Below, one piece after another: positions 1 through 64,000 of a stretch of DNA of 64,000 bases (positions within the stretch are counted from its first letter, which is position 1; the number at the start of each line of letters is the position of its first letter). Below the pieces are notes generated by a model. The model saw only the letters and a list, made by a program, of their open reading frames with translations, was not told where the DNA came from and ran no database searches. The stretch comes from Campylobacterales bacterium (GTDB lineage: Bacteria > Campylobacterota > Campylobacteria > Campylobacterales > Sulfurimonadaceae), in assembly GCA_016938735.1 (NCBI GenBank), contig JAFGUB010000032.1:124001-188000 (forward strand). The letters are read 5' to 3'. A program made the translations under genes and the position numbers.

Positions 1-100
1 CTATATCAAAGCCCATGATGAGATTTTGAACCTTAGCTTTGCTATTGTGACACAGTGACATATTTTTACATGTAAGCTCGATTGCGGGGTATGATAGATC

Positions 101-1885
101 ATGATAGAACCGCAAGACAAGGAAAAATTCAAAAAGCTGGGCATCTCAAGTATTACCGCACTCTCGCTGATACTGCCGCAGCGTTTTGAAGATTATCGAC
201 TCAACAATAGCCTCATCGAAGGTGAAGCGCAGGTGGTCGATGCGACCATCGAGCGTATTTCCCGCACGCCAAAATCCCTTCAGCTCACCCTCTTTGCCCA
301 CAACTTCGGGCTGCGTCTTGATGCCGTCTTTTTTCGTCCCAAGCCCTTCATGATGCGACAATTTAGCGAAAACGAGCGCTGTTATCTCTACGGCGTGCTT
401 ACATGTAAGGCGGGCCACTGCCAGATCAGCCACCCCAAAAAGATCACCGAGATCGGCCTTTTGATGCCCCGCTATAAAACCGCGCTACAAAACGCCACCA
501 TGCTTCGGCTGGTAGAGCGTTATGTTAGCGTGCCGATGCTAGAGGCCGAGGGGCTGCCTTTGGAAGTGGCACGACGTCTTGAAGCCGCGCACAAAGCGCC
601 GGTGCCAAAAGATGATGCGCTGCTCTATGCCTTGAAGTTTGCCGAGCTCTTTGATTACATGAAGGCTTTGCGGCAAAAACGGCGCTATTTTGCGGCGTCT
701 CATGTACTCAAAGGCGACTACAAAACATGGGCGGCGGCGCTGCCTTTTACGCTCACGCAAGAGCAGAGTAGGGCCATCGAGGAGATTGCGGCCGATCTGG
801 CTCAAGAGGTGAGCGCACGACGGATGATCGTGGGGGATGTGGGTTGCGGCAAAACGATGGTGATTTTGGCCGCCGCGCTCATTGCCCAGCCCAAACGCGT
901 CGTGCTGATGGCCCCAACCACCATTTTGGCGCGGCAGCTTTATGAAGAGGCGCAGAAGTTTTTGCCGCATCTACGCACTGCTTTGATTACCAATGCAAGT
1001 AAAGTTGAGCCGCTTGATGCGTATGACTTTATCATCGGCACCCACGCGCTGCTCTATCGTGAATTGCCTGAATCGGCGCTTGTGATGGTGGATGAGCAGC
1101 ACCGCTTCGGCACGGCGCAGCGTGCACGTTTGGAGCAGATGTTGCGTGAGGGCGAAGCGCATCCGCACTTTTTGCAGTTCACCGCCACGCCCATTCCTAG
1201 AACACAGGCGATGATCGATTCGGCGCACATTGATGTGAGTTTGATCACCACCACCCCTTTTGAGAAAGATATCACCTCTCGTGTGATCGGTAAAAGTGAT
1301 TTTGCGGCGCTACTGGAGCAGATCAAAAGCGAAGTGGCGGCGCAGCGCCAAGTGCTGATTGTCTATCCGCTGGTGCAGCAAAGTGAAGCGATCAACTACC
1401 AAAGCATCGATGAGGCGCGCCATTACTGGGAAACGCGTTTTGAGGGAGTCCATGTAACACACGGCAAAGACAGGGAAAAAGAGGCGGTGCTCTTGTCGTT
1501 TCGAGAATCGGGGACGATCTTGCTGGCAACGACGGTGGTAGAGGTGGGGATTTCGCTGCCCCGTCTTAGCACCGTGGTGATCGTGGGGGCTGAGCGTTTG
1601 GGCCTTTCGACCCTGCATCAGCTACGCGGACGGGTGAGCCGTAACGGCCTTAAGGGCTACTGCTACCTCTTCACCCATAGCCATCAAAGCGAACGGCTTG
1701 AAGCCTTTGTGCGTACCAAAAGCGGTTTTGATATTGCGGCTCTGGATCTGAAGTTTCGTCAAAGCGGAGATCTCTTGCTGGGGCGTGAGCAGAGCGGAAA
1801 ACAGTTTGTGTGGGTTGATCTGGCAGAAGATGAAAAAGTCGCGAGGGATGTAAAGGCCGCATTGGCCCTTACATGTAAGGCTTAA
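101..1885 (+). CDS. recG: ATP-dependent DNA helicase RecG
   Basis: RecG reverses stalled replication forks and branch-migrates recombination intermediates. The 594-residue product has an N-terminal wedge/OB-type region (about 1-190) and then an SF2 helicase core: Walker A GDVGCGKT near residue 245, DEQHRFG (DEAH-type box), TATPIPRT (motif III) and RGRVSRNGLKGYCYLF (motif VI/TRG region). It is shorter than the enterobacterial protein (about 690 residues), as is usual in Campylobacterota. No good Shine-Dalgarno precedes the ATG at 101, and a TATGAT box at 90-95 would make the mRNA nearly leaderless. The gene runs convergently into hpf and the two stop codons overlap (TTAA, 1882-1885). It contains two TTACATGTAA copies, the second read as LTCKA at the very C terminus. 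Confidence 0.95.
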   Translation: MIEPQDKEKFKKLGISSITALSLILPQRFEDYRLNNSLIEGEAQVVDATIERISRTPKSLQLTLFAHNFGLRLDAVFFRPKPFMMRQFSENERCYLYGVLTCKAGHCQISHPKKITEIGLLMPRYKTALQNATMLRLVERYVSVPMLEAEGLPLEVARRLEAAHKAPVPKDDALLYALKFAELFDYMKALRQKRRYFAASHVLKGDYKTWAAALPFTLTQEQSRAIEEIAADLAQEVSARRMIVGDVGCGKTMVILAAALIAQPKRVVLMAPTTILARQLYEEAQKFLPHLRTALITNASKVEPLDAYDFIIGTHALLYRELPESALVMVDEQHRFGTAQRARLEQMLREGEAHPHFLQFTATPIPRTQAMIDSAHIDVSLITTTPFEKDITSRVIGKSDFAALLEQIKSEVAAQRQVLIVYPLVQQSEAINYQSIDEARHYWETRFEGVHVTHGKDREKEAVLLSFRESGTILLATTVVEVGISLPRLSTVVIVGAERLGLSTLHQLRGRVSRNGLKGYCYLFTHSHQSERLEAFVRTKSGFDIAALDLKFRQSGDLLLGREQSGKQFVWVDLAEDEKVARDVKAALALTCKA

Positions 1886-2424
1886 AAGAGGCCAAACCGT
1901 CCGTCTTTACGTTTGTAGAGGACACGGGTTTTACCGTCGTGGTCGATGAAGATTTCGAAAATTTTCTCGCTCTCTTTGAGGTTTTCGAGGACATCGGCAA
2001 CCTCTTGAGGCTTGTAAAGATCAAGCTCCACGGGCACGATTTCATCCTCCATCGACTCTTGGGCGAGAGAGAGATCGACCGCGCCGAGCGTGGCGTTTTT
2101 GATTTCGTTGATCGATTCACCCTTATGGTCGTTGATGCGGTCGTTGTGGCGGCGAAGGGCTTTTTGCACCCGTTCGATTGCTACGTCGATAGCAGCGTAA
2201 AGATCATCATCGCGCTGTTTGATGACGATGGTGTTTTTGCCGGCAAGATTGATCGTGAATTCGATGCTCACGCCGTGCTTACCCTTGCGCTCTTCAAGCG
2301 AGGCGATGGCCGAGACCGAGATGATATCAAGGTTGAATTTTTCTAGCGACGCAATAGAAGCGTGCAGATGATCTTTGATGGTATCGGTGAGTTCGATGTG
2401 TCTTCCGACGAATGAAATGTTCAT
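1882..2424 (-). CDS. hpf: Long-form ribosome hibernation promoting factor
   Basis: This factor dimerises 70S ribosomes into inactive 100S particles in stationary phase or starvation. The 180-residue product has the N-terminal RaiA/YfiA-like alpha-beta domain (starting MNISFVGRHIELTDTIKDHL) and the C-terminal dimerisation tail (YKRKDGRFGLF) that defines the long form. An AAAGG Shine-Dalgarno lies upstream of the ATG, and a TATAAT -10 box is seen on the minus strand at 2454-2459. The gene is monocistronic and convergent with recG. Confidence 0.93.
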   Translation of the reverse strand: MNISFVGRHIELTDTIKDHLHASIASLEKFNLDIISVSAIASLEERKGKHGVSIEFTINLAGKNTIVIKQRDDDLYAAIDVAIERVQKALRRHNDRINDHKGESINEIKNATLGAVDLSLAQESMEDEIVPVELDLYKPQEVADVLENLKESEKIFEIFIDHDGKTRVLYKRKDGRFGLF

Positions 2425-2453
2425 GACATAGCCTTTAGTTGAGATGTATTTTG

Positions 2454-2459
2454 ATTATA
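2454..2459 (-). promoter_or_regulatory. -10 box for hpf
   Basis: TATAAT on the minus strand, about 30 bases upstream of the hpf ATG. It suits a sigma-70 promoter of the Campylobacterota type, in which the -35 box is weak and the upstream region is A/T-rich. Confidence 0.5.
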
Positions 2460-2517
2460 ACCAAATTTGAAATAGATTTGCGCCGATCGATCTCTATTTT
2501 GAATCAGGGCATTTTGC

Positions 2518-2523
2518 TAAAAT
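2518..2523 (+). promoter_or_regulatory. Extended -10 box for the AAA-ATPase-like gene
   Basis: TTTGCTAAAAT places TAAAAT at 2518-2523, inside an inverted repeat (GCATTTT-GCT-AAAATGC, 2509-2525). Because the box overlaps the upstream ATG at 2522, translation must begin later, which supports the start at 2555. Confidence 0.45.
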
Positions 2524-2554
2524 GCTTACATGTAATGAAGAGGGAGAAGTGTCC

Positions 2555-4084
2555 ATGAAAAAACTGCCCATCGGAATCTCCACGCTACGCGAGATCCTAG
2601 AAGAGAATTACCTCTACGTCGATAAAACCCCGATTGCACTGGACCTGATCGAGAGAGGCAAATACTACTTCCTCTCCCGCCCCCGCCGCTTCGGTAAATC
2701 GCTCTTTCTCGATACTCTGCGCATGATCTTTTCGGGGGAAAAAGAGCTTTTTAAAGGGCTCTATATCTACGACAAATACAACTTCAAGCCCTATCCCATC
2801 ATTCGTATCAGTTTTAATGACGGCAGACCTTATTGTGTTGAAGATCTGCATCAGAAATTTTATGAATTACTCGATGACAATCAGCGCCATTTAGGCATTG
2901 AATGCCCCAAAGATTTTAGCCATGCGGGATGCTTTAAGCGGCTGATTGAAGAAGCCTACCTCAAATACAACGAGCGCGTCGTCATCCTCATCGACGAATA
3001 CGACAAACCCATCCTGGATAACATCGAAGAGCCCGACATCGCCCGTCCCATCCGCGATGAGCTCAAAAACTTCTATAGCGTCATTAAAGGGAGTGATGAG
3101 TATGTGAAGTTTGTCTTTATCACCGGGGTGAGCAAGTTCTCCAAAGTGAGCCTTTTTAGCGGTCTGAACAACCTTCAAGACATCACCCTAAACCCCCGCT
3201 ACGCCACCATTACGGGTTATACGCAGCGCGATGTCGAAACCACCTTTGCCGAGCATCTGGCGGGTCAGGACTTTGCCAAGATTCAAACCTGGTACAACGG
3301 CTACAAGTGGCTGGGAGAAGGGGTCTATAACCCTTTTGATATTTTGCTTTTTATCAGTAACGGCTTTGACTACCGCAACTACTGGTTCTCTACAGGCACG
3401 CCGACCTTTTTGCTCAAACTGATCGAAAAGTATCACTACTTCTTGCCTTCTTTAGAAGGTGTCACCAAAGACGACTCCATGCTCGATAGCTTCGACGTGG
3501 ACTACATCGACTTTGAGACGTTGTTGTGGCAGACGGGGTATCTTACCATCACCCGTACCACAACCTCGTTTGACGACACGCCGCGCTATCATCTGGAGCT
3601 ACCCAACAAAGAGGTTCGGGTCTCGATGCTTGGGGTATTTGCCGACTTTTTGAGTCAAGTGCGCCAACCGCTCATGTTTAAAAGCCAAATCTATGAGGCA
3701 TTACATGTAAGCGATTTTGAGGCGCTTCAAAGGGTACTTACTTCCCTTTTTGCCGCCATTCCCTACAACAATTTCACGGGTGAGAAGCTTTACATGTATG
3801 AGGGGTATTACGCTTCGGTGCTCTATGCGTACATCGCCGCTTTGGGATTTCCTACTGTGGGTGAAGATGTCACCGACTTTGGGCGCATCGATCTGACGCT
3901 GCTGATGCCAGAATCGATCTATCTGTTTGAGTTTAAAGTGGATGGCGGCGGAGCGCTTGATCAGATCAGGACACGCAACTATCATGAAAAGTACCTCTCG
4001 CAGGGCAAGCCGATCTATCTGGTGGGGATTGAGTTTGATACTCTAGCGCGGAATGTGCGCACGCTTGAGTGGGAAAAAGTTTAG
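2555..4084 (+). CDS. AAA-ATPase-like protein with PD-(D/E)XK nuclease-type C-terminal domain
   Basis: The 509-residue product starts MKKLPIGISTLREILEENY with YVDKT shortly after. This is the hallmark of the AAA-ATPase_like family (PF09820), whose C terminus carries a PD-(D/E)XK nuclease superfamily domain (PF08011/DUF1703). The P-loop is atypical (SRPRRFGKSLFLDTL, near residue 45). A Walker B-like VVILIDEYDKPI lies near residue 140. The C terminus has GRIDLTLLMPESIYLFEFKVD, matching the D...(D/E)xK nuclease core. The start is chosen for the AGGGAGA Shine-Dalgarno and family alignment; an in-frame ATG at 2522 lies in the promoter. The family is often multi-copy, and its role (defence, mobile DNA control) is not settled. 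The gene is convergent with the pilin operon, with a 4-base overlap of stop codons. Confidence 0.8.
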   Translation: MKKLPIGISTLREILEENYLYVDKTPIALDLIERGKYYFLSRPRRFGKSLFLDTLRMIFSGEKELFKGLYIYDKYNFKPYPIIRISFNDGRPYCVEDLHQKFYELLDDNQRHLGIECPKDFSHAGCFKRLIEEAYLKYNERVVILIDEYDKPILDNIEEPDIARPIRDELKNFYSVIKGSDEYVKFVFITGVSKFSKVSLFSGLNNLQDITLNPRYATITGYTQRDVETTFAEHLAGQDFAKIQTWYNGYKWLGEGVYNPFDILLFISNGFDYRNYWFSTGTPTFLLKLIEKYHYFLPSLEGVTKDDSMLDSFDVDYIDFETLLWQTGYLTITRTTTSFDDTPRYHLELPNKEVRVSMLGVFADFLSQVRQPLMFKSQIYEALHVSDFEALQRVLTSLFAAIPYNNFTGEKLYMYEGYYASVLYAYIAALGFPTVGEDVTDFGRIDLTLLMPESIYLFEFKVDGGGALDQIRTRNYHEKYLSQGKPIYLVGIEFDTLARNVRTLEWEKV

Positions 4085-4557
4085 AGCTTTTGCATGGTTC
4101 GGCGGTGGTAGCGGATGGGTTCGCTTAGGTTAAGCTCATTTGAGGAGGTCACGATGACATCCATTAAAACGGTTCCACGTGATTCGGGCGTATTAATATT
4201 TGCAATATAGTCATCACTTTGGCCATTGCCGTCAATGTCTCCGCACCCAAAACCTATATAATTGACACTTATGTTGATGTCAAATATTTTAGCCGTATCG
4301 TTGGATGGGTAGACCGCTGATAAATTAGTGACGGTGCAGGCAGGCCATCCTGAGATTTCAAGTAGGGCGTATTCAGTAGCACTTCTTGTAAGCAAAATAC
4401 CTTGTTCGTGTATATAATCGTTGATCGTTTGCTTATTCGTTTGAGCACTCATATTAAGCGTCAAAGCCATGATTGTTCCAAGCACTACGATGACAACTAT
4501 TGCCATAATCATGGCAATACCGCTACGTGCTTTTAAAATACTGTTTTTTCTTTGCAT
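4081..4557 (-). CDS. PilX/minor pilin-like assembly protein
   Basis: The 158-residue product has an N-terminal hydrophobic helix (SGIAMIMAIVVIVVLGTIMA) followed by a soluble domain. It lacks the canonical GFT(L/M)xE cleavage site but has the SG(I)A...L form seen in PilX-type proteins of type IV pilus and MSHA-like operons. It is the last gene of the minus-strand operon; its 5' end overlaps the preceding prepilin by 25 bases, which implies translational coupling. The first in-frame initiator is TTG (4566); ATG at 4557 is preferred. Two or three cysteines occur in the soluble part. The function is inferred from the N-terminal helix and the operon. Confidence 0.6.
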   Translation of the reverse strand: MQRKNSILKARSGIAMIMAIVVIVVLGTIMALTLNMSAQTNKQTINDYIHEQGILLTRSATEYALLEISGWPACTVTNLSAVYPSNDTAKIFDINISVNYIGFGCGDIDGNGQSDDYIANINTPESRGTVLMDVIVTSSNELNLSEPIRYHRRTMQKL

Positions 4558-5432
4558 ATTGAGCAATTCCCATCATCGGTATCTTTGAAATTTTGATCTT
4601 TTGTGCACACTTGTATCCAAATGGATTCGCCCATTTGACGAAAGGAGAATTGCTCTACATTTTCCATTAAAATACTCGTTTGACGGTCAGCGTAGTCGTT
4701 GATCCATGGTCGATAGTTGTAATGAAGCATAAGTCTCTTATTGGTTGTATCGTGTTCGATAGCATAAGCGCTCCATGCCAACTGGTAGTATTCATAAACA
4801 TCAATTCCACTAAAACTACCTACTCTAGGCTCTAGCCAATCATTTCGTACACGTACCGGATGTGGTGTATCGTTCTGGTCGGCAAGTGTGCCACTGCCCC
4901 AGCCGTATTGATCGATTTGAGTAGGGCCACCGATAAAAAAAATCGCACTGTCATTAGCGTCGGCTGTGCCGTATGATAAAGCGCTGATTATAGAAGTCAG
5001 ATTTGCTTCGCGTGTTTGGGGTGAATTGAGATTTCCATCGTTGGCGGTTGGGGCTTCGACATCTATAAATCCGCTCCAGCTAGGTACATTGCGAGAGCCG
5101 CCATTCCAATCTCCTCTCCATCCATCTATGTCGTATCCTACCCATTCAAGTACAAGTATATTGGCGCTGTTGGCGAATTGTAAGGCCGTGTAGTTGTTTC
5201 CAGGAAACTGTACTGAAGGACGACCGATAACAGAATCTTTAATGCGGTATTGCAAGCGCGCTCCGATTTGAGTTAGAGCGGTTTCAGATTGTGATTGCAT
5301 TCGATTGTAAACGGTTGTGTTGATAAATCCCTGATAGGCATTTATCAAAAACTCGACGCCAAATTTTCCGATTATTCCCATAACGACAATGACAAAAATA
5401 AGTTCTATCATTGTAAAAGCGTTACGTTTCAT
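4533..5432 (-). CDS. Type IV prepilin-like protein (N-terminal methylation motif)
   Basis: The 299-residue product begins MKRNAFTMIELIFVIVVMGI. This is a class-A prepilin leader with cleavage after the short basic leader (AFTMIEL box) and Glu+5. After the helix comes a long beta-rich domain typical of a PilW/MshO-like minor pilin. Four cysteines lie in the last 25 residues (CTKDQ, CSIC), probably a disulphide-stabilised C terminus. The ATG overlaps the stop of the upstream prepilin by one base (TGATG). It probably primes or tips the fibre that carries the giant adhesin. Confidence 0.75.
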   Translation of the reverse strand: MKRNAFTMIELIFVIVVMGIIGKFGVEFLINAYQGFINTTVYNRMQSQSETALTQIGARLQYRIKDSVIGRPSVQFPGNNYTALQFANSANILVLEWVGYDIDGWRGDWNGGSRNVPSWSGFIDVEAPTANDGNLNSPQTREANLTSIISALSYGTADANDSAIFFIGGPTQIDQYGWGSGTLADQNDTPHPVRVRNDWLEPRVGSFSGIDVYEYYQLAWSAYAIEHDTTNKRLMLHYNYRPWINDYADRQTSILMENVEQFSFRQMGESIWIQVCTKDQNFKDTDDGNCSICKEKTVF

Positions 5433-6133
5433 CAGTAGGTCCTGTAATAGTAGTCAAACTCACCGATGTTCGCTGCATATCCGCGCAAAACAATCGCTTC
5501 ATTTCCTTCTTTGTCATTCATGGTGACATTGAAGATTTTCATATTTGAAGGGGTTGTAGAACCGCTTGATAGAAATTCGTAGGGAGTAGAAAGATCATCA
5601 TCTGGATCAGCTATGAAAAGAACAGTAAGAGTGTGTGTATCCATTTTTTTATTGTCATCAACTGTATCGACTGGACCGGCATCATGGGTCAGACTCTGAT
5701 TGGTCTTTTCTTGGCCCTTAGCAGCTGTATTGGATGTCGCTATCAGTGCCCCAGTAATTGTGCCTGAGATTCCTAAGTTTCTAAATGTTGGATCTGCATG
5801 AAAAGCTCTATGCCCATTTTGCTGTAAATGGCCGATACGGTAGGTTGGATTAGCATCAAGATTTGCAAATCTATCGCTTCCTGGCGATGATATTAGTACT
5901 ACACGTTCTAAATGCTCTCCGGCAGCAAATGGATTGATTGAATGCTCATCCCATTTGCTGGTCATTGCGGAAAGTAAAATAGATGATGCAGCAAAGATGA
6001 ATTCTTGGCCTACGCTGGCATCGGTTGCTTTAGTATTCACTTGCATCATCATTGGAAGTGACACAACGGTAATTCCAATGATCACGATCGCAAAGATGAG
6101 CTCAATCATCGTAAAGGCTAGGCGTTTCACCAC
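5432..6133 (-). CDS. Type IV prepilin-like protein (N-terminal methylation motif)
   Basis: The 233-residue product starts with a GTG codon and then VKRLAFTMIELIFAIVIIGI, a clear prepilin peptidase recognition box with Glu+5. The mature part has no recognised domain. Two consecutive GTG codons (6133, 6130) could start it; the second overlaps the adhesin stop codon (GTGA). The soluble part is Asp/Thr/Asn-rich. With its two neighbours it forms the minor-pilin set of an MSHA- or pseudopilus-like fibre. No major pilin, ATPase or secretin lies in this window. Confidence 0.75.
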   Translation of the reverse strand: MVKRLAFTMIELIFAIVIIGITVVSLPMMMQVNTKATDASVGQEFIFAASSILLSAMTSKWDEHSINPFAAGEHLERVVLISSPGSDRFANLDANPTYRIGHLQQNGHRAFHADPTFRNLGISGTITGALIATSNTAAKGQEKTNQSLTHDAGPVDTVDDNKKMDTHTLTVLFIADPDDDLSTPYEFLSSGSTTPSNMKIFNVTMNDKEGNEAIVLRGYAANIGEFDYYYRTY

Positions 6134-9100
6134 AAAATCCTTCGATTGGTATTGGTTATGGCATCTTGGTCGGTACGCCCCGCTTTGCCTTCACCGCCGC
6201 GTACACCTGATGAAGAAAACTCAATATCAAACCGATTCATCGTCGCCGCAGGATCGAAGCGGTTGTAGATGAGCCAGTTGCTGGCGTTGATGTTGACGGT
6301 GGTTTTGTAGGGGAATCTGGCTGCTGCGTTGATCGTGAATGATCCTCTGCTGGTGGCACCCATGTTAGCGAACTGATTTTGATTAAAATAGATTAGGTTT
6401 CTAGGCTGTAGGCCAGAGACGTTGCCTTCACGTTGATTTGTATCGTGCAGATTATTGCGGTACCAGTTGACGCTATCGACACTGAGGATTTCATTGGGCG
6501 TGATTTGTTGCAGCAGTGTTCTGTTGCCGTCGTTATCGCAGTAGACTTCATAATAGAGCGTTGCGTTACCTTCGCTCCCTTGGAATCGATAGCGAGGAGC
6601 GTGAATACGACTATAGTAATAGGTCAGATTCTCATCCACGGTTAGATTGCCGTCCACGCCGCTTGCATCGCTAAAATTGATATCATTGATGTTAAATCGA
6701 AACGGATTGATAGGAGTGCTTACATTTCGATCGAAATTGATTTTGACACTCAGCGCCGCACTGCCATTATTAAATGCAGATTCGTTGAAGTCGAACTTAT
6801 TGGGTGAGATCGGTGCTTGGTTGGTGTAGTTTCTATCGTTAGTAGCGTCATATGCGATGAGCCAATTTGGCGGGTTGACGCCATGCGGATCACCGCTGTG
6901 CGTTATAAAAAGGTTGCCATTTTTAGCAAAACAGAGCGCCGTATAGTTGGTCAAAACAGCACCCGTATTGCTAATTGCATCGACGCTGACATTGATTTCG
7001 GCACCCATCTCTTGGGCGACATTGGATAGATAAGTGAAGTTATTGTCATTGGACGCATCATTAATCACGACATTGATGATACTGAAGTCATCGGGTACGA
7101 AAGTCATCATCTGAGAGCCAAAAATATTACAACCGTTCAGGCTTTTAATAATTGAACCACTTATTTTGACTACGCCTAGGCCATTTGTCGCCGTACTGTT
7201 CATTTGACAATCGGGGAAGAGGAGGTTTTGATCGATGGCAGTCCAGTTGCTATCAAAATACGTTACATTTAAATCGCCGACATTGTTGTAGGTCATTGTC
7301 GGGGTGTCGGTTCCGTTGATAAAGCTGGTATCGATCGCCCCGGAGTCATTCACATTACATGCGGGATCATTGGCGGTCGTCAGGTCAATGCGATAGGTGG
7401 CATTTCTGTCTACAACTGCAGGATCAGGGAAATTGTTGCCGTAGCCAGTGACACCGCTGTTGGAAGTGCTCGAAGTGGCATTGACTTCAATGGGGATGCT
7501 TCCCGCCGGAAGTTTTGTGATATCAAATCCAGGAGTAGAGATGACAAAATCCTTGGGCCGAATCGCAAATGGATCGGATAAGGAGAGAATGCTAGGATCA
7601 TATGAGTCTCTGATGGCAAAGGTCACGTTTTGCTCAGCTGAACTACGGTTGAAGTCAAAGCAGTGCCATCCATTGGTGTGTAAGAGCGTGGTATTGGATT
7701 CAATAATACTATTGTAACTTCCTCCTGTCCAAAGCTCTATATTGACGGTTTTATCAAGCGTTAGTTGGGAGATGGGAGTAGTTGTTTCATCCCCTGCTAC
7801 GACACAGTAGCGCTTGTTTACGATAGGGGCTACCCTTGTCGTCAGATCATTGTTGTCCCATTTTTCTTGCCATGTGGTTGCACTTGCTTCTGTGAGTTCT
7901 GTAACGCGGTAAGTTCCATTTGCAGTAGGGGCATATGGGCGACATACTCCGTAAACGCTGAGCTCATCAATCTCGTGATTGTTACATCCGCCTCCGGTTC
8001 CCGAAGTAAATGCCAAACGAACGTAATCCGGGGACGGAGCTTGATTGTTCCCGACGGCTTTGGCGTCAAAAGTAGGAATGATGGTTTGATAGCCGCTACC
8101 GGCATCTTGTTCGAGAGAGACGTAGAGCGCCGAAGGGTTGCGCGCATCGATTTTGAGGCGGTATTTGTCACCTGGGTAGGCTCCTACCGTTCTGCTTTTG
8201 GTGGCGACATCGTGTGGCAAAGAGGTATTGCTACCAAGATAGCGGTAACCGCTATATCTGTTGCCTCCGTTAAGGTCGTCGCTAGAGCCTCTGATGGTGA
8301 CGTTGTTGGGAATAAAACCGAGTCCGCCGCTTCTTCCTTCGGTTGGATTGATGAAGTTACCGTATTCATCAATACCTAACCCTAGCCATCCCCCTTCAAA
8401 GCCTTGACGGCTATGCCTTTGGGCATACCCCATAGAGCCGCCGTATGCACCCGGCTCCGGGGAGGCTCCGACATCTGAATCGTAAAGTACCATGACGATA
8501 CCATCGGCTCCGTCGCCGCCAAGACCCCCGCCGGTTGTGCTTGTTTGACCTGATTGACACCCTCCATAGGCGTACTGTTCAAATTCAACGATGATCATGT
8601 TGTGTTGAGCGATAAATTCATAGTCCTTGGTGACAGCCGTCGCCAAATTATTCATACGGTCGGTCAGTCTCAGTCTATTATCAAAAATAGCGGGATTAAA
8701 GCCCCCTGAGCTAAAGAGGGTGCGCCATTTGGAATCAAGAGCAGAGTTGAAATCATCAGCAAAACAGAGGGGAACGTCAGTTTCATCTTGACCGTTAATA
8801 ATGAGCTCTGCATTGACAATAGAACCCAAAAATATCTCATCGGTAGGTGTTGGATTGATCAACTCCGCATGGAATGTTTCATCAAGCTCAATCAGGTCAT
8901 CCCGTTGAATACCCACGGTGATGACTTTTTCTGTTTCACCGGGTTGGAAGGTAACGGTATAAGTACATGTAGTCGAAGTACAAATCGTGGGTCCGGTCAT
9001 ATCCGTGATGATAAAATAGTCGTCATCTGCCAGAGCTCCAAACATACCGGTGCCCTGAGTGATAACGTAGGTTACGCTAACATTGACATCAGAAGGAGCA

Positions 9101-12100
9101 CTAAGGACGATTTTGACTTGAGTTGGTGAAGGGGTTTGTGGAGGGTAGAGTAAGTAGTTCACAGAACCGTCGATAGCCGGTTCTGAAAATCTGTATTGGC
9201 TGTGTGAAAATTGTACGGAGACGCCACAATCTCCAAACCCTAGATTCTCTGCGCCCTCTTTGTTGTATTCAAACCAAAAGTTATTTCCCGATACATTGAT
9301 TTCACCTTCGGCAGTGATACCGCCATAGAAGCCTGTGTTGGAATTGGATGCAATGCTGACGTCTCCTTCGGCATAAATGAACATGCCCAACCACCCATTG
9401 CCGCCGCCTGTCGAAGAGATATGGACGTTTCCGCCAACGTAGACGAAGAGTGAAGCGGTGGTGTCGTTGACATTTGCGCCATTTCCAGCATAATTGAAGT
9501 TGTTCTTAATGAAAAAGCGAACATCTCCTTTAGGTTGAATAATGACGCCGTTTTTCTGAAAATTGAGCGAGTTGAAATAGTAATCACCGGCTTCAAAGGT
9601 CAGGATTTGGTTATTCGCAGAAATGGTGATGTCCCCCAGCACCATCACTTTTCTAGTGCTTCCACCGGAGTAGGTGTTGCTTGGATTGAAATGAATGCTT
9701 TGACCATTGGCATTAAAATTGATATGACCATACTCATAGTCTGTTAAAGCGGCTGGGTTATAACTTGTTGTGCTCGATGTAGTGATTGTGCTGTCAATAA
9801 ACGGATGTGCGTAGCGCTCGGTTGGTGGGGGTGTATAGTTGCAGTTGCCATTTGCTGTATTGTTGTCAGTGTCTGCACATAGTGTATTTTGCGCAGTATC
9901 TTCGTAGCAAACGGGTGGATTAGTGTGGCCCTGAGTAAATTCTCCATCAGGATAAGAAATGTAGCAGCTTTGGATAACGTTGTTTTTCATCATCGTGAGA
10001 TGCTCATAAGAGGTCAAAACACTTGGAAAGAGGCCACATTGTTCATCGAAAGGTGGCTCTTCCGGAATCGTGCTTTCGCAATCGCCCCATCCGCTGTTTT
10101 CAAAAGACTGATCGTAGGTAAATTGACCTTGACCTACGTTAATTGAAGTGGCGGCAGAGACAGCACCTTTGACGTAGGTGGGATTGCCTAGTGTGACGTC
10201 CCCTTCGGTGTAGATGGTGGCATTGATCGTGGTGCCACCTCCGCCGGTTGTGAGGCTACCGTTGATAAATAAGATGAAGTTGGCTGCAGGTAGAGATAGA
10301 TCATAGTTGCCTTTGTTGCCAATAGCGTTTATACCGGGGTTATTTCCTAGTGATAGACTATTGTTGATATAAAAATGAATGGTTTGATCAGCGTCGATGG
10401 CTCTAAGCGCGGAGACATCGCTGGTTCCCGGAATCGATAGACCTCCGGGATTGACAAAATACTCTCCGCTACTGATCCAGATAGTGCTGCTTGATGACTC
10501 GTTGAGTTGATTGGTGCGGAAGAGTATCCGTGCACCCGGTGTGTAGGGGTAGATTTTGAGCGTGACGGTTTGTTCAAGCGTGAGCGTACCTAGATCGATA
10601 TAGTCGGCATAAATAGTAATGAGTGAATTGCCGCTTCCGCTATTGCTAGACTCAAAAGTATTCATGTTGATATAGGGAGCCTTGAGTGTCACGGTCGAGC
10701 CGCGTCCTACTGTAAAGCTGTTCATCTTAATGGTCTGTGCGGCTTCGAGTGAAAGAGTGGTGCCGGAAGCAAGATTGAATGAGCCGATTTTGATGTTCTT
10801 GGCATTGGTATCGGTATGGATCGTGTTGTCGGCACCGTTGTTTTCTACACCAAGTGTACCTATCTCTAGAAGATATGGGCTGCTTCCTGTAAAGTTAAAT
10901 GTATTTCGTTGCGTCATTTTGAGCGAATTGATTTGCAGTTGATTGGTGATACTAAAGTTGGTGGTGGTGTTGGTATGCCAGCTTGTCGTAATGGCATCAT
11001 AGGCATAAGCGCTCAAGTTTGTCGTGCCATCAAGGGTAACGTCCTCACTCGCTGATGAGGGTGTGGCGGAGACAGACGCTATGGCAGGCGGATTATTGTA
11101 ATCAATGCTAAGGCTTGCTGCGGGATTGAGCGATGCATCGCAGTCTCCCTCTGCACCGCAGGTTTCAAACTGAGTCGTTACCCAGTCGGGAATATTCACG
11201 GCGCAAGTATTGAGGGTATTATCGGAGTTTTGCAAGATGATATTGCTGCTACCGTCAAGGAGCTGGCCTCCGTTGTTAAATGAAATGGTGCCTCCAGAAG
11301 GGCAAGCGCCGCGCGTTTGGAACATATCAGCAAAGCCGTCGCAAATCGGGTCGATAACAGGCGGTGTGACGCCGGGGCCTGTTTCATCCGGCGGTGGAGG
11401 CGGGGGTGTGACGCATGGTTCGAGCTTGGCTGTATAGTAGATGCCTGCTTTGTTATAGGTGGCATACAAAATTTCTGATGCGAATAGATTGAATTTAAAG
11501 GTTGAGTAAGTGAAAAATGAGTGACTTGCATCATCAATTGCAAGATTGGGAATATCAAACACTACACCTTGATCCATCATGCTCACAATGCTGCCAATGC
11601 TGATATCGCTTTGACTGTTACAGTTACCTGATGATCCGTCAACGCCACAGTTGCTGAACATACTAAAAGATAAGCCTGTCAAATCAACATAGGTATTGAC
11701 ATCGTTAAGCGGCTCTCCACTGATATTTTCAAGCGGGAGAGTAGTAGTACACGTAAAAGACATCATGCCAAACATGTCGCACATGCCAGATTGTAGTGGT
11801 GTGTTGTAGCAAAGATCGTCACTGCCTACGACGTAGTTTATATCATCGTTAATGATTGTACCGATTGCCGATGCAGTGCCTAGTGTTGCCCCGCTGGGGC
11901 TTGAGAGTGTAACAGTGAAGGTCTCATTGTTCTCATAAACTGTATCACCGCTAATGACAACATTGCGGGTTGCTGTAGTAGAGCCCGCACTGATCGTCAC
12001 TGTCTGATTGGTCTGCGCCGTATAGTCACTGCCTGCCGTAGCGGTACCGTTGGAGGTAGAAAATAGAACTGTCGTATCCGTAGTGGAAACGGCGCTTTGA

Positions 12101-12666
12101 GTGATGGTGAAGGTAAGATTTTTGGTTCCGCTGTCACCCTCGGTAGTGCTTGCAGAGGCAATCGAGAGAGACGGAACAACCGCGTCAGGAGTGAATGTCA
12201 TTGCTAAGTTATAGCTTCTGATTTGATTTCTTTGCACCCTGATGAATACAGTTTGTGTTGAGCTCACTGAAAAATCGCCCTCATAGTTAGTTTGACCACT
12301 ACCAATTTCATCACTACCACACGTTGAGGTGCTCACAAATAGTCTGATTGACCCGCCTGTTGTTGTGAAATGAAGATGCAAATTGCCTGTAATTCCGGGA
12401 GTGAAATAGTAATAGTCTGCAACATGCGAATCATATGTAGTTCCAGACTCCGTATGAGAAGTTGCAGTAGAAATGCCATGCAGTTCTGAAATTAGTTCTT
12501 GTTCTGTACAACCATTATTTGGCTCGGTATCCCCCCAGCTCGAAACGGCAAATAGCATCACCATAGCAAAAATAGCTATAAAGCGTGTGATTGTCAACGA
12601 GAAAAATGGGGACAGGCTACATTGTTTCATCGTTTTTTCCTTTAGATGTAAGGTGACTGGATTCAT
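6127..12666 (-). CDS. Giant MshQ-like surface adhesin (Calx-beta, lectin-like and DUF6701-type regions)
   Basis: About 2179 residues, exported by an N-terminal signal sequence (hydrophobic FIAIFAMVMLFAVSSWG). Regions in order: a PPC-like beta-sandwich after the signal; a Calx-beta domain (ASTTEGDSGTKNLTF to TIINDD); a Pro run (PPPPPP) linker; two beta-helix/PilX-like blocks with repeated polar strands (near 600-850 and 950-1150); a second Calx-beta-like domain; an L-type lectin-like domain (CFADDFNSALDSKW to DELSVYGVC, with GGDGADGIVMVLYD); and a C-terminal MshQ/DUF6701-type region (SDPFAIRPKDF). This architecture belongs to MSHA-type pilus-associated adhesins. The start at 12666 has a canonical AAGGAGGAC ribosome site; 12630 (MKQCSLSPFF, AAAGGA site) is a second initiator. 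The gene overlaps the downstream prepilin and has no TTACATGTAA, unlike the flanks. Confidence 0.75.
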   Translation of the reverse strand: MNPVTLHLKEKTMKQCSLSPFFSLTITRFIAIFAMVMLFAVSSWGDTEPNNGCTEQELISELHGISTATSHTESGTTYDSHVADYYYFTPGITGNLHLHFTTTGGSIRLFVSTSTCGSDEIGSGQTNYEGDFSVSSTQTVFIRVQRNQIRSYNLAMTFTPDAVVPSLSIASASTTEGDSGTKNLTFTITQSAVSTTDTTVLFSTSNGTATAGSDYTAQTNQTVTISAGSTTATRNVVISGDTVYENNETFTVTLSSPSGATLGTASAIGTIINDDINYVVGSDDLCYNTPLQSGMCDMFGMMSFTCTTTLPLENISGEPLNDVNTYVDLTGLSFSMFSNCGVDGSSGNCNSQSDISIGSIVSMMDQGVVFDIPNLAIDDASHSFFTYSTFKFNLFASEILYATYNKAGIYYTAKLEPCVTPPPPPPDETGPGVTPPVIDPICDGFADMFQTRGACPSGGTISFNNGGQLLDGSSNIILQNSDNTLNTCAVNIPDWVTTQFETCGAEGDCDASLNPAASLSIDYNNPPAIASVSATPSSASEDVTLDGTTNLSAYAYDAITTSWHTNTTTNFSITNQLQINSLKMTQRNTFNFTGSSPYLLEIGTLGVENNGADNTIHTDTNAKNIKIGSFNLASGTTLSLEAAQTIKMNSFTVGRGSTVTLKAPYINMNTFESSNSGSGNSLITIYADYIDLGTLTLEQTVTLKIYPYTPGARILFRTNQLNESSSSTIWISSGEYFVNPGGLSIPGTSDVSALRAIDADQTIHFYINNSLSLGNNPGINAIGNKGNYDLSLPAANFILFINGSLTTGGGGTTINATIYTEGDVTLGNPTYVKGAVSAATSINVGQGQFTYDQSFENSGWGDCESTIPEEPPFDEQCGLFPSVLTSYEHLTMMKNNVIQSCYISYPDGEFTQGHTNPPVCYEDTAQNTLCADTDNNTANGNCNYTPPPTERYAHPFIDSTITTSSTTSYNPAALTDYEYGHINFNANGQSIHFNPSNTYSGGSTRKVMVLGDITISANNQILTFEAGDYYFNSLNFQKNGVIIQPKGDVRFFIKNNFNYAGNGANVNDTTASLFVYVGGNVHISSTGGGNGWLGMFIYAEGDVSIASNSNTGFYGGITAEGEINVSGNNFWFEYNKEGAENLGFGDCGVSVQFSHSQYRFSEPAIDGSVNYLLYPPQTPSPTQVKIVLSAPSDVNVSVTYVITQGTGMFGALADDDYFIITDMTGPTICTSTTCTYTVTFQPGETEKVITVGIQRDDLIELDETFHAELINPTPTDEIFLGSIVNAELIINGQDETDVPLCFADDFNSALDSKWRTLFSSGGFNPAIFDNRLRLTDRMNNLATAVTKDYEFIAQHNMIIVEFEQYAYGGCQSGQTSTTGGGLGGDGADGIVMVLYDSDVGASPEPGAYGGSMGYAQRHSRQGFEGGWLGLGIDEYGNFINPTEGRSGGLGFIPNNVTIRGSSDDLNGGNRYSGYRYLGSNTSLPHDVATKSRTVGAYPGDKYRLKIDARNPSALYVSLEQDAGSGYQTIIPTFDAKAVGNNQAPSPDYVRLAFTSGTGGGCNNHEIDELSVYGVCRPYAPTANGTYRVTELTEASATTWQEKWDNNDLTTRVAPIVNKRYCVVAGDETTTPISQLTLDKTVNIELWTGGSYNSIIESNTTLLHTNGWHCFDFNRSSAEQNVTFAIRDSYDPSILSLSDPFAIRPKDFVISTPGFDITKLPAGSIPIEVNATSSTSNSGVTGYGNNFPDPAVVDRNATYRIDLTTANDPACNVNDSGAIDTSFINGTDTPTMTYNNVGDLNVTYFDSNWTAIDQNLLFPDCQMNSTATNGLGVVKISGSIIKSLNGCNIFGSQMMTFVPDDFSIINVVINDASNDNNFTYLSNVAQEMGAEINVSVDAISNTGAVLTNYTALCFAKNGNLFITHSGDPHGVNPPNWLIAYDATNDRNYTNQAPISPNKFDFNESAFNNGSAALSVKINFDRNVSTPINPFRFNINDINFSDASGVDGNLTVDENLTYYYSRIHAPRYRFQGSEGNATLYYEVYCDNDGNRTLLQQITPNEILSVDSVNWYRNNLHDTNQREGNVSGLQPRNLIYFNQNQFANMGATSRGSFTINAAARFPYKTTVNINASNWLIYNRFDPAATMNRFDIEFSSSGVRGGEGKAGRTDQDAITNTNRRILW

Positions 12667-12680
12667 TTTGTCCTCCTTGG
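12605..12680 (-). repeat. Leader repeat copy A (adhesin start region)
   Basis: On the minus strand this copy runs from the AAGGAGG site through ATG-AAT-CC, a TTAGATGTAA variant of the genome palindrome, AAAGGAAAAAACG, ATGAAACAA and GTAG-CCTGTCCCC-ATTT. It encodes MNPVTLHLKEKTMKQ and SLSPF in frame with the adhesin. Copies B (13266-13355) and C (13911-13984) repeat the same order of elements. Confidence 0.85.
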
Positions 12681-12691
12681 GAGTAGGTCTT

Positions 12692-12979
12692 TCATCGGAT
12701 TTCCCATTCATTTTCGCTAAAAATACCGAGTATCTCTATTCTCTCTTTGGCACTATTCACACGATAAGGGATCACATACCCCTCGTATATCAGCTCTCTG
12801 ATATCCGTATCGCCAAACTTTTGAGACTGTCGGCATTTGTAGGGGAAATGAGGTAAATCGTTGATTTTTGCTTCCAATTTTTTTGCGAAATTCAAAGCAT
12901 TTCCGGGGCTATCTTTGCCGATAAAATCAACTATGGCATTTAACTCGATTTCGTACCTTGAAGATGAAACTATATACAC
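12692..12979 (-). CDS. RelE/ParE-family toxin
   Basis: A 95-residue protein with the RelE/ParE fold pattern: YIVSSSRYEIELNAIVDFI (alpha hairpin), then RELIYEGYVIPYRV and ERIEILGIF (beta core). ParE-type toxins act on gyrase and RelE-type toxins cleave mRNA on the ribosome; the sequence alone does not say which applies. Its 5' end overlaps the upstream antitoxin gene by 10 bases, the usual coupled arrangement. It lies between leader repeats A and B, just upstream of the adhesin. Confidence 0.8.
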   Translation of the reverse strand: MYIVSSSRYEIELNAIVDFIGKDSPGNALNFAKKLEAKINDLPHFPYKCRQSQKFGDTDIRELIYEGYVIPYRVNSAKERIEILGIFSENEWEIR

Positions 12980-13224
12980 TTTGGTTCCAATTTTGCATAG
13001 ATCCTGTGCATTATCTCAGCGTGCGGTATGAGCTCTACGGCTCCATCATCGATCTCTTGGATTCGCTTTTTTAGCTCTTGCGCCATGGGATCATTTGCCA
13101 AGTTAACCCTATGATTGTTATTGATCTCGTATGACTCTACCGTCACGACCTCTTTAAGCTGTTCCAAAAACCACATTAGTTTATCGACTGCTGAGTTTTC
13201 AACTTCTAATACTATTTTACGCAT
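12970..13224 (-). CDS. Antitoxin partner of the RelE/ParE toxin
   Basis: An 84-residue acidic protein starting MRKIVLEVENSAVDKLMWFL. The first 35 residues match the pattern of the second antitoxin (13618-13857: MKTVVLEIEDSKFEQFMTVL), so the two modules share an antitoxin family although their toxins differ. A small open frame that starts in leader repeat B (13343) overlaps this start codon and could couple its translation. The C-terminal half is probably the toxin-binding, disordered part. Confidence 0.75.
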   Translation of the reverse strand: MRKIVLEVENSAVDKLMWFLEQLKEVVTVESYEINNNHRVNLANDPMAQELKKRIQEIDDGAVELIPHAEIMHRIYAKLEPKCI

Positions 13225-13265
13225 CTAATTTTCCTTTGACAATAAACAAAGTAAAGAAAATGAAT

Positions 13266-13355
13266 AAATGGGGACAGAATAAATGGGGACAGGCTACTTT
13301 GTTTCATCGTTTTTTCCTTTACATGCAAGGCATACGGATTCATTTTATACTCCTT
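13266..13355 (-). repeat. Leader repeat copy B with doubled GGGGACAG element
   Basis: Same order as copy A: ATG at 13343, a TTACATGCAA variant (13320-13329), AAAGGAAAAAACG, and ATGAAACAAAG at 13307. The AAATGGGGACAG element is present twice (13266-13277 and 13281-13292). On the minus strand it opens a frame of about 43 residues (MNPYALHVKEKTMKQSSLSP...) that runs into the antitoxin start. Confidence 0.8.
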
Positions 13356-13361
13356 AAACGG

Positions 13362-13631
13362 TTAATACACATCATCATGCGATCCGATATCAACAAGCAC
13401 AATCCGCTCATTGATAATCATCAAAATCAAAATAATACGATATTCATACGTCAAACGAACCGCGTGAAACTTCTCTAAATTGCCTTGAAGTTTGTGCAAT
13501 TTGAGTGAAGGCTCAAACGGGTCGTTTTCAAGCTTTTTCAAAACAACTGCATACTTATCGAGTAGCTCCGGATGTTTTTTAAAAAACTTTATCTCTCTTT
13601 TTAGATAGCTTTTTTCTCTATCTAATTGCAT
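13362..13631 (-). CDS. RelE/YafQ-like mRNA interferase toxin
   Basis: An 89-residue protein with HKLQGNLEKFHAVRL, EYRIILILM and a C-terminal DIGSHDDVY, typical of RelE/StbE or YafQ-type ribosome-dependent endoribonucleases. The C-terminal GSHD(D/E)VY segment carries the usual His. It overlaps its antitoxin gene by 14 bases. It lies between leader repeats B and C. Confidence 0.8.
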   Translation of the reverse strand: MQLDREKSYLKREIKFFKKHPELLDKYAVVLKKLENDPFEPSLKLHKLQGNLEKFHAVRLTYEYRIILILMIINERIVLVDIGSHDDVY

Positions 13632-13857
13632 TTTTCAACTCCGAAAGATGTGCATCAATATCACCAATGGGTTCAAAACTAGAAAAATCTCCCTGATTGA
13701 CTCTCTCCAAAACCTCCAAACAGTATTTTTCATCGATTTTAAACTCATCATCTTTTTCTATTTTGAGCTGAGCAATTAAATCACTCTTGAGCGAATCCAG
13801 CACCGTCATAAACTGCTCAAACTTGCTATCTTCGATTTCTAACACGACTGTTTTCAT
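13618..13857 (-). CDS. Antitoxin partner of the YafQ/RelE-like toxin
   Basis: A 79-residue protein, MKTVVLEIEDSKFEQFMTVL at the N terminus, similar to the antitoxin of the neighbouring module. It has an AAGGGG ribosome site before the ATG. The toxin gene starts within its 3' end. The shared antitoxin type and shared flanking repeats suggest that the two modules arose by duplication or successive insertion at one site. Confidence 0.75.
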   Translation of the reverse strand: MKTVVLEIEDSKFEQFMTVLDSLKSDLIAQLKIEKDDEFKIDEKYCLEVLERVNQGDFSSFEPIGDIDAHLSELKNAIR

Positions 13858-13910
13858 CTTATCCCCTTCCTATAATTCGTTTACCCTATGCATCACCCAA
13901 TAAACTGAAT

Positions 13911-13984
13911 AAATGGAGACAGGCTACTTTGTTTCATCGTTCGTCCTTTACAAGTAAGACGTATGGACACATCTTCGAACCTCC
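13911..13984 (-). repeat. Leader repeat copy C
   Basis: The most diverged copy: ATG at 13972 followed by TGTCCATACGTC, the variant TTACAAGTAA (13949-13958), AAAGGACGAACG, ATGAAACAAAG (ATG at 13937) and AAATGGAGACAGGCTAC (13911-13927). Its two small frames stop after 12 and 14 codons, so this copy is a relic. Spacing between the ATGAAACAA starts is 677 bp (A to B) and 630 bp (B to C), each interval holding one toxin-antitoxin pair. Confidence 0.75.
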
Positions 13985-13990
13985 ATTCGC

Positions 13991-14009
13991 TTGGTTTATG
14001 ATAAACCAA
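13991..14009. promoter_or_regulatory. Perfect 9-bp dyad upstream of the toxin-antitoxin/adhesin cluster
   Basis: TTGGTTTAT-G-ATAAACCAA, a perfect inverted repeat with a one-base centre, lies in the gap between proC and the antitoxin gene. A dyad this tight suits a dimeric repressor operator, possibly an antitoxin site, better than an RNA hairpin. No -10 box was identified with confidence beside it. Confidence 0.4.
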
Positions 14010-14135
14010 CTCTATATTCAAATCACCTAAATATCATTTTTCTTTATCATCTATTGGCAGACTAGCACTTTTTGCGTAAACGGTTCGTTAAATCCGTTGC
14101 TGGGTGTGGATCGTCATTACCATAGCGGGCGGCCT

Positions 14136-14888
14136 CTAAGCGAGGGTGCGCTTGTACGCCGCTTCGATCGCTGCGATACAGGCCGCTCGGGTTCCGTGGG
14201 CTTCAAGCGCGCTGTATCCTTGCGCCGTGGTGCCGCCGGGGCTCATTACACCGTCTTTGATCAGGGCGGGGTGTTCGTGTTGGATGAGGGCGCCAAAACC
14301 TTCAAACAACCCGCGCATCAGTGTCATGGCATCGGCACGCTTGAGCCCCTGTTTGACGGCGCCGTCGCTAAGCGCTTCGGCAATCAGGGCCAGATACGCC
14401 GGGCCGCTGCCTGAGAGCGCTGTGGCGATATCGAGCTCTTTTTCGCTCTCTACCCAAAGCGTGGCCCCGATAGCGCCGAAGAGCTCAAGCGCCTCCTCTT
14501 TACTTGTAGCGTTCCCCGTCAGCGTGGTCATCGATTTAAAGAGGCTTGCGGCGAGATTGGGCATGGCGCGGATGTAGTTTTGGGCATCTATGGCACTGAG
14601 GGTTTGAAGGGAGGTGCCGGCAAGGATTGAGTATAGGGTTTGCGCCTGACCGCTTACCGCAGAAGCGACGGTTTGGACGTTGGCGGGTTTGACGCACAGC
14701 AGTACAGTTTTGCCTGAGAGGTCGCAATCTTGAAGTGCTTGCTTCTTACATGTAACGCCCAAAGCCGCTTCGAAGGCATCAAGTTTGTCCGGGCTACGAC
14801 CTGCGACTTCGATGTGGTATCGGCCCTTAAGCCCTTGTGCCAGAGCAAGCGCCATCGCACCGTTGCCTATAAAGGTAAGTGTCCGCAT
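14136..14888 (-). CDS. proC: Pyrroline-5-carboxylate reductase
   Basis: Catalyses the last step of proline synthesis, NAD(P)H-dependent reduction of pyrroline-5-carboxylate. The 250-residue product has a Rossmann motif (FIGNGAMALALAQGL, near residue 6) and the C-terminal helical dimerisation domain with LSGSGPAYL and the signature VMSPGGTTAQGYSALE. It follows fliW by two bases. A TTACATGTAA copy sits in frame at 14746-14755 and is read as Val-Thr-Cys-Lys. Confidence 0.93.
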   Translation of the reverse strand: MRTLTFIGNGAMALALAQGLKGRYHIEVAGRSPDKLDAFEAALGVTCKKQALQDCDLSGKTVLLCVKPANVQTVASAVSGQAQTLYSILAGTSLQTLSAIDAQNYIRAMPNLAASLFKSMTTLTGNATSKEEALELFGAIGATLWVESEKELDIATALSGSGPAYLALIAEALSDGAVKQGLKRADAMTLMRGLFEGFGALIQHEHPALIKDGVMSPGGTTAQGYSALEAHGTRAACIAAIEAAYKRTLA

Positions 14889-14890
14889 GA

Positions 14891-15277
14891 TCAGGCCTCC
14901 TTGGTGAAGAATGAGTCGATGGGCTCGATCACGCCGTATTCCGGATGGTCGTTGATGATATGCTGGGCCATGCAGTGGGTATCGGTGTTGAAGATCAGCG
15001 GTGCGGCGAAATTGACGGTCGATTTCTCGATCGGGCTTTGGATCATGACAATATTATAGACGAGCAGGTTTGATTGATCGTCAATCCCCAGTTTCTCTTG
15101 AAGTACGGCGGGGATGTCAAAGGCATAGGAACGAAGCACAAAGGGGTTGATGAGGGTAAAAGAGGGTTCTAGCGTTTCGGGCGATTGGAGGCGCATAAAG
15201 ATGTCATCAATCTTCATCAGCTCTAGTTGCGTAATTGATTCGAATCCCAGTATCGGGGCTTTGACGTGAAATACCAT
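14891..15277 (-). CDS. fliW: Flagellar assembly factor FliW
   Basis: A 128-residue protein with the FliW pattern (ILGFESITQLELMKIDD, FTLINPFVLRSYAFDIP, LVYNIVMIQSPIEKSTVNFAAPLIFN). FliW binds flagellin or antagonises CsrA to couple flagellin supply with filament assembly. The upstream TAGAAT box at 15307-15312 (minus) and a TTACATGTAA at 15287-15296 in the short leader make up its control region. Confidence 0.92.
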   Translation of the reverse strand: MVFHVKAPILGFESITQLELMKIDDIFMRLQSPETLEPSFTLINPFVLRSYAFDIPAVLQEKLGIDDQSNLLVYNIVMIQSPIEKSTVNFAAPLIFNTDTHCMAQHIINDHPEYGVIEPIDSFFTKEA

Positions 15278-15306
15278 AGCGCTCTCTTACATGTAAAGTT
15301 GTGCCT

Positions 15307-15312
15307 ATTCTA
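15307..15312 (-). promoter_or_regulatory. -10 box for fliW-proC
   Basis: Minus-strand TATGCTAGAAT gives TAGAAT with an extended TGC. It diverges from the bamD box 33 bases away. The predicted transcript start falls next to the TTACATGTAA copy. Confidence 0.5.
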
Positions 15313-15339
15313 GCATAACAACATTTAAAGTGATTTTGC

Positions 15340-15345
15340 TAGAAT
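15340..15345 (+). promoter_or_regulatory. -10 box for bamD-lon
   Basis: TTTTGCTAGAAT gives an extended -10 box (TAGAAT) 28 bases upstream of the bamD ATG. Confidence 0.5.
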
Positions 15346-15372
15346 ACCCCTTTTTGAAATGGATCAAATCGC

Positions 15373-16119
15373 ATGAAACAGATAATTTTTGCCTCGGTTG
15401 TACTGCTTGTGTTGCTCGGCGGATGTGCCAAAGAGATCGAGGAGTATAACAAACCCGCTGCTTACTGGTACGAGAAGTTGATCGAAGCGGTCTCGCAAGG
15501 TAGCCTTGAGCGGGCCGACGGGTACTACAGCTCGCTGCAAAGTGAACATATCGGCTCCCCTTTGCTCAAAGAGGCCACCTTCATTTTGGCGCAGGCGCAC
15601 ATGATGCAAGGGGAATATCTGCTTGGCGATCATTTTCTCAGCGAATATATCAGACGCTTTGCGACCCCTTCAGAGCGGGAGTTCGCGGAGTACTTGAAGA
15701 TCAAGGCAAAGTATTTGGCCCTGCCCAATCCCAGACGCGACCAAGGCTTGATCGACGAGGCGATAGAGAGTGCGGATGCATTCAAGCGTAACTACCCCTA
15801 CTCGGCCTTCATGCCCTCGGTTGATACGATGCTTACAAGTTTGGTACTCGCACGCGTCTCGCTCAATGAGTCTATTGCCATGCTGTATGATCGGCTCGAT
15901 AAGCCTAAAGCAGCTGTTTTTTATCGGGGTATTGCGCGCGAGAATTGGATCAATTGGGAAGAGGTCGAGAAAGCCGATGTGCCCTTTTATCGCTTGCCGT
16001 TTGAGGGGGACGGAGATGCAAGCTGGTATGCATTTTTGATCCCCGACACTCAAAGCGTCGTATCACGTAATTCGCTGCGGGATGACGAAAACGAATCGAC
16101 AGCACCTTTGACCAGATAG
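15373..16119 (+). CDS. bamD: Outer membrane assembly lipoprotein BamD
   Basis: A 248-residue lipoprotein: signal peptide and lipobox LLGGC with acylated Cys at residue 18, followed by helical TPR-like repeats (AAYWYEKLIEAV, FILAQAHMMQGEYLLGDHFLSEYIRRF). BamD is the essential partner of BamA in beta-barrel insertion. Lon follows 21 bases downstream and is probably co-transcribed. Confidence 0.9.
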   Translation: MKQIIFASVVLLVLLGGCAKEIEEYNKPAAYWYEKLIEAVSQGSLERADGYYSSLQSEHIGSPLLKEATFILAQAHMMQGEYLLGDHFLSEYIRRFATPSEREFAEYLKIKAKYLALPNPRRDQGLIDEAIESADAFKRNYPYSAFMPSVDTMLTSLVLARVSLNESIAMLYDRLDKPKAAVFYRGIARENWINWEEVEKADVPFYRLPFEGDGDASWYAFLIPDTQSVVSRNSLRDDENESTAPLTR

Positions 16120-16140
16120 TTTTCTACACTTAGGAGTCTT

Positions 16141-18564
16141 ATGCAACTTAGTAACTACAGTGAATTTCCTACCGTCCTTCCGATTTTGGCGGAGGATGAT
16201 CTTTTTTTATACCCATTTAGGATTTCTCCGCTCTTTTTGACCGATGAGGGCAATGTGGCGGCCGTTACCGATGCGATTGAAAAAAACTCACTGATCGTCG
16301 TTTGCCCCACCAAAGCAGGACATGAGGGAGAGCGGGACTTTGAGTCACTCTACGATGCGGGCGTGATCGGTACGGTGATGCGGAAGGTCTCTTTACCGGA
16401 CGGGCGTATCAAGGTGCTCTTTCAAGGGCTCTCACGTGGTCGGTTGGCCCATCAGATCGAAGGCGACGTGCTGCGTGCCATGGTACATGTGATCGAACCG
16501 CTCGCGCTCAATGAGCTGAAGATGAACGCTATTTTGGAGGTAGTGCGTGAAAAAGTGCGTACGCTCTCGCAAATCAGCAACTATTTTCCCCCAGATCTCC
16601 TGCGTACGATTGAGGAGAACCACGAATATAACCGGATCATTGATCTGATTTGCAGCTCCATCAGACTCAAAAAAGAGCAAGCCTACAAGCTCTTTATTGA
16701 AGCGAATACCGAACAGCGCTATCTGATGCTTATCGATGTGTTGATGGATGAGATCGAGGCGAACAAGCTGCAGCGTGAGATTCGCTCTAAGGTGCATAGC
16801 CATATGGACCGCGTAAACAAAGAGTACTTTCTCAAAGAACAGCTCAAGGAGATCCAAAGAGAGCTGGGGGTTGATCGCCAGCGCGACGAGGAGATAGAGG
16901 AGTATCGCAAAAAACTTGCCTCCAAAAAAGAGAAGATGGGCGAGGATGCGTACAAAGAGATTCATAAGCAGATCGAGCGTTTTGCCAGAATGCACCCCGA
17001 CTCCGCCGATGCGAGCATGATTCAGACCTATCTGGAGTGGGTGCTTGAGATCCCTTTTGGCGATGAGGCCAAAAAACCGCTCAAGATCAAAGATGTAGAG
17101 CAGCAACTCAGCAACGACCATTTTTCGCTCAAAAAACCCAAAGAGCGCATTGTAGAGTTCTTTTCGGTCAAGGAGCTGCTTGAGTTGCGCGGCATTGGCG
17201 ACAAAGAGGGGCGGGGCGCAATTTTGTGTTTTTCAGGCCCTCCGGGGGTAGGTAAGACCTCTTTGGCCAACTCAATCGCGACAGCGCTTAAGCGACCGCT
17301 CGTGCGTATTGCGCTTGGCGGACTTGAGGATGTTAACGAGCTGCGCGGGCATCGCCGCACCTACATCGGCGCGATGCCGGGGCGGATTGTACAGGGATTG
17401 ATCGATGCAAAAAAAATCAATCCGGTGATCGTACTTGATGAGATCGATAAAGTCGCCCGCAACGGTCGAGGAGACCCTACGGCTGTCTTACTTGAGATTC
17501 TCGACCCCGAGCAAAATACCGCTTTTCGGGACTACTACCTCAACTTTAATATCGACCTCTCAAAAGCCATTTTTATTGCTACGGCCAATGACGTCAGCCG
17601 TATCCCTGCGCCATTGCGCGACCGGATGGAGTTTATCGCCGTCAGTAGTTATACGCCGCAGGAGAAGTATGAGATTGCCAAACGCTACCTGATTCCTCAA
17701 GAGCTTAAAAAACATGGGCTCAAACCCAGAGAGCTCTCTATCTCAAAGTCTGCACTTGAAGAGCTGATCAACAGCTATACGCGTGAAGCAGGCGTCCGTA
17801 ATCTTCGACGACGCGTTGCAGACATTGTGCGAAAATCGGCCAAAATGATCTTGGAAGAGAGTGCTTTGGAAAAAGTGACGATCTCTTTGAAAAATCTCAA
17901 GAATTTTGTTGACAAAAGCGTTTTTGAAATTGACAAGACGGACCACATTCCCAAAGTCGGCGTGGTTAACGGCTTGGCGTGGACAGCTGTAGGCGGAGAT
18001 GTGCTCAAAATCGAAGCCATCCGCATCAAGGGTAAAGGCAATCTACAGCTCACAGGGAGTCTTGGCGATGTGATGAAAGAGTCGGCGCGCATTGCGATGA
18101 GCGTTGTTAAGGTTTTGATCGATCGCGGAGCACTGAGTGTCGATCATGCCATTATCCCGCTGAGTTTTAAAGAGCAAGAAGAAGATACGCAGGTAGATTC
18201 AGGAGAGGTCTATAAGCGCTATGATCTGCATGTACATGTACCAGACGGTGCAACCCCAAAAGATGGCCCAAGTGCCGGTATTGCTATTGCTACGGCGATT
18301 GCTTCTATATTGAGTGACAAAAAAGTGCAACCAGATATTGCCATGACCGGTGAGGTCTCCCTAACGGGCAATGTGCTTCCTATAGGAGGCCTCAAAGAGA
18401 AGCTGATTGCCGCTCATCGTGCCGGTATGAGGCGTGCACTGATTCCTCAAAAGAACTTTGATAGAGACCTTGATGAGATACCTGATGAGGTGAAAGCGGA
18501 TTTAGAGATTGTCGCGGTGAACCGCATCGAAGAGGTGCTGAAGCTTATGCTCATTGAAGCGTAA
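16141..18564 (+). CDS. lon: ATP-dependent protease Lon
   Basis: An 807-residue protein with the full Lon order: N-terminal substrate-binding domain (LPILAEDDLFLYPFRISPLF), coiled-coil middle, AAA+ module (Walker A GPPGVGKTS near residue 365, Walker B VIVLDEIDK) and a C-terminal Ser-Lys protease domain with PKDGPSAGIA (catalytic Ser near 710) and GGLKEK (catalytic Lys). It degrades misfolded and regulatory proteins, including labile antitoxins, which matters given the three toxin-antitoxin pairs in this window. An AGGAG ribosome site precedes the ATG. Confidence 0.96.
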   Translation: MQLSNYSEFPTVLPILAEDDLFLYPFRISPLFLTDEGNVAAVTDAIEKNSLIVVCPTKAGHEGERDFESLYDAGVIGTVMRKVSLPDGRIKVLFQGLSRGRLAHQIEGDVLRAMVHVIEPLALNELKMNAILEVVREKVRTLSQISNYFPPDLLRTIEENHEYNRIIDLICSSIRLKKEQAYKLFIEANTEQRYLMLIDVLMDEIEANKLQREIRSKVHSHMDRVNKEYFLKEQLKEIQRELGVDRQRDEEIEEYRKKLASKKEKMGEDAYKEIHKQIERFARMHPDSADASMIQTYLEWVLEIPFGDEAKKPLKIKDVEQQLSNDHFSLKKPKERIVEFFSVKELLELRGIGDKEGRGAILCFSGPPGVGKTSLANSIATALKRPLVRIALGGLEDVNELRGHRRTYIGAMPGRIVQGLIDAKKINPVIVLDEIDKVARNGRGDPTAVLLEILDPEQNTAFRDYYLNFNIDLSKAIFIATANDVSRIPAPLRDRMEFIAVSSYTPQEKYEIAKRYLIPQELKKHGLKPRELSISKSALEELINSYTREAGVRNLRRRVADIVRKSAKMILEESALEKVTISLKNLKNFVDKSVFEIDKTDHIPKVGVVNGLAWTAVGGDVLKIEAIRIKGKGNLQLTGSLGDVMKESARIAMSVVKVLIDRGALSVDHAIIPLSFKEQEEDTQVDSGEVYKRYDLHVHVPDGATPKDGPSAGIAIATAIASILSDKKVQPDIAMTGEVSLTGNVLPIGGLKEKLIAAHRAGMRRALIPQKNFDRDLDEIPDEVKADLEIVAVNRIEEVLKLMLIEA

Positions 18565-18586
18565 CTTCAGCCTTACATGTAATATT

Positions 18587-18964
18587 TTAGAAGATCAATT
18601 GTTCGATCTTCTCGATTACGTCGCGCTCGCGGATCGGCTTCATCAAAAAGCCGTTGGCACCGCATTCAAGTGCTTCCGCTTTTTTTGTTTCATCTGTCGT
18701 CAGTACGATAATCGGCATATTTTGCAAAGTGCTATCGGCTCGTACTACTTTGAGAACTTCAATTCCACCCATCACAGGCATAATGATATCGAGTAGCACG
18801 ATATCGATGTCCGGCTGGGTCTTAAGCATCGCTACCGCATCTGCTCCATTTTTGGCTTCAATTACCTCATGCACACGAGAAGATTTCTTGAGCATTGTTT
18901 TGAGCAACTTTAGATTGATCATATCATCATCAACGGCAAGCACTTTTAATGTACGTTCACCCAT
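18587..18964 (-). CDS. Single-domain response regulator (CheY-like)
   Basis: A 125-residue receiver domain without output domain: acidic pair VDDD near residues 12-14, phospho-acceptor Asp in IVLLDIIMPVMGG, Thr in VLTTDE and Lys in FLMKP. It lies 9 bases downstream of the hybrid kinase gene on the same strand and is the likely diffusible output of that phosphorelay. It converges on lon with a TTACATGTAA (18573-18582) in the 22-base gap. Confidence 0.9.
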   Translation of the reverse strand: MGERTLKVLAVDDDMINLKLLKTMLKKSSRVHEVIEAKNGADAVAMLKTQPDIDIVLLDIIMPVMGGIEVLKVVRADSTLQNMPIIVLTTDETKKAEALECGANGFLMKPIRERDVIEKIEQLIF

Positions 18965-18973
18965 CGCTCAGTC

Positions 18974-21900
18974 CTAGTGTATAAATTTTTGTATCATCAG
19001 ACGCAGTAGGTCTTTGTTGATGACATTTTTAATGACTTCGTCGACATAAAGTCGATCTTCCTCTTGCTCACTGCTGGCTGTGTCTATCAGCATAATCAGA
19101 GCATTGACGTCACTTGCCTTTGTAATGGTATCACGTAGCTCCTTAAGGGGCATCGTAAGTGCGTCTCTGTCAAAAAGGAGAATGCTGTAGGGCTGAATAG
19201 AGAGCCGATATTGGAGTTCGTCTTCATCATTCACGCCGTCAAAGCTGAAATTGAGCTCTTCTAGTAGACGTCCATATAGTTTGGCTTCAAGGGTGTTGGC
19301 CTTGAAAAGCAAAACATCTTTTTTCGCTACCGGCTCAAGACTAGGTGTATCGATCAGCATATGCTCTTCAAGTACAGGAATAACTTCAGGAATAACTTCA
19401 GGAATAACTTCTTGCGGTGTCGGGATGAGATCAACACTCTGCGACTCCATAGCTAAAGGAGTGGACTGAGGGGCATCAGGTGCGCTCTGCTGCGTAGCTG
19501 GTATCGATTGCTCTGGTTGTATTGTCGTTAGTGTTACCGGTGTAATATCAACTATTTTGTGGGCAATAAATTTGTTTAGTAGTGTAATGATTTCAGTACG
19601 CACGAGCGGTTTTGTTGTATATTCGTCCATACCCACTTCCATAAATCGCTCACGATCCCCTTTGAGGGCATTCGCTGTGAGTGCGATGATCGGAACATGC
19701 GGCTGCTTGAAGTCCTCTTCATAATCAAGAATCTCTTGCGTCGCTTCCATACCGTCTAGGACGGGCATTTGGATGTCCATGAAGATAAGATCAAAGGAGT
19801 TGTTTTTACGCTTTTCGAACGCCTCTAGGCCATTGCCGGCGAGTGTAATCTCCAGACCCAGATCTTCTAGCGTTCGTTTGATCAGTTTTTGATTGATCAC
19901 ATTGTCTTCAGCTACAAGCACTTTAGCAGCGAATTTTGAAGTCTTTTCATTGAATTTTTTACGTTTGCTTCGTTTTTTTCTAGCGGCGGTAAAGCTGTCT
20001 GGATCATAAGCGTCGACGACGCCTTTAATTTTGGTACTGTTGATTGGTTTATAAAGCACTTTAAACAAGGAGAGCTCTAATGCCTCTATCTGCTTCATGT
20101 AGTACGATTTTGTAATCAAAACGATTTGTTGGTTCGATTCGGCAAATTCGCGCAGCGTTGCTTCATCGACATCATCGTAGTCGATAAAGAGCAGATCATA
20201 TTTCACTTGCTCTTCAAGTGCCTGCAGTTCGGACACTGTATGAAATGAGGTGTAATTGACGCCAAGGAAGCTTAGATACTCTTTGAGATAGCTGTTTTGG
20301 GTTTTGAGTTTGGTTTTGTTTTCAAGAATCAGTGTATTGACATTACCATAGGTGTCTTCGATCGATTCATTGAGTGTTTCAATCTCTTCGAATTCAAGTG
20401 TGAAGAAGAAAGTAGTCCCTTGACCGGCTTCGCTTTCAAGATCCAGCTTGCCGCCCATGAATTCGACGAAGCGACTGGAAATGGTGAGTCCAAGGCCAGT
20501 ACCGCCGTATTTACGTGTAATAGATGTGTCAGCTTGAGAAAAAGCTTCGAAAATCCTTGTTTTTTGTTCATTGCTAACGCCGATACCGTTGTCTTGAACA
20601 GAGAAGTGAACCCTTGCGCGTCCCGGTGTTTCACAGGGGATGCGGCGAATATCGACATTGATGCTGCCACCGCTGTTGGTAAATTTGATCGCATTTGAGA
20701 GCAGATTGATAACGACTTCTTTGATCTTGGTTGGGTCACCTTTGAGCGGTCGTTCAAGCTTTGGATCGATGAAACAGCCAAGATTGATGTGCTTTTCAGA
20801 GGCACGAACGGCATAGACTTCGACAGCACTTTCAAACTCGTCGATTGGATTAAAGACGATAGATTCGATTTCAATCTTATTGCTTTCGATCTTGGAGAGG
20901 TCGAGGATGTTGTTGATGATCTCAAGTAGGTTCTCAGAGCTTTTTTCGATAATGTCGATAAACTCTCTCTGCTCGTCTTGCAGATTGGTGTCTTTGAGCA
21001 ATTCCGTAAAACCGACGATTCCGTTGAGCGGTGTACGAATTTCATGCGACATGTTGGCAAGAAACATCGATTTGGCTTCGCTTGCTTCCATCGCATATTG
21101 CTTATCGCGTCTGGTTTGCTCAATAATATTTTCAAGTAACGCATACGCTTGGGCGGTGCCTTGGGTAGTTTCGAGATTGATCTCGTGCGTAAGGATATTG
21201 GACATATCGCTGTCTTTGGTGTTTTCAGCAACGTGCGAGAGAACGGATTCAAGATTTTTAATGTTCTTTTGAATTTCGTTAGAAAGAATATAGCCAAAAA
21301 TACCGATGAGAACTGAGGTGAACCAGATAATAATAGCAGTCACCAGAATTTGAATTGATTCATCTTGAACCGCGATTGCGCGCTGATCCATTCCTTCCAG
21401 CAGGATCTCTTCGACGCTATCCATGAGATTGGACTTTTCGGAGATCATTGCAAACCAGATGCCGGCATTCGTCGCATAATCTCCTTCTGATGCCATCTGC
21501 ATGATTTCGGCACGTACAGAGGCAACGTCTTCAAAGAGCTCCATATTGTCTTCGTTTTTGAAGATAGCATCCAGTTTGGTTTTGATAGATGCATTGATCA
21601 GTGCATCATAGTTATAAGAGTCCGATTGACCGATATAGCGCAGCCAAGTAGCGAGATCTTCGGTTTCAAGCGCTGTTTTTTGAGCCAGAGGGAAAGCGAT
21701 GAGGTCGCGTTCTGAAGAGCTGTAGGCCTTAGAGCGTGCGATCGATAGGTAGGTTGATGAGAGTGAGTTGATTTCGGCATCGACTTGTAGGGATGCGATC
21801 TCTTCGAGCATTTTAAGAATGTTTAGTTGCGCTTTCCCGAAAATGTCGTTGAAAATTGCCGAAAATTCCACCTTTTGATTGTCGATGTTGGGGCGTTCAC

Positions 21901-22276
21901 TTTGGATGATTGTCTGCATGGCCTTGACTGCACTGAGATTGCGTACAGTCGAAGGTTCATGTTGTAGATAGGTATTGGAGCCGATGACGGAGAGGTAAGT
22001 GGCTATCTTCTCATCGACTATGTCGCGCTGGGCTATGAGCGACTTAAAGGTGGTGGGAGATGAGTTGCCCAGATACATAACGGTCATACCACGTTCGCGT
22101 GAAAGGTTGGTAATTACCTCGTTGAGGACTTTGTTTTCAAGTAGCTTGGCTTGGAGGAGTTGAGCTTTTTGGTAGCTGTTGTATGAGTTGTATACATAAT
22201 AACTCGCAAGCGAGAAGAGGATCAAAATGGGAAAGAGGCTGATGAGTCTGAGCCGATTTTTTAGTCCTAGTTGCAT
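18974..22276 (-). CDS. NIT-domain hybrid sensor histidine kinase
   Basis: An 1100-residue membrane sensor. TM1 ([19 protein letters not shown]) is followed by an extracytoplasmic NIT-type all-helical domain (nitrate/nitrite sensing family, with [13 protein letters not shown]) and TM2 near residue 315. Then come HisKA (phospho-acceptor His in [11 protein letters not shown], near residue 410), HATPase_c (DNGIGVS, GGTGLGL) and a receiver-like segment lacking the usual Asp context. Next are a canonical receiver ([13 protein letters not shown], Asp near 834), a low-complexity linker with VIPE repeats and a C-terminal degenerate receiver-like domain. The ligand is unknown; nitrate is only a family-level suggestion. 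It works with the downstream regulator and upstream Hpt protein. Confidence 0.88.
19377..19412 (-). repeat. Three tandem 12-bp units in the kinase linker
   Basis: Plus-strand GGAATAACTTCA at 19377-19388 and 19389-19400, then GGAATAACTTCT at 19401-19412. They encode the VIPE repeats of the linker. A 12-bp in-frame unit can change copy number by slippage without breaking the protein. Confidence 0.9.
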
Positions 22277-22289
22277 GGCGTAACCTTAC

Positions 22290-24122
22290 TTAGAGTTGGG
22301 CAATTAAGCCGGAATAATTTTGAAGCGCGGTTTTAGCTTTTTGCGCATCGTTTGTTTGAGACAGCATTTGAAGCTCCTTCGATATTTGCATTGAACGCAA
22401 GTTGTCACTCATACCTTTAAGCAGTCGCGCAGGCTTCTGCCACGATTGCGGTTCGAAGGCCGCTACGGCTTCCTGAATTAAGACTTCAGTGCGACCGGCA
22501 TCGGTTTTAAACTCTTGAACGAGATCCAGCACGACCTCCAAAGGTAGACCAATTTCTTGAGCGACTTTGTGCGTCTCGAATTCTAAAGGTATGACTGGAG
22601 TACTTGGTTTTGATTCAGGGACGAAAGAGTCATTTTGTTGCGTTGAGGCATCCAAGAATGGCTCTTCTTTGTTGGGAGTCTCAAAGTTTGGAGATTCAAG
22701 GATGAGCAGCGGTTCACGCTCGTCAGATGATTGTTTAATATTGATGAGCGGTTCATCATTCACAAATTGAGGAAAGGATGGAGCAGTGGCTTCATTGTAT
22801 TGTTCGGTTTTGATTTGAATGTTGTCGTAAGCAGAATCGAATACGTCCAAAACTGGCAGCGGGAGATCGGTTTGCAGAGCTTTTTCCTCTACGGATGCCA
22901 TGGTAGAAGAGGTTTGCGCGAATGGATCTTGCAGTGCAGATAGCTCTTGGGTTCGCTCGTCCGACGTCGCTCCTGCTCGTAGCTCATTTGATGTGGCATA
23001 AGCATCAGCGGATATCTCTTTGCCTTCTAATTTGGCGATAAGATGATAGAAATATTTGAGATTGGCAGAAATTTCATCAAGCTCTTTGGATGTGTTGATA
23101 GTGCTCAAGACTTCAAAAGAGTCTTCGATTCTTAGATTGGCTGCTACTCCCTTGAGTTTATGAGAAAGTGTTTTGATGGACTCGACATCTTGTTGCTCCA
23201 GCGCATGAAAGAGTGGTTCATGAAAGTCGTGCGATTGTTGGATAAAGTCGCCGATGAACTCTTCTATGAGATCGACGGGAAGACCCAGCTCTTGCGCCGC
23301 AATATTGGGATCGTAGCGATAATTGCTGGCTACATGTAAGCTGTCAATGAAGAGACGGTCGGCAGCACTAAGTCGATCTCCGAGCATCGGAATGTCTGGT
23401 AGATTGGAACGTTTTGGAGGTATATCGACGACGGAGTCTGTGATTGCGGCTTCAGTAATGGAGGGCGGTATGAACTCGTTAGAGAATTCTAACGTAGTCG
23501 GTGCCTCTTCGGGTACAAAGATGTCTCCAATATCCAGCTTAAGGGGTTTGGGTTCTTCGAGCGCGCGCAACGTCGTTTCATAGGATGGGAGCGTTGGTTC
23601 AGAAACAGGGACATCAAAAATGTCCGGTTCGTTCAGTTCCATCCCCGGGGCATCGCTAAAGTCAGGTAGGTTGACGTCAGGGATGAATGTGCTTTTTTGC
23701 GGCTCTGGCTGCACTGGATCGGGTGTAGATTTGGGTGCGACAGAGGGAATGGGATGAATTTTGAGATCGGGTGCGATCTGCGCATCCTCTTCGGAGCTGA
23801 GCGGTTTGAGTCCTTGTAGATGAACCTGATATCCCTCTTTGCCTGGTGCGTTTACGAGATAAAAAGGCTTGATATGCAGTTTACAGCTGTAGTTACGTTT
23901 GGGTGTGTGGATGATCGCTTTGGCCACTTCGGCATCTGCATGCATCACAAAATCGATCCACTCAAAATTCTTGAAATTGTGAATGTATCCGGGGCGTTTT
24001 ACAAAGAGATCGGCGAAATCACCGCAAAGGTCAAAGAGCGCCGTCGCATCATTGAAACCTAAGTGTTTTAGATCGTTGTCATCAATACCTAAAAATTTTT
24101 TGTTGTGGTCATAGATCAGCAT
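22290..24122 (-). CDS. Hpt-domain protein with one intact and one degenerate Hpt module
   Basis: A 610-residue cytoplasmic protein. The N-terminal 110 residues (MLIYDHNKKFLGIDDNDLKHLGF) form a PAS-like or family-specific domain. A long acidic Pro-rich linker follows. The first Hpt domain has SHKLKGVAANL, with the phosphorylatable His near residue 320. After another linker, a second Hpt-like domain has ARLLKGMSDNL, where the His position is Arg, so it cannot be phosphorylated there. Both are preceded by a similar A-x-E-(I/L)-GLP helix. It probably shuttles phosphate from the downstream hybrid kinase, with the second copy serving in docking. Confidence 0.8.
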   Translation of the reverse strand: MLIYDHNKKFLGIDDNDLKHLGFNDATALFDLCGDFADLFVKRPGYIHNFKNFEWIDFVMHADAEVAKAIIHTPKRNYSCKLHIKPFYLVNAPGKEGYQVHLQGLKPLSSEEDAQIAPDLKIHPIPSVAPKSTPDPVQPEPQKSTFIPDVNLPDFSDAPGMELNEPDIFDVPVSEPTLPSYETTLRALEEPKPLKLDIGDIFVPEEAPTTLEFSNEFIPPSITEAAITDSVVDIPPKRSNLPDIPMLGDRLSAADRLFIDSLHVASNYRYDPNIAAQELGLPVDLIEEFIGDFIQQSHDFHEPLFHALEQQDVESIKTLSHKLKGVAANLRIEDSFEVLSTINTSKELDEISANLKYFYHLIAKLEGKEISADAYATSNELRAGATSDERTQELSALQDPFAQTSSTMASVEEKALQTDLPLPVLDVFDSAYDNIQIKTEQYNEATAPSFPQFVNDEPLINIKQSSDEREPLLILESPNFETPNKEEPFLDASTQQNDSFVPESKPSTPVIPLEFETHKVAQEIGLPLEVVLDLVQEFKTDAGRTEVLIQEAVAAFEPQSWQKPARLLKGMSDNLRSMQISKELQMLSQTNDAQKAKTALQNYSGLIAQL

Positions 24123-24130
24123 GCTTCCCC

Positions 24131-24544
24131 CTAGCGCTCTTGCTCAGACATTTTGGCATAAAGCGCTTCTGCTTCTTGAATGTTTTCTCTGGATGTCGCT
24201 TTGCGCGCAGCGATATAGCCAACCTTTGCGCCCTCTTCGTTTAAGATCGGTGCGATCTCTGTTTCGACCCAATAATATCGACCGTCCTTGCGAAGATTTT
24301 TGACGAAACCATGCCATGTTGATCCATCTTTGATCGTTTTCCACATTTGGGCAAATGCTGCGGCAGGCATGTCTGGGTGGCGGATAATGTTATGCGGCTT
24401 TCCTACTAGTTCTTCGGTATTATACCCCGAGATTTCACAAAACTTTCGATTGGCATAGGTGATGATGCCGCTAAGATCTGTTTCACTAATGATAGCGCGA
24501 CCGCTAAACGTATACTCTTTATCTACTGGATGAACTCTATTCAT
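24131..24544 (-). CDS. PAS-domain protein (Aer-like sensory module)
   Basis: A 137-residue protein made up almost entirely of one PAS domain: DLSGIITYANRKFCEISGYN, ELVGKPHNIIRHPDMP, TWHGFVKNLRKDGRYYWVE. The pattern resembles the N-terminal FAD-binding PAS of the energy-taxis receptor Aer. It has no transmembrane or signalling domain, so it must act by contact, probably with the kinase/Hpt proteins encoded directly downstream (8-base gap). Cofactor binding is inferred. Confidence 0.82.
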   Translation of the reverse strand: MNRVHPVDKEYTFSGRAIISETDLSGIITYANRKFCEISGYNTEELVGKPHNIIRHPDMPAAAFAQMWKTIKDGSTWHGFVKNLRKDGRYYWVETEIAPILNEEGAKVGYIAARKATSRENIQEAEALYAKMSEQER

Positions 24545-24614
24545 ATAGATCCGACCTTACATGAGGGATGCTGCAAAATTTTTATAATATAGCATAATCT
24601 CCTGCATTCAGAGG

Positions 24615-26432
24615 CTAATTGTAAAGGTTTTTGATGATTTTGGCATCTTTGGTGTTTAAACAGGCAGCAATTTCCGACTCACTGGCCTGCCGTACGGCTT
24701 CAAACGTTCCAAAATAGTTGATCAGCTTTTTAACCTTCGCTTCGGATATCCCCTTCAACGTCAGTAAGTGAGACTCTTGGTCGTGTTTGAGTTTTGTTTT
24801 TTGGTGAAATGAGACGGCGAATCGGTGCGCTTCATCACGTAGCCGCTGAACCCATTGTAAGCGTTTGTCATCGCTTGGCAGGGTGATCGGCCCATGGGTT
24901 GTGTGGATGATGTCGCGTGCTCTGCCTTTCGCGCGGTGGGCTTTTGCATCGATTTTTTCTTTGGAAATGGCGATCAGGTCGCAATAGGTGCCGCTTGAAG
25001 ACAGCAGCTCCTGCGCCAAAGCAAGTAAGGTTGCTCCTCCGTCAAGAATCCATAGATCCGGCGGAGGGTTTTTGGGGAAGCTTTCGATTCTACGGGTGAG
25101 GGTTTCACGCATCTGTGCGTATTCATCTCTGCTTTCAAGATGGTAGTGACGATAAGCGCTTTTGTCAAAAACGCCGCGCTTACATGTAATCATCGCACCG
25201 ACCGGAGCTTGGGCGGACATGTGAGAGTTGTCGAAGACTTCGATATGCTCGGGCAGGTTTTCAAGCGCGCATAGTGAAGCGATAGCGGCTGCATCGGTGT
25301 CGTACCTCTCTTTGGGCGTATTGTCCAGCAGGCTTTGGGCGTTTTGAAGTGCCAAATCGATGAGCCGCTTGCGGTCTCCGCGCTGGGGTATGAACAGATG
25401 GGCTCTTTGTTCAAAAAGCTGACTGAGATGGTCGGATACAAGCGGCATCGTCTCAAAAGGGTGGGCAAGCAAAATAGGGGCAATAACGGGAGGTTTGTCA
25501 TTTTTATAGTACTCCAGCAACAGCCGCTCGTAGGCTTCGTCGCGGTCAAAAGACTCTTTTTTGCTGACTACATCATGGCTGCTGGAGACAATTTTTCCCT
25601 GCCGCATAAAGAGCCGTACGATAGCGATTTTGTGCTCGTTGGACGCTAATGCGAAGATGTCATAATTACTGTTGTCGGCAAGGTCGATGTGCGAAACGCT
25701 CTCCATTTTCAGGATGCGTTCAATGCGATCGCGCAGCACTTGTGCCTCTTCGAAGCGGAGCTGTTTTGCATAGTGCATCATGCGCTGGTGCAGCGCATCG
25801 GCAAGCTCTTTGCGGTTTTGCAGCATATACCTCGCTTGTGAGACGATGTCAGCATATTTTTTGGGATCGACCTCGTGCTCGCAAGGAGCAAGGCATTTTC
25901 CTAGCTGGTAAAAGAGACACGCTTTTTTACCTTTCAAACATGAAGCCTTCTGCACCAGCGTGAACAGTTCATAGATTGAGTCAAGCAAGTCGCGTGCACC
26001 CGAAGAGTAGGGGCCGTAGTAGTCGACATGCTTGCCCTCAAGCACTTTTCGGGTGATTTCAAAGCGCGGATAAGGTTCGCTGTTGTCTATGTAGATATAG
26101 GGATAAGTTTTATCATCGCGCAGCAAAATATTGTATTTTGGTTTGAGTTGCTTGATAAGCGAGTTTTCGAGGATCAGCGCATCATGTTCGCTGTTGACAA
26201 CGATGTAATGCATAGAGACGGTTTCGCGGATCATTTTGAGAATACGGGTGGAGAGCGTCGGATTGGGAGAAAGCTGTGGTGTGAAGCGGAAGTAACTCTT
26301 GACGCGGTGACTGAGATTTTTGGCTTTACCGACATAAAGCAATCGCCCTGAGGCATCGAAATAGTGGTAGACACCCGGTTGATGAGGTAAGTTTTGCAAG
26401 GTGTGCAGCAGCGCGTCTGGTTCGATGTGCAT
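24615..26432 (-). CDS. uvrC: Excinuclease ABC subunit C
   Basis: UvrC makes the dual incisions in nucleotide excision repair. The 605-residue protein has the GIY-YIG nuclease at the N terminus (PGVYHYFDASGRLLYVGKAK), a Cys-containing stretch (CLKGKKACLFYQLGKCLAPC), a UvrB-binding UVR motif (QLRFEEAQVLRDRI), the RNase H-like endonuclease domain (IEVFDNSHM, WILDGGATLL) and a C-terminal helix-hairpin-helix (LKGISEAKVKKLINYFGTFE). A TTACATGTAA lies in frame at 25180-25189 (MITCKRG). Confidence 0.95.
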   Translation of the reverse strand: MHIEPDALLHTLQNLPHQPGVYHYFDASGRLLYVGKAKNLSHRVKSYFRFTPQLSPNPTLSTRILKMIRETVSMHYIVVNSEHDALILENSLIKQLKPKYNILLRDDKTYPYIYIDNSEPYPRFEITRKVLEGKHVDYYGPYSSGARDLLDSIYELFTLVQKASCLKGKKACLFYQLGKCLAPCEHEVDPKKYADIVSQARYMLQNRKELADALHQRMMHYAKQLRFEEAQVLRDRIERILKMESVSHIDLADNSNYDIFALASNEHKIAIVRLFMRQGKIVSSSHDVVSKKESFDRDEAYERLLLEYYKNDKPPVIAPILLAHPFETMPLVSDHLSQLFEQRAHLFIPQRGDRKRLIDLALQNAQSLLDNTPKERYDTDAAAIASLCALENLPEHIEVFDNSHMSAQAPVGAMITCKRGVFDKSAYRHYHLESRDEYAQMRETLTRRIESFPKNPPPDLWILDGGATLLALAQELLSSSGTYCDLIAISKEKIDAKAHRAKGRARDIIHTTHGPITLPSDDKRLQWVQRLRDEAHRFAVSFHQKTKLKHDQESHLLTLKGISEAKVKKLINYFGTFEAVRQASESEIAACLNTKDAKIIKNLYN

Positions 26433-26623
26433 GGGGTTAAGATGACTTTTTTTATCAATTTTTTAGAGAAGCTGTATTACCATCACCGTTTTCCACTTTG
26501 AAGAGGCTCGGCGATTGACACAGTTTGCAATTAGAGGGGTGATTATAGCACTCCTATCGTTCTATGCGGGAGGGTGCGGGTACAAGGCCGATCCCTTCTA
26601 TCCGAAACAAAAGGCTCAGCACA

Positions 26624-28075
26624 ATGCAGTATGACGTGGTTATCGTAGGGGCTGGTGTGGCGGGTCTCTACGCCGCACTCAATCTTCCCAAAGAGAAAAA
26701 AGTCCTTATCATCAATAAAGCACAGCCATGGGAGTGCAACACCTACTATGCCCAGGGCGGCATCACGACTGCTTATGATGACGATGATGTTGCAAGTCAT
26801 ATTGAAGACACTTTAAAAGCCGGTGACGGTTTGTGTGATAGTGAGGCTGTGCGTATTCTCAGTACCGAAAGCCGTAGTGTGATCCGTGATTTGATGGAGC
26901 GCGGTTTTGAATTTGATAGAGATGCGCAAGGCGCGCTGCTATACACTCAAGAAGCGGCACACTCCAGACATAGAATTTTGCGCGCAGGCGGAGATGCGAC
27001 CGGACGGTGTCTGCACCTCTTCTTATTGTCCCAGACGACCCATCCGATGCTTGCCGGTGCAACTGTGACTGATCTGCTTCTGGATGAGCGCAAAGTGTGT
27101 GGCGTGGAGGTTTATTACCGCGATCGGTTTATGCAGATATTTGCCAAGCAAGTCATTATCGCCAGCGGCGGCGTCGGTTCGCTGTTTAAGTACCATACCA
27201 ACGCGTCAAGTATCAGCGGAGAGCTGCACGGCATCTGTGTAGAAAAAGGAATTACGCTTGAGCGGATGGAGATGACGCAGTTTCACCCTACCGCCTATGT
27301 TGCAGGCCATGCCGCGCGCAAACAGCTCCTGACCGAAGCGCTACGCGGGGAAGGTGCATGTGTTGAAGATGAGGATGGTTATCGCTTCTTGTTTGAATAT
27401 GACGATAGGGGAGAGTTGGCTTCGCGCGATATTGTCAGCCGTGCCATCTTTGATTACCGAAAACGCACCCGCAAGAAGGTTTATCTCTCCTTTGACGCTT
27501 TTGAGACGGAGGAGTTCCATAAGCGTTTTCCCAACATCAGCCTCAACCTCAAAGCATTGGGGTTTGATGTACCCAAAGACCGCGTGCCCATTTCTCCCGC
27601 TTTTCACTACTCTATCGGGGGTATTCGTACCGATCTGCATGCGCGCGTAGAAGGGGTTGTGGGGCTTTACGCCGTTGGAGAGGCTGCTTCGACGAGGGTA
27701 CACGGGGCTAATCGCTTAGCCAGCAATTCGCTGCTTGAGGGGCTGGTATTTGCTAGGCGTGCGGCGGTGACGGTGTGCGAAAGTAGCATCGAGGCGTGTC
27801 GCAAGTCGTTTCCGATTTGTAATGAACCGCTGGTTCTGCCGACGGATAAAGAGAAAAAAGATGCCCTAAGAACGATAATGTGGCATAATGTCTCCATTGT
27901 GCGCACCCGCTTGGGTTTGCAAGAGGCCAAGGAGTTTGTTGACAGTCAGCTGGATCAGAAGTTAGGGCGGATGTTACGTCTTAGGCTTCTGAGTGCTAAA
28001 GCGATCATCGATTCTGCCTTGGCAAGAGAAGACTCTGTGGGTGTGCATTATATAGAACAAGAGGAGTCACAATGA
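26624..28075 (+). CDS. nadB: L-aspartate oxidase
   Basis: Oxidises L-aspartate to iminoaspartate, the first step of de novo NAD synthesis; anaerobes can use fumarate as acceptor. The 483-residue product has an N-terminal FAD-binding motif (YDVVIVGAGVAGLYAAL), YAQGGIT, the substrate-site HPTAY region and the family signature RVHGANRLASNSLLEGLVF. The start at 26624 is set by the FAD motif; an in-frame upstream ATG (26564) would add 20 unlike residues. It overlaps nhaD by four bases (ATGA). Confidence 0.92.
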   Translation: MQYDVVIVGAGVAGLYAALNLPKEKKVLIINKAQPWECNTYYAQGGITTAYDDDDVASHIEDTLKAGDGLCDSEAVRILSTESRSVIRDLMERGFEFDRDAQGALLYTQEAAHSRHRILRAGGDATGRCLHLFLLSQTTHPMLAGATVTDLLLDERKVCGVEVYYRDRFMQIFAKQVIIASGGVGSLFKYHTNASSISGELHGICVEKGITLERMEMTQFHPTAYVAGHAARKQLLTEALRGEGACVEDEDGYRFLFEYDDRGELASRDIVSRAIFDYRKRTRKKVYLSFDAFETEEFHKRFPNISLNLKALGFDVPKDRVPISPAFHYSIGGIRTDLHARVEGVVGLYAVGEAASTRVHGANRLASNSLLEGLVFARRAAVTVCESSIEACRKSFPICNEPLVLPTDKEKKDALRTIMWHNVSIVRTRLGLQEAKEFVDSQLDQKLGRMLRLRLLSAKAIIDSALAREDSVGVHYIEQEESQ

Positions 28076-29406
28076 CCCGAGTGGAGGACGGCGCGCACGC
28101 CGTCGATTTGGCTGTCGAGCCTTTTGGTTGGCTGATTTTAGCCATTTTTGTAGTTGGTTATTACTTCATTGCCGCTGAGGAGAAGTATCATATCAATAAG
28201 GCCAAACCGGCGTTGTTTACCGGAACGCTGCTGTTTATGTTGCTCGGTGTTTATTATGCGTTTCAGGGTCTGAATTTTCAGCCTTTTGAAACGGAAATTG
28301 CGCATCTTATTTTAGAGATTGCCGAAATTTTCTTCTTCTTGTTTGTCGCGATGACCTTTATTGAGGCGCTGATTGAGCGGGGTGTTTTTAATGCGCTCAA
28401 AGCGAAGCTGATCGCCAAAGGTTACGGATATCGCCAGCTCTTTTGGGTGACCGGCATTTTGGCTTTTTTCATCAGTCCTGTTGCCGACAACCTGACTACG
28501 GCGCTCATCCTCTCGACTGTTTTGATTACTATCGAGAAGCACAATAAGGATTTTTTGGTACCCGGTGCAATTAATATCGTCGTTGCGGCCAATGCCGGCG
28601 GTGCCTGGAGCCCCTTTGGAGATATTACAACGCTGATGGCGTGGACGGCCGGAAAGGGACATTTTGTCGATTTTCTCTTTCTCTTTCCTGCATCGTTTAT
28701 CGGTTGGACGGTTACGGCCTATCTGTTGAGCCGTTTTGTGCCTGATATCTACCCAAATAGAGAGAATGAGGAGCTTGCTGAGCGTATCGAGGTGCTGCGC
28801 GGGGGTAAAGCGATCATCTGGTTGGGTGTCTTTACAATTGCGATTGCGGTCATTTCCAAGCAGGTGATGCATCTGCCGCCCATGTGGGGGATGCTCTTTG
28901 GTCTATCAGTGTTGAAGCTTTATATCCACTTTCTGAATCAAAAGCATAATGAAAATTTGAATATTTTCCATTCGATCAGCAAAATCGAAAACGATACCTT
29001 GCTCTTCTTTTTCGGTATTTTGGCAGCTGTGGGGGCGTTGCACTTCGCAGGCTTCTTGGCACATGCCGTCAAGCTGTATGAGATGTTTAATCCTACGTTT
29101 GTCAATATCGGTGTGGGTTTCCTTTCTGCCGTGGTCGATAACGTACCGGTTATGAGCGCGGTGCTTAAAGCCAATCCAAATATTGAACTCTCGCAATGGA
29201 TGCTGGTGACGATGACGGCCGGAATCGGCGGTTCATTGATCGCTTTTGGTTCGGCTGCCGGTGTCGGCGTGATGGGCAAGCTGCGCGGGATCTACACCTT
29301 TTCATCTCACATGAAGCTTTCTTGGACCATTTTGGTGGGCTACTTCGTCTCATTGGTAATTTGGTATGTTCAGTTTGAGGTGCTCGGACTCTATCTGCCG
29401 CATTAA
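28072..29406 (+). CDS. nhaD: Na+/H+ antiporter NhaD
   Basis: A 444-residue polytopic inner-membrane protein of the ion transporter superfamily (about 11-13 hydrophobic segments). It has FISPVADNLTTALILS and a related GVGFLSAVVDNVPVMSAVLK inverted-repeat pair, NIVVAANAGGAWSPFGDITTLMAW, and GSAAGVGVMG, all NhaD-like. It would extrude Na+ in a marine or saline setting. It is co-transcribed with nadB. Confidence 0.88.
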   Translation: MTRVEDGAHAVDLAVEPFGWLILAIFVVGYYFIAAEEKYHINKAKPALFTGTLLFMLLGVYYAFQGLNFQPFETEIAHLILEIAEIFFFLFVAMTFIEALIERGVFNALKAKLIAKGYGYRQLFWVTGILAFFISPVADNLTTALILSTVLITIEKHNKDFLVPGAINIVVAANAGGAWSPFGDITTLMAWTAGKGHFVDFLFLFPASFIGWTVTAYLLSRFVPDIYPNRENEELAERIEVLRGGKAIIWLGVFTIAIAVISKQVMHLPPMWGMLFGLSVLKLYIHFLNQKHNENLNIFHSISKIENDTLLFFFGILAAVGALHFAGFLAHAVKLYEMFNPTFVNIGVGFLSAVVDNVPVMSAVLKANPNIELSQWMLVTMTAGIGGSLIAFGSAAGVGVMGKLRGIYTFSSHMKLSWTILVGYFVSLVIWYVQFEVLGLYLPH

Positions 29407-29413
29407 CGCTTCG

Positions 29414-29431
29414 GGCAGCCGCTAGGCTGCC
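29414..29431 (+). terminator. Hairpin after nadB-nhaD
   Basis: GGCAGCC-GCTA-GGCTGCC, a perfect 7-bp stem with a 4-base loop, 8 bases after the nhaD stop. It is not followed by a T run, so intrinsic termination is unproven; it could instead block 3' exonucleases. Confidence 0.5.
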
Positions 29432-29502
29432 ATCAATCAAATCTTAATCAACTTTTCAGTACCCTTTCAGCAAACATTCCTCTTTACTTCAAAGGTTTAC
29501 CC

Positions 29503-31053
29503 GTGAAAGACGTCAGTATCATCGTTCTTGATTTCGGATCGCAATACACCCAACTCATCGCCAGAAGGTTGCGTGAAGACAAGATCTATTGCGAGATCGT
29601 GCCCTACCGCACCAATATTGAAGAGATCAAATCCAAAAATCCCAAAGGGATCATTTTAAGCGGTGGTCCGGCCTCGGTTTATGACAAAGATGCCTATGTT
29701 GTCGATCAGGCGATTTACGCACTCGGTCTTCCGGTGCTGGGCATCTGTTACGGTATGCAGCGCATCGCGGTCGATTTCGGCGGCTCCGTTGTGCGTGCCG
29801 ACCATCACGAATACGGCAAGGCAGAACTTGCCATTAATGTCGAACACGGCAAGAGTTCCATCCTGTTTCACGATTGCGAAGATGGGCGCACCGTCTGGAT
29901 GAGCCATTCGGATCGTGTCGATATTTTGCCTGAGGGCTTCAAGCCGATTGCCCATTCGGGCAACTCCCCGTATGCTGCCATTGCCGATGAAGAGCGCCGC
30001 ATCTACGCCATGCAGTACCATCCTGAGGTGCAGCACTCCGAAGAGGGGTATCTGATGCTGCGTAACTTCGCGCGCAAGATCTGCGGTATCACCGAAAAAT
30101 GGGACATGGGCCATTTTCTTAAAGAGCAGATCGCCAAAGTGAAGGCCCAGGTGGGCGGCGGCAAGGTGCTTTGTGCGCTGAGCGGAGGGGTAGATTCGTC
30201 GGTTGTGGCGGCACTTTTGTATGAGGCGATCGGCGATCAACTGATTCCCGTATTTGTGGATAACGGACTGCTGCGCAAGGGCGAGCGCGAATCGGTGGAG
30301 AATATCTTCAAGGTGCATCTGAAGGTGCCGCTCATTACGGTGGATGCTTCGGCGCAGTTTCTTGGCAAACTCCAAGGCGTGACCGATCCTGAGCAGAAGC
30401 GCAAAATTATCGGTCATACCTTTATCGAAGTCTTTGAAGCGGAGGCAAAAAAACACGACGGTATCAAATTTCTGGCGCAAGGCACCCTCTATCCCGACGT
30501 GATCGAGTCGGTTTCGGTCAAAGGTCCTTCGCAGACGATCAAGAGCCACCATAATGTCGGCGGACTACCCGAATGGATGGATTTCGAGCTGATCGAGCCG
30601 TTGCGCGAGCTCTTCAAAGACGAAGTACGCAAGCTTGGGCTTGAGCTGGGACTGCCTGAATCCTTGGTCTACCGTCATCCGTTCCCGGGGCCGGGTTTGG
30701 GCATTCGCATCATGGGCGAAGTGAACCAAGCGGATCTGGATCTGCTGCGCGAAGCCGACGTGATTTTGCTTGACGAACTTAAGGCCAGCGGCTATTATGC
30801 CCGTACATGGCAGGCATTCGCCGTACTGCTCAACGTCAAAAGCGTCGGCGTCATGGGCGACAACCGCACCTACGACAATACGGTCTGTGTGCGCGTCGTC
30901 GAGGCGGTGGACGGTATGACCGCCACCTTTGCCCATCTGCCGCACGATCTGCTTGAGCGTATCAGCCGCCGTATTATCAACGAAGTCAAGGGCATCAACC
31001 GTGTCGTTTATGACATCAGCTCCAAACCGCCCGCAACGATTGAATGGGAATAA
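29503..31053 (+). CDS. guaA: GMP synthase (glutamine-hydrolysing)
   Basis: Converts XMP to GMP. The 516-residue protein starts with GTG. It has the class I glutamine amidotransferase domain (nucleophile Cys in LGICYGMQ near residue 82; His/Glu in [11 protein letters not shown]), the ATP pyrophosphatase PP-loop ([12 protein letters not shown]) and the C-terminal dimerisation domain (ending KPPATIEWE). hemD starts inside its last codons. Confidence 0.96.
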
Positions 31054-31682
31054 CCCTTCCGATCTATCTCTGCTCTAAGACCCCCCATACGGGGGTGATG
31101 CATCTGCCGCTGATTATCTCCGAACCTTTACATGTAAGCATAGAGTGGGAGCATTATGATGTCTTGGTACTGAGTTCGCAAGAGAGTGTCGGGCTCTTAG
31201 GCGCGCGGGTACCGTGGGAGCGCTTGGAGGTATTGGCCGTCTCAAAGCGCACGGCAGAAGCGGCACAGCGCGCCGGCGCGCTGCGTGTGGCGAGTGCAGC
31301 GGGATCGGGAGAGGGGCTCTATGCGCTTATCAAAAAGGGTTACGCTGATCGAAGAGTGCTCTATGTGTCGGCCCAGCAGCCCGCAAGCGACTTCGATGAG
31401 CGTTTGCGCCTTGAGGGGGTAAGGATCGAGCGTATCGCTTTGTACGCCACCGGATGCAATGCCGAGATGACGATTGGAGAGATTGAAGACGATGCGGTCG
31501 TGATCTTCACCTCTCCGTCAAGCGTGGAATGTTTTTTAAAGCGTTATCGCCTGTTGGACACACACCGCGTGATTGCAATCGGCCCAACGACCGCAGCCGC
31601 ACTGCCTTTACATGTAAAGCCGAAACTCCCCGAAAGCCCCTCAATAGAGGCTTGCGTGGCGCTGGCGAAGTCGCTGGCTTAA
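31044..31682 (+). CDS. hemD: Uroporphyrinogen-III synthase
   Basis: Cyclises hydroxymethylbilane to uroporphyrinogen III in haem synthesis. The 212-residue protein is poorly conserved, as usual for HemD, but keeps [51 protein letters not shown] and [12 protein letters not shown]. It overlaps guaA by 10 bases. Two TTACATGTAA copies lie in frame as LHVS (31128-31137) and LHVK (31608-31617). Confidence 0.88.
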
Positions 31683-31694
31683 GTTTTTAGAGGC

Positions 31695-31700
31695 TATAAT
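31695..31700 (+). promoter_or_regulatory. -10 box for the 6S RNA candidate
   Basis: GGCTATAAT places TATAAT at 31695-31700, which would start transcription at about 31707, exactly at the 5' side of the closing stem of the RNA. Confidence 0.55.
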
Positions 31701-31706
31701 TCTTCA

Positions 31707-31897
31707 AAGCCTGGATGGTGCGAGTCATCGCATATCAGGGGGTTCTACATATCTATTTAGCGGATGAAGTAGACACTGTTGTGTGCGGCTCTCTTGTTGA
31801 TAAGCGACGCTTGGAGAGAGAGCCCCTGATGCAGTGCTCAATCGCTATTGTTCGGCTTTGAGAACCAAAGCTCGTTGTGAGACGCCCATCCGGACTT
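31707..31897 (+). ncRNA. ssrS: 6S RNA (purD-leader RNA of Campylobacterota)
   Basis: About 190 nt between hemD and purD. The ends pair: GGATGG (31713-31718) with CCATCC (31886-31891), extended by GCG (31720-31722) with CGC after one bulge. Inside, ATCAGGGG (31734-31741) pairs with CCCCTGAT (31823-31830), and GGCTCTCT can pair with AGAGAGCC to form the terminal arm. The 3' side of the central bubble has its own hairpin, GCTTTG-AGAAC-CAAAGC. A rod with a large central bubble and a hairpin on its 3' side is the 6S plan. A conserved RNA upstream of purD in this phylum (the purD motif) was later recognised as 6S RNA. It sequesters sigma-70 RNA polymerase in stationary phase. Confidence 0.72.
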
Positions 31898-31906
31898 GAA
31901 TACAGC

Positions 31907-31944
31907 GAGTGTTGATGCGAGAGCGCCCTTTTGCATGAACACTC
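31907..31944 (+). promoter_or_regulatory. Long hairpin in the purD leader
   Basis: GAGTGTT-G-ATGC (31907-31918) pairs with GCAT-G-AACACTC (31933-31944): 11 pairs around one G-G mismatch, with a 14-base loop containing CCCTTTT. It lies between the 6S RNA candidate and the purD ribosome site and may mark RNA processing or partial termination. Confidence 0.45.
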
Positions 31945-31975
31945 ACCCCACTTAAAGACGATCACGGAGCAAAGT

Positions 31976-33241
31976 ATGAATGTTATGGTTATCGGAAGCG
32001 GCGGCCGCGAATTTGCCATCGGGCGCGCACTCTCCAAAGATACGGCGGTGCAGAAGATCTACTTTGCGCCCGGCAACGGTGCAACGGAGCGTTTGGGAGA
32101 GAATGTCGCCATCAGCGACTATGAGGCCTTGGCCGAATTTGCCAAAACGCAGGGTGTCGATTTAACCATCGTAGGCCCCGAGGGGCCTTTGGTCGAGGGG
32201 GTTGTCGATATCTTCAAAGCTCATGGATTGACGATTTTTGGCCCTTCAAAAGCTGCGGCGCGTTTAGAGGGTTCCAAAGTCTACATGAAGAATTTCTTGG
32301 CCAAATACGGTATTCCGACGGCGCGCTACATCGAAACCGACCATATCAAAACGGCTTATAAGTTTATCGCTACGCTCGGCGTGCCGGTGGTGGTCAAAGC
32401 CGACGGACTGTGTGCGGGCAAAGGGGTCATCATCGCTCAGAGCCACGACGAGGCCAAAAAAGCGGTCGGCGAGATGCTCAGCGGCGCAGCCTTCGGCGAC
32501 GCCGGACGCAAAGTGGTGATCGAGGAGTTTCTCGACGGCTATGAGCTCTCCATGTTTGCGATTTGTGACGGCGAGGAGTTTATTTTGCTGCCTGCCGCTC
32601 AGGATCATAAACGTTTGCTCGATGGTGATCAGGGGCCCAACACGGGCGGTATGGGTGCGTATGCCCCGACGCCGCTGGTAGATGAGGTGATCTATGAAAA
32701 GGTCAAGGCGCGCATCATTCGCCCAACACTCGATGGGATGAAGGCGGAGAGTGCTCCGTTTGAAGGGGTGCTCTTTATCGGCCTCATGATCGTGAATGGT
32801 GAGCCGCTGACGCTGGAGTTCAACGTCCGTTTCGGAGACCCCGAGTGTGAGATTTTGATGCCGCTCATGCAAACGCCTGCCAGTGAGCTCTTTTACAAGG
32901 CGGCCACCAAGCAGCTGGATCGCTTACATGTAAGCTTTTCGAAGCAATACGCCGTCGGTGTCGTCATGGCGAGCAAAGAGTATCCTTACGCCAATTCGAC
33001 TCCTGCCGAGATTATCGTCGATGAGATCCATCATCCCGAGATTGCGCAGCATGCGCATATCTGTTTCGCGGGCGTGGGATCGCAAGATGGGGTGCTGATG
33101 GCTACCGGCGGGCGCGTTCTGGTCTGCGTGGGGCTAGGTGAGAGTATCCGCGAAGCACGCGACCGCGCCTACATGCTCTGCGGACAGGTGCATTACGCCG
33201 GTAAGAAGCTGCGCACCGATATCGCATATCAGGCGCTTTGA
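31976..33241 (+). CDS. purD: Phosphoribosylamine-glycine ligase
   Basis: The ATP-dependent second step of purine synthesis. The 421-residue ATP-grasp protein begins [16 protein letters not shown] and has [28 protein letters not shown] and [18 protein letters not shown] (metal and ATP ligands). The start at 31976 has a GGAGC site and is the family start; a frame opening at 31931 lies in the leader hairpin. TTACATGTAA at 32924-32933 is read as LHVS. Confidence 0.95.
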
Positions 33242-33693
33242 TGCCAAGCGAAGAGATCGAATCGCTGCTACACCGAGAGCACTTAAAGCTTGCTGATCCC
33301 AAAAAGCGTGCGATGGCATTTTTGATCGACGAGCTTTTGTTATCGGTACTGCTGATGGTGGTGCTTTGGGATCAGTTTGCCGCAGCGGTGAGCATGGAAG
33401 AGCTCATCAACGTCACCAATACCTTCGTGCTTGAGTTTATGCTGATCAAAGTTATTTACCAAACCTTTTTTGTTATGCAGTACGGTGCGACGCTGGGCAA
33501 GATTGCTATGAAAATTCGGGTCTACGAGCTACGGACAATGGATGCGCCTTCATTGTTATGCGCACTCAATCGGGCAGTCTTTCGGGTTGTCGGAGAGCTG
33601 CTCTTTTATCTAGGATTTGTGTGGGGGCTGTTGGATCCGTTCAAACGGACATGGCATGACCGTAGCGCGCAGACGCTGGTGGTGGATGCGTAA
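33241..33693 (+). CDS. RDD-family membrane protein
   Basis: A 150-residue protein with two to three transmembrane segments and the RDD pattern: KKRAMAFLIDELLLSVLLM (Arg-Asp-type motif in the first segment), QYGATLGKIAMKIRV and FKRTWHDRSAQTLVV. Function unknown; RDD proteins have been proposed as ion transporters or membrane-integrity factors. ATG overlaps the purD stop (TGATG) and lptD begins inside its 3' end, so it belongs to an envelope-biogenesis operon. Confidence 0.82.
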   Translation: MPSEEIESLLHREHLKLADPKKRAMAFLIDELLLSVLLMVVLWDQFAAAVSMEELINVTNTFVLEFMLIKVIYQTFFVMQYGATLGKIAMKIRVYELRTMDAPSLLCALNRAVFRVVGELLFYLGFVWGLLDPFKRTWHDRSAQTLVVDA

Positions 33694-35839
33694 GCGTCTG
33701 CCGCTTCTCTTTTTTTTGCTCTATGGATCGTCGGTCCATGCCCAACAGATTGAGATGTTCGCTTCCCGCGTCGATGCCAATGAAACCCATACTACAGCGC
33801 ACGATGATGTTATTGTGGTGTATGACGGAAACTATCTCAGCGCCAAAGAGGCGACTTATGATCGCTCCTTAAAGGTTTTGGAGCTTCACGGCGCTATCAC
33901 GGCCATGCGCGGCAGCGACTACATGGCGCTGGGTGAATACGCGCGCATCGAGATCGATCAGGAGTCTAGGCTCTTTAGCCCCTTTTATTTTGCCGATAAA
34001 AGCAGCCGCGTCTGGATGAGCACGGCGCGTGCAGAAGGGCTTAAAGAGGATCTGCATTTAGAAGAGGGGATGGTTTCGGGCTGCGATCCTGCCGATCCGC
34101 TTTGGAAAATACGGTTTAGCTCGCTCGATTATGATATTGACACCAAATGGATTGATATTTACAACGCCAGACTCTACATGTACGACATTCCCGTCTTCTA
34201 TTTTCCCTATTTTGGCTATACCCTTGATACGCGCAGACGCAGCGGTGTGTTGACGCCGGCTTTTGGTTATGCCAGCAGTGAGGGGGTCTTTTATCAGCAG
34301 CCGGTCTATTTTGCATGGCACGATCAGTGGGATGTAGAGCTGCGTCCTCAGGTGCGCACGCTTCGCGGTGAGGGGATCTACGGCGTGGCGCGTTTTGTCG
34401 ATTCGCCTAAAAGCAAAGGCGCGTTTAGTGTAGGGTACTTTCAGGAGCACGACGCGTATGTGCAGCGCTTTGATCTGGCCAACAATACGCATTACGGATT
34501 TGCGCTGGATTATGAGAACGAAGCTTTGGTTCAGGAGCTTTTGGGGTACGATTTGGCGGGTCATCAATCGGGCCTTTGGATCGATGCAACGTGGATGAAC
34601 GACGTCGATTTCATCAACCTCTCAAGCAACGACGAGATCAAGAACGCCACCTCTAACCAGGTCGATTCTCGTATCAACTTTTTTTATGACAGCGGGGCTC
34701 ACTACGTCGGTGCTTACGCCAAGTATTTTTTGGATCTGAACCGGCAAAACAACGACGAGACGATTCAGAGTATGCCCATTGTCCATTACCACCGCTATCT
34801 TGATACCTTGCTGCGCAATCATCTGTATTATGCGCTTGATGCCAGCTATAACAACTTTTACCGCATGATCGGCAAGCGTGCCGTACAGACCGATCTTGTA
34901 TTGCCCTTTGGCTTGCAGGGGGCGCTATTTGATGAGTATGTGAATTTGGAGTATGGGGCTAAAGGTCATCTGCGTCATCTTGACCTTAGCGGTGAAGCGT
35001 CGACGGTCAATCCCAGCATTCGTTATGATAGCGGCAACTATGCACAGTGGGAGCAGACCGTGAAGATCGGTACTTCCCTAACCAAAGGTTTTGACACGCT
35101 GGTGCATACGCTGAATGTCGATGTATCCTATTCCAAGCCATTCGAGGCGCATAAAGAGGGCTATTATGAGGATTATGAGACCCTTTGCGGCGGTGTGGCG
35201 GGTTGGAGTACCGAAGTGTGCGACTACTACACCATCAATGAGGCGCAGGAGCAGACGCAACTCGGTCTGACGCAGTATCTTTTTGATCGAGAGGGCGGAA
35301 GGCTGTATCACAAGCTGTCGCAGCGTTTCTATTACGCATGGGATATGGAGCGCGCGGGGCTGCTTGAGAGTGAATTGGAGTGGGACGGCGGAGCGGGATG
35401 GCTCTTTTACAATGACACCTTTTACAGCCACGAGCGTCAAAAAATCTCCAAAATAGTCAATACGCTCCGCTTGGAGCGCGACCCTCTGTGGCTCAGCGCC
35501 AATTGGCTTTTTGAAGATGTCATACGCTCCAGACAGGAGATCAAGAACAGTTACCTTACCGCTGAAGCGCAATATAAGCTAAGCGATCGTTACCGTCTGG
35601 GCGGCAAATATGCCTACGATATGCAACATGCGGTCAAGAAGAATATGGAGATCGGTCTGCATTACAGCAAACGGTGTTGGGAGTTCGGCGTGCGTTATGT
35701 TGAAAACAACCGCCCGATCTTAACCAGCAATGAATCCGCTTCAGTGTATGATAAGTACCTCTATTTCACGATCGCCCTTCAACCTATGGGTGGATCAGAA
35801 TTGGGTTACAAAATCAGCAATGAGCTAGAGGGTTCGTAA
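33686..35839 (+). CDS. lptD: LPS-assembly outer membrane protein LptD
   Basis: A 717-residue protein: signal peptide (MRKRLPLLFFLLYGSSVHAQ), an OstA-like periplasmic beta-jellyroll (about 30-170) and a large C-terminal beta-barrel beginning near FYFPYFGYTLDTRRRSGVLTP in the middle of the family signature. It inserts lipopolysaccharide in the outer leaflet. The start at 33686 sits inside the RDD gene and gives the intact signal peptide. A Cys pair (LCGGVAGWSTEVCDYY) lies in a barrel loop. Confidence 0.9.
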   Translation: MRKRLPLLFFLLYGSSVHAQQIEMFASRVDANETHTTAHDDVIVVYDGNYLSAKEATYDRSLKVLELHGAITAMRGSDYMALGEYARIEIDQESRLFSPFYFADKSSRVWMSTARAEGLKEDLHLEEGMVSGCDPADPLWKIRFSSLDYDIDTKWIDIYNARLYMYDIPVFYFPYFGYTLDTRRRSGVLTPAFGYASSEGVFYQQPVYFAWHDQWDVELRPQVRTLRGEGIYGVARFVDSPKSKGAFSVGYFQEHDAYVQRFDLANNTHYGFALDYENEALVQELLGYDLAGHQSGLWIDATWMNDVDFINLSSNDEIKNATSNQVDSRINFFYDSGAHYVGAYAKYFLDLNRQNNDETIQSMPIVHYHRYLDTLLRNHLYYALDASYNNFYRMIGKRAVQTDLVLPFGLQGALFDEYVNLEYGAKGHLRHLDLSGEASTVNPSIRYDSGNYAQWEQTVKIGTSLTKGFDTLVHTLNVDVSYSKPFEAHKEGYYEDYETLCGGVAGWSTEVCDYYTINEAQEQTQLGLTQYLFDREGGRLYHKLSQRFYYAWDMERAGLLESELEWDGGAGWLFYNDTFYSHERQKISKIVNTLRLERDPLWLSANWLFEDVIRSRQEIKNSYLTAEAQYKLSDRYRLGGKYAYDMQHAVKKNMEIGLHYSKRCWEFGVRYVENNRPILTSNESASVYDKYLYFTIALQPMGGSELGYKISNELEGS

Positions 35840-37237
35840 ATGAAACTGGAAGCGAAAATCGGTCTGTTTGTCGTTTTGGGGCTGGTTGCGCTCATGCTGC
35901 TTTCAACCCAAGTGAACAATCTTGCGGGATGGAACCAGAAGGGGTATCGCATCTACGCCCACATCAACGACGCCACGGGTCTGGAGCGTCAGGCCGATGT
36001 CTCCATGAATGGGGTCAAGATCGGAACCGTCGATGCGATTGCGATGGAGGGGCGGCAGGTCAAGCTTACCTTTATGATCGCAGAGGGGGTCTTGATCGCC
36101 AAAGATTCGGTTGTGCTGGTGGCGCAAGAGAGCGTGCTGGGATCGAAGATGGTCAATATTTTGCAAGGCTCCGATCCTGCTTCGATAGAGGCCGAAGGGC
36201 TGCTGGAAAACTTCAAACAGTATGCGGCGCTTGATGAGACGAGTGATTCGGTCAATGCGGCCGCACGAGAAATTGAGCTGCTGATGAAGGATCTGCGCGA
36301 AGTGCTTGATGAGACGCGCAAAGAGGATCTGCGTCAGGCGATCACCTCGTTTAGAGGGGTTGGAGAGCACCTAGACGCACTGATTCTTGAAAACCGCGTC
36401 GCCTTGGGCGCCGCCATCGCCAACTTCCGTGATATGGGGGCTGAATTTACCAAAGCGGGCGCAACGGTCAATGCCGATCTGCCCAATATCATGAAACGCA
36501 TCGATGCCTTGACCTCGCGGCTAGACAACATCAGTGCGGCGCTGGAGCACTCTTTGCCCGAGGCTGTCGATAAGTTCATCGCCATTGAAGACAACGTGAC
36601 GACGATTCTTGAAGAGAACCGCGCATCGTTGAGCAACGCCCTGACTTCTGCGGACAGCTTTTTTGACAGCGGACAACACGCTTTTGACAAGGTCGATTCG
36701 CTGCTCTCGAATTTCACCGTCAGCGAACTGCAGGTGGGGATGCATGCCGAGCAGTTGATCCGTGACGCCGATTCAAAAGTTTACTTACATGTAGCCTATC
36801 TGCCCAATCCCGAAACCTATTATTTGCTGGATATGGTCTCGATGGGCGATTATACCCGTCCCGATATAGAGCCCTCGTTGCATGAAGAGGGCAAAACCTA
36901 TATCAGTGCGCAATACGGCAAGCGTTTTGGTGACCTGATGATACGCGGAGGACTTATCGAGGGAACTGGAGGCATCGGGATCGATTGGTATGCCGACAAA
37001 GAGCGCTTGAAGATCTCAGCAGAGGCATTCGATTTCAATGCGGTCAACGATATTCGGGGGGAGAGGGCCCATGCGAAAGTGATGCTACAGTACCGCTTTT
37101 TGAAGCATCTTGAGGTGTACGGCGGCTGGGATAACCTGCTCAACAGCCGTGCGCAAAATATCTTTTTAGGGGTAGGCATCCGCTTTATCGACAACAACCT
37201 GAAGTATCTTTTGGGCAGCTCCGCTGCTGCGATGTAA
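35840..37237 (+). CDS. MCE/MlaD-family protein with predicted beta-barrel-like C terminus
   Basis: A 465-residue protein with one N-terminal transmembrane anchor (IGLFVVLGLVALMLLSTQV), an MCE domain (residues 35-115: GYRIYAHINDATGLERQADV, VKIGTVDAIAM) and a long helical region (about 120-310) of the kind that forms MCE tubes or needles. The last 150 residues (YLHVAYLPNPETYYLLDM to GVGIRFIDNNLKYLLGS) alternate like amphipathic strands ending in an outer-membrane-like motif. This suggests a lipid bridge reaching the outer membrane. It immediately follows lptD (no gap). No MlaE/MlaF genes lie nearby. Confidence 0.75.
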   Translation: MKLEAKIGLFVVLGLVALMLLSTQVNNLAGWNQKGYRIYAHINDATGLERQADVSMNGVKIGTVDAIAMEGRQVKLTFMIAEGVLIAKDSVVLVAQESVLGSKMVNILQGSDPASIEAEGLLENFKQYAALDETSDSVNAAAREIELLMKDLREVLDETRKEDLRQAITSFRGVGEHLDALILENRVALGAAIANFRDMGAEFTKAGATVNADLPNIMKRIDALTSRLDNISAALEHSLPEAVDKFIAIEDNVTTILEENRASLSNALTSADSFFDSGQHAFDKVDSLLSNFTVSELQVGMHAEQLIRDADSKVYLHVAYLPNPETYYLLDMVSMGDYTRPDIEPSLHEEGKTYISAQYGKRFGDLMIRGGLIEGTGGIGIDWYADKERLKISAEAFDFNAVNDIRGERAHAKVMLQYRFLKHLEVYGGWDNLLNSRAQNIFLGVGIRFIDNNLKYLLGSSAAAM

Positions 37238-37246
37238 GAGGACGTC

Positions 37247-37912
37247 ATGAAGATTTTCGAAGACCGAGAAGAGGCGGCCAAAGAGCTGCTCGAATCGTTT
37301 CCATGCGAGCGAATGCGCAGTGAGCAGTGGCAGTTTGTGGCGATCTCTTCGGGAGGGTTGAAGTTGGCTTCGTACCTCAATAAGCGTTTGGGTTTGCCGA
37401 TCGATTTTCTCTTCTCCGCATCGATCACCGCGCCGCACAACAGCGAATGCGAAATTGCGCGGGTCTGCGAAACCGAAGAGATCGTTATCCACGAAGAGCT
37501 GTGCAAGGCGTTTGGGATTCAGTTTGACTATGTCTACGGCGAAGCGACCCGTAAGCACGAAGAGAAGATTTTGCCGCAGATCTATCGCTACCGCAAAGGG
37601 CGGCCGTTTGAATCGAAAAAAGGGAAGGTAGTCTTGATCGTCGATGAGGGAGCCGAAAGCGGCTTGCGCTTGATGATGGCGCTCAAAGCGATTTTGACCC
37701 AGCGTCCCAAAGCGGTCTATGTGGCGGTGCCCGTTTTGCCTGAAGAGGTGCTGATGGAAGTGGATCGCCTGGTGGATCATGTGTTTTATGTTTCGGAAGT
37801 TGAAAACTATAAAACGACAACGTGCTATTACAAAACGCTTGAGCGTGTGGATGATGCTACCATCGAAAAACTACTTAAAATTGAAAAAATTGACAAAACA
37901 GAGAAGGAATAG
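37247..37912 (+). CDS. Phosphoribosyltransferase-domain protein
   Basis: A 221-residue type I PRTase fold: AISSGGLKLASYLNKRLGLPIDFLF near the N terminus and a PRPP loop-like KVVLIVDEGAESGLRLMMAL, where the usual VDDGIATGAT is altered (DEGAESG). Related proteins sit next to pnp across Campylobacterota. The substrate is unknown, and the altered loop may mean weak or no transferase activity. Four bases separate it from pnp. Confidence 0.72.
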   Translation: MKIFEDREEAAKELLESFPCERMRSEQWQFVAISSGGLKLASYLNKRLGLPIDFLFSASITAPHNSECEIARVCETEEIVIHEELCKAFGIQFDYVYGEATRKHEEKILPQIYRYRKGRPFESKKGKVVLIVDEGAESGLRLMMALKAILTQRPKAVYVAVPVLPEEVLMEVDRLVDHVFYVSEVENYKTTTCYYKTLERVDDATIEKLLKIEKIDKTEKE

Positions 37913-37915
37913 TAG

Positions 37916-40090
37916 ATGAATTATCAGGTAGAGCTAGGGCTTGAGAATAAAACGGAGTGTTACGCGTTTGATCAGGTAGCCAAACAGGCCAACGGTGCCG
38001 CGTGGCTCAAATGTGGCAAGACGGTGATTTTGGCGACAGTGGTGATTGATGAGACCGATTTTGTCGATGAGGATTTTTTGCCGCTCACCGTGCAGTACAT
38101 CGAGAAGAGCTACGCGGCCGGAAAGTTTCCCGGCGGTTTTATCAAGCGTGAAACCAAGCCGAGTGATTTTGAGACACTCACTTCACGCATCGTGGACCGC
38201 TCTTTGCGCCCGCTCTTTCCCAAAGGCTTTGCCAATCCGACGCAGATCACCATTATGGTGCTCAGTGTCGATAGCGATGCGGATTTACAGGTATTGGCGC
38301 TCAACGCTGCTTCTGCCGCGCTGTATGTGTCGGATGTGGATATCAACACCTCCGTATCGGCGCTGCGCATCGCCAAAATCGACGGCGAGGTGGTCTTCAA
38401 CCCCTCCATTCAGGAGCTGAAGCGCTCGACGCTCGATCTCTATCTGGCCGGTTCACGCGAAGATCTGCTGATGATCGAGATGCGCACCATCGGTAGCAGC
38501 GAAGTGGAGCTGATCGGTGCATCCATGGTCGATCCGATGATGGACCCTTCACTAGGGCTTGATACCCTGGAGAGACACAGCGCCAATGCAATGAGCGAAG
38601 AGGAGCTGATTGCTCTGCTTGAGCGTGCCCATGAGGTCTTTGATCGCTCCAACAGGGCCTACGAAGAGGCGTTTGCCTTACATGTAAAGGAGAAAAAACC
38701 GCTCGTATTGCTTGAGGAGTGCAAAAACCACGAACTCGAAAGCTATATCCGCACCGAGCAAAGTGAGAAGATCAAATCGGCGATCAACCACATGGCCAAA
38801 ACGGAGCGCTCAACCGGACTGCGCCAAATCCGCAAAGCGATCATGGCGGAGCATGCGGATTGGAACGAAAAAGAGCTCAAACACGCCATCGAAAAGGTTA
38901 AGCGCGAGATCGTGCGCGAACAGATTCTCAGTGAGCGCCGACGCGCCGACGGCAGAGCACTAGATGAGGTGCGCCCCATCTCCATTGAAACCAATCTTCT
39001 CCCCTCTGCGCACGCTTCGGCGCTCTTTACGCGCGGCCAGACACAGGCGCTGGTGGTGCTTACGCTTGGTGGTGATAAAGACACCCAGATGTATGAGGAT
39101 CTCACTGACAGTGGCACCCAAAACGAAGGCTTTATGGTGCACTACAACTTCCCGGGCTTTTGTGTGGGTGAGCCTTCACCCGTGGGGCCTCCGCGCCGCC
39201 GTGAACTGGGTCATGGGAACCTTGCCAAACGCGCACTTGAACCCGCGATGATGACGCCCGGTCATACGGTGCGCCTTGTTTCAGAGATTTTGGAGTCCAA
39301 CGGCTCTTCATCGATGGCGACGGTCTGCGGCGGCTATCTGGCGCTTCGCGCCGGCGATATTGTCATGAGCGACACCATTGCGGGGATCGCTATGGGTATG
39401 GTGAGCGAAGGGGAGCGATATGCGATTCTCAGCGATATTATGGGGCTTGAGGATCATGACGGCGATATGGATTTTAAAGTAGCCGGTTCCAAAGAGGGGA
39501 TCACTGCGATGCAAATGGATATCAAGCTCGGCGGCGTCTCGCTTGGCGTGCTTAAAGAGGCGCTCTATCAGGCTAAGACAGGCAGGGCACAGATCATCGA
39601 CGTGATGCAGTCTCATGAGGGCTCCATTGAGCTCAACGAGGGCATTTTGCCGACCAGCGATCTGTTTCACATCGATCCTAGTTTTGTCGGCGACATCATC
39701 GGTCAGGCGGGCAAAACCATCCGCGAGATCATCGAGAAGTTTGAAGTAGCCATCGATATCGATAAGAAAAAGGGACACGTTAAGGTCTCGGGCAAAAACC
39801 GTCAGGGGATCAAAGACGCCAGAGCGCACATCGAAGGGATCGCCAAAGGCGAGAAAGCGCCGAAAGTGAGCTATCAGGTCGGCGATAAAGCCGAAGGAAC
39901 GGTCAAAAAAATCGTCGAGTTCGGTGCCTTTATCGAACTGCCCGGCGGCGTGGACGGGCTGCTGCATATCTCCAAAGTGGCTGATCACCGCGTCGAGAAC
40001 GTTGCCGATGTATTGCGCGAAGGGGAGAAGATCAAAGTGGAGATTTTGGAGTTCAAGGGCAATAAAATCAGCCTCGGACGCGCAAACTAA
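37916..40090 (+). CDS. pnp: Polynucleotide phosphorylase
   Basis: A 3'-5' phosphorolytic exoribonuclease of the RNA degradosome. The 724-residue product has two RNase PH domains (FPGGFIKRETKPSDFETLTSRIVDR; ALFTRGQTQALVVLTLG, with DHDGDMDFKVAG metal site), a KH domain (FVGDIIGQAGKTIREI near 590) and an S1 domain (EGTVKKIVEFGAFIELPGGVDGLLHIS, about 645-720). TTACATGTAA at 38678-38687 is read as LHVK; another follows the stop (40102-40111). Confidence 0.96.
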   Translation: MNYQVELGLENKTECYAFDQVAKQANGAAWLKCGKTVILATVVIDETDFVDEDFLPLTVQYIEKSYAAGKFPGGFIKRETKPSDFETLTSRIVDRSLRPLFPKGFANPTQITIMVLSVDSDADLQVLALNAASAALYVSDVDINTSVSALRIAKIDGEVVFNPSIQELKRSTLDLYLAGSREDLLMIEMRTIGSSEVELIGASMVDPMMDPSLGLDTLERHSANAMSEEELIALLERAHEVFDRSNRAYEEAFALHVKEKKPLVLLEECKNHELESYIRTEQSEKIKSAINHMAKTERSTGLRQIRKAIMAEHADWNEKELKHAIEKVKREIVREQILSERRRADGRALDEVRPISIETNLLPSAHASALFTRGQTQALVVLTLGGDKDTQMYEDLTDSGTQNEGFMVHYNFPGFCVGEPSPVGPPRRRELGHGNLAKRALEPAMMTPGHTVRLVSEILESNGSSSMATVCGGYLALRAGDIVMSDTIAGIAMGMVSEGERYAILSDIMGLEDHDGDMDFKVAGSKEGITAMQMDIKLGGVSLGVLKEALYQAKTGRAQIIDVMQSHEGSIELNEGILPTSDLFHIDPSFVGDIIGQAGKTIREIIEKFEVAIDIDKKKGHVKVSGKNRQGIKDARAHIEGIAKGEKAPKVSYQVGDKAEGTVKKIVEFGAFIELPGGVDGLLHISKVADHRVENVADVLREGEKIKVEILEFKGNKISLGRAN

Positions 40091-40197
40091 GCGTTTTCTT
40101 ATTACATGTAAGGCAAAATTGCGCGTTTCAAGTATTCAGTAGGGATACGCAAGCCGAACGGACTTGAGCACAAAAAAATCTTAAAATGGAGAAACGT

Positions 40198-40512
40198 ATG
40201 AAAAAAATTCTTTTCGTATTGTTCGCACTGACTGCTGCTGCATTCGCTAACGACGGCGACGTAGCCAACCAAACACTCAAAGCCTACTCAATGATCGCTG
40301 CGGGTGTCGGTCTTGGTCTTGCTGCACTTGGCGGCGCGATCGGTATGGGTCACACTGCGGCGGCTACAATTGCCGGTACTGCGCGCAACCCAGGTCTTGG
40401 CGGCAAGCTGATGACCACCATGTTCATTGCACTTGCGATGATCGAAGCTCAAGTTATCTATACCCTCGTTATCGCGCTGATCGCGCTGTATGCGAACCCA
40501 TACCTTGGCTAA
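40198..40512 (+). CDS. atpE: ATP synthase F0 subunit c
   Basis: A 104-residue proteolipid: N-terminal signal-like helix (MKKILFVLFALTAAAFA), then two transmembrane helices joined by the polar loop ARNPGL. The ion-binding Glu is in AMIEAQVIY. The residues around it lack the extra polar ligands (Q, ET/ES) typical of Na+-binding rings, so H+ coupling is likely. A solitary atpE away from the atp operon, downstream of pnp, is a Campylobacterota trait. The start at 40198 has GGAGA upstream. Confidence 0.93.
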   Translation: MKKILFVLFALTAAAFANDGDVANQTLKAYSMIAAGVGLGLAALGGAIGMGHTAAATIAGTARNPGLGGKLMTTMFIALAMIEAQVIYTLVIALIALYANPYLG

Positions 40513-40528
40513 GCTTCGGCTTGGTCAA
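40505..40528 (+). terminator. UUCG-loop hairpin over the atpE stop codon
   Basis: TTGGCTAAGC-TTCG-GCTTGGTCAA: ten pairs (two G-T) closed by a UUCG tetraloop. The stop codon TAA is inside the stem. No T run follows, so it may protect the 3' end of an abundant mRNA rather than terminate alone. Confidence 0.55.
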
Positions 40529-40576
40529 CCCCTGTAATTTCCTCGTAATTTAAACTAAATATCAGAAACTAGCCGG

Positions 40577-40582
40577 TATAAT
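40577..40582 (+). promoter_or_regulatory. -10 box for tRNA-Leu
   Basis: GGTATAATTC places TATAAT 18 bases upstream of the mature tRNA 5' end. Confidence 0.6.
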
Positions 40583-40599
40583 TCTGGCCTTACAAAAAC

Positions 40600-40684
40600 G
40601 CGACCGTGGTGGAATTGGTAGACACGCTATCTTGAGGGGGTAGTGCCAAACGGTGTATGAGTTCGAGTCTCATCGGTCGCACCA
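40600..40684 (+). tRNA. tRNA-Leu(GAG)
   Basis: Acceptor GCGACCG pairs perfectly with CGGTCGC, followed by ACCA (CCA encoded). The D arm has GGAATTGGTAGACAC, the anticodon stem is CTATC/GGTAG with loop TTGAGGG (anticodon GAG, 40634-40636), the variable arm is long (class II), and the T loop is TTCGAGT. Its 3' end marks the left junction of the integrated element. Confidence 0.97.
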
Positions 40685-40767
40685 CACGTTTCAAACTCCC
40701 TAAAATACGACATTCCAAGCCAACCAAAAAATCCAAATCATCAAGCTGCAATTATTGTCATTTTAAA

Positions 40768-40890
40768 AGTTATACAAGAGTTATACGACTTTGAGTTGTA
40801 CGATTTTGGGTTATACGACTTTGGGTTATACGATTTTGAGTTATACGATTTTGAGTTGTACGTTTTTGGCAAATTGAGTTATACGATTTT
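40768..40890 (+). repeat. Array of seven 15-bp direct repeats
   Basis: Consensus GRGTTRTACGAYTTT. Units start at 40778, 40793, 40808, 40823, 40838 and 40853, head to tail; the seventh starts at 40876 after an 8-base insertion. A partial unit (AAGTTATACAA) precedes the array. It lies 85-205 bp from the tRNA 3' end. It could hold integrase arm-type sites, iterons for element replication, or sites for a control protein. Confidence 0.9.
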
Positions 40891-40955
40891 GACAAAATAA
40901 ATTCTGTGCAACCATCCCGATTTTTTCTACAATTTTAGAAAAAAGGAGGATGCCC

Positions 40956-41156
40956 ATGTTTGGGATGCAGCTTAACGATCTCCAAGCTCTTATCAAGATG
41001 AGCAAAGATCAAGTAGTACGGATTGCACGCAAGATCCAACGCGATCTCGACATAATAGATGAGATCAGTGCCAGTATGCTGCTACTCGCATTACTTAGGC
41101 TCAATTACGCTTTGCACGAGTTTCGCAGCAGACTCTATTTGTGGTTTTGGGTGTAG
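40956..41156 (+). CDS. Small hypothetical protein of the element
   Basis: A 66-residue helical protein (MFGMQLNDLQALIKMSKDQV, then VRIARKIQRDLDIIDEISAS) ending in a hydrophobic stretch with aromatic residues (RLYLWFWV). AAGGAGG lies 6 bases before the ATG at 40956; an ATG at 40950 overlaps that site and is unlikely. Not recognised. Its place next to the repeats and opposite the integrase would suit a small DNA-binding or recombination-accessory protein, but no helix-turn-helix is evident. Confidence 0.5.
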   Translation: MFGMQLNDLQALIKMSKDQVVRIARKIQRDLDIIDEISASMLLLALLRLNYALHEFRSRLYLWFWV

Positions 41157-41217
41157 ATGCAAGCATTCACCCAGCAGGGTGTTAAGAGGGCAGGGTGATG
41201 TTGTCCCCGCCCCCAAG

Positions 41218-41850
41218 TCATCTGACCATACATATAGCTCTGTGCGTGTCCTCCTCGCTCGCTCGCGTGTAACGTGCCGTTGTCATCATCGATCTGTGAC
41301 CGATGTAGCTTTGGGCCACTACAAGCGGCAGATTATGCTTGACAATCATATCCGTGATTAATCCTTGACGAAATGAGTGAGACGAGTAAGACTCGTCCAG
41401 CGTCTCATGGATAAACTCATTGAGCCGCAAGGTAAAGTTTGCCTTGTTAAGCGGTGCTGTGGGGCTTGTCGCGTGAAAAACAAGGTGGCGATCGAGGTGC
41501 GCCGGGGAAATAAGCAGCTCTGCAAAATGCAGCTTTACCGCTTCTACGGCCGTCGGACTGAATTGCAGTAGCCTTGGCTTTTTTGTCTTTGTCTTCGATC
41601 CCTCTAATTGGCACTCCCCGGTCTCTATGGCTTTTCTCAAATCTCCCACTGTCAACGTCAAAAGTTCGCCTACACGCAGTCCGAGGTAGTAGAGCAGGGT
41701 GATCGATTGGCGATGACGCTCACTCACGTGACGTTGCAGGTGATTTGAGCCTTGGGTCGCTCGAATTAGATCTTGGTACTCACTTTCCCGGATAGCCTTG
41801 CGCTGTATGGATGTGCCTTGTGGGCGACCGACTTTTACTGTGTACATCAT
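41218..41850 (-). CDS. Tyrosine recombinase (integrase)
   Basis: A 210-residue compact phage-integrase-family protein with catalytic Arg in YLGLRVGELL, HxxR in SHSFRQG, His in IGHRSMMTT and nucleophile Tyr in TARYTRA. It has only a short N-terminal core-binding part and no clear arm-binding domain. The start is taken at 41850 (MMYTVKVGRPQG) with AAAGGAGTC upstream. It lies about 530 bp from tRNA-Leu, pointing toward it, as expected for the integrase of the element. Confidence 0.85.
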   Translation of the reverse strand: MMYTVKVGRPQGTSIQRKAIRESEYQDLIRATQGSNHLQRHVSERHRQSITLLYYLGLRVGELLTLTVGDLRKAIETGECQLEGSKTKTKKPRLLQFSPTAVEAVKLHFAELLISPAHLDRHLVFHATSPTAPLNKANFTLRLNEFIHETLDESYSSHSFRQGLITDMIVKHNLPLVVAQSYIGHRSMMTTARYTRASEEDTHRAICMVR

Positions 41851-41872
41851 TTGACTCCTTTTCTTGTTGCGG

Positions 41873-41889
41873 GTTTGGTATTTCCAAAC
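41873..41889. promoter_or_regulatory. Dyad in the integrase leader
   Basis: GTTTGG-TATTT-CCAAAC, perfect 6-bp arms, 23 bases upstream of the integrase start. It could be an operator or a leader hairpin controlling integrase expression. Confidence 0.4.
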
Positions 41890-42405
41890 GCCTAATGTCT
41901 TATAAAGCGAGCAAAAAAAATGCACGCGTGAAGACAACGGGCAATCGATGTAAAATTACCCCATATACTTTCATTTTACTGATAATATTAAGTTAGGTAT
42001 GACACTTTAAGCTAATGGATAGAGCAGGGTATTAATTGGTTTTTTTTACTATTGTTATGCGTTTAAGGTTTCGGATCATCGATCTGCTGACCGCATGAAA
42101 ACCCCTAAATATAGGGCTTTAAAGGGTGTCCGAGCAGGGCGAGGAATTATTTTAGGGTAAATTAATTGCTGGGTACATGAGGGGGTAGAGTGGGGTTTGG
42201 CTGTTGGATTTTGAGTGTATGTATAACAGTTTTTAGCAGTTTTGACAAGAGGAGCGGTTTTGACAGTTGAGATAGTGTAATGATATGTTGACGACAAACC
42301 TCGTCGATTTTGAGGGTATTTTTTGGAATAAATGCCAAGGCAGCATTTTAAACAGTAAAAGAAAATATATTTTCTTTATATATCTATAAACAGAAAAATA
42401 TTTGC
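41890..42405. other. Non-coding stretch of about 515 bp
   Basis: No convincing gene. It is A/T-rich and carries the integrase promoter region on the left and the promoter of the small-gene operon on the right. Two copies of GGTTTTGACA/AGTTTTGACA-like words occur at about 42236-42262, resembling the tail of the 15-bp repeat unit. Confidence 0.5.
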
Positions 42406-42411
42406 TATACT
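42406..42411 (+). promoter_or_regulatory. -10 box for the element's small-gene operon
   Basis: TTTGCTATACT gives TATACT with an extended TGC, 20 bases before the ATG at 42431, and an AAGGAG ribosome site between them. Confidence 0.5.
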
Positions 42412-42430
42412 TTGGCATAAGGAGCTACCA

Positions 42431-43048
42431 ATGAAAGAGCAAAGAATCGTAAACTACCGTATCGACAAAAAAGGCAGAAAATATTGGACCGCAACATACG
42501 TGGGGAAACCATGGACAGCGCAGATCGTCATCGATGATCTCACCAGTGGGTTTGAGGTGGGCCAAACCTATAGATTCCTCGCTGATGTGGAAAAAGAAAG
42601 CTCGTATTACGGCACAAAAGTCACTGTCACCGCTGTCAGTCTGAATGTGCCTGAGGAGACGGAAGCCGCGGAAGCACGTCGATCTGTCGAAAATATCGTC
42701 GCCTACATCGAAAAGAAAGCGTCGGATGGGAAATGGCACGAGATGGGCGAGACAAAGCTCGCGGGATTCGACAGCGGCCTCGTATCGTCGTATCTACCTC
42801 GCATCGAGGCCGCCAGAGAGGCCTATGAAAAAAAGGCCATCGCCTCGCTGGTGCGAAAAATAGAAGACTACGCCGCCAACGGCTTTGTCTACACTAAGGG
42901 CATCGCCGACTGCGAAGCCTTACACATAGCAAAATATCCAGACCTCATGGAGCGGGTCAACGCTGCGGTCACCAATGCCCATAAACAGCCCGCCAAAAAA
43001 AACAGCCAATCGTACCGGCCTTCGACCCCGAAAAATTGCGCACCATGA
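42431..43048 (+). CDS. Hypothetical element protein (205 aa)
   Basis: Not recognised. The N-terminal half (YWTATYVGKPWTAQIVIDDL, GQTYRFLADVEKESSYYGTK, VTVTAVSL) looks like a small beta-barrel, possibly OB-fold. The C-terminal half is helical and charged (YLPRIEAAREAYEKKAIASL), ending in a Lys/Pro/Ser tail. It could be a single-stranded nucleic-acid binding protein, but this is only a shape-based guess. It is the first gene of a tight operon with AAGGAG upstream; the next gene overlaps by ATGA. Confidence 0.6.
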   Translation: MKEQRIVNYRIDKKGRKYWTATYVGKPWTAQIVIDDLTSGFEVGQTYRFLADVEKESSYYGTKVTVTAVSLNVPEETEAAEARRSVENIVAYIEKKASDGKWHEMGETKLAGFDSGLVSSYLPRIEAAREAYEKKAIASLVRKIEDYAANGFVYTKGIADCEALHIAKYPDLMERVNAAVTNAHKQPAKKNSQSYRPSTPKNCAP

Positions 43049-43569
43049 GTGACACACAGATCATGAGGCTCAAAACAAACGAAAAGAAAGCCATGTCCAA
43101 AATAGGCCTCGCCATAGCCGAGACCCACCTCAGAAATGACGAGCGGGCCGACGACTTTGTCACCTACACCTGCTACGTCATCGACATGGCCGCAGTGCGC
43201 GCGCGCTATCCATTTATGGCGGAGGGGGCCACCGAAGAGGCGATTGCGCAGCAAACCGAGTCGCTGGCCCGTGAAAAAAGAGAGAAAATGGCAGCGAAGC
43301 TTAATGCCTACATGGCAAACTACGGCATCAGATTCGGGAGTACCATCACAAAGGAGGAAGTGGCGGCGATCAAAGCTGCAAAACAGATCAAAAACCCGGT
43401 TAGGACAAAAATGTATGACGCTGACCACTTCGCCGATATCGGTGACGGCCTGATCTGGCACTACACGTCGTTTTGGCTTGATGGTAGATATGAGGGTTTT
43501 GTTGGTTATCGGAAAGATGAGATTATGCCCCTTATTGAGGGGCTTTTAGCTTTGGAGAAACAAGAATGA
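43045..43569 (+). CDS. Hypothetical element protein (174 aa)
   Basis: Not recognised. Starts MSDTQIMRLKTNEKKAMSKI with mixed alpha/beta pattern, coiled-coil-like middle (ESLAREKREKMAAKLNAYMA) and a C-terminal HYTSFWLDGRYEGFVGYRKD segment. ATG overlaps the stop of the previous gene, and the next gene overlaps its stop in the same way, so the three are translationally coupled. Confidence 0.6.
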   Translation: MSDTQIMRLKTNEKKAMSKIGLAIAETHLRNDERADDFVTYTCYVIDMAAVRARYPFMAEGATEEAIAQQTESLAREKREKMAAKLNAYMANYGIRFGSTITKEEVAAIKAAKQIKNPVRTKMYDADHFADIGDGLIWHYTSFWLDGRYEGFVGYRKDEIMPLIEGLLALEKQE

Positions 43570-43781
43570 AGATGACAGATGTCCGACTTTGCGAGTTTGT
43601 GGGGATGACCCCCCAAAATCTCAGGGCGACCTATTCAAAGAGCAAAGACCCAAAAAAGAGGATGATGTATCTGTATATGTTTTTTGGGGCCATGCTGATC
43701 GAAGACGGCGTTGTGGATCTCGACGAAATAGCCCAAAAAAAACAGATGCTTAATCTTTTGACAGAGTATGCAGATGATTAG
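43566..43781 (+). CDS. Small hypothetical protein, possibly HTH-like
   Basis: A 71-residue protein. MTDVRLCEFVGMTPQNLRATYS resembles a short helix-turn-helix of the kind in phage regulators (VGMTPQNLR at the turn and recognition helix). It may regulate the operon. Coupled to the upstream gene by ATGA. Confidence 0.55.
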   Translation: MKMTDVRLCEFVGMTPQNLRATYSKSKDPKKRMMYLYMFFGAMLIEDGVVDLDEIAQKKQMLNLLTEYADD

Positions 43782-43905
43782 AAGCGAGGCAATTTACCCG
43801 CAAGAGGCTACAACGCAAGGGCCGGTAAATCCCCCTGCTGCCCCAAGCCTTACCGATAGCACCATTTTACATCAAAGCACCATAGGCGTCAAGCCCGACA
43901 CTTAG
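43768..43905 (+). CDS. Possible 45-aa small protein
   Basis: An open frame overlapping the end of the preceding gene; MQMIRSEAIYPQEATTQGPV, then Pro/Ser/Thr-rich. The ribosome site is weak, so coupling from the upstream gene would be needed. It may be spurious. Confidence 0.25.
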   Translation: MQMIRSEAIYPQEATTQGPVNPPAAPSLTDSTILHQSTIGVKPDT

Positions 43906-43990
43906 ACAAAAACGATGCACGTCATGATGATTTAAATTCTGTACATTTCGGCTCGAAACAGAGATAATTTAAATAAAAAAAGGAGTTAAA

Positions 43991-44407
43991 ATGAACTCGG
44001 TACAGGCGTTCGGGTGGTATCTTATTTTTGAGGGTCTCTGGGACGCCATCAAGCCCGAAGAGCATGACAAGATCGCAAAAATGGTCTTTGGTGTCAAGGC
44101 CAAAAAGGTGGACATCGAAGCCGTTGAGCGTGCTGTGGTAGAGGCCAAAAAAGTGCAGATGCAGACAGTGTACGACTATACCGACCCGGAGATCTCAGCG
44201 CTCAGACAGCGCATTGCAGGCGCGCTGTCATACGGCAGATTAAGCGCCGGCACAAACACTGCCATCTCTGATGCACTGGATGAGCTGGATCGCCTGCAGG
44301 ATCGTCTGGCCATATCTGCCGATGATGTCAAAGTGTATCTGCGTGAGGTACTTAAACAGATCAAGCACCTCGAATATGACGCACGCAAGGCGGTAAAAAA
44401 TGGGTAA
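43991..44407 (+). CDS. Hypothetical element protein (138 aa)
   Basis: Not recognised. AAAAGGAG ribosome site. The N terminus is hydrophobic-aromatic (MNSVQAFGWYLIFEGLWDAI); the rest is strongly helical with coiled-coil character (DALDELDRLQDRL, YLREVLKQIKHLEYDARKAV). It could be an oligomeric scaffold or regulatory protein. The next gene starts inside its 3' end. Confidence 0.55.
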   Translation: MNSVQAFGWYLIFEGLWDAIKPEEHDKIAKMVFGVKAKKVDIEAVERAVVEAKKVQMQTVYDYTDPEISALRQRIAGALSYGRLSAGTNTAISDALDELDRLQDRLAISADDVKVYLREVLKQIKHLEYDARKAVKNG

Positions 44408-44786
44408 CTCATTTCTCGATATGATCAACGGTGATTACCATTATGCAGGTCAGGATGGTGGCGGGGCAGGGCATGTCACGCACACGCCGCAGACGCCGAA
44501 GGCAAACAAAGATATGACAGGTCCGCTGTCACCGGCCACTATGCGGATCGGTGAGGTAGATGCCGCGATACGATTTATCAACTACTCTTTGCACCCTGAC
44601 CGCTACACCTTCAGCCGCAGCGAGATCGCGGGGGGTAAGGCGCATTACACTCGCTTTTTAAGCGCCCACCCGTGCGGGGACAAATCGCGCAAAATTGTCC
44701 GCAAAATGCTGATCGACATGGTGGATGGAGCCCATATCACGGCGCCCGAATATATCAATCTGCTGCGCGGTATTACGCTTTATTAA
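44400..44786 (+). CDS. Hypothetical element protein (128 aa)
   Basis: Not recognised. A Gly/His-rich N-terminal stretch (MINGDYHYAGQDGGGAGHVT), a Pro/Thr linker and a helical C-terminal domain (AAIRFINYSLHPDRYTFSRS, KIVRKMLIDMVDGA). Overlaps the preceding gene by 8 bases. Confidence 0.55.
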   Translation: MGNSFLDMINGDYHYAGQDGGGAGHVTHTPQTPKANKDMTGPLSPATMRIGEVDAAIRFINYSLHPDRYTFSRSEIAGGKAHYTRFLSAHPCGDKSRKIVRKMLIDMVDGAHITAPEYINLLRGITLY

Positions 44787-44847
44787 TTAAAGCTGTCAAT
44801 GTGAATGAATGACAACTTTAAGCCCTGTTTTTTAGGAATAAATTTGC

Positions 44848-44853
44848 TAAAAT
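44848..44853 (+). promoter_or_regulatory. -10 box for the helicase gene
   Basis: ATTTGCTAAAAT, the same extended -10 form as upstream of other genes here. It implies a leader of about 165 nt before the helicase ATG. Confidence 0.45.
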
Positions 44854-44913
44854 AACAGAGTCGTACAGCTTAGATTAGTACTTTGCTGCTTTTTGACAAA
44901 ACAAAAGGAGTTC

Positions 44914-44952
44914 GTCTTTTCTACCAAAGACTAACTGGAAACTAAATTTCCA
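44914..44952 (+). other. Two consecutive leader hairpins before the helicase gene
   Basis: GTCTTT-TCTACC-AAAGAC (44914-44931) and TGGAAA-CTAAA-TTTCCA (44936-44952), both perfect 6-bp stems, within the predicted 5' leader. An AAGGAG just before the first hairpin has no ATG at a usable distance. They may form a regulatory RNA structure. Confidence 0.4.
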
Positions 44953-45027
44953 TCTTAATTAAAAGCTACATATATACGGAGAAAAAGCTCAGGTAGAGAG
45001 GGGCACATGTAGCGTTGAGATCCTTCT

Positions 45028-46995
45028 ATGTCTGCTATTCCTACATTTACAAATAATCCAGTTGATGTTGATGTATTCGTCCAAAAAACAAAAATGATTT
45101 GGTGCGAAGAGATCGGCAACATTTCCAGCCATGCACTTGAAACTACATGGGCACAAAACGCCAATGCCATGAATTGCGTTGTCAGGAACAACATTGCTGG
45201 CAGACGCCCTATCAAGCATGTCATTGCCGCACCTACTGGCTCTGGCAAGACCCTCAGCACAATTATCTACTGCTCTATGCTCGAAAAAGACATTAAAGTT
45301 TTAGTTGTTACCAAATTAATCCGGGAAGCTGAGCGATTAGCGGCTGAAATCAACGTGAGATCAGCGGATGATAGAGCTCTTGCAGTTTTTGGTCATTCTA
45401 CTATAAGTCAAGATGAGATCTTACATGCCCAAGTGCTGATCTGCACGCATCAGATGTATTACAAGCACCATAGCAAGGAGCATTGGGTTTATTCTGATCA
45501 TCGTAGTCTCATTATCATCGATGAGGCGTTGGAAACGATAGAACAGCACTACATCACCAGTGTCGAATTGGACGATGTCATTCGACAGGTGGAATATCTC
45601 TCGATTGAGTTAGGAACAGATAAAATAAAAAATGCCTATGAAGTATTGATGCAATTTTCCAACAAAATCAAATCCTCTCCAGAAGGTAAATCGTTCAATC
45701 TGGTGATGAATTTTTCTAATGAGGTTGTTGATTTATTGGCGGAGGGGTCTTTCGATGCAGTGATCACGGAAATTCAGAGAGATGCATATTATCCTATTGG
45801 CATCGCCAGAAGTAGCAGTAGAGCAGTCAGAAAAAATAGCATCAGAGACTTTAAGGAAATCACTCTGATCAAAGTTCTCGGGTTGGTGTCGAGATCAAAT
45901 AATTTTACCGTCTATGCAAACGATAAGAATATTTTCTTCGTCAACGAAGTGCCTCATCGTCATTCTCTAATTGTTTTTGACGCAACAGGTGATGTGGCAA
46001 GAAGCTATGAGATTAGAAGTGACCACAGGCGCGATGTCAGAATTGTCCCAAAGATAGAAAACACCAGACGATATGACCATGTTACTATTAAGATAGCCAC
46101 GACTTTGACAGGTGCATCACATTTCCGAGATATCGAAAAAATCGAAAACATCATCAGCAATGTTGAATTCGGACAGCGCACTTTGTTCGTGGTGCATAAA
46201 GACAATAAACATGTCACAAAAATGAACAAAAGTCAAGAGCCTTTTACCGAGGCTCTTGCTAAATATGGTTATAAAAAGACGTACGGAAAGCGTCCAGAAG
46301 ATGTGTACGAGTATGCGAATCTCGATACGGGTCAAATTTTGTCGATCACTCACTGGGGGAACATCACGGGGCTCAATGATTGGAGTGACTATGATACATG
46401 TGTGCTTTTTGGACTTTTCCACAAGCCTTTGAATGTTGCGAGAGATCAAGCTATCTCATGTACGAATGTTTATTTTGCTTTTGACGACGCGAATCAGATG
46501 GAATTGGACAAGAGCATAGAAAGTTCAGAGCTGCTCGCAGAGGTAGTGCAAGCGATCAATAGGATTCGGGTTCGAAAAACTATTGACCAGAATGGCAATT
46601 GTGATGCTGCCAATATTTACGTCATGCTTGATTTCCATGGCGTGGAAGAGATGGTCGAAAAGCTGAGATCTTCCATGCCGGGATGCTCTATTAGTGATTG
46701 GGATGGCGTTAAAGTAAATAAAAAAAGCGCACAACGTAAAGACTACTTCGCAGAAATCATCAAACCTTACCTGATAAATGAGAAAAGCAGCATCAAATCG
46801 AGTGATCTTGTAAAAATGGTCTACGGTGAGATTACACCAAGAGCGAAGAATCGGGTTAAAGAGATTTTAAAAAAGAACGCACAAGAGATTGCATCACTTG
46901 GTTATCATATGCTCGAAGAGAGAATCTATTCAGGAAGACGCCCTGCATTGGAGTTGTTTTTGATATGTGTTGTTGACGATACATTTTTTTTGTAA
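45028..46995 (+). CDS. SF2 DEAD/DEAH-type helicase of the element
   Basis: A 655-residue helicase-like ATPase: Walker A APTGSGKTLS (near residue 73), motif Ia-like VVTKLIREAERLA, ICTHQMYYKH, Walker B LIIIDEALE (DEAL in place of DEAH/DEAD), and motif VI VVQAINRIRVRK near 520. The C-terminal 120 residues (IKPYLINEKSSIKSSDLVKM, ITPRAKNRVKEILKKNAQEI) look like a winged-helix DNA-binding domain as in replicative primase-helicases of mobile elements. It probably drives element replication. The ribosome site is weak. Confidence 0.7.
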   Translation: MSAIPTFTNNPVDVDVFVQKTKMIWCEEIGNISSHALETTWAQNANAMNCVVRNNIAGRRPIKHVIAAPTGSGKTLSTIIYCSMLEKDIKVLVVTKLIREAERLAAEINVRSADDRALAVFGHSTISQDEILHAQVLICTHQMYYKHHSKEHWVYSDHRSLIIIDEALETIEQHYITSVELDDVIRQVEYLSIELGTDKIKNAYEVLMQFSNKIKSSPEGKSFNLVMNFSNEVVDLLAEGSFDAVITEIQRDAYYPIGIARSSSRAVRKNSIRDFKEITLIKVLGLVSRSNNFTVYANDKNIFFVNEVPHRHSLIVFDATGDVARSYEIRSDHRRDVRIVPKIENTRRYDHVTIKIATTLTGASHFRDIEKIENIISNVEFGQRTLFVVHKDNKHVTKMNKSQEPFTEALAKYGYKKTYGKRPEDVYEYANLDTGQILSITHWGNITGLNDWSDYDTCVLFGLFHKPLNVARDQAISCTNVYFAFDDANQMELDKSIESSELLAEVVQAINRIRVRKTIDQNGNCDAANIYVMLDFHGVEEMVEKLRSSMPGCSISDWDGVKVNKKSAQRKDYFAEIIKPYLINEKSSIKSSDLVKMVYGEITPRAKNRVKEILKKNAQEIASLGYHMLEERIYSGRRPALELFLICVVDDTFFL

Positions 46996-47054
46996 GGTTG
47001 TTCGAGTAATTAGGGGTGTACTTGGCGGCTTAATTGCCCAGCTCGGATCAAGCC

Positions 47055-47143
47055 CCTTATGGGGGTTCGGAACAATCGAAGTCCTCTAAAAAGTTTCCAC
47101 CACCTCAAAACAAGAGCCCATAATGGAAGCGAGACAAGCTCGC
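47055..47143 (+). repeat. Imperfect direct repeat R1
   Basis: Starts CCTTATGGGGGTTCGGAACA and ends with the hairpin AAGCGAG-ACAAG-CTCGCTT. R2 (47213-47288) has the same start, the shared words TCGGAACAATCG and CAAGAGCCCATAA, and the same end hairpin. Confidence 0.7.
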
Positions 47144-47212
47144 TTGAACGTCTGTCTAAAATGTTTCCACCTCGTGCTTGGGCACCAATCCGGTCGCCTC
47201 TGCGGCTGAGCT

Positions 47213-47288
47213 CCTTATAGGGTCTCGGAACAATCGTTACATCCCATTTCAAGAGCAAGAGCCCATAAAGGACGCGAGACAAGCTCGC
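47213..47288 (+). repeat. Imperfect direct repeat R2
   Basis: Second copy of R1, slightly shorter in the middle. It carries GCGAG-ACAAG-CTCGC at its end. The spacing between the copies is 158 bp start to start. Confidence 0.7.
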
Positions 47289-47456
47289 ACGTAATCAGCC
47301 CTAATCTGCAATGACATGAAAGTATAAAAACACCAGAGCTAAAAGAGCAAGAGTGGGTGAGGGTATTATATGCGTTGTAGGCTATTTTTTTGAGCGTTGA
47401 TATTTTTAGTCGAGTGTTCGGTTTAGGGGCAGGGCTACCGTGAGAGGCGAACTCAT

Positions 47457-47508
47457 GATTATTCCGAACCCCTATATAGAAAAAGTCTAATAGGGGTTCG
47501 GAATAATC
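47457..47508. repeat. 52-bp perfect inverted repeat, copy 1
   Basis: Arms GATTATTCCGAACCCCTAT and ATAGGGGTTCGGAATAATC (19 bp, perfect) around the 14-base centre ATAGAAAAAGTCTA. Identical to copy 2. GAGAGGCGAA precedes both copies. As DNA it can form a cruciform, and as RNA a very stable hairpin. Confidence 0.95.
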
Positions 47509-47751
47509 AAAATAATATAAAAACAACAAAAACTAATTGACAAAATGCAACAACCGCAAAGCCCAAGCTGACAGTCAACGGCGACAGCCGCGCATTGCAG
47601 GAAAAACCCACAGACCCAAGAGACCGCACCGCAAAGTCAGAACCAAAGAAGGCGGTGAAGCCGCCGCAATTGTAGGAGAAAAGAACCGCAAAGACCAAAT
47701 CGACACACAAAGACGGGACAATCGAATCAAACAGCAGAGAGGCGAATCCAT

Positions 47752-47803
47752 GATTATTCCGAACCCCTATATAGAAAAAGTCTAATAGGGGTTCGGAATA
47801 ATC
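47752..47803. repeat. 52-bp perfect inverted repeat, copy 2
   Basis: Identical to copy 1 over all 52 bases, 295 bp away. Followed by the CTCTAAAAAGTTTCCACC word that also follows R1's related GGGGTTCGGAACAATC. Confidence 0.95.
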
Positions 47804-48150
47804 AAAATCCTCTAAAAAGTTTCCACCTCGAAATAGCCTAAAACGAACTTACCTACCCTTAGGTATGGCCTTATGGGGCGTTGGCAGTCGAATATCCATA
47901 CAAGAGAGACGGAGCAGGCTCACGGACGTGTAGAGTGCATCGTGCTCTTTTGACTGCCAGTTTGGGCTTTGCGGTTAGGGGTGTCTTGGTCTGCGGCTCA
48001 GTCGCTGTGATTTTTGCCATAATGCGGACGGCTATCGCCGCCGAATGTCAGCTTGGTTTTGTCGGCTCGGTATAGGCACCTAAGCTCGCCCACACATAGG
48101 TATGCCTTTGCAGGACGCCGGCAGGCGTTTGCTTTGCAGGTGGAAACTTT

Positions 48151-48477
48151 TTAGGCTTCGGCGAGCAGACGCATGTCGGTGCAAGCAAGCTGCAGCAGGC
48201 TCACGGACGTGTAGAGTGCGTCATACTCATTTGCCGTGATGAGGCGGTGGTAGAGCAGGTCGGCGATGACAGCGATGATCTCGCGGCGCTCGGCGTCTGG
48301 ATCTGGAGTTGGGCTGGTTTTTTGGAGAAAATCATTCGCCAGATAAAACGACTCCGGCGCGTGGTCCAGCAGCATTTCGATCAGCGATGAGGGCATGGAT
48401 TGGTTGAGCTCAAAGTCCCTGTCATCTCGCATCAGCATTTTGGCACTCAAAATCAGCATCAGTGTGTCGTAGTTCAT
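48151..48477 (-). CDS. Hypothetical element protein (108 aa)
   Basis: Not recognised. A helical protein (MNYDTLMLILSAKMLMRDDR, IIAVIADLLYHRLITANEYD). It is the last of three minus-strand small genes; ATG overlaps the upstream stop. Part of its 3' coding sequence (48194-48219) is duplicated exactly at 47913-47938. Confidence 0.55.
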   Translation of the reverse strand: MNYDTLMLILSAKMLMRDDRDFELNQSMPSSLIEMLLDHAPESFYLANDFLQKTSPTPDPDAERREIIAVIADLLYHRLITANEYDALYTSVSLLQLACTDMRLLAEA

Positions 48478-48902
48478 TCTTCACCTCCTTCTTGGTCTGG
48501 TTGGAGAAAATAGAAGTCAACCATACCCATGTAGTTTTTGACGGCCTGCACGATCTGCGTAGCCGTATCCTCCGCTGTTTTGGGGTTAATTATGCGGCTG
48601 TCAACGAGCCTGTCAAGTGTCTGGATAGATTGCGTCAGCGCATTGATGATGAGGGTGTTTTGGTGCATTTGTTGGCGCTGTGCATGTAGCGCAAAGTTGG
48701 CGATCCGATCCCTTTGCCGCTCGTAGTCCCCCACCATGTAGCTTTCGAGCTTTTGGAGTTCGGCGATGATGTCCTCTTCGGGCACATTGCTCAGCGATTT
48801 GCCGAAAGCCTCGAAGCTGAGACGCTCGGCGACATAGAGGATGATGTCTGGGCGCATCATGACCCGATGCAGCGCCGCGGTGATGGGTAGGTTGTTGTAC
48901 AT
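48474..48902 (-). CDS. Hypothetical element protein (142 aa)
   Basis: Not recognised. All-helical, with likely coiled coil (IIAELQKLESYMVGDYERQR and following residues) and an acidic C terminus (QPDQEGGEE). AACAGGAGT-type ribosome site. Coupled to the downstream gene. Confidence 0.55.
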   Translation of the reverse strand: MYNNLPITAALHRVMMRPDIILYVAERLSFEAFGKSLSNVPEEDIIAELQKLESYMVGDYERQRDRIANFALHAQRQQMHQNTLIINALTQSIQTLDRLVDSRIINPKTAEDTATQIVQAVKNYMGMVDFYFLQPDQEGGEE

Positions 48903-48926
48903 TTTTTACTCCTGTTTTTGTAGGCC

Positions 48927-49343
48927 TTATTGTAGGCCGTCGAAAAAGACCGGCTGGGCCGATAGTATTTTACGGACTTTGTCCCGATCAAAAATCGTGA
49001 CCCGCGAGTCACGGGCGATCATCTGGTCGATCACATCTTGGTCTCGTCTTGCGTAACGCATCAGCTCTTGGCACACCTGATCTTGCGACCCTAACATTTT
49101 GCACACCGGGTGATCCCGATAAACATATCCGCATGCCAAATATGGCATGCGATCGATATAGTCATCCGGGTAATTGGCGATATACAGGCTCGCGTCGGCA
49201 AGCACATCGTCGTGATTTGGGTAGGGCATTTTGATGGTCCTATTGCCGCATACATGCTCCTCGACAAAAAAGTAGTAGTAGGCGTAGTATGCCCGCAAGA
49301 CGAGCGCGGCGTAGGTGACAGCGTACTCTTTGTGCAGTTGCAT
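48927..49343 (-). CDS. Hypothetical element protein (138 aa)
   Basis: Not recognised. The N terminus is Tyr-rich (YAALVLRAYYAYYYFFVEEH) and the C terminus has DRDKVRKILSAQP. AGGAGGTGT ribosome site. First gene of the three-gene operon, divergent from 49471. Confidence 0.55.
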   Translation of the reverse strand: MQLHKEYAVTYAALVLRAYYAYYYFFVEEHVCGNRTIKMPYPNHDDVLADASLYIANYPDDYIDRMPYLACGYVYRDHPVCKMLGSQDQVCQELMRYARRDQDVIDQMIARDSRVTIFDRDKVRKILSAQPVFFDGLQ

Positions 49344-49470
49344 TTACACCTCCTATTGTATGTCATATTTATAACACTATATGCGCGTTATGTCAAGAAT
49401 TAAAGCGCTTAAATGATCTCTATCGCGTTAATTATGTGCGTCATAATGCTTAAAACAACAAGGACGACAC

Positions 49471-49869
49471 ATGATCAAGACATTAAGCATTACCGCGGCA
49501 CTTATTCTTGCCGCATCGGCGCAAACCCTGTATCTAAAATCTGGGCCTGTAGAGCTCAAGCCCGTTGAACAAACACGATCTGCCGGTAAAGTGCGCTACT
49601 ACGAGCTTGCTGACGGTACCAAAGCCGGGGTCGGGGATATAGCGCTTGTAAAGGCCGATCTGATGGACGCTGCGGTAGCACATATTTTCGGGCGTCACGG
49701 GGCGGAGGTGTTGCGCGTATATCCGACCGGATTGGTTAAGGTGCGCGCCAGCGATGTGCTCACGATGGTCAGTGAGCTTAACGCTTTGCCCGCTGTAAAA
49801 TTTGCCGAGCCGTCATGCAGCTCCCCTATTTGCTCCACCCTGACTTTTGTCATCACAGCTGTCAAATGA
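49471..49869 (+). CDS. Exported protein resembling a peptidase propeptide, probably truncated
   Basis: A 132-residue protein with a signal peptide (MIKTLSITAALILAASAQ) and a domain reminiscent of the N-terminal prodomain of subtilase-type (S8) exported peptidases (VRYYELADGTKAGVGDIALV, VYPTGLVKVRASDVLTMVSE, LPAVKFAEP). No catalytic domain follows. After FAEP the frame runs into an unrelated Cys-containing tail, so this looks like a gene remnant or a free inhibitor-like propeptide. The family match is by eye and weak. Confidence 0.5.
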   Translation: MIKTLSITAALILAASAQTLYLKSGPVELKPVEQTRSAGKVRYYELADGTKAGVGDIALVKADLMDAAVAHIFGRHGAEVLRVYPTGLVKVRASDVLTMVSELNALPAVKFAEPSCSSPICSTLTFVITAVK

Positions 49870-49982
49870 CCCTTACAACCTTGCAAACATACCTCGAAAG
49901 CCGTGACAGTCAAGGCCGACAGATGTGGTATGACATTGATATCACAGATGCACACAAAATCCGCGATCGACTAAATCAGTGA
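49866..49982 (+). CDS. Possible 38-aa small protein
   Basis: ATG overlaps the stop of the preceding gene (ATGA). MTLTTLQTYLESRDSQGRQM, ending IRDRLNQ. It may be translated by coupling or be a remnant; nothing recognisable. Confidence 0.3.
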   Translation: MTLTTLQTYLESRDSQGRQMWYDIDITDAHKIRDRLNQ

Positions 49983-50037
49983 CTACACGCCGAGATATCA
50001 GGATGTGGCTGGCCGGGTTTGATGCCTACAGATCAAG

Positions 50038-50202
50038 ATGAATGTCACCGGACATTTCGCGCCGGTGACGTTCATCGACAAGAAAGCTGTCATCCACTTC
50101 TTCTACTACAAGCACCAAATCGCAAGTCTTTGTCCCGATCCCGAATACAGAGAGTTGATCTACAAGTACCAAGAAAAAGATTTCGCTGAGATCCTGAGGT
50201 AA
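50038..50202 (+). CDS. Possible 54-aa small protein or gene fragment
   Basis: MNVTGHFAPVTFIDKKAVIH, then FFYYKHQIASLC and YRELIYKYQEKDFAEILR. The amino-acid composition looks protein-like, but no ribosome site is evident and a strong hairpin covers its start, so it may be the 3' remnant of a broken gene. Confidence 0.3.
   Translation: MNVTGHFAPVTFIDKKAVIHFFYYKHQIASLCPDPEYRELIYKYQEKDFAEILR
50040..50073. other. Strong 12-bp hairpin
   Basis: GAATGTCACCGG (50040-50051) pairs with CCGGTGACGTTC (50062-50073), one G-T pair, loop of 10 bases. It lies at the border between the small-gene region and the defence operon. No T run follows on either strand. Confidence 0.6.
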
Positions 50203-50262
50203 ACTACCGTGGATGGGATTTGAAATGTCTTTTCTGATTTGAAGACTGCATCTTTTTAAAAC

Positions 50263-53250
50263 TCAAGCATTCAAGCTTTTTTGATGATTCCACATCACAT
50301 CAAAAATGAACTCTTGATAGCGTTTTTGAAAACTATCATCATCGACAAACTTCTTAAAAATCTCGGTATGCGTGAACATCAGGTTCTGCATTACTTCCTG
50401 CAATCTTTTGTCAAGAGCTATTTTTGCATTCTGTCTGTCAGAATTTTTCATTGTATTAAGCATAGCGCCATCCGATTGCAACGATTGCGGAATGTCTTGC
50501 GTAAGTATCTGATTTACCTTGTCGGGGTCAGCCCATTTGATATCACCAAACCGGACATTAAATGCTTTAAGAATGCTTTCCAAGCTATCTCTCTCACCAC
50601 CACCCTTGCCACCGCCCGGTTCAACTGGAGCAGGGTCAACAACTCCATCTTCATCATTCAGGCCGATATCTGTCTTTTTGTCACGGCTGAGTCTGTAGCT
50701 GTCCATATTGACCGTTTCAATAATATTCTCATCCTCTTTGTTGCTTTCAATGTGCAGTTTGGGTATTAGCAGTTTAAGATAGAGCCACATTTTTTCCCAT
50801 ATCTGCTTCTTGAAGTCAAGTAGCTTTGAAAGATAGCTATAGGTTCTGACAAAGGATTTGGCCTTAACCTTGAAATCAATCTTCTCATCTTCGCCCAGCT
50901 CACTATCAAAAATCGCCACACCCCTATCAATGATGGCATCAATATCCGCTCGATTGTTCTCTTTCGAGTAATATGCTTCAAAGAGCCTGTCCAAATCTTC
51001 TTGACTAAAAAGCTGATACCCTTCGAGGCCATCTTGCAGGTCATTCAGTTTATTCGGGTCAGTTCCTTCGCTCAGAATCGTGGTGGTAAAATACGGGTCG
51101 AAAGCTTCCTTGATTTCTTCAGTCGTGTTGTAAAAATCCAGAACAAAAGTATCGTTTTTGTATGGTTTATAGGCTCGGTTGAGTCGTGAAAGTGTCTGAA
51201 CAGCCTGAACATCCGCCAGCTTCTTATCGACATACATTGTATGCAGCAGCGGTTCGTCAAATCCTGTCTGGTACTTGTTGGCAACAATCAAAAATCGGTA
51301 TTCAGCCTTCTTGAACTGTTTGGGTATGTCGCTAATACCATCCTCAAAAGGGTTCATGCTTACTTCGGTGTAATCGATTCCCTTGTAGTTCTTTGTTCCT
51401 GAAAATGCAACGATAGCTTTATAAGTTGAGTTGATTTCCTTCAAGTATTCATCGAAAGCCTGTCGGTATTTGATGGCACTCTCAATACTTTTGGTCACCA
51501 CCATCGCCTTTGCTTTTCCATCAATGAGATGTTTGACATCCTTATGAAAGTGGTCAATCATCACACGGGCTTTCTGACCTATAGAAAACTCATGACCCTC
51601 AACGTATGCGCGAAGCTTTTTCTGTGCCTGCTTAGTTTCAAAATCCGGGTTGCCCTCAACTGCCTTAACGAGCTTGTAATAGGAGTTGTAGGTCGTATAG
51701 TTTTTCAGCACATCAAGAATGAACTCTTCTTCAATGGCCTGTTTCATTGAATAGAGATGGAACGGATAGTATCGCCCGTCATCACCCTTGCGACCAAAGG
51801 TTTCGAGGGTTTTATTTTTCGGTGTTGCGGTAAAGGCGAAGTAGCTTGCATTAGTGAGCATTTGGCGAGACTCGACAAGATAGTCGATATAACTTTCCGT
51901 ATCAATATTGCCTTCTTCATCCCGCAACTCTTCAATATCCTTGTTTGCAAGTACCGCGTTCATTTTTGCTGCGTTGTCACCGCTCTGAGAACTGTGAGCC
52001 TCATCGATAATAATGGCAAACTTGGCATTGGCAAGTACGCCAATCTCCTGTAGAACAAAGGGGAATGTCTGCACGGTAGTAATAATGATTTTTTTTCTGT
52101 TCGCCAGTGCTGCACCGAGTTGCCCACGCTTCGTATCTGACTTGCCGGTAATGGCCTCCACAACATTCTTGACCTGTGCAAATGCCTTGATATTGTCTCG
52201 TATCTGCTTGTCCAGTACCGTTCTGTCCGTTACGACAATGATGCTGTCGAAAATTGCCTTGTCTTCATTGTCATGCAGGCCTACAAGCTGATGCGCAAGC
52301 CATGTAATACTGTTCGACTTGCCTGACCCGGCGGAATGCTGAATAAGATAACGTTTCCCTACACCCTTTTGTTTTACGTCGGAAAGTAACTGCCGAACAG
52401 CGGTTAGTTGATGATACCGTGGGAATATCATCTTCCTTTTGGTTTTACCTGTATCAGGGTCTTTTTCAACCAGAAGCTGGGCAAACTTCTCGATGATGTT
52501 TGAGAGTGACGATTTGGTTAATACCTCTTTGTACAGATAGTCGGTCTTGATGCCACTTAAATTTACTGGATTTCGTGCACCGTATGGTGGATACGGTCTG
52601 CCTTCATTTTGTCCTTTGTTGAAAGGGAGAAAAAAAGTTTTTTTACCCTTGAGTTCAGTGGACATAAAGACATCATCGGTATCAGCGGCAAAGTGCACCA
52701 AACATCTGCCAAAGTTTAGCAACAAGTCTTTTGGATCTCGGTCATTCTGATACTGCCTGATGGCGTGCTTGACTGCCTGTCCTGTGAAGGCATTCTTCAG
52801 CTCCATCGTAACCACTGGAAGACCGTTGATAAAAATTACAAGGTCAATGCGGTTTGCATGAGCATCGCTGTATACCAGCTCTTCCGTGACGCTGAAGATA
52901 TTGGCATCATAGTTTTTCTTGCTGGCCTCATTAAGCGCACTGACCGGCTCAGGATAGAAGAGCTGGACGGTTTTGTCAAAGTACTTCACCCCTTTGCGCA
53001 GGGTTTCGACGATGCCATCATTGCGAATTTTTTTATCAAGTCTGACCAGAAATGCCCGCTCGCCCTTGCTTTGAATCGTCGCCAGTGTTTCAGGTTGGGT
53101 TTCCCTCAGGAAAGAGATGAGTTGAGCTTTGTTGATGGCGAACTCTTTTTCGAAGTCGGTTGAAAAGCTCTGAACATAATCACCGCTGTCAGTCAGCTCT
53201 TGAATAATGAGTTTCTGGAAGCCTTTTTCACTTGTGTCAGCGTGTGTCAT
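50263..53250 (-). CDS. hsdR: Type I restriction enzyme subunit R
   Basis: The 995-residue motor-nuclease subunit. The N-terminal PD-(D/E)XK nuclease has NRIDLVIFINGLPVVTMELK. The SF2 translocase has Walker A QHSAGSGKSNSI, Walker B FAIIIDEAHSSQSG, FTATPKNKTLETFG and TLSRLNRAYK (motif VI). A C-terminal helical region binds the methylase core. It cuts DNA lacking the host methylation. Its ATG directly abuts the stop of the S-4TM gene, so it is translated from the same operon as hsdM and hsdS although three kilobases of cargo separate them. Confidence 0.95.
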   Translation of the reverse strand: MTHADTSEKGFQKLIIQELTDSGDYVQSFSTDFEKEFAINKAQLISFLRETQPETLATIQSKGERAFLVRLDKKIRNDGIVETLRKGVKYFDKTVQLFYPEPVSALNEASKKNYDANIFSVTEELVYSDAHANRIDLVIFINGLPVVTMELKNAFTGQAVKHAIRQYQNDRDPKDLLLNFGRCLVHFAADTDDVFMSTELKGKKTFFLPFNKGQNEGRPYPPYGARNPVNLSGIKTDYLYKEVLTKSSLSNIIEKFAQLLVEKDPDTGKTKRKMIFPRYHQLTAVRQLLSDVKQKGVGKRYLIQHSAGSGKSNSITWLAHQLVGLHDNEDKAIFDSIIVVTDRTVLDKQIRDNIKAFAQVKNVVEAITGKSDTKRGQLGAALANRKKIIITTVQTFPFVLQEIGVLANAKFAIIIDEAHSSQSGDNAAKMNAVLANKDIEELRDEEGNIDTESYIDYLVESRQMLTNASYFAFTATPKNKTLETFGRKGDDGRYYPFHLYSMKQAIEEEFILDVLKNYTTYNSYYKLVKAVEGNPDFETKQAQKKLRAYVEGHEFSIGQKARVMIDHFHKDVKHLIDGKAKAMVVTKSIESAIKYRQAFDEYLKEINSTYKAIVAFSGTKNYKGIDYTEVSMNPFEDGISDIPKQFKKAEYRFLIVANKYQTGFDEPLLHTMYVDKKLADVQAVQTLSRLNRAYKPYKNDTFVLDFYNTTEEIKEAFDPYFTTTILSEGTDPNKLNDLQDGLEGYQLFSQEDLDRLFEAYYSKENNRADIDAIIDRGVAIFDSELGEDEKIDFKVKAKSFVRTYSYLSKLLDFKKQIWEKMWLYLKLLIPKLHIESNKEDENIIETVNMDSYRLSRDKKTDIGLNDEDGVVDPAPVEPGGGKGGGERDSLESILKAFNVRFGDIKWADPDKVNQILTQDIPQSLQSDGAMLNTMKNSDRQNAKIALDKRLQEVMQNLMFTHTEIFKKFVDDDSFQKRYQEFIFDVMWNHQKSLNA

Positions 53251-54153
53251 TTACTCTCCCTTAGGTGCATACTTTTCAAGGATTTTTTCGTTCGTAGCAG
53301 ATAACTTTTTATTGGTGCCATCTTTAAAAAGCTTATAAAACCAATCTGGAATCAAGACTGAGCGAATTCTATTTTCACTGTATATGTAATCCTGATAAAT
53401 ACGGCAGCGCTGCTTTTCGTTAATAGCTTTAAAATTTTCACAATCGTGCAATATTTTTTTATCGACACTCCTGTTTTGAACAATTTGCCGATTCAAATTT
53501 CTTGATGTTTTGAAACTTAGATAAAAGAGTGGAATCAGTGGGAAGACGATAAATATTAGTGAGTCCTGAAAAGACATATTGAAATAAAAAGCTATGGATA
53601 TAGCGAATAGCGCAATGAAGCCTATAAGCAGGTCTGTAAGCACTTTATATTTGGTTTTCAGTTCATTGCCCCAGATAATATTCATTCGCTGTGCAATTAA
53701 TACTTTTAAGTAATGCGGGGCATCCCGTTCCTCACCATACCAATTTTGCAATGCTTCATCATCTCCTTTGAATGCTTGCTGTCCATCGAATATTTTCTCT
53801 TCACTGATGCCTTCCAGAATCAGTACATCATTTCTGTGGATATCAAAGACGCGTACATCAAATTCCTCTTGCGCTTTCGCTCCATGGGCGATGAACTTGT
53901 CTGCGTATTGCTCCAAAAAGTACATAATAAGAATCCAAACCAGTCCAATACTGATAACAAGAGCATCGTATTCGAGTTCGATGCCAGCAACATTTTTTGC
54001 GTAGCGATAGCCCATATACACCAAAGGCAATACAATACTTACTATGAGCACTACAGTTTTGATATTTTTTGCTTTTGAATAAAAATAGCGCATCGCTCTG
54101 AGAAGTTCGAGGTTGGTTCCCATGTTTTGATTTGCAAACATCAATATCCCCAT
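53251..54153 (-). CDS. S-4TM-type pore-forming CBASS effector
   Basis: A 300-residue membrane protein with two transmembrane hairpins: about 33-52 (TVVLIVSIVLPLVYMGYRY), 64-81 (ALVISIGLVWILIMYFL), 172-191 (LLIGFIALFAISIAFYF) and 198-215 (IFIVFPLIPLFYLSF). A soluble segment lies between the hairpins and a charged C-terminal tail follows. This matches the S-4TM family of putative pore-forming effectors encoded beside CD-NTases. On phage infection, a cyclic nucleotide would open the pore and kill the cell. Its ATG abuts the CD-NTase stop; ATG at 54141 is an alternative start. Confidence 0.68.
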   Translation of the reverse strand: MGILMFANQNMGTNLELLRAMRYFYSKAKNIKTVVLIVSIVLPLVYMGYRYAKNVAGIELEYDALVISIGLVWILIMYFLEQYADKFIAHGAKAQEEFDVRVFDIHRNDVLILEGISEEKIFDGQQAFKGDDEALQNWYGEERDAPHYLKVLIAQRMNIIWGNELKTKYKVLTDLLIGFIALFAISIAFYFNMSFQDSLIFIVFPLIPLFYLSFKTSRNLNRQIVQNRSVDKKILHDCENFKAINEKQRCRIYQDYIYSENRIRSVLIPDWFYKLFKDGTNKKLSATNEKILEKYAPKGE

Positions 54154-55140
54154 TTATCCGTATTGCGGAAAATCGCTTCCAAATATCTCGCGCCATTTGG
54201 CAATAGCCTTACGCATATCTTGGTCATTTGTTTCGAATGAGATGGCTTGTTTGGCTTTATCGTAAGACTCTTTAGCCTTTTCAGATATTTTTTGCCTGTC
54301 ATACCAGCCATGAGTATTGATGTCTCCTTGAAAACCTTTGGGGTCCATTACTGGGTTGTAAATAGCATTTTCTAAATGGCTCCAAAAGTCTCGTAGTTCA
54401 AAATCGATGTATTCGGAAACTTCATACTTTGAATCATAAAAATTAAGAATCATAATTTCGAAGAGGTATGAAGACATAGTGGGCATTGTCGGTCTTTTTT
54501 GCCAGTACTTCAGAGTCCGAATAATTTGAAGTATTTTGCCGTTATGTTTTTGGTTTACACTTGATACGTTCGTCTGGTCAACCCGAGGGTCTGTAGCTTT
54601 CCAGTTGCCGCTTCCATCGGGAATCAAGTAAAAATCAGCAGTTGTAAAAAATGCTGGGACAATGTCAAAGTTCCATTCATAAGAAGTAAGTGAAAGTGTG
54701 GCTGCCTCTTGTCTTCTATGGATATCAGCCTTTTTATAGTGCTCAATTTCTGACAAACCACTTACCAATTTGTTGATAAGCTTTCTTGAATTTAATATAC
54801 CATCATCGCACATTGGCCATAAATATTTTGCATCTTCAGGAACATGGATGACATATTCTTTGCCATATGAGTATTCAGTGTAAGTCGCTCCTGACGCTTT
54901 AAATGCCAATAACAGGTCAATATCATCTAATTCTCGAATCTTCGTATTTCTTGCGAAAGAGCCAAATTTAATGTGTTTTTCGTCGTAAAGAAAGGGAAAG
55001 TCTAATATTTTTGTAGGAAGCTTACAGAGCTGTTCTATTAGCCAATTACGGCTTTTTCGTGCTGTTTTAGTTCGTTCTGAATCCAGATTGACATAATCGC
55101 GGTTGAACTCGGTAAATGCCCCATTGACTGTTGTTGCCAC
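54154..55140 (-). CDS. CD-NTase (CBASS cyclic-nucleotide synthase)
   Basis: A 328-residue nucleotidyltransferase of the cGAS/DncV-like (SMODS) group. The sequence shows the GS motif (FGSFARNTKI, Gly60-Ser61), the catalytic DxD (LDDIDLLLAF, Asp73 and Asp75) and the third Asp in WNFDIVPAFF (Asp159). A helical C-terminal half follows with IIRTLKYWQKRPTMPTMSSY, typical of the OAS/CD-NTase fold. On infection it should make a cyclic oligonucleotide that activates the membrane effector encoded next. No Cap2/Cap3 (E1/JAB) genes are present, so this is a minimal type I CBASS. The product nucleotide and clade cannot be read from sequence by eye. Confidence 0.8.
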   Translation of the reverse strand: MATTVNGAFTEFNRDYVNLDSERTKTARKSRNWLIEQLCKLPTKILDFPFLYDEKHIKFGSFARNTKIRELDDIDLLLAFKASGATYTEYSYGKEYVIHVPEDAKYLWPMCDDGILNSRKLINKLVSGLSEIEHYKKADIHRRQEAATLSLTSYEWNFDIVPAFFTTADFYLIPDGSGNWKATDPRVDQTNVSSVNQKHNGKILQIIRTLKYWQKRPTMPTMSSYLFEIMILNFYDSKYEVSEYIDFELRDFWSHLENAIYNPVMDPKGFQGDINTHGWYDRQKISEKAKESYDKAKQAISFETNDQDMRKAIAKWREIFGSDFPQYG

Positions 55141-55155
55141 TACATCATCCTTTTC

Positions 55156-56241
55156 CTATTTGAACTCATATCTGCCCAGCTCTCTTCGTAGGTAGTGGTT
55201 GAACGGAATAAGCCCGTCGTGCGAAAGTCGTCCTATCACGATGGATGGTTTAATGCCCAAGGAGTCGGCAAATGCCGTTACTGTCGCCTTGGTAAAGCTT
55301 CCGCTCATGGCAAACGCTTTGAACTCCTTCATCGGAATCAGAAAGTCCCGCGCGAATTCGTCGGCCTCGCGCTCTTGCTGTTGAAGTTCAGGCGTGTTAT
55401 AGCCGTTTTCAAGGAACATCTCGCGCTTGTTGTGCAAAAGGATATGCCCAAGCTCGTGAAAGAAGCTGAACCAGAAGATATCCGAAGTCTTTCCTTTTAG
55501 GCTCATCATGACGACGGCTTTGTCGCGGTTTTCTATCCAAAAGGTTGCTCCGTTGACACCACTGTTTTTAAAGTGCGGCAGCATCACGAACGCCACACCG
55601 CATGAAGCCAGCAGCGCTTTACACTCTGTAATCGCTTCGTTGATTTCCCTGTTCATGGATGCCCGAAGCTCCGGCAGGATTTTTTTGAACTTCGTTTTAT
55701 TGAATGATTCGGTTTCGATGGACTCTGCCGCCAACCTGCCAGCCTGCACCCACGATGCGATGCTCTCATGAAAAATATTTTTATGATTCGTGACACGAAA
55801 GGCGCTCTGATATGCCCCGACGTGCTCAATGCGAGAAAGCTGTGCCACCGCAAAGAAGCGTCTCAGCTCATTAACCCGCTCTATCACGTTGCGAGTCGCT
55901 TTGACGAACCCATACTTCGCCAGTTCCGCATACGGGAACTTTGAGAGCAGGGTGCTTTCTTCTTCCATGACTCTCAGCTCTTCCTGTTTCGCAAGTACCA
56001 TCTGGTACTCCGCTTCCAACCCTACCCAGATATGGGCGGGAACTCTCAATACATCCTCCAGCTCTATCGCCGTAGTCGGCGTAATGCTCTTTTTGCCCTT
56101 AATGATTTCATTAACGGCCTGTGTTGGTCTGCCAAGCCTCTTGGCGAGTTCAGCCTGACTCATACCAACCTCTTCCAGCACCTCTTCGAGATATTCGCCG
56201 GGGTGTATGGCTAAATCTGATTGATAGGTATTAGTCTCCAT
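55156..56241 (-). CDS. HigA-type HTH antitoxin fused to ImmA/IrrE zinc peptidase
   Basis: A 361-residue protein. The N-terminal XRE/HigA helix-turn-helix (HPGEYLEEVLEEVGMSQAEL, NEIIKGKKSITP) is at 13-65, a helical linker follows, and a C-terminal ImmA/IrrE metallopeptidase carries FFHELGHILLH (zinc ligands and Glu, 261-270) and EREADEFARDF (third ligand, about 290-299). The gene overlaps the HigB-like toxin gene by 11 bases and precedes the CD-NTase by 15. HigA would repress the promoter and neutralise the toxin; the peptidase could relieve this on DNA damage or infection. The layout resembles the CBASS regulators CapH and CapP joined in one chain. Confidence 0.85.
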   Translation of the reverse strand: METNTYQSDLAIHPGEYLEEVLEEVGMSQAELAKRLGRPTQAVNEIIKGKKSITPTTAIELEDVLRVPAHIWVGLEAEYQMVLAKQEELRVMEEESTLLSKFPYAELAKYGFVKATRNVIERVNELRRFFAVAQLSRIEHVGAYQSAFRVTNHKNIFHESIASWVQAGRLAAESIETESFNKTKFKKILPELRASMNREINEAITECKALLASCGVAFVMLPHFKNSGVNGATFWIENRDKAVVMMSLKGKTSDIFWFSFFHELGHILLHNKREMFLENGYNTPELQQQEREADEFARDFLIPMKEFKAFAMSGSFTKATVTAFADSLGIKPSIVIGRLSHDGLIPFNHYLRRELGRYEFK

Positions 56242-56533
56242 AGTGCTTACTCACTTCCTCGATTTTGGCGATATCGAACGAATCGCCGTCGTTGGTAATA
56301 ATCAAACGCCAAAAGCCTGTGAGCTTGATGGCGTATTCTCCTTTTCGGTCTCCTGTCAACGGGTGGAAGTCCCACCCCGGCAAAGAGTAAAGTTCGTCGA
56401 AGTTCTTAGCTGCTTTTAGCGTATTGACCCGCATAATGAACTTTCGTGCAATCTGCGAGCCGTAAGCTTTCACCGCTTCGCTGCTGTTCTCATACTGTTT
56501 CTGAAGTTTTTTTGTCCGAAAGCTTATTTCCAA
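56231..56533 (-). CDS. HigB-like toxin (RelE/ParE superfamily)
   Basis: A 100-residue protein: MEISFRTKKLQKQYENSSEA, AARKFIMRVN-like central helix (IARKFIMRVNTLKAA), then LPGWDFHPLTGDRKGEYAIK and LTGFWRLIITNDGD. This is the HigB pattern of ribosome-dependent mRNA interferases. It is paired with the HTH/ImmA protein in the toxin-first order typical of higBA. Sited between hsdS and the CBASS genes, it could stabilise the whole defence operon. Confidence 0.82.
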   Translation of the reverse strand: MEISFRTKKLQKQYENSSEAVKAYGSQIARKFIMRVNTLKAAKNFDELYSLPGWDFHPLTGDRKGEYAIKLTGFWRLIITNDGDSFDIAKIEEVSKHYGD

Positions 56534-56570
56534 TATCGACTCTTTTTCTTCACCCTTTAGGTGAATTGTA

Positions 56571-57881
56571 TCATATATTTTCTACGACTTTGATTTTTCC
56601 CGTCACGGCATTGGATATAAGGCTTTGGCGGTACTCTTTAAGGGAGGCAATTTCTTTCTCGATAAGGTTGATACTCTTCTCTGCTTGTTCATTGACATCG
56701 GATATATGACTCACAATTTGACGTTGTTCTTCAAGAGGAGGCAGACCTATAAAATAATTAGCTAAAAAACCCGTCGCTATTCGTTTTTGTCCAGCTGAAC
56801 CATGCATATTGGCTTCAGCGATTGTGCGAAGCTTTTTGTCTCTAAGAATGGAATGCAAATATGCAGCAATGATTTTTTTCGTTGCTCTGAACACAATAAA
56901 CTCGGTACTCCCGTATCCAATATTATGAGTCAAGTTTTGCACGATGGCACAATTCCCATTTTCCATGCAAGGAGTGATTTTCGCAAATATCACATCCTCG
57001 TTTCTAAAGGCTGTATATCCTTGTGCAATTTCGCTCAGCGGTCTGAAGCTGTACTTTTTAATTCTTCCATATTCTTCGGAAACGTTTTCCATTGGTACAA
57101 ACTCAATTTGTGTGTTTGGCTGTATGCCTTTTGCCTTTGAGCTTGGGTTAATTCGCACAATATGCTTGATTTTCCGAATCTCCCAATGCTCAGGAATCTC
57201 ACCAAGCCATTCAATACAGCTATCTTTACATGTAACGCTCTCATCCAAGCCACGAGTGACGGCTTTGTTGATAGCAGCTGTGCGTCGCTCTTTTAGTAAC
57301 TCAATGAGTTTTTCCTGTTTAGCAATGTGGGCATCGATTTGGGAGGTTTTTTTGTTGATGAACTCGGCAATGGCTTTTTGTTCTTTGGGAGGTGGAACCG
57401 GCACAACAAAGTTGTTGAACTCATCAGCGGGTAAGCGCCATCTTCCAAGCTGTGAACTTCCTTGTCCGAAAGCAAAGAAAATTTTATTTTTATATCCCGT
57501 TTGAAAGAGGTGCAGGTAGTACTCTTTCACCTGAGTATCATCTGTTAGGGTAAACACCCTGTAATCAGGACTTGTTACGCCATCGTATTTGGAAATATCG
57601 ACATAGCCTGTCAGTAAGTCCATATGGTTCATGGCAAAATCGTTTTTCTCGACAATCTGGTATTTGGAGTAATCCATAGCGAGTTGACCTTCGCCACTGG
57701 TGATGTCCTTGACCTTTATACCGCTTTGAGTAATAGACAATACGTCCCAGTCGGTTGTTCCCGCAATTCTCTTTTTGATTTTGAATAGAAATTTGATTCT
57801 TCGTGTATCCCAATGTTCGGGGATGTCTCCCAACCACGCCTGAGCGCTATCTTTGTAAGTGTCGTATGGCTGGTACGTCAT
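56571..57881 (-). CDS. hsdS: Type I restriction-modification specificity subunit S
   Basis: The 436-residue DNA-recognition subunit has two target-recognition domains (about 1-200 and 215-420), each followed by a conserved helix. The two halves begin with related sequence (AWLGDIPEHWDTRRIKFLFK and EWLGEIPEHWEIRKIKHIVR), the usual internal symmetry. Each half ends PPKEQKAIAEFINKKTSQID or PPLEEQRQIVSHISDVNEQA. The target sequence cannot be predicted. Its ATG overlaps the hsdM stop by one base. The element's only TTACATGTAA (57226-57235) lies at the junction between the two halves. Confidence 0.93.
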   Translation of the reverse strand: MTYQPYDTYKDSAQAWLGDIPEHWDTRRIKFLFKIKKRIAGTTDWDVLSITQSGIKVKDITSGEGQLAMDYSKYQIVEKNDFAMNHMDLLTGYVDISKYDGVTSPDYRVFTLTDDTQVKEYYLHLFQTGYKNKIFFAFGQGSSQLGRWRLPADEFNNFVVPVPPPKEQKAIAEFINKKTSQIDAHIAKQEKLIELLKERRTAAINKAVTRGLDESVTCKDSCIEWLGEIPEHWEIRKIKHIVRINPSSKAKGIQPNTQIEFVPMENVSEEYGRIKKYSFRPLSEIAQGYTAFRNEDVIFAKITPCMENGNCAIVQNLTHNIGYGSTEFIVFRATKKIIAAYLHSILRDKKLRTIAEANMHGSAGQKRIATGFLANYFIGLPPLEEQRQIVSHISDVNEQAEKSINLIEKEIASLKEYRQSLISNAVTGKIKVVENI

Positions 57882-60037
57882 TACAAAATCTCATTCAACT
57901 GCATCTGCGTTTCGCCCATCAGCCTCTTGATATCGCTGGCAATAGCATTCAGCTCCCGGAGCGGCGTGAACGTGTAAAAATATTTTGTGAAGCTGATTTC
58001 ATAGCCGACTGTGGTTTTGGAATGGTCTATCCAAGCGTCTTCAACATAAGGCAGTACTTCTGCCTCAAAATAGGTCTGGATGTCGTCTTTTAGTGGAACA
58101 CTTTCAGTGTCGCGCAGTTCGCTGTCGGGCTCATAGGAGATGGTGCCGTCTTTCTCTTTTTTCTTTATGACCTTCTCCGCGTTTTCATCACGTACACTGA
58201 CGGCATTTATAATCTGCTTTTTTTCCGGTGCAGAGAGCTTGATGTCCAAGGCTTTAAGCGTCTTGTCCAGCTCTTTGGAGAAACGGTTGAAGTCCATAAA
58301 GACAGTATCGCCGAAATGCTCCAGCAGTTTGAGCGCCACTTCATACAGCTCGCGTTGTTTTTTCCATACGGCTATGTCAAGCAGCTTCTTTTTATTGGCA
58401 GGAGTAATACTGATGTCGTGCATCTCAAAATGCTTTTCTATCAGTTCCTTGTGCTGTTTGATGTTGGTGTATACATCATCGCCGAAACGCTCCAAGCACC
58501 ACTGCATCTCATCTTGAATGGCATCGAGGAATAAAATATTATGAATGGCTTCAGGGGTAAACTGAACCCTGAGTCTCAAAGGCCGTTCAACGGTGATTTT
58601 GTTGTAGCCGAAGTCGCTGTTGTCAAAGATTTTGCTTTTGTCGCTCTCTTGGAACTCGGTATAGATATCGGTAATAAGGTCAATGTGCTCAGGCTTCAGT
58701 TCATACGACTTGGCTCCCAGTGATTTACGCATCTTGTCATAATGCTCACTGGCATCTATAAGCTGAACTTTGCCCTTGCGGTGTTCGGGTTTGCGATTGC
58801 TCAAAATCCATATGTAGGTATTGATGCCCGTGTTGTAGAACATATTTTTCGGTAAGCCGATGATGGCTTCGAGGTAGTCGTTTTCAATGATGTAGCGGCG
58901 GATTTCACTCTCTCCACTTCCCGCGTCACCCGTAAAGAGTGCCGAACCGTTGTGAACGGTGGCTATGCGGCTTCCAAGCTCCGTGGAGTTCTTCATTTTG
59001 GAAACCATGTTCATCAAAAAGAGCAGCTGCCCGTCCGAACTGCGCGGAACACCGACGCTGAAACGGTGGTCGAGAATGGTCTTGTTCTCCCCGACGATGG
59101 CATCGTAATCGATTTTCCAGCTTTTTCCATAGGGAGGATTGGAGAGCATGAAGTCGAACTTCTTGTCACCGAAGCCGTCATTGCCCAGCGTCGAGCCATA
59201 GGCGATGTTTTCGGGGTTGTCGCCTTTGATGAGCATATCTGAGGTACAGACGGCGTAGGTTTCAGGGTTGACCTCCTGCCCAAAGAGTTCGAACTTCGCC
59301 TTCCCGCCCGTAAGCTCTTGGGCGTAGAGTTCCGCTTCAGTCAGCATCCCGCCGCTTCCACAGGCAGGGTCGTAGATAAGATATGAGGCATCTTTGAGCT
59401 TATCGGCGATGGGAATGAACATAATGTGAGTCATCAGCTTGATGATTTCACGCGGGGTGAAGTGCTCTCCCGCTTCTTCGTTGTTCTCCCCATTGAATTT
59501 ACGAATCAGCTCTTCGAAAACATAGCCCATACCCAGATTGGAAAGTCCCGGAAGCTTTTCACCCTTGGAGTTTTTGCTCTCATGAGGGCTTAGGTTAATG
59601 TCTTTGGAGCAATACTTCTCGATGAGCGCGAAGGTGATACCCGCCTCTTCCATCGTCTGAAGCTGATTGCGCAGCTTGAACTTGGAGATGATATTTTGCA
59701 CGTTGTCGCTGAAGCCGTCGAGATAGTTTTCGAGATTTGCCACGATATTGGACGGGTCGTTGAGCAGGGTTTCGAAGGTGAATTTCGAGTAGTTGTAAAA
59801 CGGCAGCTTCGTTATCCCTGTCAATGCTGATTTGTTGTCGATTCCGTTGTCTTGAAGGAACTTGTAGGTCTTCAGCGTTTCCTCTTTGGTCGGCACCAAG
59901 AGTACGTCGAGACGACGCAGGACAGTAAACGGCAAGATGATGTCGCGGTATTTTCCCCGCGTGTATACGTCTCTTAGCACATCGTCGGCGATGCTCCAGA
60001 TAAGGTTGACGGTTTGGTTATGGACTTTATGGTTCAT
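57881..60037 (-). CDS. hsdM: Type I restriction-modification methyltransferase subunit M
   Basis: An N6-adenine methyltransferase of about 718 residues: SAM motif I LIYDPACGSGGML, catalytic motif IV LSNPPYGKSW, and N-terminal HsdM helical domain (SIADDVLRDVYTRGKYRDII). It is longer than classical HsdM (about 500-530) because of a C-terminal extension of about 200 residues (from about 520) that is rich in charged helices, as in one HsdM subgroup. The start at 60037 (MNHKVHNQTVNLIW) has AGAGA upstream; in-frame upstream ATGs have no ribosome site. Confidence 0.93.
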   Translation of the reverse strand: MNHKVHNQTVNLIWSIADDVLRDVYTRGKYRDIILPFTVLRRLDVLLVPTKEETLKTYKFLQDNGIDNKSALTGITKLPFYNYSKFTFETLLNDPSNIVANLENYLDGFSDNVQNIISKFKLRNQLQTMEEAGITFALIEKYCSKDINLSPHESKNSKGEKLPGLSNLGMGYVFEELIRKFNGENNEEAGEHFTPREIIKLMTHIMFIPIADKLKDASYLIYDPACGSGGMLTEAELYAQELTGGKAKFELFGQEVNPETYAVCTSDMLIKGDNPENIAYGSTLGNDGFGDKKFDFMLSNPPYGKSWKIDYDAIVGENKTILDHRFSVGVPRSSDGQLLFLMNMVSKMKNSTELGSRIATVHNGSALFTGDAGSGESEIRRYIIENDYLEAIIGLPKNMFYNTGINTYIWILSNRKPEHRKGKVQLIDASEHYDKMRKSLGAKSYELKPEHIDLITDIYTEFQESDKSKIFDNSDFGYNKITVERPLRLRVQFTPEAIHNILFLDAIQDEMQWCLERFGDDVYTNIKQHKELIEKHFEMHDISITPANKKKLLDIAVWKKQRELYEVALKLLEHFGDTVFMDFNRFSKELDKTLKALDIKLSAPEKKQIINAVSVRDENAEKVIKKKEKDGTISYEPDSELRDTESVPLKDDIQTYFEAEVLPYVEDAWIDHSKTTVGYEISFTKYFYTFTPLRELNAIASDIKRLMGETQMQLNEIL

Positions 60038-60258
60038 GGTTTCTCTGCATATCATTTTTGGGCACATTTTACCAATTAATAACTTCAGGAATATCAGAAC
60101 CACTCCTTGCTCGGGAAACAACACGGAAAAATTTCTAAACGAACAGGTAGTAAGGCGATGGCTTGATTTGACAGGGCTACATGACGTCTTGCATTTTAAT
60201 CATTTTATTTGCCGCTTAAAGTTAAGATTTGGTGATACCTATCAAACTGAATGCATTC

Positions 60259-60789
60259 ATGAAATATCTGCTGAGTGTCATATTTGTTCTTGCTTTGACA
60301 ACTGTGTTGTTTGCGGTCTCCAACGGCCGCTATGTCGGGTCTTTGCTTATTTGTGACAACGGATTAGAAGAGAGAGGAGGGTGCTGTGTAAACTCAAATG
60401 GGTCCAATCAGTCCACACAAGGTTATGGATACTCTGGAGGTGTTGGCATCACCAGCCCTTCAAGGCCATATTCTTATGGAGGGGCATCTGGCTTTAATTT
60501 CAACAATGCACCTTCCCCATCTTATAAGCCAACAAGCGGAAGCACATACGACCTCACCTCCGGGAATAGCTATACGTGGAGCAAGGGCTATGATGGCACA
60601 ACACATATGAGTGGCATGAACCTGAACACAGGATCAACGTGGAGCGCAGATTATCAAAAAGACGGCTCAATGAGAGGCTTTGACAGCAAAATGAATATGT
60701 GGAGCTACGATTCAGGCTCTGGCACCTACATCAACTATGGCACGGGAAGGATGTGCATAGGCAAGGGCGCTGCAAGAATTTGCAATTAG
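60259..60789 (+). CDS. Exported Gly/Ser/Tyr-rich low-complexity protein
   Basis: A 176-residue protein with signal peptide (MKYLLSVIFVLALTTVLFAV), a Cys-containing segment (CDNGLEERGGCC), then a long low-complexity part rich in Gly, Ser, Tyr, Asn and Thr (QGYGYSGGVGITS, ASGFNFNNAPSPSYKP, GNSYTWSKGYDGTTHMSGMN) and a final CIGKGAARICN. It resembles surface or amyloid-like secreted proteins, but no family is recognised. It diverges from hsdM. The ribosome site is poor. Confidence 0.6.
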   Translation: MKYLLSVIFVLALTTVLFAVSNGRYVGSLLICDNGLEERGGCCVNSNGSNQSTQGYGYSGGVGITSPSRPYSYGGASGFNFNNAPSPSYKPTSGSTYDLTSGNSYTWSKGYDGTTHMSGMNLNTGSTWSADYQKDGSMRGFDSKMNMWSYDSGSGTYINYGTGRMCIGKGAARICN

Positions 60790-60834
60790 TGGCCATGTCA
60801 TTTGATTCGACCCATTTCACGCAAAAGGAACCGC

Positions 60835-61734
60835 ATGCCCATTTCTACCGATACTGCACAATGGCAAGAGAATATGCATCTGGCATATATGTTTGAAAAT
60901 CCTGATAACCAAAATCATCACTATATGGGCTCCCACTGGGACGGCTTTTTTGACGATCTCGATGACCGCATGCCAAGTATTGTTCAAAATGCAGAAAACT
61001 CAAAAATAAGGAACGAGGAACCTGTTGCGCCGATTCCATTTGAGCCGGCGTTTGACCTGCCGCGATGCCGTCAGCTTTGCTATCCTGATGCAACAAACGG
61101 TTATGCCTATGTGATTGGCGTAAACAAATCGGATCGCTCCCAATTTCTTGCTTCGCTTTATCCGCTGATCAACGCCGGTGCTCTGCTTGAAGGTACTTTG
61201 GAGGAAAATGATGTTATTGTCTGGGAAGGTGGATTTGAGGCCCAGATCAATTTTCCGCTTGGACCGGCATCGATTTCGTTTTATGACACTGGTTTTTACA
61301 AAAACTGGCCCTTGTATGCAGCAGGCGAGCGTTATACATTTCGTACGATAGGAATTGCTTACTACGCGATGAGGCCGGAGCAAATGGAGATGGAGATTGA
61401 AGTTACGGATATTCAGCGGCGAATCTATCAAATTGAACCAGACCAGAAAACCATGACTTTGAGCCTCAAAGGAATGGTTTCCATTGTACCTGTGGAAGGT
61501 TGGGATATTGACGAATTTAGCATCCGTGGCGTAGTAATGGCCGTTGAAGAATACATTGCGCTTGAGTTTCCCGGCTGGATTCTCACCATGCAAGTAGTAC
61601 GAAGAGGAGATGACGGATTCAATCTTGATGTGTTTGTTTCAAAAAAAGCTTGGGAGTCAGAAAGTGACCCTAAAATAGGCGATGATGTTGAAGCAAAAAT
61701 CTGGCTGCAGGGTGAACTCGCTAAGGTATTTTAA
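60835..61734 (+). CDS. Hypothetical protein (299 aa), two-part architecture
   Basis: Not recognised. AAAAGGAA ribosome site before ATG 60835. The N-terminal 60 residues are Asn/His/Asp-rich (NPDNQNHHYMGSHWDGFFDD). The middle holds YAYVIGVNKSDRSQFLASLY and EGGFEAQINFPLGPASISFY. The C-terminal domain is beta-rich, ending GDDVEAKIWLQGELAKVF, where WLQG looks like a small barrel strand. It follows the exported low-complexity gene by 45 bases and may be its partner. Confidence 0.55.
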   Translation: MPISTDTAQWQENMHLAYMFENPDNQNHHYMGSHWDGFFDDLDDRMPSIVQNAENSKIRNEEPVAPIPFEPAFDLPRCRQLCYPDATNGYAYVIGVNKSDRSQFLASLYPLINAGALLEGTLEENDVIVWEGGFEAQINFPLGPASISFYDTGFYKNWPLYAAGERYTFRTIGIAYYAMRPEQMEMEIEVTDIQRRIYQIEPDQKTMTLSLKGMVSIVPVEGWDIDEFSIRGVVMAVEEYIALEFPGWILTMQVVRRGDDGFNLDVFVSKKAWESESDPKIGDDVEAKIWLQGELAKVF

Positions 61735-61960
61735 AGCTCTTTCGATCATACTGAAGGTTGCCATTCCAACCATTGTGGTCAACTGAGCAAAAGGTTAGAA
61801 AGTGAAATTTCCAACCATCACACATGCTTTCCTGAAAATGTCAGAATTATAATTTTCTAACCTCAGAATGCACATAGACAATAAGACTATATAACTTTTT
61901 TGGGGTTCTATCTGGGGTGTTTCGAGCTGTTAAATGAAAGAAATTGACATAAGTTAGATG

Positions 61961-62080
61961 TCATTGTTCGACGAGGGCTTGGTAGCCCTCTTTGATATCA
62001 AGTATTTGTTGGCAAAGATCGTCAACCTGCTTGATCATCTTTCCACGCAGATCGCTTGGCGCGGATCTCAGAGCGTACAT
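61961..62080 (-). CDS. Small 39-aa protein at the end of a small-gene operon
   Basis: MYALRSAPSDLRGKMIKQVD, then a helical tail DLCQQILDIKEGYQALVEQ, with GGGGAG 5 bases before the ATG. A GTG further upstream would add 8 residues. It lies 40 bases downstream of the 159-residue gene on the same strand. No family recognised. Confidence 0.45.
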   Translation of the reverse strand: MYALRSAPSDLRGKMIKQVDDLCQQILDIKEGYQALVEQ

Positions 62081-62120
62081 CTTCTCCCCGATAATGGTGC
62101 CCACGAAAATATCGCATATG

Positions 62121-62600
62121 CTATGGTTGGGTGATATTGGTGCGGGCGCGGAGCTTGCGCATGACGCGGAGCACCTTTTTGATGGCTTCGGCGTCTCTTT
62201 CGCAGGCTGCTATCTCTTCGGCGAGTGGTGCGTTGACAGCGCGCACCTCCCCAAGCAACTTTTCAAAATCGGCGAGCATCTTGGCATTTTGCACCTTGAG
62301 TTTTTCAAGCCGGTCTGTCAACTTTTGGGTTAAGGCTGCCTCACTGTCACATAAGTGACCTGCGCTAACGCGCTGCGTGATCAGTATCGCAGCCTCTTGA
62401 TATTCGGCCGCGAAAGCGTCAAACATAGCCTGCCTCTCGGCAGTGTAGTCGATTGCCCACATTTTCCCCGATTTTCGCCACGTCAGCGGATCTGCCTCGC
62501 CGGCGAACAGCGCCTTAAACTCGTCCTTAAATTCGTAGGGCACCGACATGAGCAAAGTATCGGTGTCCCCCTTTGTCACGCGCTCAGATCGTAGCCTCAT
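62121..62600 (-). CDS. Hypothetical coiled-coil element protein (159 aa)
   Basis: Not recognised. The N-terminal 60 residues (YEFKDEFKALFAGEADPLTW, KMWAIDYTAERQAMFDAFAA) are followed by a long coiled coil (ALTQKLTDRLEKLKVQNAKM and on to about 150) and a basic end. The N-terminal phrase resembles proteins that sense or carry a GDTDTLL/WR(K)SGKMW segment in phage-like replication regions. ATG overlaps the stop of the upstream gene. Confidence 0.55.
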   Translation of the reverse strand: MRLRSERVTKGDTDTLLMSVPYEFKDEFKALFAGEADPLTWRKSGKMWAIDYTAERQAMFDAFAAEYQEAAILITQRVSAGHLCDSEAALTQKLTDRLEKLKVQNAKMLADFEKLLGEVRAVNAPLAEEIAACERDAEAIKKVLRVMRKLRARTNITQP

Positions 62601-62806
62601 GCGGCTTGGCCTTCCGCGCGCAGAGAGAGCGAGTGCTTTGCGGCGGAGCGCACAGCCGGGTCTCTATCTCTTGACAGCTCGTAGAGAGTCTTTGTTTTGG
62701 TGTAGGGGTTTGCGGCTACAGCGGCGCGGATATCAGGGCGCAGTGATGTAGTCAGATAAGCAAGTTGGTATTCGTCGTTGACAGATGCGATTTCGATTGT
62801 GCTCAT
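62597..62806 (-). CDS. Single LRV/HEAT-like repeat protein (69 aa)
   Basis: A 69-residue protein: SLRPDIRAAVAANPYTKTKT, LYELSRDRDPAVRSAAKHSL. The D-x-R-x-A-VAxNP-T---L--L--D-DPAVR pattern matches leucine-rich-repeat-variant (LRV) units, here about one and a half copies. AAAGGAC ribosome site supports 62806. The role is unknown; such helical repeats normally bind protein. Confidence 0.6.
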   Translation of the reverse strand: MSTIEIASVNDEYQLAYLTTSLRPDIRAAVAANPYTKTKTLYELSRDRDPAVRSAAKHSLSLRAEGQAA

Positions 62807-62901
62807 TTTGTGTCCTTTGTGTTTTGTTTTTTTACAGTAAACAATATGACATACATATTTGAGTTTTTGTAGATTGGGGGATGGGTATTGAGCGTAAGTG
62901 C

Positions 62902-63273
62902 TCAACATACCGAAATTAATGACTCGTAAACGAGCGTCAGTGTGCCATCATTATTTATGCGGTAACATCCAGCTCCAACGCCGCAGCACTCATAGGCTAT
63001 CTCGCCCGCTGTGTATTTGCAGTCTGGCCAAAACATATAGCCGATGTCCATTTGGGACACGTCTATAATGTCGTTTTGACCAAGCACGTCAAGGATCGGC
63101 GCGATGCCGAGCTCGCAAGCAGCTTGCAGCCTGTGCATGCCCTCAATTGCCATGTAATAATCCTTGCAATCAACGACTCTGATAGTTGGTGCGCCCATTG
63201 TCTGCATGAGCCTCTTTACCTCGTCGAGATGCTTTTGGTCGGGCTTATTGATAGTGTATATTGCCGTTATCAT
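62902..63273 (-). CDS. ParB-like nuclease-fold protein (123 aa)
   Basis: A 123-residue protein. MITAIYTINKPDQKHLDEVK and YYMAIEGMHRLQAACELG followed by IAPI correspond to the ParB/Srx-fold motif (G-x-H-R-(L)-x-A-x-x-LG), with Glu in place of the usual first acidic/Asp-Gly. The C-terminal part has a Cys pair (YECCGVGAGCY). The ATG overlaps the upstream 54-residue gene's stop. It may use nucleotides like ParB-family CTPases or act as a nuclease; activity is not assured. Confidence 0.6.
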   Translation of the reverse strand: MITAIYTINKPDQKHLDEVKRLMQTMGAPTIRVVDCKDYYMAIEGMHRLQAACELGIAPILDVLGQNDIIDVSQMDIGYMFWPDCKYTAGEIAYECCGVGAGCYRINNDGTLTLVYESLISVC

Positions 63274-63434
63274 GCTGCAACATCCAGCAGCTCTTCGAGC
63301 ATTTCGATTCGGCCGTAGTCGGCAAACATCTTGGCTATGACGGCGCCACACACTTTCGCGGATGGGCGGACAGAGTAAACCTCGAACGTATCGTTCAGCC
63401 CTTCACCAGAGAGGATAAGAATTTCGTTTTCCAT
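63270..63434 (-). CDS. Small 54-aa protein coupled to the ParB-like gene
   Basis: MENEILILSGEGLNDTFEVY, then SVRPSAKVCGAVIAKMFADY, ending LLDVAA. AAAGGAC lies 6 bases upstream of ATG 63434, the same ribosome-site style as the LRV gene. It overlaps the ParB-like gene by ATGA. No family recognised. Confidence 0.55.
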   Translation of the reverse strand: MENEILILSGEGLNDTFEVYSVRPSAKVCGAVIAKMFADYGRIEMLEELLDVAA

Positions 63435-63612
63435 TTTTTGTCCTTTTTGTTTTCATAAGTATAGCATAATGCTATTAATTTGTTAAGTGTAAATGTTGCA
63501 AAATTGCGGTTAAACAGGGCTAAAACAGAGATTAGTTTTGAATACTAATGGGATGCTAAGAAATTATGGTGAATGATGTGTGTGGTCATCTGAGCGCGGG
63601 GGTCGTGCCATT

Positions 63613-64000
63613 TTAACGGCTGGATGAAAGGTCTGTGCAGGTGACACCGAGCACATCAGCAAGACTTTCGGGTTGCTCTTTTGCCCAGCGCGCGATGTTG
63701 ACGTGGCTGATCCCGTGCTTGTGCATGATGGCTGCGAGTCGATATGCGGCCAGTAGGTGTTTTCCGGACTCCGGCACGTCATCATCGAGCATCGATCCCG
63801 CAGCGGCCTGCCGGCTAATCCCCAAATACTCCCAGATCTCATTTTTGGCAATCAATCTTTTATGGATGCCTTTTTTACGGGCGATGACAGACTCGATCAC
63901 GGCCATGTCTATTTTTTTGAGCCAAAGCCAGTAGTACATTTTGAGCGCAGTAAGGCGGAGCTCAGACTTTTTGATGGCCTGCGCCTGTTTGGCGTTGATT
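63613..64000 (-). CDS. Partial hypothetical protein, HTH-like, open at the window edge
   Basis: The reading frame stays open from the right edge to the stop at 63613. Visible segments: KKGIHKRLIAKNEIWEYLGI then SRQAAAGSMLDDDVPESGKH, and ISHVNIARWAKEQPESLADV. Two helix-turn-helix-like stretches suggest a DNA-binding control protein of phage type. Internal ATGs at 63939 and 63906 lack ribosome sites, so the true start is probably beyond 64000. Confidence 0.5.
   Translation of the reverse strand, partial: INAKQAQAIKKSELRLTALKMYYWLWLKKIDMAVIESVIARKKGIHKRLIAKNEIWEYLGISRQAAAGSMLDDDVPESGKHLLAAYRLAAIMHKHGISHVNIARWAKEQPESLADVLGVTCTDLSSSR

Follow-up and report, generated by a model that had tools for sequence, protein, structure and literature searches.

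The tRNA-Leu island and its genes

The window, by which we mean the whole 64,000-nucleotide stretch of Campylobacterales DNA that was analyzed, harbors a block of small genes followed by a helicase gene, all of them inside a 37,886-bp island. The island is bounded at one side by an intact tRNA-Leu(gag) gene (40600–40684, forward strand, identified with ARAGORN), the target of integration, and at the other by a 34-bp repeat of the 3' end of that gene. By sequence comparison the attL core (40652–40685, forward strand) is identical to attR, which is found at contig positions 202538–202571, with its last base 14,571 bp past the window end. The left part of the island thus occupies 40686–64000, and the island runs 14.6 kb further, past the window end. 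A tyrosine recombinase gene lies at 41218–41937 on the reverse strand, and its product, 239 amino acids from the first possible start, consists of little besides the catalytic domain (Pfam PF00589, E 4.3e-19). The far end of the island carries an HTH gene (contig 200769–201170) and, before attR, a gene for an integrase of 396 amino acids (contig 201175–202365). PF00589 is present in two of the 33 island proteins at E ≤ 1e-6.

The same target site is recognizable in relatives, where the ATP synthase c-subunit gene with tRNA-Leu(gag) directly downstream is found at 21 of 28 loci, a 22nd having been called across a contig end. At one of these 28 loci, which are only about 2–3.3 kb long and mostly too short to show an unoccupied site, the tRNA-Leu and c-subunit genes directly adjoin a homologue (42% identity) of the gene on the right flank of the island, so that the site is unoccupied (genome G014, locus L104). 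This site, the att repeat, the integrases and similar short repeats at both ends bear out the suggestion of an earlier note, made from the letters of this DNA, that the block belongs to an integrative element.

The small genes, P1 to P6 (42431–44786, forward strand), form two short chains. P1 (42431–43048, 205 amino acids), P2 (43045–43569, 174 amino acids) and P3 (43566–43781, 71 amino acids) are joined by ATGA overlaps; no relative was found for P1 or P2, and no family match for P3. P4 (43768–43905), which overlaps P3 by 14 nt, is a 45-residue open reading frame that is doubtful as a gene because the three codon positions hardly differ in composition (0.53/0.51/0.53). P5 (43991–44407, 138 amino acids) follows an 85-nt gap with its own AGGAG and is overlapped by 8 nt by P6 (44400–44786, 128 amino acids). 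P5-P6 recur once more, inverted, close to the opposite island end and some 28 kb away from the helicase gene. In this copy the frame of P5 is broken, and the P6 copy has 80% amino acid identity; its dN/dS of 0.23 indicates that P6 is a real protein.

The small proteins remain, as the earlier note had it, unrecognized, since none rises above the Pfam or NCBIfam cut-offs and the best E over three libraries is 0.0043, between P2 (scanned without its first residue) and a PHROGs family. A single-sequence structure model of P1 (pLDDT 65) was too poor for use. BLASTP gave no relative of P1–P6 at any of the other 24 helicase loci in the comparison, P1, P2 and P6 have none in viral contigs, and P1, P2, P5 and P6 have no plasmid match. 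A joined P1–P6 search, with P4 omitted, returned only the genome itself among 398, a weak negative in which at most two candidates per genome were scored and the known second copy of P5-P6 was overlooked.

The helicase gene (45028–46995, forward strand) is not coupled to these genes, because a 241-nt gap separates them, no clear Shine-Dalgarno sequence is seen by eye, and its GC3 is 0.43 versus 0.55–0.62 for P1, P2, P3, P5 and P6. The coupled operon described in the earlier note therefore holds within P1–P3 and P5-P6, but P5 stands behind its own gap and the helicase gene stands apart. A single replication operon of P1–P6 and the helicase gene, the note's further proposal, would account for the shared strand and the translational coupling within each chain, but it is most improbable given the gap, the differing GC3, the lack of P1–P6 relatives at the other 24 loci and the recurrence of P5-P6, inverted, far from the helicase gene. 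P1–P6 are best regarded as island genes outside the conserved backbone; the helicase is found in other elements without them.

Beyond the helicase gene lies a repeat-rich region without recognized genes (46996–48150), in which a perfect 20-bp inverted repeat occurs twice (47456–47509 and 47751–47804) and which is a candidate origin or regulatory region. Further on, the reverse strand carries cargo (50263–60124) in which type I restriction-modification genes (HsdR, HsdS, HsdM) surround a CBASS-like pair, composed of a 4TM effector (53251–54153) and a cyclase (54154–55140), together with an HTH/IrrE-type protein (55156–56241).

The helicase and its relatives

The helicase, a protein of 655 amino acids, harbors the two-domain motor of superfamily 2 (SF2), with motif I (APTGSGKT), motif II (IIIDEAL), motif III and motif VI (QAINRIRVR), and these motifs are conserved, with few exceptions, across 25 family sequences. 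The DEAL box singled out by the earlier note is indeed present but is not unique to this protein, as relatives have DEAL, DEAI, DEQI, DEKL, DERI, DESL, DESY, DEAF, DEAM or DEAC at this position. The winged-helix-like tail in the same description is borne out in part, being helical and HTH-like in the structure model at moderate confidence.

In this model (pLDDT 72) the best fold match is to DinG, with a Z of 20.4 and an rmsd of 7.0 Å over 508 residues, about 3 above the DEAD-box helicases. DinG (6fws) and CasDinG score 19.2–20.4 over 415–508 aligned residues, other DinG entries 16.3–17.9 and DEAD-box helicases about 16–17. A PDB sequence search with the window helicase gave no match, and one with the helicase profile gave generic motor matches only; a viral fold library returned many helicase matches, most of them without names. 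The protein appears to be a divergent SF2 helicase whose predicted fold is closest to DinG/CasDinG, and we propose it as the signature gene of a class of elements.

Relatives are scattered. The window helicase alone as query matched one of 99 other relatives, a two-row profile found three of 397 genomes of the phylum, its own included, and a search within one family found two of 44. With an 11-row profile, 16 of 297 genomes in the order of G473 were matched, namely G473 itself, ten at E below 1e-80 and five remote (G495, G576, G595, G702 and G724). In the order of G470, that genome alone was a real match, the other ten of 11 being stretches of 49–90 residues at E 5e-5 to 1e-3. A pattern-based scan of genome contigs, which was not exhaustive, gave 34 stretches and seven relatives.

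From these, 22 core relatives were gathered by helicase homology only; one of them (L062) lacks part of motif I and another (L067) is cut by a contig end. Three remote loci in which neither an integrase nor an att repeat was found (L070, L071, L072) are excluded from the 22, as are two remote loci bounded by att repeats (L068, L069), which are counted among the bounded elements below. Several loci come from metagenome assemblies, and their host names may be wrong. In one remote relative of 910 amino acids, RepB_primase and PriCT_2 domains precede the helicase part, of which the N-terminal motor portion aligns poorly.

Bounded elements and the proposed part played by the helicase

A tyrosine integrase lies within 5 kb of the helicase in 14 of the 22 core relatives, where 0.69 would be expected from integrase counts per genome; this expectation assumes evenly scattered integrases counted with Pfam, and the observed ones come from our own profile, built partly from these same loci. 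A whole-genome Pfam search independently recovers the integrases of at least seven core loci (L020–L023, L066, L067 and L073), and that of G079 was confirmed separately. In 11 of the 22 the distance is within 1.3 kb, and at L020 it is 7.5 kb. No integrase was seen in the available DNA of seven core loci, three of them near contig ends (L019, L061, L063) and four with longer flanks (L058, L062, L064, L065).

In 12 elements, the window island included, helicase and integrase genes are bounded by direct repeats of 17–83 bp from the 3' end of a tRNA or tmRNA gene, the 17-bp repeats (L017 and L068) being the weakest; 13 of the 22 core relatives yielded no att repeat. The 11 bounded elements other than the window island are 6.7–13.8 kb long, and in the smallest, from Aquamicrobium, the helicase is accompanied by two integrases, a resolvase and a single further gene of 90 amino acids or more. 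The window island may be composite, as it is three times the size of the others and has more than one recombinase gene and the inverted second copy of P5-P6. With opposite-strand reading frames inside genes set aside, the families common to more than five of 25 loci are the helicase (25), the integrase (18) and the resolvase (10); some members also have genes for AlpA-type HTH proteins and repressors.

Short repeats are found inside the ends of these elements. In the window the array (40765–40890, forward strand) is made up of an 11-bp-spaced pair (40765–40789) and further copies spaced by 15 bp; the 25-bp pair has an identical copy near attR, and nine of the 12 near-matches to the motif in 88 kb fall at the two island ends. 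Repeat pairs occur at 22 of 24 element ends where 1.58 would be expected, an exploratory figure from a spacing test devised after the output of a first score, a 10-mer copy count, was known. That count strongly singled out the window left end (0 of 60 control windows reached its score); controls reached the score in 6 of 60 cases for L024, in 13 of 60 for L025 and in at least 37 of 60 for the other 21 ends. The earlier note had suggested that the array could belong to a replication module, but iterons were rejected, as no comparable array is found near the other helicases and repeat pairs occur at most element ends. The array is best read as putative arm-type sites of the integrase.

Restriction and other systems against phages abound in the variable cargo of the elements (restriction-modification, McrBC, Vsr, SIR2, OLD-type and CBASS), so the elements may carry bacterial immunity. 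It is conceivable on these grounds that the helicase is itself cargo, a single-gene or accessory anti-phage protein, and the window helicase does weakly match the type IV CRISPR DinG model of PADLOC (E 6.4e-9), with CRISPR-associated DinG among its best fold matches. We consider this unlikely, since PADLOC gave no match for four other family helicases tested and the helicase stays beside the integrase while the cargo changes. Defence genes are, moreover, common in plasmid and phage collections, whereas neither the window helicase nor its Mesorhizobium relative has a match there, and in one remote relative a primase is joined to the helicase part. Some members could nevertheless be defence loci that lie near integrases by habit. 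A general Pfam scan, in which all but one of the matched families were listed, showed no Cas family among the 33 island proteins and 82 proteins of the 11 elements; it covered proteins of 90 amino acids or more, save one that crosses two sequence stretches.

The collections also bear on a phage or plasmid module, which was rejected on the same two unmatched helicases; the earlier note had named as counter-evidence clear matches to a replication module already known from plasmids or phages, and none was found. The G079 relative has one weak plasmid match (26% coverage, E 2e-4), and no relative of the helicase was found in viral contigs.

The proximity of the integrase, and the excisionase-like HTH genes that adjoin the helicase in two members of Campylobacterota type (G079 and L017), would also suit a helicase that serves excision or transfer rather than replication, either as a recombination aid or in processing DNA for transduction or uptake. 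This role is distinctly improbable, as lambda-type tyrosine recombinases are not known to need a helicase, the primase fusion and the resolvases suit replication better, and no relaxase or packaging gene was recognized among the Pfam families listed for the same 33 and 82 proteins. Nor do those listed families include any type IV secretion system, capsid, virion or Rep family.

The reading that we favor, and hold to be somewhat probable, is that the helicase is a backbone gene of scattered small integrative elements that target tRNA and tmRNA genes, that the block lies in one of these, the 37.9-kb tRNA-Leu(gag) island, and that the helicase takes part in replicating the excised circle. Support at the level of sequence for a backbone role, probably in replication, comes from the 22 related core loci and from the fusion to a primase in one remote relative. 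The replication module of a new integrative element that the earlier note envisaged would thus retain its helicase but lose P1–P6 and the 15-bp array. The recurring parts would be the tyrosine integrase and the divergent SF2 helicase, joined in some lineages by an AlpA-like HTH protein or a serine resolvase; the cargo would vary and often be anti-phage. The integrase would bind the short directly repeated arm sites inside each element end, and recombination at the core derived from the tRNA gene would release a circle. With its HTH-like tail as a guide, the helicase would then open the DNA for copying of the circle by host enzymes or, in one remote relative, by the primase fused to it; the resolvase of alphaproteobacterial members would resolve multimers.

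The occurrence of helicase relatives in similar, smaller elements of distant bacteria suggests an overlooked class of mobile elements, often with phage-defence genes, for which the best reading of the helicase is a replication or maintenance function. More tentatively, and with the odds somewhat against it, the loci may represent a single undescribed class of autonomous elements in at least three bacterial phyla, scarce among known plasmids and phages, in which replication is initiated by the DinG-like helicase, with or without a RepB-type primase fused to it, and small replicating platforms ferry anti-phage islands between tRNA sites. In known elements this task typically falls to helicases of the SF3, AAA+ or DnaB type or to Rep endonucleases, and for a DinG-like motor to initiate replication would be unusual; the primase fusion makes the replication role directly testable. 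Many genomic islands lack known means of replication or transfer, and a shared helicase beside an integrase offers a handle on both. The unannotated gene serves as a marker for integrative elements that plasmid and phage collections seem to miss.

Comparison with known systems

A full-text search, to which subscription journals are mostly external and which leaves publication elsewhere possible, returned no paper whose title and abstract describe this helicase-integrase class. The helicase itself most resembles DinG and CasDinG in predicted fold. DinG and XPD helicases typically have DEAH in motif II and, between this motif and motif I, an Fe-S domain with four cysteines, which CasDinG is not known to possess. 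In contrast, the present family has DE-x-x in motif II (DEAL in the window), no cysteine column above half of 25 sequences and none conserved between motifs I and II, 12–14% identity to the top solved structures, and an integrase neighborhood. XPD helicases are among the Foldseek top ten, aligned over 440–486 residues, but with a Z of 15.3–16.0 they score no higher than DEAD-box helicases, and they differ in motif II and cysteines just as DinG does.

P4-like satellites and PICIs are compact integrated elements with an integrase, an AlpA-type regulator and a replication enzyme, and in this composition the present elements, whose replication enzyme is putative, resemble them; unlike the satellites, they have no packaging or capsid gene recognized among the Pfam families listed. 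In view of the AlpA-type HTH and repressor genes of some members, the elements may even so be phage satellites, the alternative offered in the earlier note.

Pseudomonas tmRNA islands are described as sharing genes for IntY, AlpA, RadC, YqaJ, HTH and inovirus Gp2-like proteins, and one of them is moved by a jumbo phage (PMC12595487). The present elements have in common with them the tmRNA or tRNA target, flanking direct repeats, a tyrosine integrase, an AlpA-type HTH in some members, defence cargo and no recognized self-transfer genes, but what recurs in the present elements is a gene for a DinG-like SF2 helicase. The cryptic integrated elements of Thaumarchaeota are likewise small and integrase-bearing, with diverse replication genes, and for one of them, NitDev-E3, a superfamily 2 helicase is reported (PMC6563490). 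Signature genes are said not to be discernible in these archaeal elements, whereas the present ones, from bacteria of three phyla, share a recurring helicase family.

A helicase family often paired with tyrosine integrases

The window helicase (655 residues, 45028-46995) belongs to a family of SF2 proteins whose members were collected through helicase homology only. In an alignment of 25 sequences the protein shares 17-31% identity with its relatives; residues G71, G73, K74, D165, E166, Q508, R512 and R516 are kept in 23 to 25 of the 25, motif II consists of DE followed by two variable residues, and the alignment shows no conserved cysteines that could hold an Fe-S cluster. The best-scoring matches of its predicted structure (pLDDT 72) are DinG and CasDinG, with a Foldseek E of 7e-14 and a Z score of 20.4 over 508 residues for DinG, compared with Z scores of 16-17 for DEAD-box proteins and 15.3-16.0 for XPD. 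A rival reading of the family as an anti-phage defense gene draws on a weak PADLOC match of the window protein to the type IV DinG model, but four other family members give no PADLOC match.

Among 99 other relatives, a single genome, G079, carries a helicase match, and one further genome, G195, has two copies. Seven loci came from a pattern-based search through 84,980 species genomes; they belong to Shewanella, Nitrospinaceae, Aquamicrobium, two Mesorhizobium, Hyphomicrobiaceae and Sulfurimonas, and MAG stands in the title of four of these records. NCBI taxonomy places Mesorhizobium in the Pseudomonadota, Nitrospinaceae in the Nitrospinota and Sulfurimonas in the Campylobacterota. One Mesorhizobium genome harbors a second helicase copy, and in the order of the other, 16 of 297 genomes, that genome counted in, have a relative. 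Of 295 genomes in the order to which the Shewanella MAG belongs, the query genome alone has a true member, and the class is therefore patchy in its distribution. The window helicase and a Mesorhizobium relative find no match in collections of plasmids (72,556 records) or phages (50,697 records), the G079 helicase has one weak and partial match among the plasmids, and two scans of viral contigs detected no relative of the helicase.

A tyrosine integrase lies within 5 kb of the helicase in 14 of 22 core relatives (loci carry L numbers here), and within 1.3 kb in 11 of these, where per-genome integrase counts predict 0.69 linked loci; the integrase profile was partly trained on these same helicase loci. 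An independent whole-genome Pfam search has the integrases of L020-L023, L066, L067 and L073 among the matches listed. The integrase of L020 is 7.5 kb from the helicase, still within the att bounds. No integrase is present in the available stretch of seven core loci, of which L019, L061 and L063 are near contig ends whereas L058, L062, L064 and L065 are not.

Helicase and integrase are flanked by direct repeats of a tRNA or tmRNA 3' end in nine of the 22 core relatives, in two remote relatives and in the window. These repeats measure 59 bp in G079, 17 in L017, 51 in L020, 76 in L021, 78 in L022, 22 in L024, 83 in L025 and 21 in both L059 and L060, and 17 and 61 bp in the remote relatives L068 and L069. 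Such a repeat was not found in the other 13 core loci, several of which have no tRNA or are on a short contig. The 11 bounded elements other than that of the window span 6.7-13.8 kb; one 9-kb member sits at a tmRNA. The smallest, at L021 6477-13210 in Aquamicrobium, carries the helicase, a pair of integrases, a serine resolvase and a single further gene of at least 90 codons, and would be well suited as a laboratory model.

With opposite-strand ORFs inside genes left aside, the only families common to more than five of 25 loci are the helicase, the integrase (18) and a serine recombinase (10). The last occurs in genomes of the Mesorhizobium order as well as in the named alphaproteobacteria, and its Resolvase domain was confirmed by Pfam in three. 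Among loci of the Campylobacterota type, the helicase is preceded by an AlpA-like or other HTH gene in L017 and G079, and a Cro/CI-type gene is present in G079, L017 and L018. In L064 (7294-8082) and L065 (9968-10744), which come from two genomes, related proteins of about 260 residues, with cysteines and histidines noted by eye, directly precede the helicase with a one-base overlap; the L064 copy has no Pfam family above cut-off.

The island and the repeats at its ends

The window comes from a draft genome of 2.85 Mb (G000:C9:124001-188000). Its tRNA-Leu(gag) is intact (40600-40684), and the 3' end is repeated, with 34 bp identical, 37,886 bp rightward, beyond the window. A tyrosine recombinase of 239 residues is encoded near the island's left end, and the right end has both an HTH gene and an integrase of 396 residues. 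One more recombinase-like ORF, the third (L004:15348-16217, within island DNA), reaches a Pfam E of only 0.034. An ATP synthase c-subunit gene followed by tRNA-Leu(gag) is found in 21 of 28 loci of relatives, a 22nd having been called across a contig end. In one locus of the 28, that of G014, a homologue of the island's right-flank gene directly follows this pair, and the locus is the insertion site without the island.

The 15-bp array (40765-40890) begins 80 bp inward of attL. The pair of units that opens it, AAAAGTTATACAAGAGTTATACGAC, occurs in identical form at both island ends (40765-40789 and, in extended coordinates, 78385-78409). Near-matches to AGTTATACGA number 12 in 88 kb, and nine of them fall at these two ends; the repeat pairs appear to tie both ends to one element. 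Across 12 att-bounded elements, a pair of 10-mers spaced 10-16 bp and at most 250 bp from the core is present at 22 of 24 ends, where windows from the interior of these elements predict 1.58. The test is exploratory, having been devised after an initial inspection of these data. A motif is clearly common to both ends in nine of the 12 (the window, L017, L021, L022, L024, L025, L059, L060 and L068), weakly so in L020 and L069, and not in G079. Integrase arm-type sites, such as those of the lambda and Tn916 types, show this pattern of repeat pairs, and the array with its far-end copy looks like a set of putative arm-type sites.

The cargo includes a type I restriction-modification cluster enclosing a CBASS-like pair, a 4TM effector and an oligonucleotide cyclase (53251-55140), which adjoins an HTH/IrrE-type protein. 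Among 33 island proteins, no relaxase, secretion, virion or known Rep family was detected (Pfam, E 1e-6).

Small genes and a candidate replication role

The genes described in the earlier note are present in the sequence, and its description of the small proteins as unrecognized holds, the best E for P1-P6 (42431-44786) in Pfam, PHROGs and NCBIfam being only 0.0043. No relatives of P1-P6 occur in 24 other helicase loci. The proposed coupled operon stands in part: ATGA overlaps chain P1, P2 and P3, and P5 and P6 overlap by 8 nt, whereas the helicase is set apart: it starts 241 nt downstream of P6, has no ribosome-binding site that is clear by eye, and shows a GC3 of 0.43 as against 0.55-0.62 for P1, P2, P3, P5 and P6. 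P4, at 45 codons, is doubtful as a gene. The P5-P6 region (43955-44782) has a second, inverted copy near the island's other end (C9:198957-199762, minus strand), in which the P5 frame is broken and P6 is intact. The two P6 copies show 15, 13 and 32 differences at codon positions 1, 2 and 3 (dN/dS 0.23), which marks P6 as a real protein. A short secreted ORF resembling, by eye, a subtilase pro-region lies 4.7 kb right of P6 (49471-49869), and a full subtilase adjoins the second P6 copy (L004:16872-18833).

Among the 82 other proteins of the 11 bounded elements, the recognized families listed are mainly restriction and other defense genes, alongside ArdA, resolvases, BRO-type genes and an SSB. 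Since no replication gene other than an SSB was recognized, the helicase is the obvious candidate for the replication gene of these elements; a rival reading is that it aids excision or transfer. The clearest hint of a replication role is a primase fusion in L069 (8024-10756), in which a 910-residue protein carries RepB_primase and PriCT_2 N-terminal to a part matching the helicase profile, within an 8.2-kb element bounded by tRNA-Val repeats. Downstream of the window helicase is a 1.15-kb repeat-rich region (47000-48150), a candidate replication origin, with two strong hairpins. These are two copies, 94% identical, of an inverted repeat whose 20-bp arms match perfectly around a 14-nt loop (47442-47523 and 47737-47818), the first with a DNA fold z of -12; they are candidates for an origin, a terminator or a regulatory site. 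Neither the region nor its inverted repeats match elsewhere in the draft genome.

Relation to known elements

Islands targeted to tRNA genes are of a long-known kind, and a literature search by title and abstract found no paper describing this pairing of helicase and integrase. What defines GInts, in the accessible text of PMC5385486, is a set of three integrases together with a small protein; the main text of that paper nowhere uses the word 'helicase'. According to the accessible part of PMC12595487, the Pseudomonas tmRNA islands have an integrase, AlpA and defense cargo in common with the present elements, whereas their other core genes differ. The thaumarchaeal cryptic elements, as far as they are described in the accessible part of PMC6563490, are without a signature gene, yet one of them encodes an SF2 helicase.

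Follow-up and report, generated by a model that had tools for sequence, protein, structure and literature searches.

In the phage satellites P4 (alpha/crr) and SaPIs, the replication region lies beside the rep gene. Stem-loop single-strand origins (sso) have a precedent on an integrative element in ICEBs1, which is conjugative and relaxase-bearing and whose sso1 comprises three stem-loops and is orientation-specific (PMC4595007). In this study, we analyzed two identical long hairpins in a 64-kb stretch of Campylobacterales DNA (the window, which here means the whole stretch) and compared them with the loci of related helicases. We found that the gene of one DinG/XPD-like helicase is bordered by a long hairpin whose apex is conserved and whose basal stem covaries, the twins of the window included. 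Searches of open-access papers yielded no account of such a pairing of hairpin and helicase, and this hairpin type beside a DinG-like helicase is previously undescribed.

The initial annotation had reported twin hairpins with 19-bp perfect arms, 295 bp apart. Both the hairpins and the spacing of 295 bp were confirmed, although the hairpins proved slightly longer, with perfect arms of 20 bp each (TGATTATTCCGAACCCCTAT / ATAGGGGTTCGGAATAATCA) and a 14-nt loop (Table 1). Similarity between the copies extends beyond their common core, to 82 nt at 94% overall. RNA folding gave 24 pairs per hairpin, including four extra pairs within the loop, and -38.4 kcal/mol for the 91-nt hairpin stretch (z = -12). 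The arm 20-mer, with up to three mismatches, was found at six sites in 64 kb compared with none in 100 shuffles, and no other perfect inverted repeat in 82 kb of the contig is as long as the twins (the runner-up has 13 bp); this shuffle control and the ranking of hairpin lengths exclude a chance origin. Because the flanks differ between the two copies, a sequencing or assembly duplication, a caveat of the initial annotation, is also ruled out. The other caveat, that the unit might be a common genome-wide terminator, was addressed by a genome-wide search, in which the arm sequence was found only at this locus. Paired arms were absent from 228 genomes of the family; the matches there were lone arms with 2-3 mismatches, about as frequent as those of a reversed-pattern control. 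The matches in C13, G141 and G192 were short and were treated as chance. An Rfam search gave no match. At the 5' edge of the core, both copies have an SD-like GAGAGGCGAA and the start of a possible 11-codon ORF (MIIPNPYIEKV). Although ATGs occur at the bases of several hairpins, the peptides agree too poorly for this mini-ORF to be claimed.

Table 1. Coordinates of the features at the hairpin locus (positions in the window; a dot means no strand).
Feature	Position	Strand	Remarks
tRNA-Leu(GAG)	40600-40684	+	Left boundary of island
Tyrosine recombinase, 239 aa	41218-41937	-	Left end of island
SF2 helicase, 655 aa	45028-46995	+	DEAD/ResIII matches; fold nearest DinG/XPD
Non-coding region, 1.15 kb, between convergent genes	46996-48150	.	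Contains all hairpins and repeats
Degenerate hairpin remnant AAGCCCCTTATGGGGGTTCGGAACAATCG	47051-47078	+	56 bp past helicase stop
Second degenerate remnant AGCTCCTTATAGGGTCTCGGAACAATCG	47209-47236	+	
60-nt core, same in both copies	47454-47513 = 47749-47808	+	Counted by eye from sequence
Hairpin A	47456-47509	.	20-bp perfect arms, 14-nt loop; apex CCCCTATA..ATAGGGG; model R1 match 47458-47507
Hairpin B	47751-47804	.	Identical to hairpin A; model R1 match 47753-47802
Motif CTAAAAAGTTTCCACCT	47812-47828	+	Near-copies 47086-47102(+), 47156-47172(+); exact copy 48138-48154(-)

The non-coding region that contains the twins is bordered by the helicase gene (+) on one side and by small ORFs (-) on the other. 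The slot just past the helicase holds a decayed copy, and the two intact copies begin further downstream, at distances of 461 and 756 bp from the stop codon. The related half-sites that had been noted near 47064 and 47221 are real and two in number, one within each remnant (47058-47077 with two mismatches to the arm, and 47216-47235 with three). Of the processes proposed earlier, recent duplication together with selection fits the identical 60-nt cores, the older degenerate copies and the covarying hairpins at the homologous helicase. The CTAAAAAGTTTCCACCT/CTAAAAAGTTTCCACC motif has four copies in the whole genome, all in or at the edge of the hairpin region, and could be a second binding site. 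We also observed that the complement of the CTAAAAAGTTTCCACC motif, GGTGGAAAC, resembles the basal stems of hairpins in relatives (GTGGTGAAAC, TGGTGGGTAAC), and that 47884-47952 partly duplicates the 3' end of the ORF at 48151-48477 (source 48165-48233).

No dedicated family for the helicase was found in Pfam, PHROGs or NCBIfam, and a PDB search by its sequence gave no match. The best PDB fold matches of its predicted structure, whose mean pLDDT is only 63, were ssDNA-bound DinG (E about 1e-13) and the type IV CRISPR DinG; the C-terminal region, as read from the secondary structure of the predicted model, is winged-helix-like. The PADLOC DinG profile matched three of nine helicase members. Profile searches revealed that the helicase is rare, with relatives in G152 (Sulfurimonas AH-709-D16) and in G278 and G343, which are of the same order as the window (G343 carries two copies). 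Further relatives occur in a 'Shewanella' MAG (L046), which may include foreign contigs, in Mesorhizobium, in Aquamicrobium and in a Hyphomicrobiaceae MAG, and more distant ones at L059-L062 and in Ruegeria and Azospirillum. Plasmid and phage records queried with the helicases of the window, L046 and L044 yielded no relative, and scans of viral contigs with the helicase returned a single one, L062, in which the gene is frame-shifted. Most helicase loci have a tyrosine integrase, and the alphaproteobacterial loci often have a serine resolvase; serine resolvases are carried by L043, L045, L047, L062 and L068. The distant homologues lie mostly on elements that encode an integrase and often defence genes, in Campylobacterota and Alphaproteobacteria. 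In the window, L040, L041 and L046, the DNA after the helicase gene is non-coding over a long distance. In the Mesorhizobium element (L044:736-3962), BREX-like ATPase and PIN-domain genes were observed upstream of the helicase.

Analysis of these loci revealed a hairpin at the edge of the helicase gene in L046, L039, L040, L041, L043, L044, L047, L045, L060 and L062, and probably in L068. It lies 0-10 bp past the helicase stop in most relatives and 5' of the start in L060, L068 and L040, the last of which has its helicase flanked on both sides. The arms are perfect over 22 bp in L046, whose hairpin has its first base at the helicase stop codon, 25 nt long with three mismatches in L041, and less perfect in L045, L039 and the Mesorhizobium group. 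Across the hairpin set, the apex YYCTATA...TATAGRR is conserved, whereas the basal stems differ and covary. Variants of the apex are CCCCTAT (window), CCCTAT (L046), CCCTAAT (L041), CTCTATA (L039, L045, L060), CCCCTATA (L043, L044) and TCCTATA (L047). The twins likewise have YYCTATA topping the 5' arm and TATAGRR opposite, and they adjoin a gene of the A3 helicase family with which they share an intergenic region. The two hairpins of L040 are alike each other and lack the YYCTATA apex. Four family members (L024/L042, L059, L061 and L067) have no such hairpin; the pairing of hairpin and helicase is frequent, not universal. The hairpin is duplicated in three elements, those of the window, L060 and L040. 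L060, a 6.6-kb contig (C21 of G639), contains the helicase, two hairpins and R-M genes (N6-methylase/HSDR_N and further R-M-like genes) without an integrase. Its hairpins are 95% alike and inverted, 63 and 60 bp from the contig ends, one directly upstream of the helicase and the second in the leader of another gene. In viral contigs, the only match to the apex pattern (L063) was weak and probably due to chance.

A first covariance model (R1) drew on L046 and L039 (genome G278) only and left out the window; a second model (R2) added the window to these sequences. MAFFT misaligned the complete hairpin set, and the models were therefore built from the two and three alignable hairpins. Run unfiltered on the 64-kb window, R1 matched the twins with E = 8.2e-8 (minus strand) and 7e-5 (plus strand), compared with 1.8 for the next match, and the twins were its only significant matches. 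Among L046, L039 and the window (three sequences only), eight of 18 pairs were changed on both sides, a count that none of 500 shuffles attained, and the apical CnCTAT/ATAGnG was invariant. R2 revealed two new copies in L060, whose scores were modest (E = 0.016 and 0.47), and over 247 Campylobacteria genomes it matched only the island of the window and G278, beside the helicase. In addition, a descriptor (YCTAW atop the 5' arm, TAG opposite, strong arms) was designed after most loci had been seen; over 305 kb, its matches at -20 kcal/mol or better lay solely beside helicases. It detected a hairpin not noticed before, which closely follows the end of the L062 helicase, and a weaker hairpin just 5' of the Azospirillum helicase. 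Since shuffled sequence gave about 2 matches per pass at -20 kcal/mol, single descriptor matches mean little, and it is their clustering at one gene that counts. A conserved helicase-linked hairpin is well supported.

The twins sit inside a mobile genetic island of about 38 kb in tRNA-Leu(GAG). The island is bounded on the other side, outside the window, by a copy of the tRNA 3' end (59 nt, 93%, window-equivalent 78513-78571), in which 34 nt are identical (tRNA 40652-40685 = L022:16539-16572, on contig C9 at about 202.5 kb), and integrases lie near both island ends. Shortly after the tRNA, a 15-nt unit, GAGTTATACGATTTT, forms a seven-copy array (40778-40907), and 25 nt overlapping the start of this array (40765-40789) are repeated beside the right-hand tRNA copy (78385-78409 equivalent); the array and the 25-nt repeat are possibly integrase arm sites. 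As cargo, the island carries a type I R-M system in which a CBASS-like pair is embedded: a SMODS synthetase and an S-4TM effector lie between HsdR and HsdS/HsdM (53251-55140). A gene pair is also present as an inverted duplicate with 79% identity (43955-44782 vs L022, 75762-74957 equivalent), an arrangement that suggests an island formed from two merged elements. Among 29 proteins of the island region, Pfam searches revealed no relaxase, rolling-circle Rep or primase family, several small ORFs being matchless, and the helicase was the sole replication-initiator-like protein recognised. An integrase and the helicase are present, and no packaging genes were found among the scanned island proteins.

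Among the three roles suggested initially (replication origin, terminators or non-autonomous mobile repeats), a replication origin appears to be the best candidate. We propose that the twins are a cis-acting part of an integrase-helicase element, most likely its replication start or priming site once excised, a reading that we hold tentatively and at slightly below an even chance. The element would excise from the chromosome, and the helicase and host enzymes would use the hairpin, as single-stranded DNA or as a cruciform, to start or prime copying of the element. The hairpin would thus act as the origin or the single-strand-initiation hairpin of the excised form, with the conserved apex and loop as the recognition part, and local duplication would yield extra copies, of which the older ones decay. 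The placement on either side of the helicase, the duplications, the adjacent non-coding DNA, the resolvases and the isolated L060 are all compatible with a hairpin at which replication starts or is primed, and the serine resolvases in relatives fit a multiplying form of the element. L060 is a candidate free element and may be either a trimmed circle or simply a contig with dead ends. Its ends did not overlap the other checked contigs of G639 (contig ends for C1-C20, whole contigs only for C22-C27), whereas many of those checked overlap one another by about 119 bp or more; L060 also has no terminal self-overlap, and circularity is thus not proven.

The main rival to the origin reading is an RNA element in the 3' or 5' UTR of the helicase transcript, for example a binding site by which the helicase would control or stabilise its mRNA, or a source from which a small RNA would be processed. 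The location of most relatives' hairpins so close to the stop, or in the 5' leader in L060, L068 and L040, would suit such an element, stem covariation is equally compatible with RNA, and sense-strand G-U pairs in L039, L045 and L062 improve folding (-22.0 vs -9.8 in L062). However, the overall sense-strand excess of G-U over A-C was not significant (15 vs 8, p = 0.1), R1 scored the window higher on the strand opposite the helicase, the intact copies of the window lie hundreds of base pairs beyond the stop, and the second L060 copy belongs to the leader of a different gene; we consider an RNA element unlikely. Because the strand preference is not significant, RNA, single-stranded DNA and cruciform are indistinguishable. 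Palindromic sites suit dimeric binding, and a protein-binding or recombination site, in double-stranded or folded DNA (an operator, an oriT mimic or the border of an exchangeable cassette), would also agree with the L040 copies flanking the helicase and the inverted L060 copies near both contig ends. Such a site seems distinctly improbable, since the basal stems vary freely yet remain complementary, unlike an operator that is read by sequence, and no relaxase family was recognised among the scanned island proteins.

In favour of transcription terminators between convergent genes, the twins are strong hairpins located where two genes converge, and most relatives have theirs directly after a gene. 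Nevertheless, no T-tract follows the stems of the window on either strand or those of the relatives, the apex is conserved in sequence in distant bacteria, and in L060, L068 and L040 a hairpin also precedes the gene, so that this role is poorly supported and, in our view, very unlikely. A terminator scan did not report the twins, which is weak evidence since its 8-nt loop limit may exclude a 14-nt loop. Repeated copies, decayed relatives and other local repeats nearby would fit neutral local duplication or a small mobile repeat (MITE or REP-like), but the lack of dispersed copies, both at other sites of this genome and, for paired arms, across the family, and the homologous covarying hairpin at the same gene in distant relatives make this the least probable explanation, one to which we give hardly any weight. 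Terminator, assembly artefact and dispersed repeat are thus disfavoured as explanations.

To our knowledge, no replication initiators are known among SF2 DinG-like proteins, which counts against the origin reading, as do the family members without such a hairpin and the missing apex motif in L040. A replicon of a new type, with a DinG/XPD-like SF2 helicase as initiator and a dedicated hairpin origin whose CYCTATA apex is conserved, distributed over at least two phyla on defence-carrying elements, is a bolder proposal that we regard as rather doubtful. The hairpin offers a practical entry point to integrase-helicase elements, the helicase of which belongs to none of the curated families searched. 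If it is an origin, it would explain how small elements with R-M, CBASS-like or BREX-like genes can persist although they have no recognisable Rep or relaxase, and it would serve as a marker for finding more of them.

Compared with known systems, the window helicase has a fold in common with DinG and CasDinG, whereas identity is about 12% and no CRISPR genes were seen in the loci read. Unlike P4 and SaPIs, the element has a DinG/XPD-like SF2 helicase rather than a P4 alpha- or SaPI-type Rep, long hairpins rather than iterons, and no packaging genes among the scanned proteins; like them, it combines a tyrosine integrase, a tRNA site and defence cargo with a replication-type helicase beside non-coding repeats. 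In contrast with ICEBs1, neither a relaxase nor an HUH Rep, one of which would accompany an sso, was matched among the 29 proteins, and single long hairpins without fixed orientation stand in place of the sso1 arrangement. On the other hand, the hairpins resemble the sso of rolling-circle plasmids and ICEBs1 in being non-coding stem-loops with conserved parts, whose structure is kept while the sequence varies (PMC4595007).
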